Positions 1 through 18,963 of a stretch of DNA of 18,963 nucleotides are shown piece after piece (within the stretch, counting starts at the first letter, position 1; every line of letters begins with the position of its first letter). The notes below the pieces were generated by a model. It did not search any database and was not told where the DNA came from. It was given only the letters and a program-made list of their open reading frames with translations. Source of the DNA: an uncultured Prevotellaceae bacterium (GTDB taxonomy: Bacteria; Bacteroidota; Bacteroidia; Bacteroidales; Bacteroidaceae); assembly GCA_947306845.1 (NCBI GenBank), contig CAMZHP010000024.1, forward strand, positions 1 through 18,963, written 5' to 3'. The position numbers and the translations under genes are program-made.

Positions 1-369
1 GAGTTTGCCATGAAGGGCAACGTGATGGACATGGCAGTCGGTGTAATCATCGGCGGTGCCTTTGGTAAGATTGTCAGCTCGCTCGTTGACGACATCCTCA
101 TGCCTCTTGTAGGTGTCGTGACCGGCAATGTGGACTTTACCAGTCTGGTTTGCAAGTTTGGCGAGGGCGAGACAGCAGCCACCCTGAAGTATGGCGTGTT
201 CATCCAGAACATCGTAGACTTCCTGATTGTGGCATTCTGTATTTTCCTCATGATCAAGGCGATGAACAAACTGACCGCCAAGAAGGAAGAGGAGCCCGCA
301 CCTGCACCCGAGCCCTCTGCTGAGGAGAAACTGCTCGGTGAGATCCGCGACTTGCTCAAGAAAAAGTAA
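1..369 (+). CDS. mscL: Large-conductance mechanosensitive channel MscL (5' end cut off)
   Basis: MscL is a homopentameric inner-membrane channel that opens under membrane tension and releases solutes during hypo-osmotic shock. The reading frame is open from base 1 (E-F-A before the first visible Met at base 10). In MscL family members the sequence KEFAMKGN lies about ten residues inside the protein, so the true start is upstream of the window and the Met at base 10 is internal. Visible are the TM1 signature ([19 protein letters not shown]), the short periplasmic loop, TM2 (about residues 62-85 of the visible frame) and the charged C-terminal bundle helix ending [13 protein letters not shown] Pro/Glu/Ala-rich linker precedes that last helix. 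The stop is TAA at 367-369. The gene is otherwise ordinary and family identity is very secure. Confidence 0.97.
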
Positions 370-392
370 TCAGAATCACTGACCAACATCCC

Positions 393-422
393 AAGAGAGC
401 GGGCCTGAAGGTCCGCTCTCTT
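393..422 (+). terminator. Hairpin between mscL and the epimerase gene, possible terminator
   Basis: A perfect 10-bp inverted repeat (AAGAGAGCGG at 393-402 with CCGCTCTCTT at 413-422) extends inward by about three pairs to a TGAA loop. It starts 23 bases after the mscL stop codon. The downstream run is only weakly T-rich (TTACAACTT), so termination may be partial and some readthrough into the epimerase gene is likely. The stem is certain from the sequence; the function is inferred. Confidence 0.6.
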
Positions 423-440
423 ACAACTTGACCCAACTAT

Positions 441-1481
441 ATGAAAATACTGGTAACCGGAGCCGCAGGATTCATCGGTTCCAAAATCTGCCACCTGCTG
501 GCACTCAGAGGTGACGAGGTGGTAGGACTTGACAACATCAATGACTATTACGACGTGCGGCTGAAAGCGGGCCGACTGCGTGAACTGGGCATAGCGGCCG
601 ATGATTCATGTGACCTGCCCTGGCATACGATAATGGAGAGCACAGTGCATGGCAATTTTCGCTTCATCCGCATGGGCCTCGAAGAGAAGGAAGCGCTCGA
701 CACGCTCTTTGCCTCCGAGCATTTCGACAAGGTTGTCAACCTTGCCGCGCAAGCAGGTGTGCGCTATTCCATCACCAACCCCTACGCCTATCTGACCAGC
801 AACCTCGTGGGTTTTCTCAACATCCTCGAAGCATGCCGCAACAACCCTGTACAGCATCTGCTCTTCGCCTCATCGAGTTCGGTCTATGGCCTCAACTCCA
901 AGGCTCCCTTCTCAGAGGAAGACAAGGTGGACGCGCCGGTGAGTCTTTATGCGGCAAGCAAGAAGTCCAACGAACTGATGGCGCACAGTTACAGCAAACT
1001 TTACGGCATCCCTGCCACCGGCCTGCGCTACTTCACCGTCTATGGACCATGGGGTCGTCCTGACATGGCTCCGATGCTCTTTGCCAGCGCCATCTCCCAG
1101 GGCAAGCCCATCAACGTGTTCAACAACGGCGACATGATCCGCGACTTCACCTACATTGATGACATTGCCGCAGGTTCCATCCTCTGCCTTGACAAGCCTC
1201 CTGTGGCTGAGCGATGCGACAACGGCGTGCCCTTCAGGGTTTACAATATCGGTTGCTCCAACCCCGTACGCCTGATGGACTTCATCAGCGAGATAGAGCA
1301 AGCATTGGGCACCGAGGCCGTCAAGATCATGAAGCCCATGCAGCCTGGCGATGTCTACATGACCAATGCCGACACCACACGTTTGGAGTCAGAGATTGGC
1401 TACAAGCCACAAGTCCGCCTCCACGAGGGCATCCAGCGATTCATTGAGTGGTATCAGTCGGAAAAAAATCCTCTTTGTTAA
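441..1481 (+). CDS. NAD-dependent epimerase, UDP-glucuronate 4-epimerase type
   Basis: This is a 346-residue extended short-chain dehydrogenase/reductase, the usual length for nucleotide-sugar epimerases. The N-terminus has the Rossmann glycine motif GAAGFIG (residues 7-13) and an acidic residue after beta-2 (D31 in GLDN) for NAD binding. The catalytic set is the serine cluster at 144-147 and Y170-A-A-S-K174. The stretch around that motif (PVSLYAASKKSNELMAHSYS) and the following TVYGPWGRPDMAP are typical of the UDP-glucuronate 4-epimerase group (CapI/LpsL type), which makes UDP-galacturonate for capsule, O-antigen or exopolysaccharide. An approximately 20-residue segment (about 52-72) separates the N-terminal region from the beta strand FRFIRMGL. 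The ATG at 441 is the only sensible start because the glycine motif follows directly. A related specificity (another UDP-hexuronate or UDP-hexose) cannot be excluded by eye. Confidence 0.9.
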   Translation: MKILVTGAAGFIGSKICHLLALRGDEVVGLDNINDYYDVRLKAGRLRELGIAADDSCDLPWHTIMESTVHGNFRFIRMGLEEKEALDTLFASEHFDKVVNLAAQAGVRYSITNPYAYLTSNLVGFLNILEACRNNPVQHLLFASSSSVYGLNSKAPFSEEDKVDAPVSLYAASKKSNELMAHSYSKLYGIPATGLRYFTVYGPWGRPDMAPMLFASAISQGKPINVFNNGDMIRDFTYIDDIAAGSILCLDKPPVAERCDNGVPFRVYNIGCSNPVRLMDFISEIEQALGTEAVKIMKPMQPGDVYMTNADTTRLESEIGYKPQVRLHEGIQRFIEWYQSEKNPLC

Positions 1482-1551
1482 TGCATCATGCACAGCACAT
1501 TCCAGTTCACCCTCGGCTATAAATTCTCACTCTTTTAGTCTCGATGAACGC

Positions 1552-1601
1552 ATACACAAAACCGCCCCTGCATCTCGTGATGCAGGGGCGGTTTTGTGTA
1601 T
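1552..1601. terminator. Bidirectional rho-independent terminator between convergent genes
   Basis: The left arm (1552-1573) and right arm (1580-1601) are perfect reverse complements over 22 bp; one more C-G pair leaves a TCGT loop. The GC-rich core (CCGCCCCTGCAT) is flanked by AAAA on the left and TTTT on the right, so the structure works as a terminator in both directions: for the epimerase gene on + and for the seven-gene operon on -. The outermost paired base (1601) is also the last base of the stop codon of the transpeptidase-like gene. Confidence 0.92.
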
Positions 1602-4327
1602 CAGTAATAATTTCTTGTCATGTCATACAGTTTTCTGAGGCGATCGGCGGAATTGCTGAAGAAGTTGCGAGCATGCGATGACTGAAGGCCCGAGTAACCT
1701 TCGCACACTCTGCACTGCTTGCCCGGCCTGCAATGGTTGCACTGATACGACCGGGTGATGCGCACCACGCACACGATGCCCTTGGCAGGTCGGTTGTTCA
1801 CCACATTGTTGGCATATTGTTCATTGTCCATCAGTGCAAAAGTATACATGCCGATGTCCACATACCGATTGTTGCCACCCAGCATCGGGAACTCATACCT
1901 GATATAGGAATCGGGCGTTCCCGTTTTGGAGAACAGCGTCAGGTGTGTGTGTTCGCTCTGATTAAGTTCCACCACCCTGTTGCGCATGGGAGAAAGCAGG
2001 CCACCATTCTGTTGTGCGTCATGTAGTTTGGCAAGGAAGGTGTTCCAAGTGCTGTTGATCTGGTTGACAGACCTTTCTCCGAACACACTTCCAGGGTAAT
2101 TGGGACCAGCCTGGATAAGCGAGGGCAGAGAGTCGCCACGCTGCTTAATGAACGAGGCGCATACCTGCCGCTTGCCAATCATGCGGCACCATGCCTCAGC
2201 CACCTTGATGCAGTTCCACATATTGTCGCCCTGACCCAGTGTCCATGGCACCAACCGCTGATGGAATTCATCTCCGTCATAGAAGCGGTCGAGCCTCAGG
2301 TCCGTACATTCTGGTGTGATCTCATCCAGCCCGAAATGTTTCTGCTCATTATCTAATGAGTCATTGACGAACAATCCCTTAAACAAATTGAGATCGTTGA
2401 CATAGCCTTTGTCGTAATTGGTGTTGTAAACATACGACAGCCAATCTGTAAAATAACGGTTACGTTGATTGATGTTCTGAGCGTCCTCCGCCCTTCTGAA
2501 CATGAGATAGTGGTTCCGGTCATTGCTCAGCGTGAAGAAGTTGTTGCTGCCATCCACGGGCAATGTCGTCGTGGCAGCATCCAACCTCTCATTGGTCATG
2601 GCCAGCGCAGCCAGTGCCACCGGATAGACATCATCCGACCTCGAAAGGAAGGTAGTAAAGTCGCACCCACCCCAATGACTGGATGATTTTTTCGCCCACA
2701 CATGAGTTCTCCTTCCAAAGAAATCCACATCACCCGAGGTTCCGTCCCAATGATAACGATGTGGACTTGCTGTGTTCAAGTCCAATAGGTTGGGGTTGGA
2801 GAGGACGGCAGGCAAAGCCACAAGAGGTTTAAACACAGACCCCACAGACCTTCTTGACAACGACGTGTTGCGCACCGTCATCTTCATGGTCTCGGGATAG
2901 TCGTCATAGTCGAACAAAGTGGTATAGAAGGGAGTCGCCAGCACCTGCCCGGTAGAGATATCCATCACCGTCACCGACATGTCATATTGCTCGCGGGTCT
3001 GTCGGGCTGGCTTGCCACTCCTTATGGTTTGTTGCATCTGATGCACATAGTCTTTGGCTTCCTGCTCAAATTCCTTGGAGAGCAGCGGGTCGATGGACAG
3101 GTCAACCCTGGGCACGTTGTCCCGATTGGAGAGATGCCGTGAGAGTCCCCTCAGCATCTGCTGGGTGAAAAGGTCGGTCTGGGAGGGATCGATGAAGAAG
3201 CGGCTCTGCCCCATGTTCGACTGCACCAGGCACGATAACATGCGGGAAGGATCTTGCCTCTGGATGACGAACTCACCGAGTTTTCTGGCATCTTCGTCAT
3301 ACACCAGCAACTTCATGCCATCCACAAAGGGAAGGATAGAGGGGCGCTGTGCCCCTGTTTCCGGCCTTTTATACATTTTTGCCTTTCCCTCTCTGATGAC
3401 CATGAGATCGGTGCTGTGCGAGATGAGCAATGAGTCATGGGAATAACTAAGCATGAAGTCTGCTCTTGCTGTGCCATTCTCCTGCTCCCGGAGATCAATG
3501 TTGATACTGTGTGGCTCTCCGCTCTTGAAAGCTCTCAGATAATAGTCATAGTAATTGATATCACCTCTGACGCCCTTGAGTGTGCCTTCTCTCATGACAG
3601 CATGGAAATGCAACGGGTTGTCACGGGTGAGCCTACTCTCATGGTGCAGCGGCAGCACACTGTTTCCGTATGTGAGGAATACGACGTCACTGTCATTGAA
3701 CAGACAGTTGGGTGCACCCGTCACGATGCCTGTCCATGGATTTTTTGCCAACGCCACCTTGAACATGGAGGGCAACAGTTTGACCGCCTTCACCTCAATA
3801 GGACGAACGTGATTCTCTCTTGTGTTTGCGCCACTGCAAATGATTCTGAAGAATGTCTCGTCGAGTTGTTCCCCCTGTCGCTGCAACAACTGAGGCAGGC
3901 GACTATTGTAAAAGAATTGTCGGAGTGATTCGCTCTTGATACGCTCCGGATGAATGGCCACCAAGCGAAGGTCGGAAGCCTCGATATATGGTTTGTGGGC
4001 CTCGCCGTAAGGCAAGGCAAACTCCAGAGCAGGGTAACGCTTGTTGAGGCTGTCGAGACAAGTGGCATTCACCGAGCTATTGACATCAGCCACCAACTCG
4101 CTCAGCAACAAGTTGGCCTTGCCCACAAACCCCTCATCATCTTCCACTTTTGAAGACGGGTCATATAGGCTCTCACGGCTTGCCCTGCCCAGGGGTGTGA
4201 GTCCCTGGAGGAAAGAAAAGATGAAGGCGAGCAACAGGATGAGCACCGGGATCCCTGCCACCAGGAAAGGTCTGAGCATGACCTGCCTGTCCTTGTGGAG
4301 CTGTGGGTCGATTCTTGGTTCTTCCAT
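1601..4327 (-). CDS. Class B penicillin-binding-protein-like transpeptidase (operon gene G)
   Basis: Predicted D,D-transpeptidase that cross-links peptidoglycan outside the inner membrane; last gene of the operon. From the ATG at 4327 it has 908 residues: a short charged cytosolic tail, one membrane anchor (about 20-42), about 360 residues without a recognisable domain, then a transpeptidase domain from about 400 onward. Visible motifs are RVDLSIDPLLSKEFEQEA (the usual lead-in strand and helix), SVFK (S497 nucleophile, K500), SDD at 564-566 in the place of SxN (an SxD form is known from PBP2-type enzymes), GQG at 698-700 and KTGT at 801-804. The protein is much longer than usual class B PBPs (about 600-700). 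Near the C-terminus it carries a CxxC-x5-CxxC cluster (C863, C866, C872, C875). An in-frame TTG at 4363 would add 12 residues and overlap the upstream TGA stop as TTGA; I prefer the ATG because those extra residues look unremarkable. The pairing with a SEDS-like gene in the same operon supports the call. Confidence 0.85.
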   Translation of the reverse strand: MEEPRIDPQLHKDRQVMLRPFLVAGIPVLILLLAFIFSFLQGLTPLGRASRESLYDPSSKVEDDEGFVGKANLLLSELVADVNSSVNATCLDSLNKRYPALEFALPYGEAHKPYIEASDLRLVAIHPERIKSESLRQFFYNSRLPQLLQRQGEQLDETFFRIICSGANTRENHVRPIEVKAVKLLPSMFKVALAKNPWTGIVTGAPNCLFNDSDVVFLTYGNSVLPLHHESRLTRDNPLHFHAVMREGTLKGVRGDINYYDYYLRAFKSGEPHSINIDLREQENGTARADFMLSYSHDSLLISHSTDLMVIREGKAKMYKRPETGAQRPSILPFVDGMKLLVYDEDARKLGEFVIQRQDPSRMLSCLVQSNMGQSRFFIDPSQTDLFTQQMLRGLSRHLSNRDNVPRVDLSIDPLLSKEFEQEAKDYVHQMQQTIRSGKPARQTREQYDMSVTVMDISTGQVLATPFYTTLFDYDDYPETMKMTVRNTSLSRRSVGSVFKPLVALPAVLSNPNLLDLNTASPHRYHWDGTSGDVDFFGRRTHVWAKKSSSHWGGCDFTTFLSRSDDVYPVALAALAMTNERLDAATTTLPVDGSNNFFTLSNDRNHYLMFRRAEDAQNINQRNRYFTDWLSYVYNTNYDKGYVNDLNLFKGLFVNDSLDNEQKHFGLDEITPECTDLRLDRFYDGDEFHQRLVPWTLGQGDNMWNCIKVAEAWCRMIGKRQVCASFIKQRGDSLPSLIQAGPNYPGSVFGERSVNQINSTWNTFLAKLHDAQQNGGLLSPMRNRVVELNQSEHTHLTLFSKTGTPDSYIRYEFPMLGGNNRYVDIGMYTFALMDNEQYANNVVNNRPAKGIVCVVRITRSYQCNHCRPGKQCRVCEGYSGLQSSHARNFFSNSADRLRKLYDMTRNYY

Positions 4328-4359
4328 ATTCTTGGATTCTGAATGCAAACAAGTCTGTT

Positions 4360-7068
4360 TCAATAAGCGATGCTCAGATTTGCAGGCAATTTTTTGGCCA
4401 GGTATCTTACCACTGCAAAATAATACTTGGCATCAAGCGTACTCTGTGACAGCGAGTCATTGGCCATCAACGCAGTATTGGGGATGTCTATCGAACAATC
4501 CTTGACACTGACATTCTGAATGCGGTATTTCTTGTCGCACACGCTTTCAAGCAGCGGCTTTTCCAACGTGACGACAAGCGTGTCGGTTTTTCCCGTTTGT
4601 TCCCCCTTCTCATTCAGCGTGAGTGCTCTTACTAAGGCTGTGTCGGCATTCTCAATACCATTCATCTTGTAGAACACCTTGCTGAGCGGAAGCAGGTTGG
4701 CCGTCTTGCTGAAAGCCAGATGTGCCATCTCCAGCGAATCCACCTTCACCATGCTGACACTGTCCCAGTCGGCCACATAAGCCAGCTGTTGCATCAGGTT
4801 GTGCTGCTGGTTGCCCTCCCAAACGATGGACACGCCACTTGTTGGTGATGGCTTCTCACTGGTGAACAGGAATTTCCCTGCCGCCAGTCCACCCAGGGCA
4901 CAAATGATGGCGGTGCATACCCATGCCACCAACCTGATCCTCTTCCAATTGTGTGTTCCTTTCAGGTCACGGAACAAATGATCCAACTCTTTTGACATTT
5001 TTGTATTGCTTTTCTTGATGGTCGATATGAATAAACTGATGATAGGATAAGCTCCCTCCGCATTGTTCTTGTATCTGACGGCAGAACTGCTGTCCTGAGG
5101 GGCTTTTTTCTCCTTTTTGAGCGAGGCAGCATTGATGAAATGGGTTTTGATATCGCTGCCCAGACCCCTTGCTGCCGTTTGTCCGAAATAGGTTTGAAGG
5201 CGTTCACTGACCACCTTGTAAACCAGCGGACAGTTTTTCCGGATAGCCGCGATGCGAGGCCACTCATGCACATCCAGCAACTGCTCCTTGCTGAGCAATG
5301 GCCTATAGGCCTCGTTCCTCTTGCCTCCGAATATGGTATGCTGCACAGCAGGGAGCAATGTCTCTCTCACAAAATCATCCCAGTCCTTGGGCAGGACGCG
5401 TACTACACTCAGCACGTCCTCGCAACTGTCAAACCGCTGGATTTCGTTTCCCTTCGACAACAGCGCATAGAGTTCATCTTCCCTCATCTGCTTCAATGCC
5501 ACGCTTTCCGGCGACTTGTCCCTGGACTTCGATGCCAGCATCCTTCCGAAAGCCGCCATCACCGCCCTGGCATCAACAAATGAATAGGCTGAAGCAGCAT
5601 CGCGCAACCATGATTCTATCATTTCCCGATAAGCAGGTTTCAGGCTTCCTAGTCCCTCGGGTACCGACACCTGCTTGGGCGGTTGAAAATACTCGGTGGG
5701 AATGAAAGGATATTTCCTCATGCACTCGACAATCTTCCGCATCGATTTCAACTCGGGAACCACCAAAGTGCCAAACAATTCTCCGAAAGCCGCCGTCACC
5801 CCTTTGTTCTTGATGCAGCCCAGTTTCTCGAAAATTCCATACCAGTTGATGACAGACTGGGCGTCACCCAGTCTCAAAGCTCTCAGAAATCGCCCGTCAA
5901 GCCGTTCACGCTGCTCTTGGCTGAGTCCTTTTTTAAACAGAAACGAGTGGCGTCCCTCATAAAGATAGCCTGGCAGTGCCTTTTCCTGCAACTGCGCGAC
6001 GCTGTTCTCATCGTAATGCATCAAATTGAACACATCCTCATGGAAACCCTCCATCGTCCATCCAAGCGAGGCATTGCTCATTGCTTTGGCATACACCTGC
6101 TGTGACTCACCGTCCATCTTGGCATAATAGTCTCTGAACATTTTCCATCCACCGGTGCCTAGTTGGACAAAGCTGTTGCCCAGCATCCGCCAGATGGACC
6201 AGTCGCTGCCACGCAACTGCTCCGTTGACAAAGCGCCCACCTTAAAGGCTCTTTGCAATTGGCCGTAATCCATCAGAGGCTCATGCTCTCCCGGCAATTG
6301 TATGCGGAGCAGCAAACTTTCCTCGTTTTTGTCTATCCTGGCATGTTGCGTGGTGGCCTCCCCCCACGTCATGGCGACAGCATTCTGAGGAATTTGCATT
6401 CTGCTGGCTTTGTCATAGACCACGACAGGCACTCCGTCAAGCACATCGCTGTAATGCTCGTCCACACAGTAGCCAAAGGTGGCATATCTGCGAAGCCTCA
6501 TGGGCAGGTTCTCGACGGCAGCGGTCAAAGTCTGCAGATGGCCCACGAACACACCGTCGCCGAAATATTCATCTTCTACGACATCGAGCGCGATATACAA
6601 AGGTGCTCCATGCAGCAGGGCTGCCTTGATATGGCTCGCCAAAGCCTGAGCCGCTGGCGTCGACTGCGGCTGTCCGACATTGATGGCAGCGCCAGCATCC
6701 ACCCTTCCCTCCGGCATCTTTTGGATACGGGGCATGGTCTGAAAAAGCGAGGTGAGACAGAATCCTATTTTGTTCATGTCATCACGGCTCACCTCATAAC
6801 CGGCGCGGAAAGGGTAGATACGCCCCAGTGCCTTGCTCACCACATGCGAGCCCTGCACATGGATGAGTATGTACCTGTCAACATCCCTGTTGTACCGCCA
6901 CACCAGACTGGCATGCCTGGGGGACAGCACAGGAGGATTGTCAAGGAACAGTCCGCTCACATCGCTGGCATGTCGTGTGTAACCCGCCGAGTAGAAGAGC
7001 GTGGTATCGCCTATGTTATCTGGCCATGAGCCAGAGGCAAACTTTGCGATGTTGATATTCTCGACCAT
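4360..7068 (-). CDS. Large membrane-anchored protein, possibly a GTPase-associated partner (operon gene F)
   Basis: A 902-residue protein that I cannot assign with confidence. Residues 1 to about 710 contain no signal peptide or membrane segment and should be cytosolic. One hydrophobic span follows (about 712-736, RLVAWVCTAIICALGGLAAG), preceded by basic residues (KGTHNWKRIR), which predicts a cytosolic N-terminus. The last 165 residues (738-902) would be periplasmic. No P-loop, protease or nuclease motif is visible. The size, the soluble N-terminal region and the position directly downstream of two paralogous GTPase-like genes recall the GAP1-type GTPase-associated proteins described with bacterial double-GTPase systems, but this resemblance is from memory and weak. 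The ATG at 7068 lies 18 bp after the preceding stop; its TGA (4360-4362) precedes the transpeptidase ATG by 32 bp. A role linking cytosolic GTPases to the periplasmic synthase is inference. Confidence 0.75.
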   Translation of the reverse strand: MVENINIAKFASGSWPDNIGDTTLFYSAGYTRHASDVSGLFLDNPPVLSPRHASLVWRYNRDVDRYILIHVQGSHVVSKALGRIYPFRAGYEVSRDDMNKIGFCLTSLFQTMPRIQKMPEGRVDAGAAINVGQPQSTPAAQALASHIKAALLHGAPLYIALDVVEDEYFGDGVFVGHLQTLTAAVENLPMRLRRYATFGYCVDEHYSDVLDGVPVVVYDKASRMQIPQNAVAMTWGEATTQHARIDKNEESLLLRIQLPGEHEPLMDYGQLQRAFKVGALSTEQLRGSDWSIWRMLGNSFVQLGTGGWKMFRDYYAKMDGESQQVYAKAMSNASLGWTMEGFHEDVFNLMHYDENSVAQLQEKALPGYLYEGRHSFLFKKGLSQEQRERLDGRFLRALRLGDAQSVINWYGIFEKLGCIKNKGVTAAFGELFGTLVVPELKSMRKIVECMRKYPFIPTEYFQPPKQVSVPEGLGSLKPAYREMIESWLRDAASAYSFVDARAVMAAFGRMLASKSRDKSPESVALKQMREDELYALLSKGNEIQRFDSCEDVLSVVRVLPKDWDDFVRETLLPAVQHTIFGGKRNEAYRPLLSKEQLLDVHEWPRIAAIRKNCPLVYKVVSERLQTYFGQTAARGLGSDIKTHFINAASLKKEKKAPQDSSSAVRYKNNAEGAYPIISLFISTIKKSNTKMSKELDHLFRDLKGTHNWKRIRLVAWVCTAIICALGGLAAGKFLFTSEKPSPTSGVSIVWEGNQQHNLMQQLAYVADWDSVSMVKVDSLEMAHLAFSKTANLLPLSKVFYKMNGIENADTALVRALTLNEKGEQTGKTDTLVVTLEKPLLESVCDKKYRIQNVSVKDCSIDIPNTALMANDSLSQSTLDAKYYFAVVRYLAKKLPANLSIAY

Positions 7069-7086
7069 AATATATTAACGTTTCGT

Positions 7087-8559
7087 TTACAATTTACTTT
7101 GTATGTATTGCAGATGCTCTCCCCGGTGATGCATTCCCTCAGAGCGTATGCCATTTTGCAGAAGGATATCGGTGAGCAACTGATAAGCACCCAGGCACAG
7201 ATGGCCGATGCGCCCGCTGTTGACCTCTGCAGTGAACGATCTCACCCGTCCGTCCTCGTCATGATAGAAACGAGTGATATCGTCGGGGTCGTTGATGTAA
7301 ATGCGGCAGGAGTCATCAATGGGTGTCGCTGTGAAATAGACATGCGGCGGAAGCCGCCATCCTGGTTGCTGTGTCAGTTCATAGACATTGATCCGGTCGC
7401 TGAATTTGGAGCGAAGCCTTGCGGCCAGGCCACTCTCCACCGACGCGTTGAGCAAGTGCCAGAAACCCTGCCCCACCCCATCGCCAAGACTTTGGCGGAT
7501 ATGAAGCGGCCAGTCTTCGGGAAGAGAGGCGTCCGACGTGCCGCCATTGTCTCTCATCTGCCTGATCACTTCCTGCATCATCCATTCGTAGAGCGTGTTG
7601 CGTACCTCAGCATGGCCAGAGGCATTCTGCCCAGTCCGTACATTTCTAGAAGCAGGAGCCATTCTTCCCAGCAATCCGTCAGCCCCTCTGAAAGCCAGGT
7701 AGGCATGAGGCTGGTGGCCTGAGTTCTCCTTCATGAACTCCGCGACACTCTCTGCCAGATTGCCAACGTTGTTGTCCTGCATCAGATTGTCACAGACAAT
7801 CAGGTCTGTGGCCTGCTGGCAATAGATGAGCGGATAGAAATAGAAGAGCACTTGTCCCGCCCGATAGTCTTCCAATGACACCATTTGCAGGGAAGTGAGG
7901 TTCTCCCAGCAATCCTCTATGGTAAGCAACACAGAGTCTGTTTGCAACTCTGTGAGATGCTGTATCAGGTAATGACCGCTGACAGGCTTGCGGTTCACCT
8001 CCTTGTAGCGTCCCTCTTGGAGAAGGCAGCGCAGGTGACTCCAGTTAAGATAATTGCCGAAGCGCTGCTGACTGCTGGCCCTGATACTGGTCCCATTCAT
8101 CAAATCGATGTTGTTGTGCACTATCAGCCGCTCTTCGTGTCCAGCAGGATTCCTCCATACCGACAAGAGGAAGAGTCCCTTGGGTCTTCTCTCTATCATC
8201 TGTTTCAGATTGAAGAACATGCTCATCCTGTCGTGGCTCAGGTCAAACACCTCACCAGGAATGTTGAGAAAGTCCACCTCCAGTCTTCTGCCTAATGTGC
8301 TTCGCGACAGCCAGGCCCCATAGTGGTTGTCTGGCCTGCACGCATAGCGCTCCGTGCCCCTCATCCCCCCTGTCTCGCTGTTGAACGTATCATAGAAATA
8401 GGTTCCGAAGCTGCTATAAGGATAGCTCAGGGGCAGTTCCTCAGGCACATATCCGAGCAATCCGAAGGCATGGATGAGGTCGTAGAGCAAATAGCTTTTG
8501 CCACTTGCTCTCTCGCCGACGACAGCGATGCGGAGACGGTTTGTAATACCTGTCATCAT
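7087..8559 (-). CDS. P-loop GTPase-like protein, paralogue 2 (operon gene E)
   Basis: A 490-residue soluble protein with a Walker A motif at its very N-terminus, GERASGKS (residues 15-22), after the beta strand LRIAVV. A DFLNIPGE motif at 96-103 fits the switch II / Walker B position of TRAFAC-type GTPases (hhDxPGE). Further blocks shared with the neighbouring gene upstream in the operon are YACRxxNHYG (72-81), TDLIVCD (251-257), HAYLAF (285-290) and the C-terminal HVYF-TP segment (406-413) followed by GAYQLLTDIL (457-466). No clear NKxD base-specificity motif is visible, so GTP over ATP is not proven. No membrane segment is seen. The start is one of two adjacent ATGs (8559 or 8556), 11 bp after the upstream stop. 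Likely role: a nucleotide-dependent switch of the operon's membrane machinery (inference); resemblance to double-GTPase family proteins is tentative. Confidence 0.85.
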   Translation of the reverse strand: MMTGITNRLRIAVVGERASGKSYLLYDLIHAFGLLGYVPEELPLSYPYSSFGTYFYDTFNSETGGMRGTERYACRPDNHYGAWLSRSTLGRRLEVDFLNIPGEVFDLSHDRMSMFFNLKQMIERRPKGLFLLSVWRNPAGHEERLIVHNNIDLMNGTSIRASSQQRFGNYLNWSHLRCLLQEGRYKEVNRKPVSGHYLIQHLTELQTDSVLLTIEDCWENLTSLQMVSLEDYRAGQVLFYFYPLIYCQQATDLIVCDNLMQDNNVGNLAESVAEFMKENSGHQPHAYLAFRGADGLLGRMAPASRNVRTGQNASGHAEVRNTLYEWMMQEVIRQMRDNGGTSDASLPEDWPLHIRQSLGDGVGQGFWHLLNASVESGLAARLRSKFSDRINVYELTQQPGWRLPPHVYFTATPIDDSCRIYINDPDDITRFYHDEDGRVRSFTAEVNSGRIGHLCLGAYQLLTDILLQNGIRSEGMHHRGEHLQYIQSKL

Positions 8560-8570
8560 TGCCGATTTGA

Positions 8571-10259
8571 TTACACGTTCCCTTGCATGATTCTCAGCAG
8601 GTCGCCCACCATGAAATTGCCTAGCTGGTGCTGCGAGAGGATGTCCATCGCCAGCTGATAGCTGCCGAAGCAGACATTGGAGTTCTGCAAATGGAAGCGA
8701 TATTTCTTGCCGTTGATGGCTTTTTCAAAATCGGGTGCCGGCCTGCCATCCTCAAGGTTGAAGTTTTGATAGATGTCATACTCGCTCGTGATGGGTGTGC
8801 ATGAGAAATACACATGAGGGACAATTTTTTCCACGGCGCTGGTGGTATTCCCCGCCCTCATCTTGGTTTTTTTCAGCAACATGCGGAATGCGTGGCCGTC
8901 ATCCCCACCCAACCGGCTGTTGATATGCGCACGGAGGTCGGGTGTGTCTTTTTTGAGATAGCCGCTTCCACCCGTCACGTCCAGCAGCGCATGGGCGAGC
9001 TGGTCGGCGTCGGCCGTCATGTTTTCTGGGGTAATGGATTCTGCAACTTCCCCCTCTGCAATTTTCTCCGGTGGCATGCCGATGAAGTCCGACAGGTCCT
9101 CGCGGCCTATAGCCAGGCTGCCATCCAGATAGTGCTGCATGGCGTAAGCGAAAAGCGAGTAGATGGCATTGCGGCGCTTGTCAGGTGACATGTCGCACAG
9201 GGTCTGCCTGTTGAGTTCCTGGTAGCTTTTCTCCCGAGGATACATGATGAAGTCCACATTGCGGAATGCGAGATAGACATGCAGTTGCTCACTCTCGCTG
9301 CAATCATCGATGAATGAGTCAAGGCCCTTGGTCAGGTCGCCAAATGACATCTCGTCAGATGGCTGGTCACTGGTAAAGATACGGTCGCATATCACGATAT
9401 CGGTGGCCATGGAACAATAATGGAAGAAGACAAAGCCTCTATCGTAGGCGTTGGCCTCGAAATCCTGAGCATCAAAGCCCAGGTCTGCAACCGAATTCGA
9501 GCGTATCCATTCCTGGATGCTCCTGATGGCAGAGTCGGTGTCATATTCAAAGAAGTGTCTGAGTAGTGAGGAGCCGCTGATTCTTGAAGCAGAGCCTCTG
9601 ACAGGCTTGAAGTGCCTCACGTTCAAATCTGAGTAGATCTGCTCCCATGTCTTGAACGACGTGACCAATGTTTTGGGATTGGTGGGTGAGGCAGCCACTC
9701 GGTCAGCGGTAGTGGGATAGGAACCCGACACTGGCTCTACCATCCACACCTGCTCACCTGTGTCAGCCATCCAAAGTGTAGCAGTGAAAGCCCTCCCTGT
9801 CCTTCGCAGTTGGTCTCGCAGGTTGGTATAAGCCTTCAGGCGTGACATCCCTGTCCTGGGTGTGGCGAAGATCTCTCCGGGGATATTGAGAAAGTCCATG
9901 TCATATCGGTCTCCCACATTGTTGTTGTGCTTGACAGAGGAGCCGTAATGGTTGCTCTGCCTGCACGCATAGAGTGGTGTACCGCCTTCGCCTCCACCCT
10001 CATCAGGTGAGTAGTTGCCAAAGTCCTTATAATGCTGGAGTGTTGTTTCCAAGGGATTGAAAATACCCGCCATGCTTTTCAGCGATGTCAGGATATCCTG
10101 CAGCAGGAAACTCTTTCCGCTTGACGTGGTACCCACCACCGCCAGACGGATATGCTTCTTGTTCCTCACACTATATCTCCAGAAATAGCCCAACTTCTTG
10201 CACACATGCTTGAGATGCACTGTGGAGAATTGATACCCCAATTTGTCGATGATACTCAT
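8571..10259 (-). CDS. P-loop GTPase-like protein, paralogue 1 (operon gene D)
   Basis: A 562-residue soluble protein, paralogous to the next gene in the operon. After about 35 residues of basic N-terminal extension comes the beta strand HIRLAVV and the Walker A motif GTTSSGKS (43-50). The common blocks are YACRQSNHYG (97-106), DFLNIPGE (122-129), TDIVICD (286-292), HVYLAF (327-332) and, near the C-terminus, HVYFSCTPI followed by GSYQLAMDIL. Between these lie regions specific to this copy, such as the acidic stretch EKIAEGEVAESI, which make it about 70 residues longer. No transmembrane segment and no clear NKxD motif are visible. The ATG at 10259 lies 43 bp after the stop of the SEDS-like gene, the longest gap within the operon. 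The pair may form a heterodimer in which the two nucleotide sites face each other; that is inference from the tandem duplication. Confidence 0.85.
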   Translation of the reverse strand: MSIIDKLGYQFSTVHLKHVCKKLGYFWRYSVRNKKHIRLAVVGTTSSGKSFLLQDILTSLKSMAGIFNPLETTLQHYKDFGNYSPDEGGGEGGTPLYACRQSNHYGSSVKHNNNVGDRYDMDFLNIPGEIFATPRTGMSRLKAYTNLRDQLRRTGRAFTATLWMADTGEQVWMVEPVSGSYPTTADRVAASPTNPKTLVTSFKTWEQIYSDLNVRHFKPVRGSASRISGSSLLRHFFEYDTDSAIRSIQEWIRSNSVADLGFDAQDFEANAYDRGFVFFHYCSMATDIVICDRIFTSDQPSDEMSFGDLTKGLDSFIDDCSESEQLHVYLAFRNVDFIMYPREKSYQELNRQTLCDMSPDKRRNAIYSLFAYAMQHYLDGSLAIGREDLSDFIGMPPEKIAEGEVAESITPENMTADADQLAHALLDVTGGSGYLKKDTPDLRAHINSRLGGDDGHAFRMLLKKTKMRAGNTTSAVEKIVPHVYFSCTPITSEYDIYQNFNLEDGRPAPDFEKAINGKKYRFHLQNSNVCFGSYQLAMDILSQHQLGNFMVGDLLRIMQGNV

Positions 10260-10302
10260 AACTTCATTTCATTGATTTCTTAAAACACGATCATTCCAAC
10301 CA

Positions 10303-13300
10303 TCAATACCATGCTCTTCCACGGCTCTTCTCACGGCAGGTGATTGCCGCCATGAAAGCCAACAGGATGGCTGTCTCCAAAGCCTCGCCGACAGCGTCCA
10401 CGCCGAATCCTGGCACAAGACGCCCCGTGAAGGGCAGACGTCCCACATAAGACAGATAGATGTAAAAACTGGTTCCCACCCACATCATCATGGCCAGCAA
10501 GCGCCACTGCATCGCCTTGGTGAGCCGTGCGTCATTGTCAAAAAATGAGAGACTGAACTGCATCACCTGCCACATCACCACAAAGAGCAACAGGAAGAAG
10601 ACCGCTGTCGTGAGATAAATGCCATACGAGCCGAAGAAAGCGGCAGGCATACTCATGTCGTTGAGCACGACAGGCGACTGTCCCGAACTGACCGAGGTAT
10701 GCAGGAAATGGTTGTCGTTGGACAGCGGGTCACGCCCTTCTCCAGGCCTCATGTAATGGCTCATGATGACCATGAACTCCGCATCGCTCTCGCTGTAACG
10801 GTATCCGCTGCGCTCCAGCTCCTCAAAGTTGGAATAGAGCATCACGCGGCGTGCAAAACGGTCATAGTTGACTTGATCAGGACGGAACAGATGACTGCAG
10901 ATGAAGGGCATGCCTACCAAGAGGATGACCAGGACCAGCAGAGAACCGTTCACCCAGTTTTTCTCTTTCTTTGCCAGATGATACTCTTTTCCCTTATATG
11001 CCGCCTTCCGCTCCATGAGAAAGAAAAAGCAGACGAGGCACATCACAAAGCCCAGATAATTGGTCATATAACCATGGTCGCCCACCATGGCAGCCGCGAT
11101 ATATGCCACAGAGATGAACAGCATTTGGCAGAAGACGGTGTGTCTCGGCATGTCGCCCTCATACATTCTCACACTGGAGAGTGCACGCGTCATGCCCAGA
11201 ATGACAACCAAGGTGATAAAGGCAGTGCCGAAGTTACCCGAGAGCTTGCCGATGGCGTAGAGCAGGACAAACAACAGGAGATGGCCTGGAAACAGGCTTT
11301 TCAGGGCAGCAAGGAAAGCATCGCACACAAACTGGGCGGAAAAGACAATGGCAACCACCGCCAAGGAAATCAACAACAGAAACAGACTGAATCCCACCTT
11401 CATCTGAACGATAGCCGAAAGCAACAACACGAAGGCCGCCAGAATCTTTCTTGTAGGATAGCCCTTGGTCATTTTCTTCCATCCACCAACGATTTTCCCA
11501 CTGGCTTGCTCACTTTTCTCCAGCCATGACCACTCTGCCTTCTCACACCATTCTGAAAGTTTGGATTTTCCAAAGACGCCGGATTTGCCTCCTAATGCCG
11601 GCCACAGCACATCCGCCACCAGCCACAAGACAAGCACCAGTCCCTCGACAAAAAGCAAGGCATAGACCACCGAGCGATGGGTATCGTTGATGCCATATTC
11701 GGTCAGCCATTTCCACGGCTTCATGCTGAAGACCTCCTCATGGAAATAAGAGTTGATGACGCCTTGGCTCACTTGCCGGTCTGCCACTCTGAAGAACACA
11801 TAACCCAGACCCGCCCAGAGCAACACACACACCAACCCATGCCACACCCTACGCAGAGGGTTTCTTTGGGTGGCGAAATGCCGGAGCGGAGTATTGATCA
11901 GCATCGCCAGACTGAAAAAGAGCAGCATCAGCAAAGCCGTGGCCACGGGAGTGATGGCTGTGATCTTTTCAAAATAAGGATAGGAGTAACTCAACTTGAG
12001 AGCGATGAGCGACTTGCAGGTACAATAGGCCAGACAGATGACCATCAGCGAAGAGAGATAAGACCTGTAGCGGCCGATTTGCCTGGGATTATAGAGCGTA
12101 GTGGTATCTCGCACATACACGGGACCACTCCTGAGCCATACCATGGTCAGCAGAACCAGGAAGACGGTGAGTGGCAACCATAGGTAACTAAAGACAAACC
12201 GCCCATCGACATATCCCACCCTGCACTCCAAGGTGTCCTTTCCCGAATGAAGGGTCACTTTCCCCAGCGCAGGAATAATGCTGGATGGGTTTTCCACCAA
12301 CTGAGCCTGGTCGTTGTTGCCTCTCACGCAAACAGAATCTTTCTGGTGAAAGAACTCCATGTTGCATACATCAAAATTGATGGCGCTTGAGAAGGCTGGA
12401 AGATAGAGGTCGCTCTTGGTGGGATAGGCATTGTTGCGCTGTTTGATGGTCAGGATGTGGCTGGCTGAACGGGCTCTCTTTCTCAAAGAATCCACCGACT
12501 CCACATAAGTGATGGGTTTGGGGTAAGTCAGTCTCAATCCCTCCTCCGACAGAATGACAGTAGCGTGCCCTGCCCCCCATTCGGTCAGCTTCACAGAAGG
12601 CTTCATCACATAGTTGACCCCATCGACCCTAAAATAGCCATCACTGGTGTTGCCATCCATATAGCACCAGTCTGCCAAACCAAAGAACTGCACCTTGACA
12701 CGTCCTGACCTGGCATCCGCCGGAATCATTCCTTCCCTGCAGTAGCCCTGTGTGGCCCCGTCCGAAATCAGAGTCGTCAGTTCATCGAGTATCACCAAGA
12801 CAATCTGGTCGTTGCTGCGCTCAAAAAAAGACCTCACCTTGCCGCGTCGCATCTGTGTGAGGCAACGCAGGCTGTCCTCATGGCTTGCTTTTCCGTCAGA
12901 CAATTTGACATAGGCCGCCAGATGACGTGCCATCACGTCTTTCTGGTTTTTGAAAGATTTCCAGGCATTCCACACATCTTTTCCCGACATTGACATTCTT
13001 AGAGTGTCGCCATCGCTGACCGGCAGCCGCAAGTTGACCTGTTGTGACGCATCATCGCGGATGACGTGCTTGTTGGGATTCTCGCCGTTGATCTTGAAAT
13101 ACTGCAAGGTGTCGCTGAGTGCCGGACTCACCGTCCACCTGAATGCAGACGACTCTGGCACATAACTGATGCGGAGGTAATCATGCGGCACGTTTCTGAT
13201 GCAGAAGTCACTATTCTCGCCAAATGTCACCGTCCTGGCATCCCCCAAAGTGTACTCATCAATGGCAAACACCAGTTTTCGGTCCACCTTGGCAGACATC

Positions 13301-13422
13301 ATCCAGCATAGTGCCATGATAACAGCCAAGAGGAAGAAAGCCACCGCATCTGCCAGATGGCTGCTTGAGTCCCTATAGTTGAACAAGCTCAGCTTATTGA
13401 GTAATTTGAATAGCAGCTTCAT
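10303..13422 (-). CDS. SEDS-family (FtsW/RodA-like) polytopic protein with large extracytoplasmic insert (operon gene C)
   Basis: Predicted 1039-residue inner-membrane glycan polymerase of the SEDS type, which joins lipid II units and works with a class B PBP. One membrane span (about 24-44) is followed by about 360 residues rich in beta-type sequence that should face the periplasm, then about ten further spans (from about 410 on). The SEDS likeness is in the C-terminal part: GDHG at 781-784 sits where FtsW/RodA have PDLG; an Asp (D922) before MSMPAAFFGSYGIYL matches the catalytic-loop TDFIFA-EELG region; and LPFTGRLVPGFG from 996 matches LP-TG-PLPF-SYGG. The second half of that last motif is changed (no SYGG). 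The frame is open back to an ATG at 13506, but the ATG at 13422 lies 10 bp after the preceding stop and is followed by a basic patch and the first span, as expected, so I use it. It is more than twice the length of FtsW or RodA. Confidence 0.8.
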   Translation of the reverse strand: MKLLFKLLNKLSLFNYRDSSSHLADAVAFFLLAVIMALCWMMSAKVDRKLVFAIDEYTLGDARTVTFGENSDFCIRNVPHDYLRISYVPESSAFRWTVSPALSDTLQYFKINGENPNKHVIRDDASQQVNLRLPVSDGDTLRMSMSGKDVWNAWKSFKNQKDVMARHLAAYVKLSDGKASHEDSLRCLTQMRRGKVRSFFERSNDQIVLVILDELTTLISDGATQGYCREGMIPADARSGRVKVQFFGLADWCYMDGNTSDGYFRVDGVNYVMKPSVKLTEWGAGHATVILSEEGLRLTYPKPITYVESVDSLRKRARSASHILTIKQRNNAYPTKSDLYLPAFSSAINFDVCNMEFFHQKDSVCVRGNNDQAQLVENPSSIIPALGKVTLHSGKDTLECRVGYVDGRFVFSYLWLPLTVFLVLLTMVWLRSGPVYVRDTTTLYNPRQIGRYRSYLSSLMVICLAYCTCKSLIALKLSYSYPYFEKITAITPVATALLMLLFFSLAMLINTPLRHFATQRNPLRRVWHGLVCVLLWAGLGYVFFRVADRQVSQGVINSYFHEEVFSMKPWKWLTEYGINDTHRSVVYALLFVEGLVLVLWLVADVLWPALGGKSGVFGKSKLSEWCEKAEWSWLEKSEQASGKIVGGWKKMTKGYPTRKILAAFVLLLSAIVQMKVGFSLFLLLISLAVVAIVFSAQFVCDAFLAALKSLFPGHLLLFVLLYAIGKLSGNFGTAFITLVVILGMTRALSSVRMYEGDMPRHTVFCQMLFISVAYIAAAMVGDHGYMTNYLGFVMCLVCFFFLMERKAAYKGKEYHLAKKEKNWVNGSLLVLVILLVGMPFICSHLFRPDQVNYDRFARRVMLYSNFEELERSGYRYSESDAEFMVIMSHYMRPGEGRDPLSNDNHFLHTSVSSGQSPVVLNDMSMPAAFFGSYGIYLTTAVFFLLLFVVMWQVMQFSLSFFDNDARLTKAMQWRLLAMMMWVGTSFYIYLSYVGRLPFTGRLVPGFGVDAVGEALETAILLAFMAAITCREKSRGRAWY

Positions 13423-13432
13423 GATGATTCGA

Positions 13433-15244
13433 TTAATTGTCGTAAATGGCATTCTGTGTCTCCCTGAGGATTCTTCTTGCCGTGTTGAAGGAATCGCCCT
13501 TTCCATTGAGACGCCTCAGCAGTGAGTCGACACTGTCGGCATAGGGTTCCAGTTTCTCTATGCGGATGTCCTCGTTTCTGTCCATGTATGAGAATTCGCT
13601 CAAGCTGAAAGCCATGTCCTCAGGATATAGCCGGATGATGCTGTCAACCTTGTTGCTGTAGTGGCGGGCACAGCTCTCGTAAGCGTTTTGCTCAGCATCC
13701 CTGATGCCCATCCTCACATCCAGGTCGTTGGTATATGGGAATTTCCGCCATTGGAGCCAATTGTTCTCCACATAGTCCACTTCCCTGATTTTCTTGCATG
13801 CCTTGCTTTTCCTGATCAGAGGCCGCACATACCCGAAATAATCATCGATATAGGTCTTGTATGCCTTGATGTCCCTGTCCTCCAGCACGCCATCATGCTC
13901 CAAGAGGTCGCCCAGTCTGCCGCTTAGCTCGTGAAGGGCATCCGTATCCTCACTCCAATGGCTTGACTCCAGCAGTCTGTTGCATTTGGCATTCAGCACC
14001 CTTGCGAAATCATTGGTCAGCGTGGAGTCACAGAAGCGGAAGTCTTCATGTGAGAGGACATTGTCTCCCGTCACAGTGTGCAGCGAGTGCTCTGCCTCCA
14101 AGTCTTTGCGCAACTCACTATAAAGCTCATAAGCCTCCTTGTAGTTCATTTTTGACATTTCTTGCTCCTTTCCCGCGAACGCCGTCTTGTAATCATAAGG
14201 CAGCATAGGAGCTGTGGGGGGAGATGTGAGCATCTCAAATGCCTTGTAGCCACCCCAGGCGATGGCAAATGCCAGCAACACACCAAGGATGGCAGCCTGC
14301 CACCACCTGCCCAGCGACAGCATTTTCCCTACCAAGCCTCGCCTGGGCTGACACTTGGGCAACAAAGCCTCTCGTAGGAATATCTCCGCATCACCGGCAT
14401 GAAGGTATGCCATGTCGCGGACAACGAACCTGCCCACGCTGAAGGGGATAGGCAGGGCATTGTAGATTTGGTTGTCATAGCAGATGTCCTGAATATTGCG
14501 CCAGAGGTCGGGCATTCCCTTGGTCACCAATGTCTGAGCGGCATTGTCCATGAAAGCATCCGGCACATTCATCAAGTCGGTCTTGGTCACCAGCGCATAG
14601 GCGCCATCGGTTTGTCCTAGAAAGCCCTGCTGCTTCAGTCCGTCTGTCACATTGAGCAATTGCCTGACCTGTTTCTGCACGTCCTGTCGGCAGTCGATAC
14701 AAAACACATGGATCTGCGGACTTTCCTTTCTCACATACATGGCGACATCCACTGGAGCGTCGGAAGGCAGGGTTGCCTCGATGAAAGAGATGGGATAGGC
14801 TTTTCCCCACCAGTTTTTCCTGTACACCGCATGATATACTTCCTTTGGCGCGTCTCCGTCACGGGGTATGGGCTGCAATTCGCCCTCCTTTCTGAACAGG
14901 TCCAACATCCTTGCAGTTCTCTCTCTCAGTGACGGAACCTCAGGAAACATCACCTGCATACCCGGAAGTGAGAGTAGCGATGCTATCGCCATCGTCTTTC
15001 CGGAATTGGGGACACCCCACATCACCACCTGAGTGGCATCGTCCATCTTGCCGCCTTCCACATCCCATACGCCCCCACACGGAAGAGCATCTTCTGCCGT
15101 ACTAAAAAACCTGCCGATGATATCGCGGCTCAGCACGCGCTCCAATTCCTCAGGCAATACCTCTCCCCTCTCCAACATCCCACGGATGTCTTCCATGCCA
15201 TAGGCACAGGGGTTGAAAACGATTTTCTTGATTGCGTCCTGCAT
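13433..15244 (-). CDS. Membrane-anchored P-loop GTPase-like protein (operon gene B)
   Basis: A 603-residue protein with a cytosolic nucleotide-binding domain, one membrane span and a C-terminal extracytoplasmic half. After the beta strand TQVVMW comes the Walker A motif GVPNSGKT (77-84). A hydrophobic strand IHVFCIDCR (178-186) and the base-recognition-like motif VTKTD (219-223, the TKxD variant of NKxD) indicate a GTPase. The span is at about 315-335 (ILGVLLAFAIAWGGYKAF); the many basic residues just before it place the N-terminal domain in the cytosol. Residues 340-603 are mostly helical, charged and probably periplasmic. The ATG at 15244 is 11 bp after the upstream stop. A GTG at 15331 would extend the frame by 29 residues into the upstream gene and is less likely. 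The architecture resembles a transmembrane signalling GTPase. It is not closely similar to the paralogous pair downstream: it lacks their DFLNIPGE and YACR-NHYG blocks. Confidence 0.82.
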   Translation of the reverse strand: MQDAIKKIVFNPCAYGMEDIRGMLERGEVLPEELERVLSRDIIGRFFSTAEDALPCGGVWDVEGGKMDDATQVVMWGVPNSGKTMAIASLLSLPGMQVMFPEVPSLRERTARMLDLFRKEGELQPIPRDGDAPKEVYHAVYRKNWWGKAYPISFIEATLPSDAPVDVAMYVRKESPQIHVFCIDCRQDVQKQVRQLLNVTDGLKQQGFLGQTDGAYALVTKTDLMNVPDAFMDNAAQTLVTKGMPDLWRNIQDICYDNQIYNALPIPFSVGRFVVRDMAYLHAGDAEIFLREALLPKCQPRRGLVGKMLSLGRWWQAAILGVLLAFAIAWGGYKAFEMLTSPPTAPMLPYDYKTAFAGKEQEMSKMNYKEAYELYSELRKDLEAEHSLHTVTGDNVLSHEDFRFCDSTLTNDFARVLNAKCNRLLESSHWSEDTDALHELSGRLGDLLEHDGVLEDRDIKAYKTYIDDYFGYVRPLIRKSKACKKIREVDYVENNWLQWRKFPYTNDLDVRMGIRDAEQNAYESCARHYSNKVDSIIRLYPEDMAFSLSEFSYMDRNEDIRIEKLEPYADSVDSLLRRLNGKGDSFNTARRILRETQNAIYDN

Positions 15245-15255
15245 CTTGGGAATGA

Positions 15256-16092
15256 TTATCGGTGATTGCCGGCATAGCGGCTCCTGGGCCGCCTGACATG
15301 CAGGTAAGTGGTCAATATCAACAGGCAGCACACAACGGTGGCCACCATACTACGGAAATCAGGCCGGTGGAGCCTGCTGAACTTTTTGTTCTCCTCACTT
15401 GGCTCAAACAAGGTTTTGCCGGATCCGAATGGCTCTGCCTTCTCACCCTTGTAAATGACGGACGACACACGGCTGTATTGTTCGGTCCAGTCTTGTCCTG
15501 CCGTCACAATATAGTGAAGGTTGCGCGGGGTGGAGATATTCCACACGCCAGCATCATGGAGGGAGGCAAGCCAGCGTTGTCTTTCTGCGCATATCGTATC
15601 GTACTCCGCAGGCATCAGCCTCCTTCTCAGACTCTCTGTCAGGCGAGTCCGCTTCGCACTGGGATACCTTTCTTTCTTCAGCAGATTGCGATAGGCCCTG
15701 ACCCGGTCCTTCGCGTAATCTTTATACATTGAGTCAATCATCGACACATCGTCGGCCGTAGAGAACAAGGTCTCCCTCAGCTGCTGCTGATGGTCGTAAA
15801 CATACAAAAATTGTGTGAATGCGATGCTGCCTGCCAGAAGGATAAGGATGGCCATCGTGAAGGCAGCCACCTCCTTGGGCAGCCCCTTGCGCTTGTCGCG
15901 CGAGGCCTTGCTCTTACACATCACCCAGATGGAATAGGACAGCAATGCCGTTCCCAGGAGCACCAATGGGATGGCCACCAGATGATTGCCTTCCAAAAGA
16001 TACTCCGTTCCCATAAAAGAGATGTAGACAAAAACGAGCAATGCCGCAATCGTCAGCAACAAGGCAAATCCTGCAATCGTCTTTTTTTGCAT
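15256..16092 (-). CDS. Membrane protein with four predicted spans, function unknown (operon gene A)
   Basis: A 278-residue protein that I do not recognise. Hydrophobic segments at about 5-28, 38-58 and 75-98 are followed by a charged, helical extracytoplasmic region of about 145 residues (100-245) and a fourth segment at about 247-265, ending in a basic tail (HVRRPRSRYAGNHR). The basic patches at 59-73 and at the C-terminus suggest that both face the cytosol. A GSGKT string at 223-227 is in the extracytoplasmic part and lacks the first glycine at the right spacing and the preceding hydrophobic strand, so it is not a Walker A site. It is the first gene of the operon; the ATG at 16092 is the first in frame and begins a typical MQKK start before a membrane span. 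It probably assembles with the other membrane components. Confidence 0.78.
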   Translation of the reverse strand: MQKKTIAGFALLLTIAALLVFVYISFMGTEYLLEGNHLVAIPLVLLGTALLSYSIWVMCKSKASRDKRKGLPKEVAAFTMAILILLAGSIAFTQFLYVYDHQQQLRETLFSTADDVSMIDSMYKDYAKDRVRAYRNLLKKERYPSAKRTRLTESLRRRLMPAEYDTICAERQRWLASLHDAGVWNISTPRNLHYIVTAGQDWTEQYSRVSSVIYKGEKAEPFGSGKTLFEPSEENKKFSRLHRPDFRSMVATVVCCLLILTTYLHVRRPRSRYAGNHR

Positions 16093-16149
16093 TACGTCTT
16101 TCTTCTACAAGAAAAGATACCCTGAATGCCTTCTTTCTATCACCAACTA
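16093..16149 (-). promoter_or_regulatory. Short gap upstream of the seven-gene operon, weak promoter candidate
   Basis: These 57 bp separate the stop of the GH28 gene from the operon ATG. Read on the - strand they contain TATCTTTT (seven of eight positions of TAnnTTTG with the last base off) with a TTGG 23 bases upstream, wider than the usual 19-21. No convincing terminator is visible; a pyrimidine/purine near-repeat (TCTTTTCTT and AAGAAAGA) would form only a weak hairpin. Transcription may therefore run through from the GH28 gene, start here, or both. Confidence 0.3.
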
Positions 16150-17466
16150 TCAGTCTATTTTCACATTTTTCACCGTACAGTTGTCGATGAGCGAGGGATC
16201 GAACGCTTTCTTTTGGTCACGCACCGTGATGTTCTCGAAAGTGAAGTCCTTCAGCTGATATTTGTCTGAGCTGCCCACGTCGAAGAAGTTCTTGCAGTCC
16301 ATATTGATGTTGCGCATGACAATGTTGTTGCAAGTTGAGAGCGGCATATCCTCCCTATCTTCTGGTTTGAAGAACTGAGTCCATGGCCTTACCACCAGGA
16401 AACTGGAGCACTGGCCCTTGATGTTCTCCACTGTGACATACTCGTAATGCTGCGGGGTGTCAGGCCTCATCTTGAGCCACAGCACACGGCTGGCATCCGT
16501 CACACTGCACCGGCGCAAAATGACATTCTTGTCGTAGAGCGACTCACTGCCCAGGGTGAGACATCCGTGCACACGTCCGTAAGTGCAATCCTCGATGATG
16601 ATGTTGCTGTTGGGACCGTTGTTAGGGTCTTGGTCAGCCCATGTGCCTTTTCCGCCCTTAAGCACCACGGCATCATCATTCACGCTCATATAGCATCCAT
16701 GGATGAGCACGTCATGGCACACATCCAGGTCGATGGCATCGCTGCTGGGAGCCTTCACTCCTGTTGTAGGCGAAAAGATATAACATCCGAGGAAACGCAC
16801 GTGGTCGCTGCGGTAAACGTGGTTGGTCCAAAACGGACTGTTGATGAGTTTTGCATCCTGGACGGTGACGTTCTTGCAGTTGGAGATATAGACCAGTCTT
16901 GGGCGAAGCGCCTCCAGGTTGGTGCACTGGCGGTTGTACTCTCTGCGAATCCAGAACTCCTCCCAGTAATTGTATCCATTGCCATCGATAGTGCCTGGTC
17001 CGGTGATGGTGAAGCCATCCAATCCATCTGCATTCACCAGCGCTGCGAAGTACTTGAGCGACTGTCCCTCCATTCTGGTATCGACCACAGGGAAGTTGCG
17101 GATGCGGTCGGAGCCTTTCAGCCGTCCTCCCTCTGCCACATGCAAGTGAGTACCCTGCTTAAAGAAGAGCGAGCCGCTGAGGAAAGTACCGCGTGGAATG
17201 ACCACCACACCGCCGCCCTCTTGCGCCGCCTTGTCGATGACAGCCTGCAGAGCCTTTGTCTGTACAATGGTACTGTCGGTGCTCACACCATACTCTGTCA
17301 CAACATACCGGCGTCCCAAGGAAGCCAAATCAACACGCGAAGTATCAGAAAACCAAGCGGGAATCGGTGTCCCGTCAGGAAACACGGAGGTCTTCACTTT
17401 TTTCTTCGCTTCGGCGCACACTGCCACAGCACACACCAGAACAATCCAAAACAGTCTTTTCATCAT
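16150..17466 (-). CDS. Secreted GH28 family glycoside hydrolase (polygalacturonase-like)
   Basis: A 438-residue right-handed beta-helix enzyme of glycoside hydrolase family 28, acting on galacturonic-acid-containing pectic polymers. A signal peptide is clear (MMKRLFWIVLVCAVAVCAEA, cleavage expected after A20). The N-terminal region has the typical TKALQAVIDKAAQEGGGVVVIPRGTF block. The four GH28 motifs are present in modified form: SSDAID (241-246) in place of NTDGID, NDD (263-265) in place of GDD, VHGCLTLGSES (299-309) in place of GHGVSIGS, and LKMR (331-334) in place of RIKT. The general acid/base aspartates (D243, D264, D265), H300 and K332 are kept, so activity is likely. The exact substrate (homogalacturonan, rhamnogalacturonan or an exo-acting mode) cannot be read by eye. 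Two adjacent ATGs (17466, 17463) are possible starts. It has its own promoter-like site and lies on the same strand as the seven-gene operon. Confidence 0.92.
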   Translation of the reverse strand: MMKRLFWIVLVCAVAVCAEAKKKVKTSVFPDGTPIPAWFSDTSRVDLASLGRRYVVTEYGVSTDSTIVQTKALQAVIDKAAQEGGGVVVIPRGTFLSGSLFFKQGTHLHVAEGGRLKGSDRIRNFPVVDTRMEGQSLKYFAALVNADGLDGFTITGPGTIDGNGYNYWEEFWIRREYNRQCTNLEALRPRLVYISNCKNVTVQDAKLINSPFWTNHVYRSDHVRFLGCYIFSPTTGVKAPSSDAIDLDVCHDVLIHGCYMSVNDDAVVLKGGKGTWADQDPNNGPNSNIIIEDCTYGRVHGCLTLGSESLYDKNVILRRCSVTDASRVLWLKMRPDTPQHYEYVTVENIKGQCSSFLVVRPWTQFFKPEDREDMPLSTCNNIVMRNINMDCKNFFDVGSSDKYQLKDFTFENITVRDQKKAFDPSLIDNCTVKNVKID

Positions 17467-17490
17467 GCCAATTAATTATTTACGTTTCTG

Positions 17491-17498
17491 CAAAAATA
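17491..17498 (-). promoter_or_regulatory. Promoter -7 element for the GH28 gene
   Basis: On the - strand this reads TATTTTTG, an exact match to the Bacteroidota -7 consensus TAnnTTTG. It ends 24 bases before the GH28 ATG, which gives a short leader. A TTG lies 14 bases upstream (plus-strand 17513-17515), closer than the usual spacing for a -33 element. The match extends to TATTTTTGCAGAAA, identical to the sppA-side site. Confidence 0.6.
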
Positions 17499-17573
17499 AT
17501 GGAAAAGAAACACAATGAGCAATAAAAAGGCAAATATTTTCCATGCAAGCCGAGTATTGTCGATATTTTTATC

Positions 17574-17581
17574 TATTTTTG
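17574..17581 (+). promoter_or_regulatory. Promoter -7 element for sppA
   Basis: TATTTTTG exactly matches TAnnTTTG. It is followed by CAGAAA, giving the same 14-base string as the site facing the GH28 gene. A TTG sits 14 bases upstream (17557-17559). Initiation near 17588 would leave a leader of roughly 75-80 nt before the sppA ATG; I see no strong structure in it. Confidence 0.6.
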
Positions 17582-17665
17582 CAGAAATTTAGATGTGTTT
17601 CATGTAGCAAAATAAGCCTTATACATGACTAACGGACAGCAATTCATTATAAAACATCAAATAAT

Positions 17666-18963
17666 ATGAAAGAATTCTTCAAGATGGTGTTCGCCACTGT
17701 GGTGGGCATTCTGTTATTCGGCATCATCATGGGCCTTATCGGCATGATGTGCCTCATGGGCATTGTGGCATCTGGCAGCAGCGTGAAATCCGTTGACAAA
17801 AACAGTGTCATGGTGCTCAATCTCTCCGGATCACTCGAAGAGCGTGCCGAGGACAATGTCCTTAATCAATTATGGGGTATGGGAGGCGGTTCCCAAATAG
17901 GTCTTGATGACGTGCTCAGTTCCATCAAGAAAGCAAAGGATAATGAAGACATCAAAGGCATTTACATCGAAGCCGGCATGTTTGCCTCCGATTCCTATGC
18001 TTCTCTGAAAGCCATCCGCCGCGCATTGGAAGACTTCCGCAAGAGTGGCAAATGGGTCATTGCCTATGCTGACACATACACACAGGGAGCCTATTATCTG
18101 GCTTCAGTGGCAGACAAGGTGTATCTCAACCCCGAAGGTCAGTTGGACTGGCACGGACTGGCTGCAGAACCGATGTTCTTCAAGGACCTCATGGCTAAAT
18201 TCGGTGTGAAGATGCAACTCGCCAAGGTAGGCACCTACAAGAGCGCTCCCGAGATGTTCACCGAGGACCACATGAGTGAGGCCAACCGCGAGCAGGTTTC
18301 GGCTTATATCAACGGCATTTGGGAAAACATTCTCAAGGATGTATCGGCCAGCCGCAAGATCTCGATTGACTCGCTCAATGCATACGCCGACAACCTCATC
18401 ACCTTCTCTGACACGAAGACACTGCTCCAGAAAAAAATGATAGACGGTGTCCTCTACACCGACGAGGTGAAAGGCTTGGTGAAAAAGCAATTGAACATCA
18501 AAGAAGATGACAACATCAACCAACTCACCCTCTTTGACATGACCACCGTGAAGGACGAGCATGGCGATGATGGTGAGGAGATTGCCGTTTACTATGCTTA
18601 TGGCGATATCGTGGACGGCAGCGGACAGAGCCTGATGAGTCAAGGTCATGTCATCGATGCTCAGGTGGTTTGCAAAGACCTGGACAAGTTGGCCAAGGAT
18701 GACAATGTGAAAGCCGTGGTGCTCCGCGTGAACAGCGGTGGTGGCAGTGCTTATGCCTCGGAGCAGATATGGCGTTCGATGGAACTGCTGAAGAAGAAAA
18801 AGCCCGTGGTGGTTTCGATGGGCGGCATGGCAGCCTCTGGTGGCTACTACATCAGTTGCGGCAGTCAATGGATCGTTTCCGAGCCCGTCACCCTTACCGG
18901 CAGCATTGGCATTTTCGGCATGTTCCCCGATGCCAGCGGTCTGCTCAAGGACAAACTCGGTGT
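17666..18963 (+). CDS. sppA: Signal peptide peptidase SppA, long (67K) type (3' end cut off)
   Basis: SppA is a membrane-bound serine/lysine protease that degrades cleaved signal peptides and other membrane-associated peptides. The ATG at 17666 begins a frame that stays open to the window end (432 full codons; the family is near 590). An N-terminal membrane anchor (about 8-36) is followed by two tandem ClpP-like domains, as in the long SppA form. The general base is K192 in VGTYKSAPE of the first domain; the nucleophile is S391 in GGMAASGGYYIS of the second. The motif LRVNSGGGSAYASE (about 353-366) and the following LTGSIGIFG are also family hallmarks. The missing part is the C-terminal third. 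It is transcribed away from the GH28 gene from its own promoter-like site. Identity is secure. Confidence 0.96.
   Translation, partial: MKEFFKMVFATVVGILLFGIIMGLIGMMCLMGIVASGSSVKSVDKNSVMVLNLSGSLEERAEDNVLNQLWGMGGGSQIGLDDVLSSIKKAKDNEDIKGIYIEAGMFASDSYASLKAIRRALEDFRKSGKWVIAYADTYTQGAYYLASVADKVYLNPEGQLDWHGLAAEPMFFKDLMAKFGVKMQLAKVGTYKSAPEMFTEDHMSEANREQVSAYINGIWENILKDVSASRKISIDSLNAYADNLITFSDTKTLLQKKMIDGVLYTDEVKGLVKKQLNIKEDDNINQLTLFDMTTVKDEHGDDGEEIAVYYAYGDIVDGSGQSLMSQGHVIDAQVVCKDLDKLAKDDNVKAVVLRVNSGGGSAYASEQIWRSMELLKKKKPVVVSMGGMAASGGYYISCGSQWIVSEPVTLTGSIGIFGMFPDASGLLKDKLG

Follow-up and report, generated by a model that had tools for sequence, protein, structure and literature searches.

We analysed a stretch of 18,963 nucleotides (the window) from the genome of an uncultured Prevotellaceae bacterium, which carries an operon of seven genes, all on the minus strand and running from position 16092 down to 1601 in the order A-B-C-D-E-F-G. 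Its features are as follows:

Gene A, 15256..16092, minus strand, a membrane protein of 278 aa
Gene B, 13433..15244, minus strand, a P-loop GTPase-like protein of 603 aa
Gene C, 10303..13422, minus strand, a SEDS-fold protein of 1039 aa
Gene D, 8571..10259, minus strand, a soluble P-loop GTPase-like protein of 562 aa
Gene E, 7087..8559, minus strand, a paralogue of D of 490 aa
Gene F, 4360..7068, minus strand, a protein of 902 aa with a longin-DENN-like front by predicted fold
Gene G, 1601..4327, minus strand, a membrane-anchored transpeptidase of 908 aa
Terminator hairpin, 1553..1600, minus strand, with a perfect 22-bp stem

The starts of B, C and G are those common to their relatives, the longest open reading frames beginning further upstream. 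An earlier sequence-only reading of this DNA had described seven one-strand genes with short gaps, and both the coordinates and the gap sizes (A-B 11, B-C 10, C-D 43, D-E 11, E-F 18 and F-G 32 bp) were reproduced. The strong terminator at the operon end was likewise recovered, with a z of -7.8 that was equalled by none of 200 shuffles; the hairpin lies between convergent genes and may end transcription of both. Genes for a GH28 glycosidase and an S49/SppA-like peptidase lie upstream of the operon, and a convergent NAD-dependent epimerase gene lies downstream. Hydropathy analysis of the window proteins gave four membrane helices for A, one for F (near residue 711), one for G, 14-16 for C and none for D and E. 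Besides C and G, two membrane-crossing products had been reported; these are clearly A and F, with B as a probable third.

Searches with a profile of C covered samples of the phylum (395 genomes), the family (399) and the order (393) and gave 2, 5 and 1 matching genomes, each count including the reference genome G001, without which they become 1/394, 4/398 and 0/392. The carriers are G001, G002 (found by a pattern scan), G046, G397, G424, G492 and G687. The closest genome found, Prevotella MAG Tb.RUG.168 (locus L001), shares the flanking genes and carries the complete set A to G in the same order, and a further locus, L002, belongs to a Prevotella MAG labelled yak rumen. All seven carriers show linkage of C, F and a GTPase-like gene (the contigs of G002 and G492 hold just the later portion of C), and G comes after F in the six carriers whose contig continues. 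All seven genes were found in G001 and G687, and G002 shows C to G on a contig that begins inside C. Two GTPase-like paralogues occur in G001, G002 and G687 and one in each of the other four carriers. In G046 and G492 a membrane protein of 461 or 381 aa, with four or five N-terminal helices, one C-terminal helix and no P-loop by eye, has C on one side and, on the other, a GTPase that is extended at its N-terminus. The expectation that the seven genes travel together thus holds for co-occurrence and order, but the seven-gene set is not invariant, since G397 and G424 have a single GTPase and tblastn detected neither A nor B on the stretches read of G046 and G492 (short in G492).

The GTPase profile gave 12 rows in the seven carriers, all inside the operon, and among 151 family genomes it matched four, all with C. 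An ordinary SEDS protein was sought in two carriers and was present in both. Pattern scans of viral contigs yielded no relative of C or of D/E that could be confirmed, those of plasmids yielded none of C, and a mobile element reading is not backed by them. In G046 the gene after G (L018:814-1455) encodes a five-helix HELTH protein that is weakly M50B-like (E 0.005, under the cut-off).

Comparison with L001 gave dN/dS values of 0.05-0.14 for all seven genes, and the operon is constrained; these values and the gene order common to other genomes set it beyond chance. The dS values were 0.59-1.13 for the operon, 0.74 for GH28, 0.16 for the epimerase and 0.25 for the SppA-like gene, those of the operon being about 2.4-7 times those of the epimerase and SppA-like flanks (window 441-18961). 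Divergence of the operon alleles exceeds that of two of the three neighbouring genes, which suggests exchange between lineages, and codon-usage differences could contribute to the contrast in dS.

Protein C comprises a large domain (residues ~45-405), which we infer to be periplasmic, followed by the SEDS part (~430-1030). Its predicted structure matches the SEDS fold and suggests that C is of SEDS type. By sequence, Pfam, NCBIfam, PADLOC, PDB sequences, hhalign and hmmsearch returned nothing usable: the Pfam SEDS family (PF01098) matched 0 of 32 C relatives, and profile-profile comparison with SEDS by hhalign reached E 0.028 over 19 columns only. The placement of C among SEDS proteins was therefore borne out by predicted structure but not by sequence profile search. 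Asp922 is invariant in all 32 C sequences (set A1, 31 of 112 matches plus the window), and in a forced alignment without statistical weight it sits on the aspartate of the SEDS TDF motif, the catalytic residue of SEDS polymerases. With 1039 aa, C is far longer than 22 Bacteroidota SEDS open reading frames (373-504 aa) picked by script on the motif from Bacteroidota loci; one further SEDS among these loci lies in a fusion frame of 1222 aa. The same had been claimed for its partner, but G (908 aa) is longer, and not far longer, than the 27 strong transpeptidase rows of the seven carriers, whose open frames measure 617-868 aa.

The assignment of G to the transpeptidase family was supported, PF00905 being found at E <= 0.1 in all seven G members (best 1.4e-6, in L019). 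SxxK and KTG are likewise present in all seven. The window protein itself scored E 0.0014 and 18.3 bits, under the cut-off of 22.1; G lies above the cut-off in three genomes and under it in G001 and G002. The motifs GS[VTC]FKP, S[DN]DVYP and KTGT are kept in seven sequences at identities down to 30%, the SxxK serine being Ser509 in the numbering of the 920-aa open reading frame and the second motif reading S[DN]D as against SxN of class B PBPs. Hydropathy places a membrane helix near residue 15, and no glycosyltransferase domain was found in G, PF00905 being the sole Pfam family at E <= 0.1. A class B PBP architecture, with an N-terminal membrane helix and a transpeptidase and without a glycosyltransferase domain, is thereby supported. 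Weak NCBIfam matches were to PBP1A/1B models and covered the transpeptidase part, and PDB sequences gave no match. Apart from G, every one of the seven carriers has a further three or four strong transpeptidase genes. The C-terminus of G (window 1601-1800) bears a CxxC...CxxC pattern, presumably periplasmic, that is kept in six of seven members and missing from L018.

Among the remaining products, A has three N-terminal helices and one C-terminal helix and matched no family over the cut-off, and the three P-loop products that had been reported are B, D and E. B combines a G(x)4GK[ST] P-loop with TK[TI]D in five of five sequences. Its hydropathy peak (1.68 at residue 318) falls just under the cut-off, which three relatives exceed, and a single membrane helix near this residue is probable. 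A weak match of one relative of B to Gtr1/RagA (E 0.019, under the cut-off) was dropped. D carries the motifs GTTSSGKS, NIPGE and RNVD and shares 27% identity with its paralogue E. G(x)4GK and PGE are invariant in 25 D/E sequences (set A7, consisting of 15 of the 84 matches underlying the 30-member set A2, itself 29 of them plus the window, and 10 locus or window sequences), and the fourth motif, where present (most sequences), reads [RK][NGSC]xD instead of NKxD. Pfam matches of D/E were sub-threshold (MMR_HSR1 in 7/25, FtsK in 5, DO-GTPase2 in 3/25 and AAA_16 in 3), and matches to PDB sequences were EngA-type, at the P-loop. PADLOC gave a single match, PtuA for D (E 0.0003, 55 residues), which we attribute to the P-loop. 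From their motifs D and E look GTPase-like, B carries a P-loop with TKxD, and GTP is the likely nucleotide of all three.

Protein F consists of a longin-DENN-like front (residues 1-264), a helical repeat region (~280-705), the membrane helix and a C-terminal domain; presumably the front is cytosolic and the C-terminal domain periplasmic. In the predicted fold of the front, a longin-like part appears to precede a DENN-like one, and the best structure match was TagF of type VI secretion (PDB 9t0n). No sequence similarity of F to longin-DENN regulators was found. The F set (A3) holds 34 sequences, namely 33 of 51 matches plus the window; P0239, in which the F front is in frame with a sigma-70 tail, was judged to be a misassembled contig and excluded. 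At the C-terminus (window 4360-4370), the last two residues are -AY or -PY in 28 of the 34 F sequences, an unusual degree of conservation for a terminal residue.

We consider it somewhat probable that the operon specifies an additional, dedicated peptidoglycan synthase under GTPase-switch control. In the mechanism that we infer from folds, topology and linkage, C would polymerise glycan as a SEDS-type enzyme, with G as the partner transpeptidase; D and E would act as cytosolic GTPase-like switches and B probably as a membrane-bound one. F would serve as the transducer, its longin-DENN-like domain touching D/E (and B) in the cytosol and the signal passing through the helical repeat region and then the single membrane helix. 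Along with A and C's large domain, the C-terminal domain of F would set the activity of the C-G pair, and the GTP state would thereby switch a local wall-building or wall-remodelling job on or off. In three carriers a GH25 gene lies next to the operon, which points to peptidoglycan. That a GTPase cascade gates the synthase had been proposed by the sequence-only reading, and the longin-DENN-like fold predicted for the F front lends it a support that was not foreseen. More tentatively, we entertain a bacterial Rab-DENN-like switch, in which a transmembrane longin-DENN protein controls the GTPases that gate a private SEDS-transpeptidase synthase and the same fold may also underlie GAP1 and TagF. 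If this were true, GAP1 of the DO-GTPase systems, TagF and F would form a single family of membrane GTPase switches that is widespread in prokaryotes. F would put a longin-DENN-like module in a bacterial membrane protein beside candidate GTPases, and the origin of DENN-type regulators would then become testable in a small system.

An unlikely alternative is that the operon is related to the DO-GTPase/GAP1 conflict systems and represents a membrane-bound form of them, with D/E as the double GTPases, F as GAP1 and C-G as a wall-targeting effector against phages or competitors. In their published description (eLife 2020, PMC7159879), the GTPases are often paired and come with a large third component and membrane ties, which resembles the two GTPase-like paralogues (in the window and 3/7 genomes), the Walker B-region glutamate after PG, the large F and the membrane-associated partners seen here. 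The rare, patchy occurrence and the diverged alleles (including that of GH28) also fit such a system. The D profile aligned with a DO-GTPase2 over 95 columns including PGE (E 6e-5), but in a hhalign run of D against 23 chosen sequences a housekeeping GTPase used as control scored higher (44.5 vs 42.7) and D/E were not accepted as DO-GTPases; the controls comprised 20 rows, 18 of them distinct, with L087 and L089 scored in a frame other than that of the GTPase. PF19993 (DO-GTPase) was seen in 3/25 D/E sequences at E <= 1 (best 0.045), with no significant match to PF19975 or PF19993. To the eye, F and GAP1-N1 have in common a hairpin, a helix, three strands and LRR..F, but hmmsearch and hhalign give this no support: E was 0.44 in a comparison that included the whole G031 protein and 0.084 in a run of the F front against 303 ORFs, seven of them F relatives, where GAP1-N1 ranked 26th. 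The G031 GAP1 entered this second run as fragment L057:1-559 and was not among the best 30 listed. A GAP1-N1/N2 domain was found neither in G001 nor among the 25 of 33 families listed for the 34 F members. Neither GASH nor FNIII appeared in the Pfam scans of the operon proteins, and C-G is a constant pair instead of a variable one. A GAP1-N1 system in G031 (Bacteroidota; L068:3497-9685) has GASH, DO-GTPase2, DO-GTPase1 and GAP1-N1 fused to a phosphorylase domain; a weak GAP1-N1 match in G226 was dropped, as L071 holds no such ORF of at least 150 aa.

MglA/MglB-type polarity switches are known to position machines, and a quite improbable reading is that the operon opens or anchors the wall locally for a surface or secretion apparatus, GH25 hydrolysis and C-G resynthesis being positioned at one site by the GTPases. 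In G397, G424 and G687 the next gene after G, in the same orientation, is a GH25 gene (two Pfam-tested, 3.9e-43 and 1.8e-39; the third assigned by similar sequence); TagF, the top structure match of F, is a type VI secretion regulator. However, GH25 is absent from the window lineage, and by eye no secretion or surface-machine genes were recognised in the neighbouring ORF lists. It is very doubtful that C and G are degenerate or act on another polymer, the operon being a signalling complex without wall synthesis.

Searches of the literature on bacterial DENN/longin, on DO-GTPase/GAP1 and on SEDS with GTPases in Bacteroidetes, with most subscription papers outside their scope, found nothing of such composition, suggesting that the dedicated switch-controlled wall builder which we favour is undescribed in the literature searched. 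The operon departs from the DO-GTPase/GAP1 systems in that F is not significantly related in sequence to GAP1, nor D/E to DO-GTPases, and in that the partner is a SEDS-PBP pair; PMC7159879 holds no occurrence of SEDS, FtsW, RodA, longin, DENN or TagF. Longin-DENN is described as a eukaryotic GEF module in a 2012 analysis (PMC3521125), and residues 1-264 of F appear to resemble regulators such as DENND1A/B, DENND10 and Lst4 in predicted fold and domain order, whereas F is bacterial and joined to helical repeats, a membrane helix and a C-terminal domain. From TagF the operon differs in its context, which is not that of type VI as far as seen. TagF reportedly represses by binding Fha.

A possible architectural cousin is a ~1221-aa fusion in G015 (Bacteroidota; L056:5288-10973), which likewise combines a long SEDS protein, extracytoplasmic in its N-terminal part, with a part that is transpeptidase-like by eye. 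There, however, a single protein with a Pfam-recognised SEDS part is flanked by two proteins that are FHA-like by eye, not by GTPases. The likeness to RodA-PBP2 and FtsW-FtsI lies in the predicted SEDS fold of C, with an Asp that the forced alignment puts at the catalytic position, and in G as a membrane-anchored transpeptidase without a glycosyltransferase domain, both in one operon. Unlike in those pairs, C and G are long, C adds a domain of ~360 residues ahead of the SEDS part and is missed by Pfam in sequence, and the neighbours are GTPase-like proteins and F, where the established partners are MreC or FtsQLB. As SEDS-PBP pairs are known mainly alongside housekeeping or sporulation partners, a rare additional pair linked with GTPase-like proteins would represent a new mode of control of wall synthesis.
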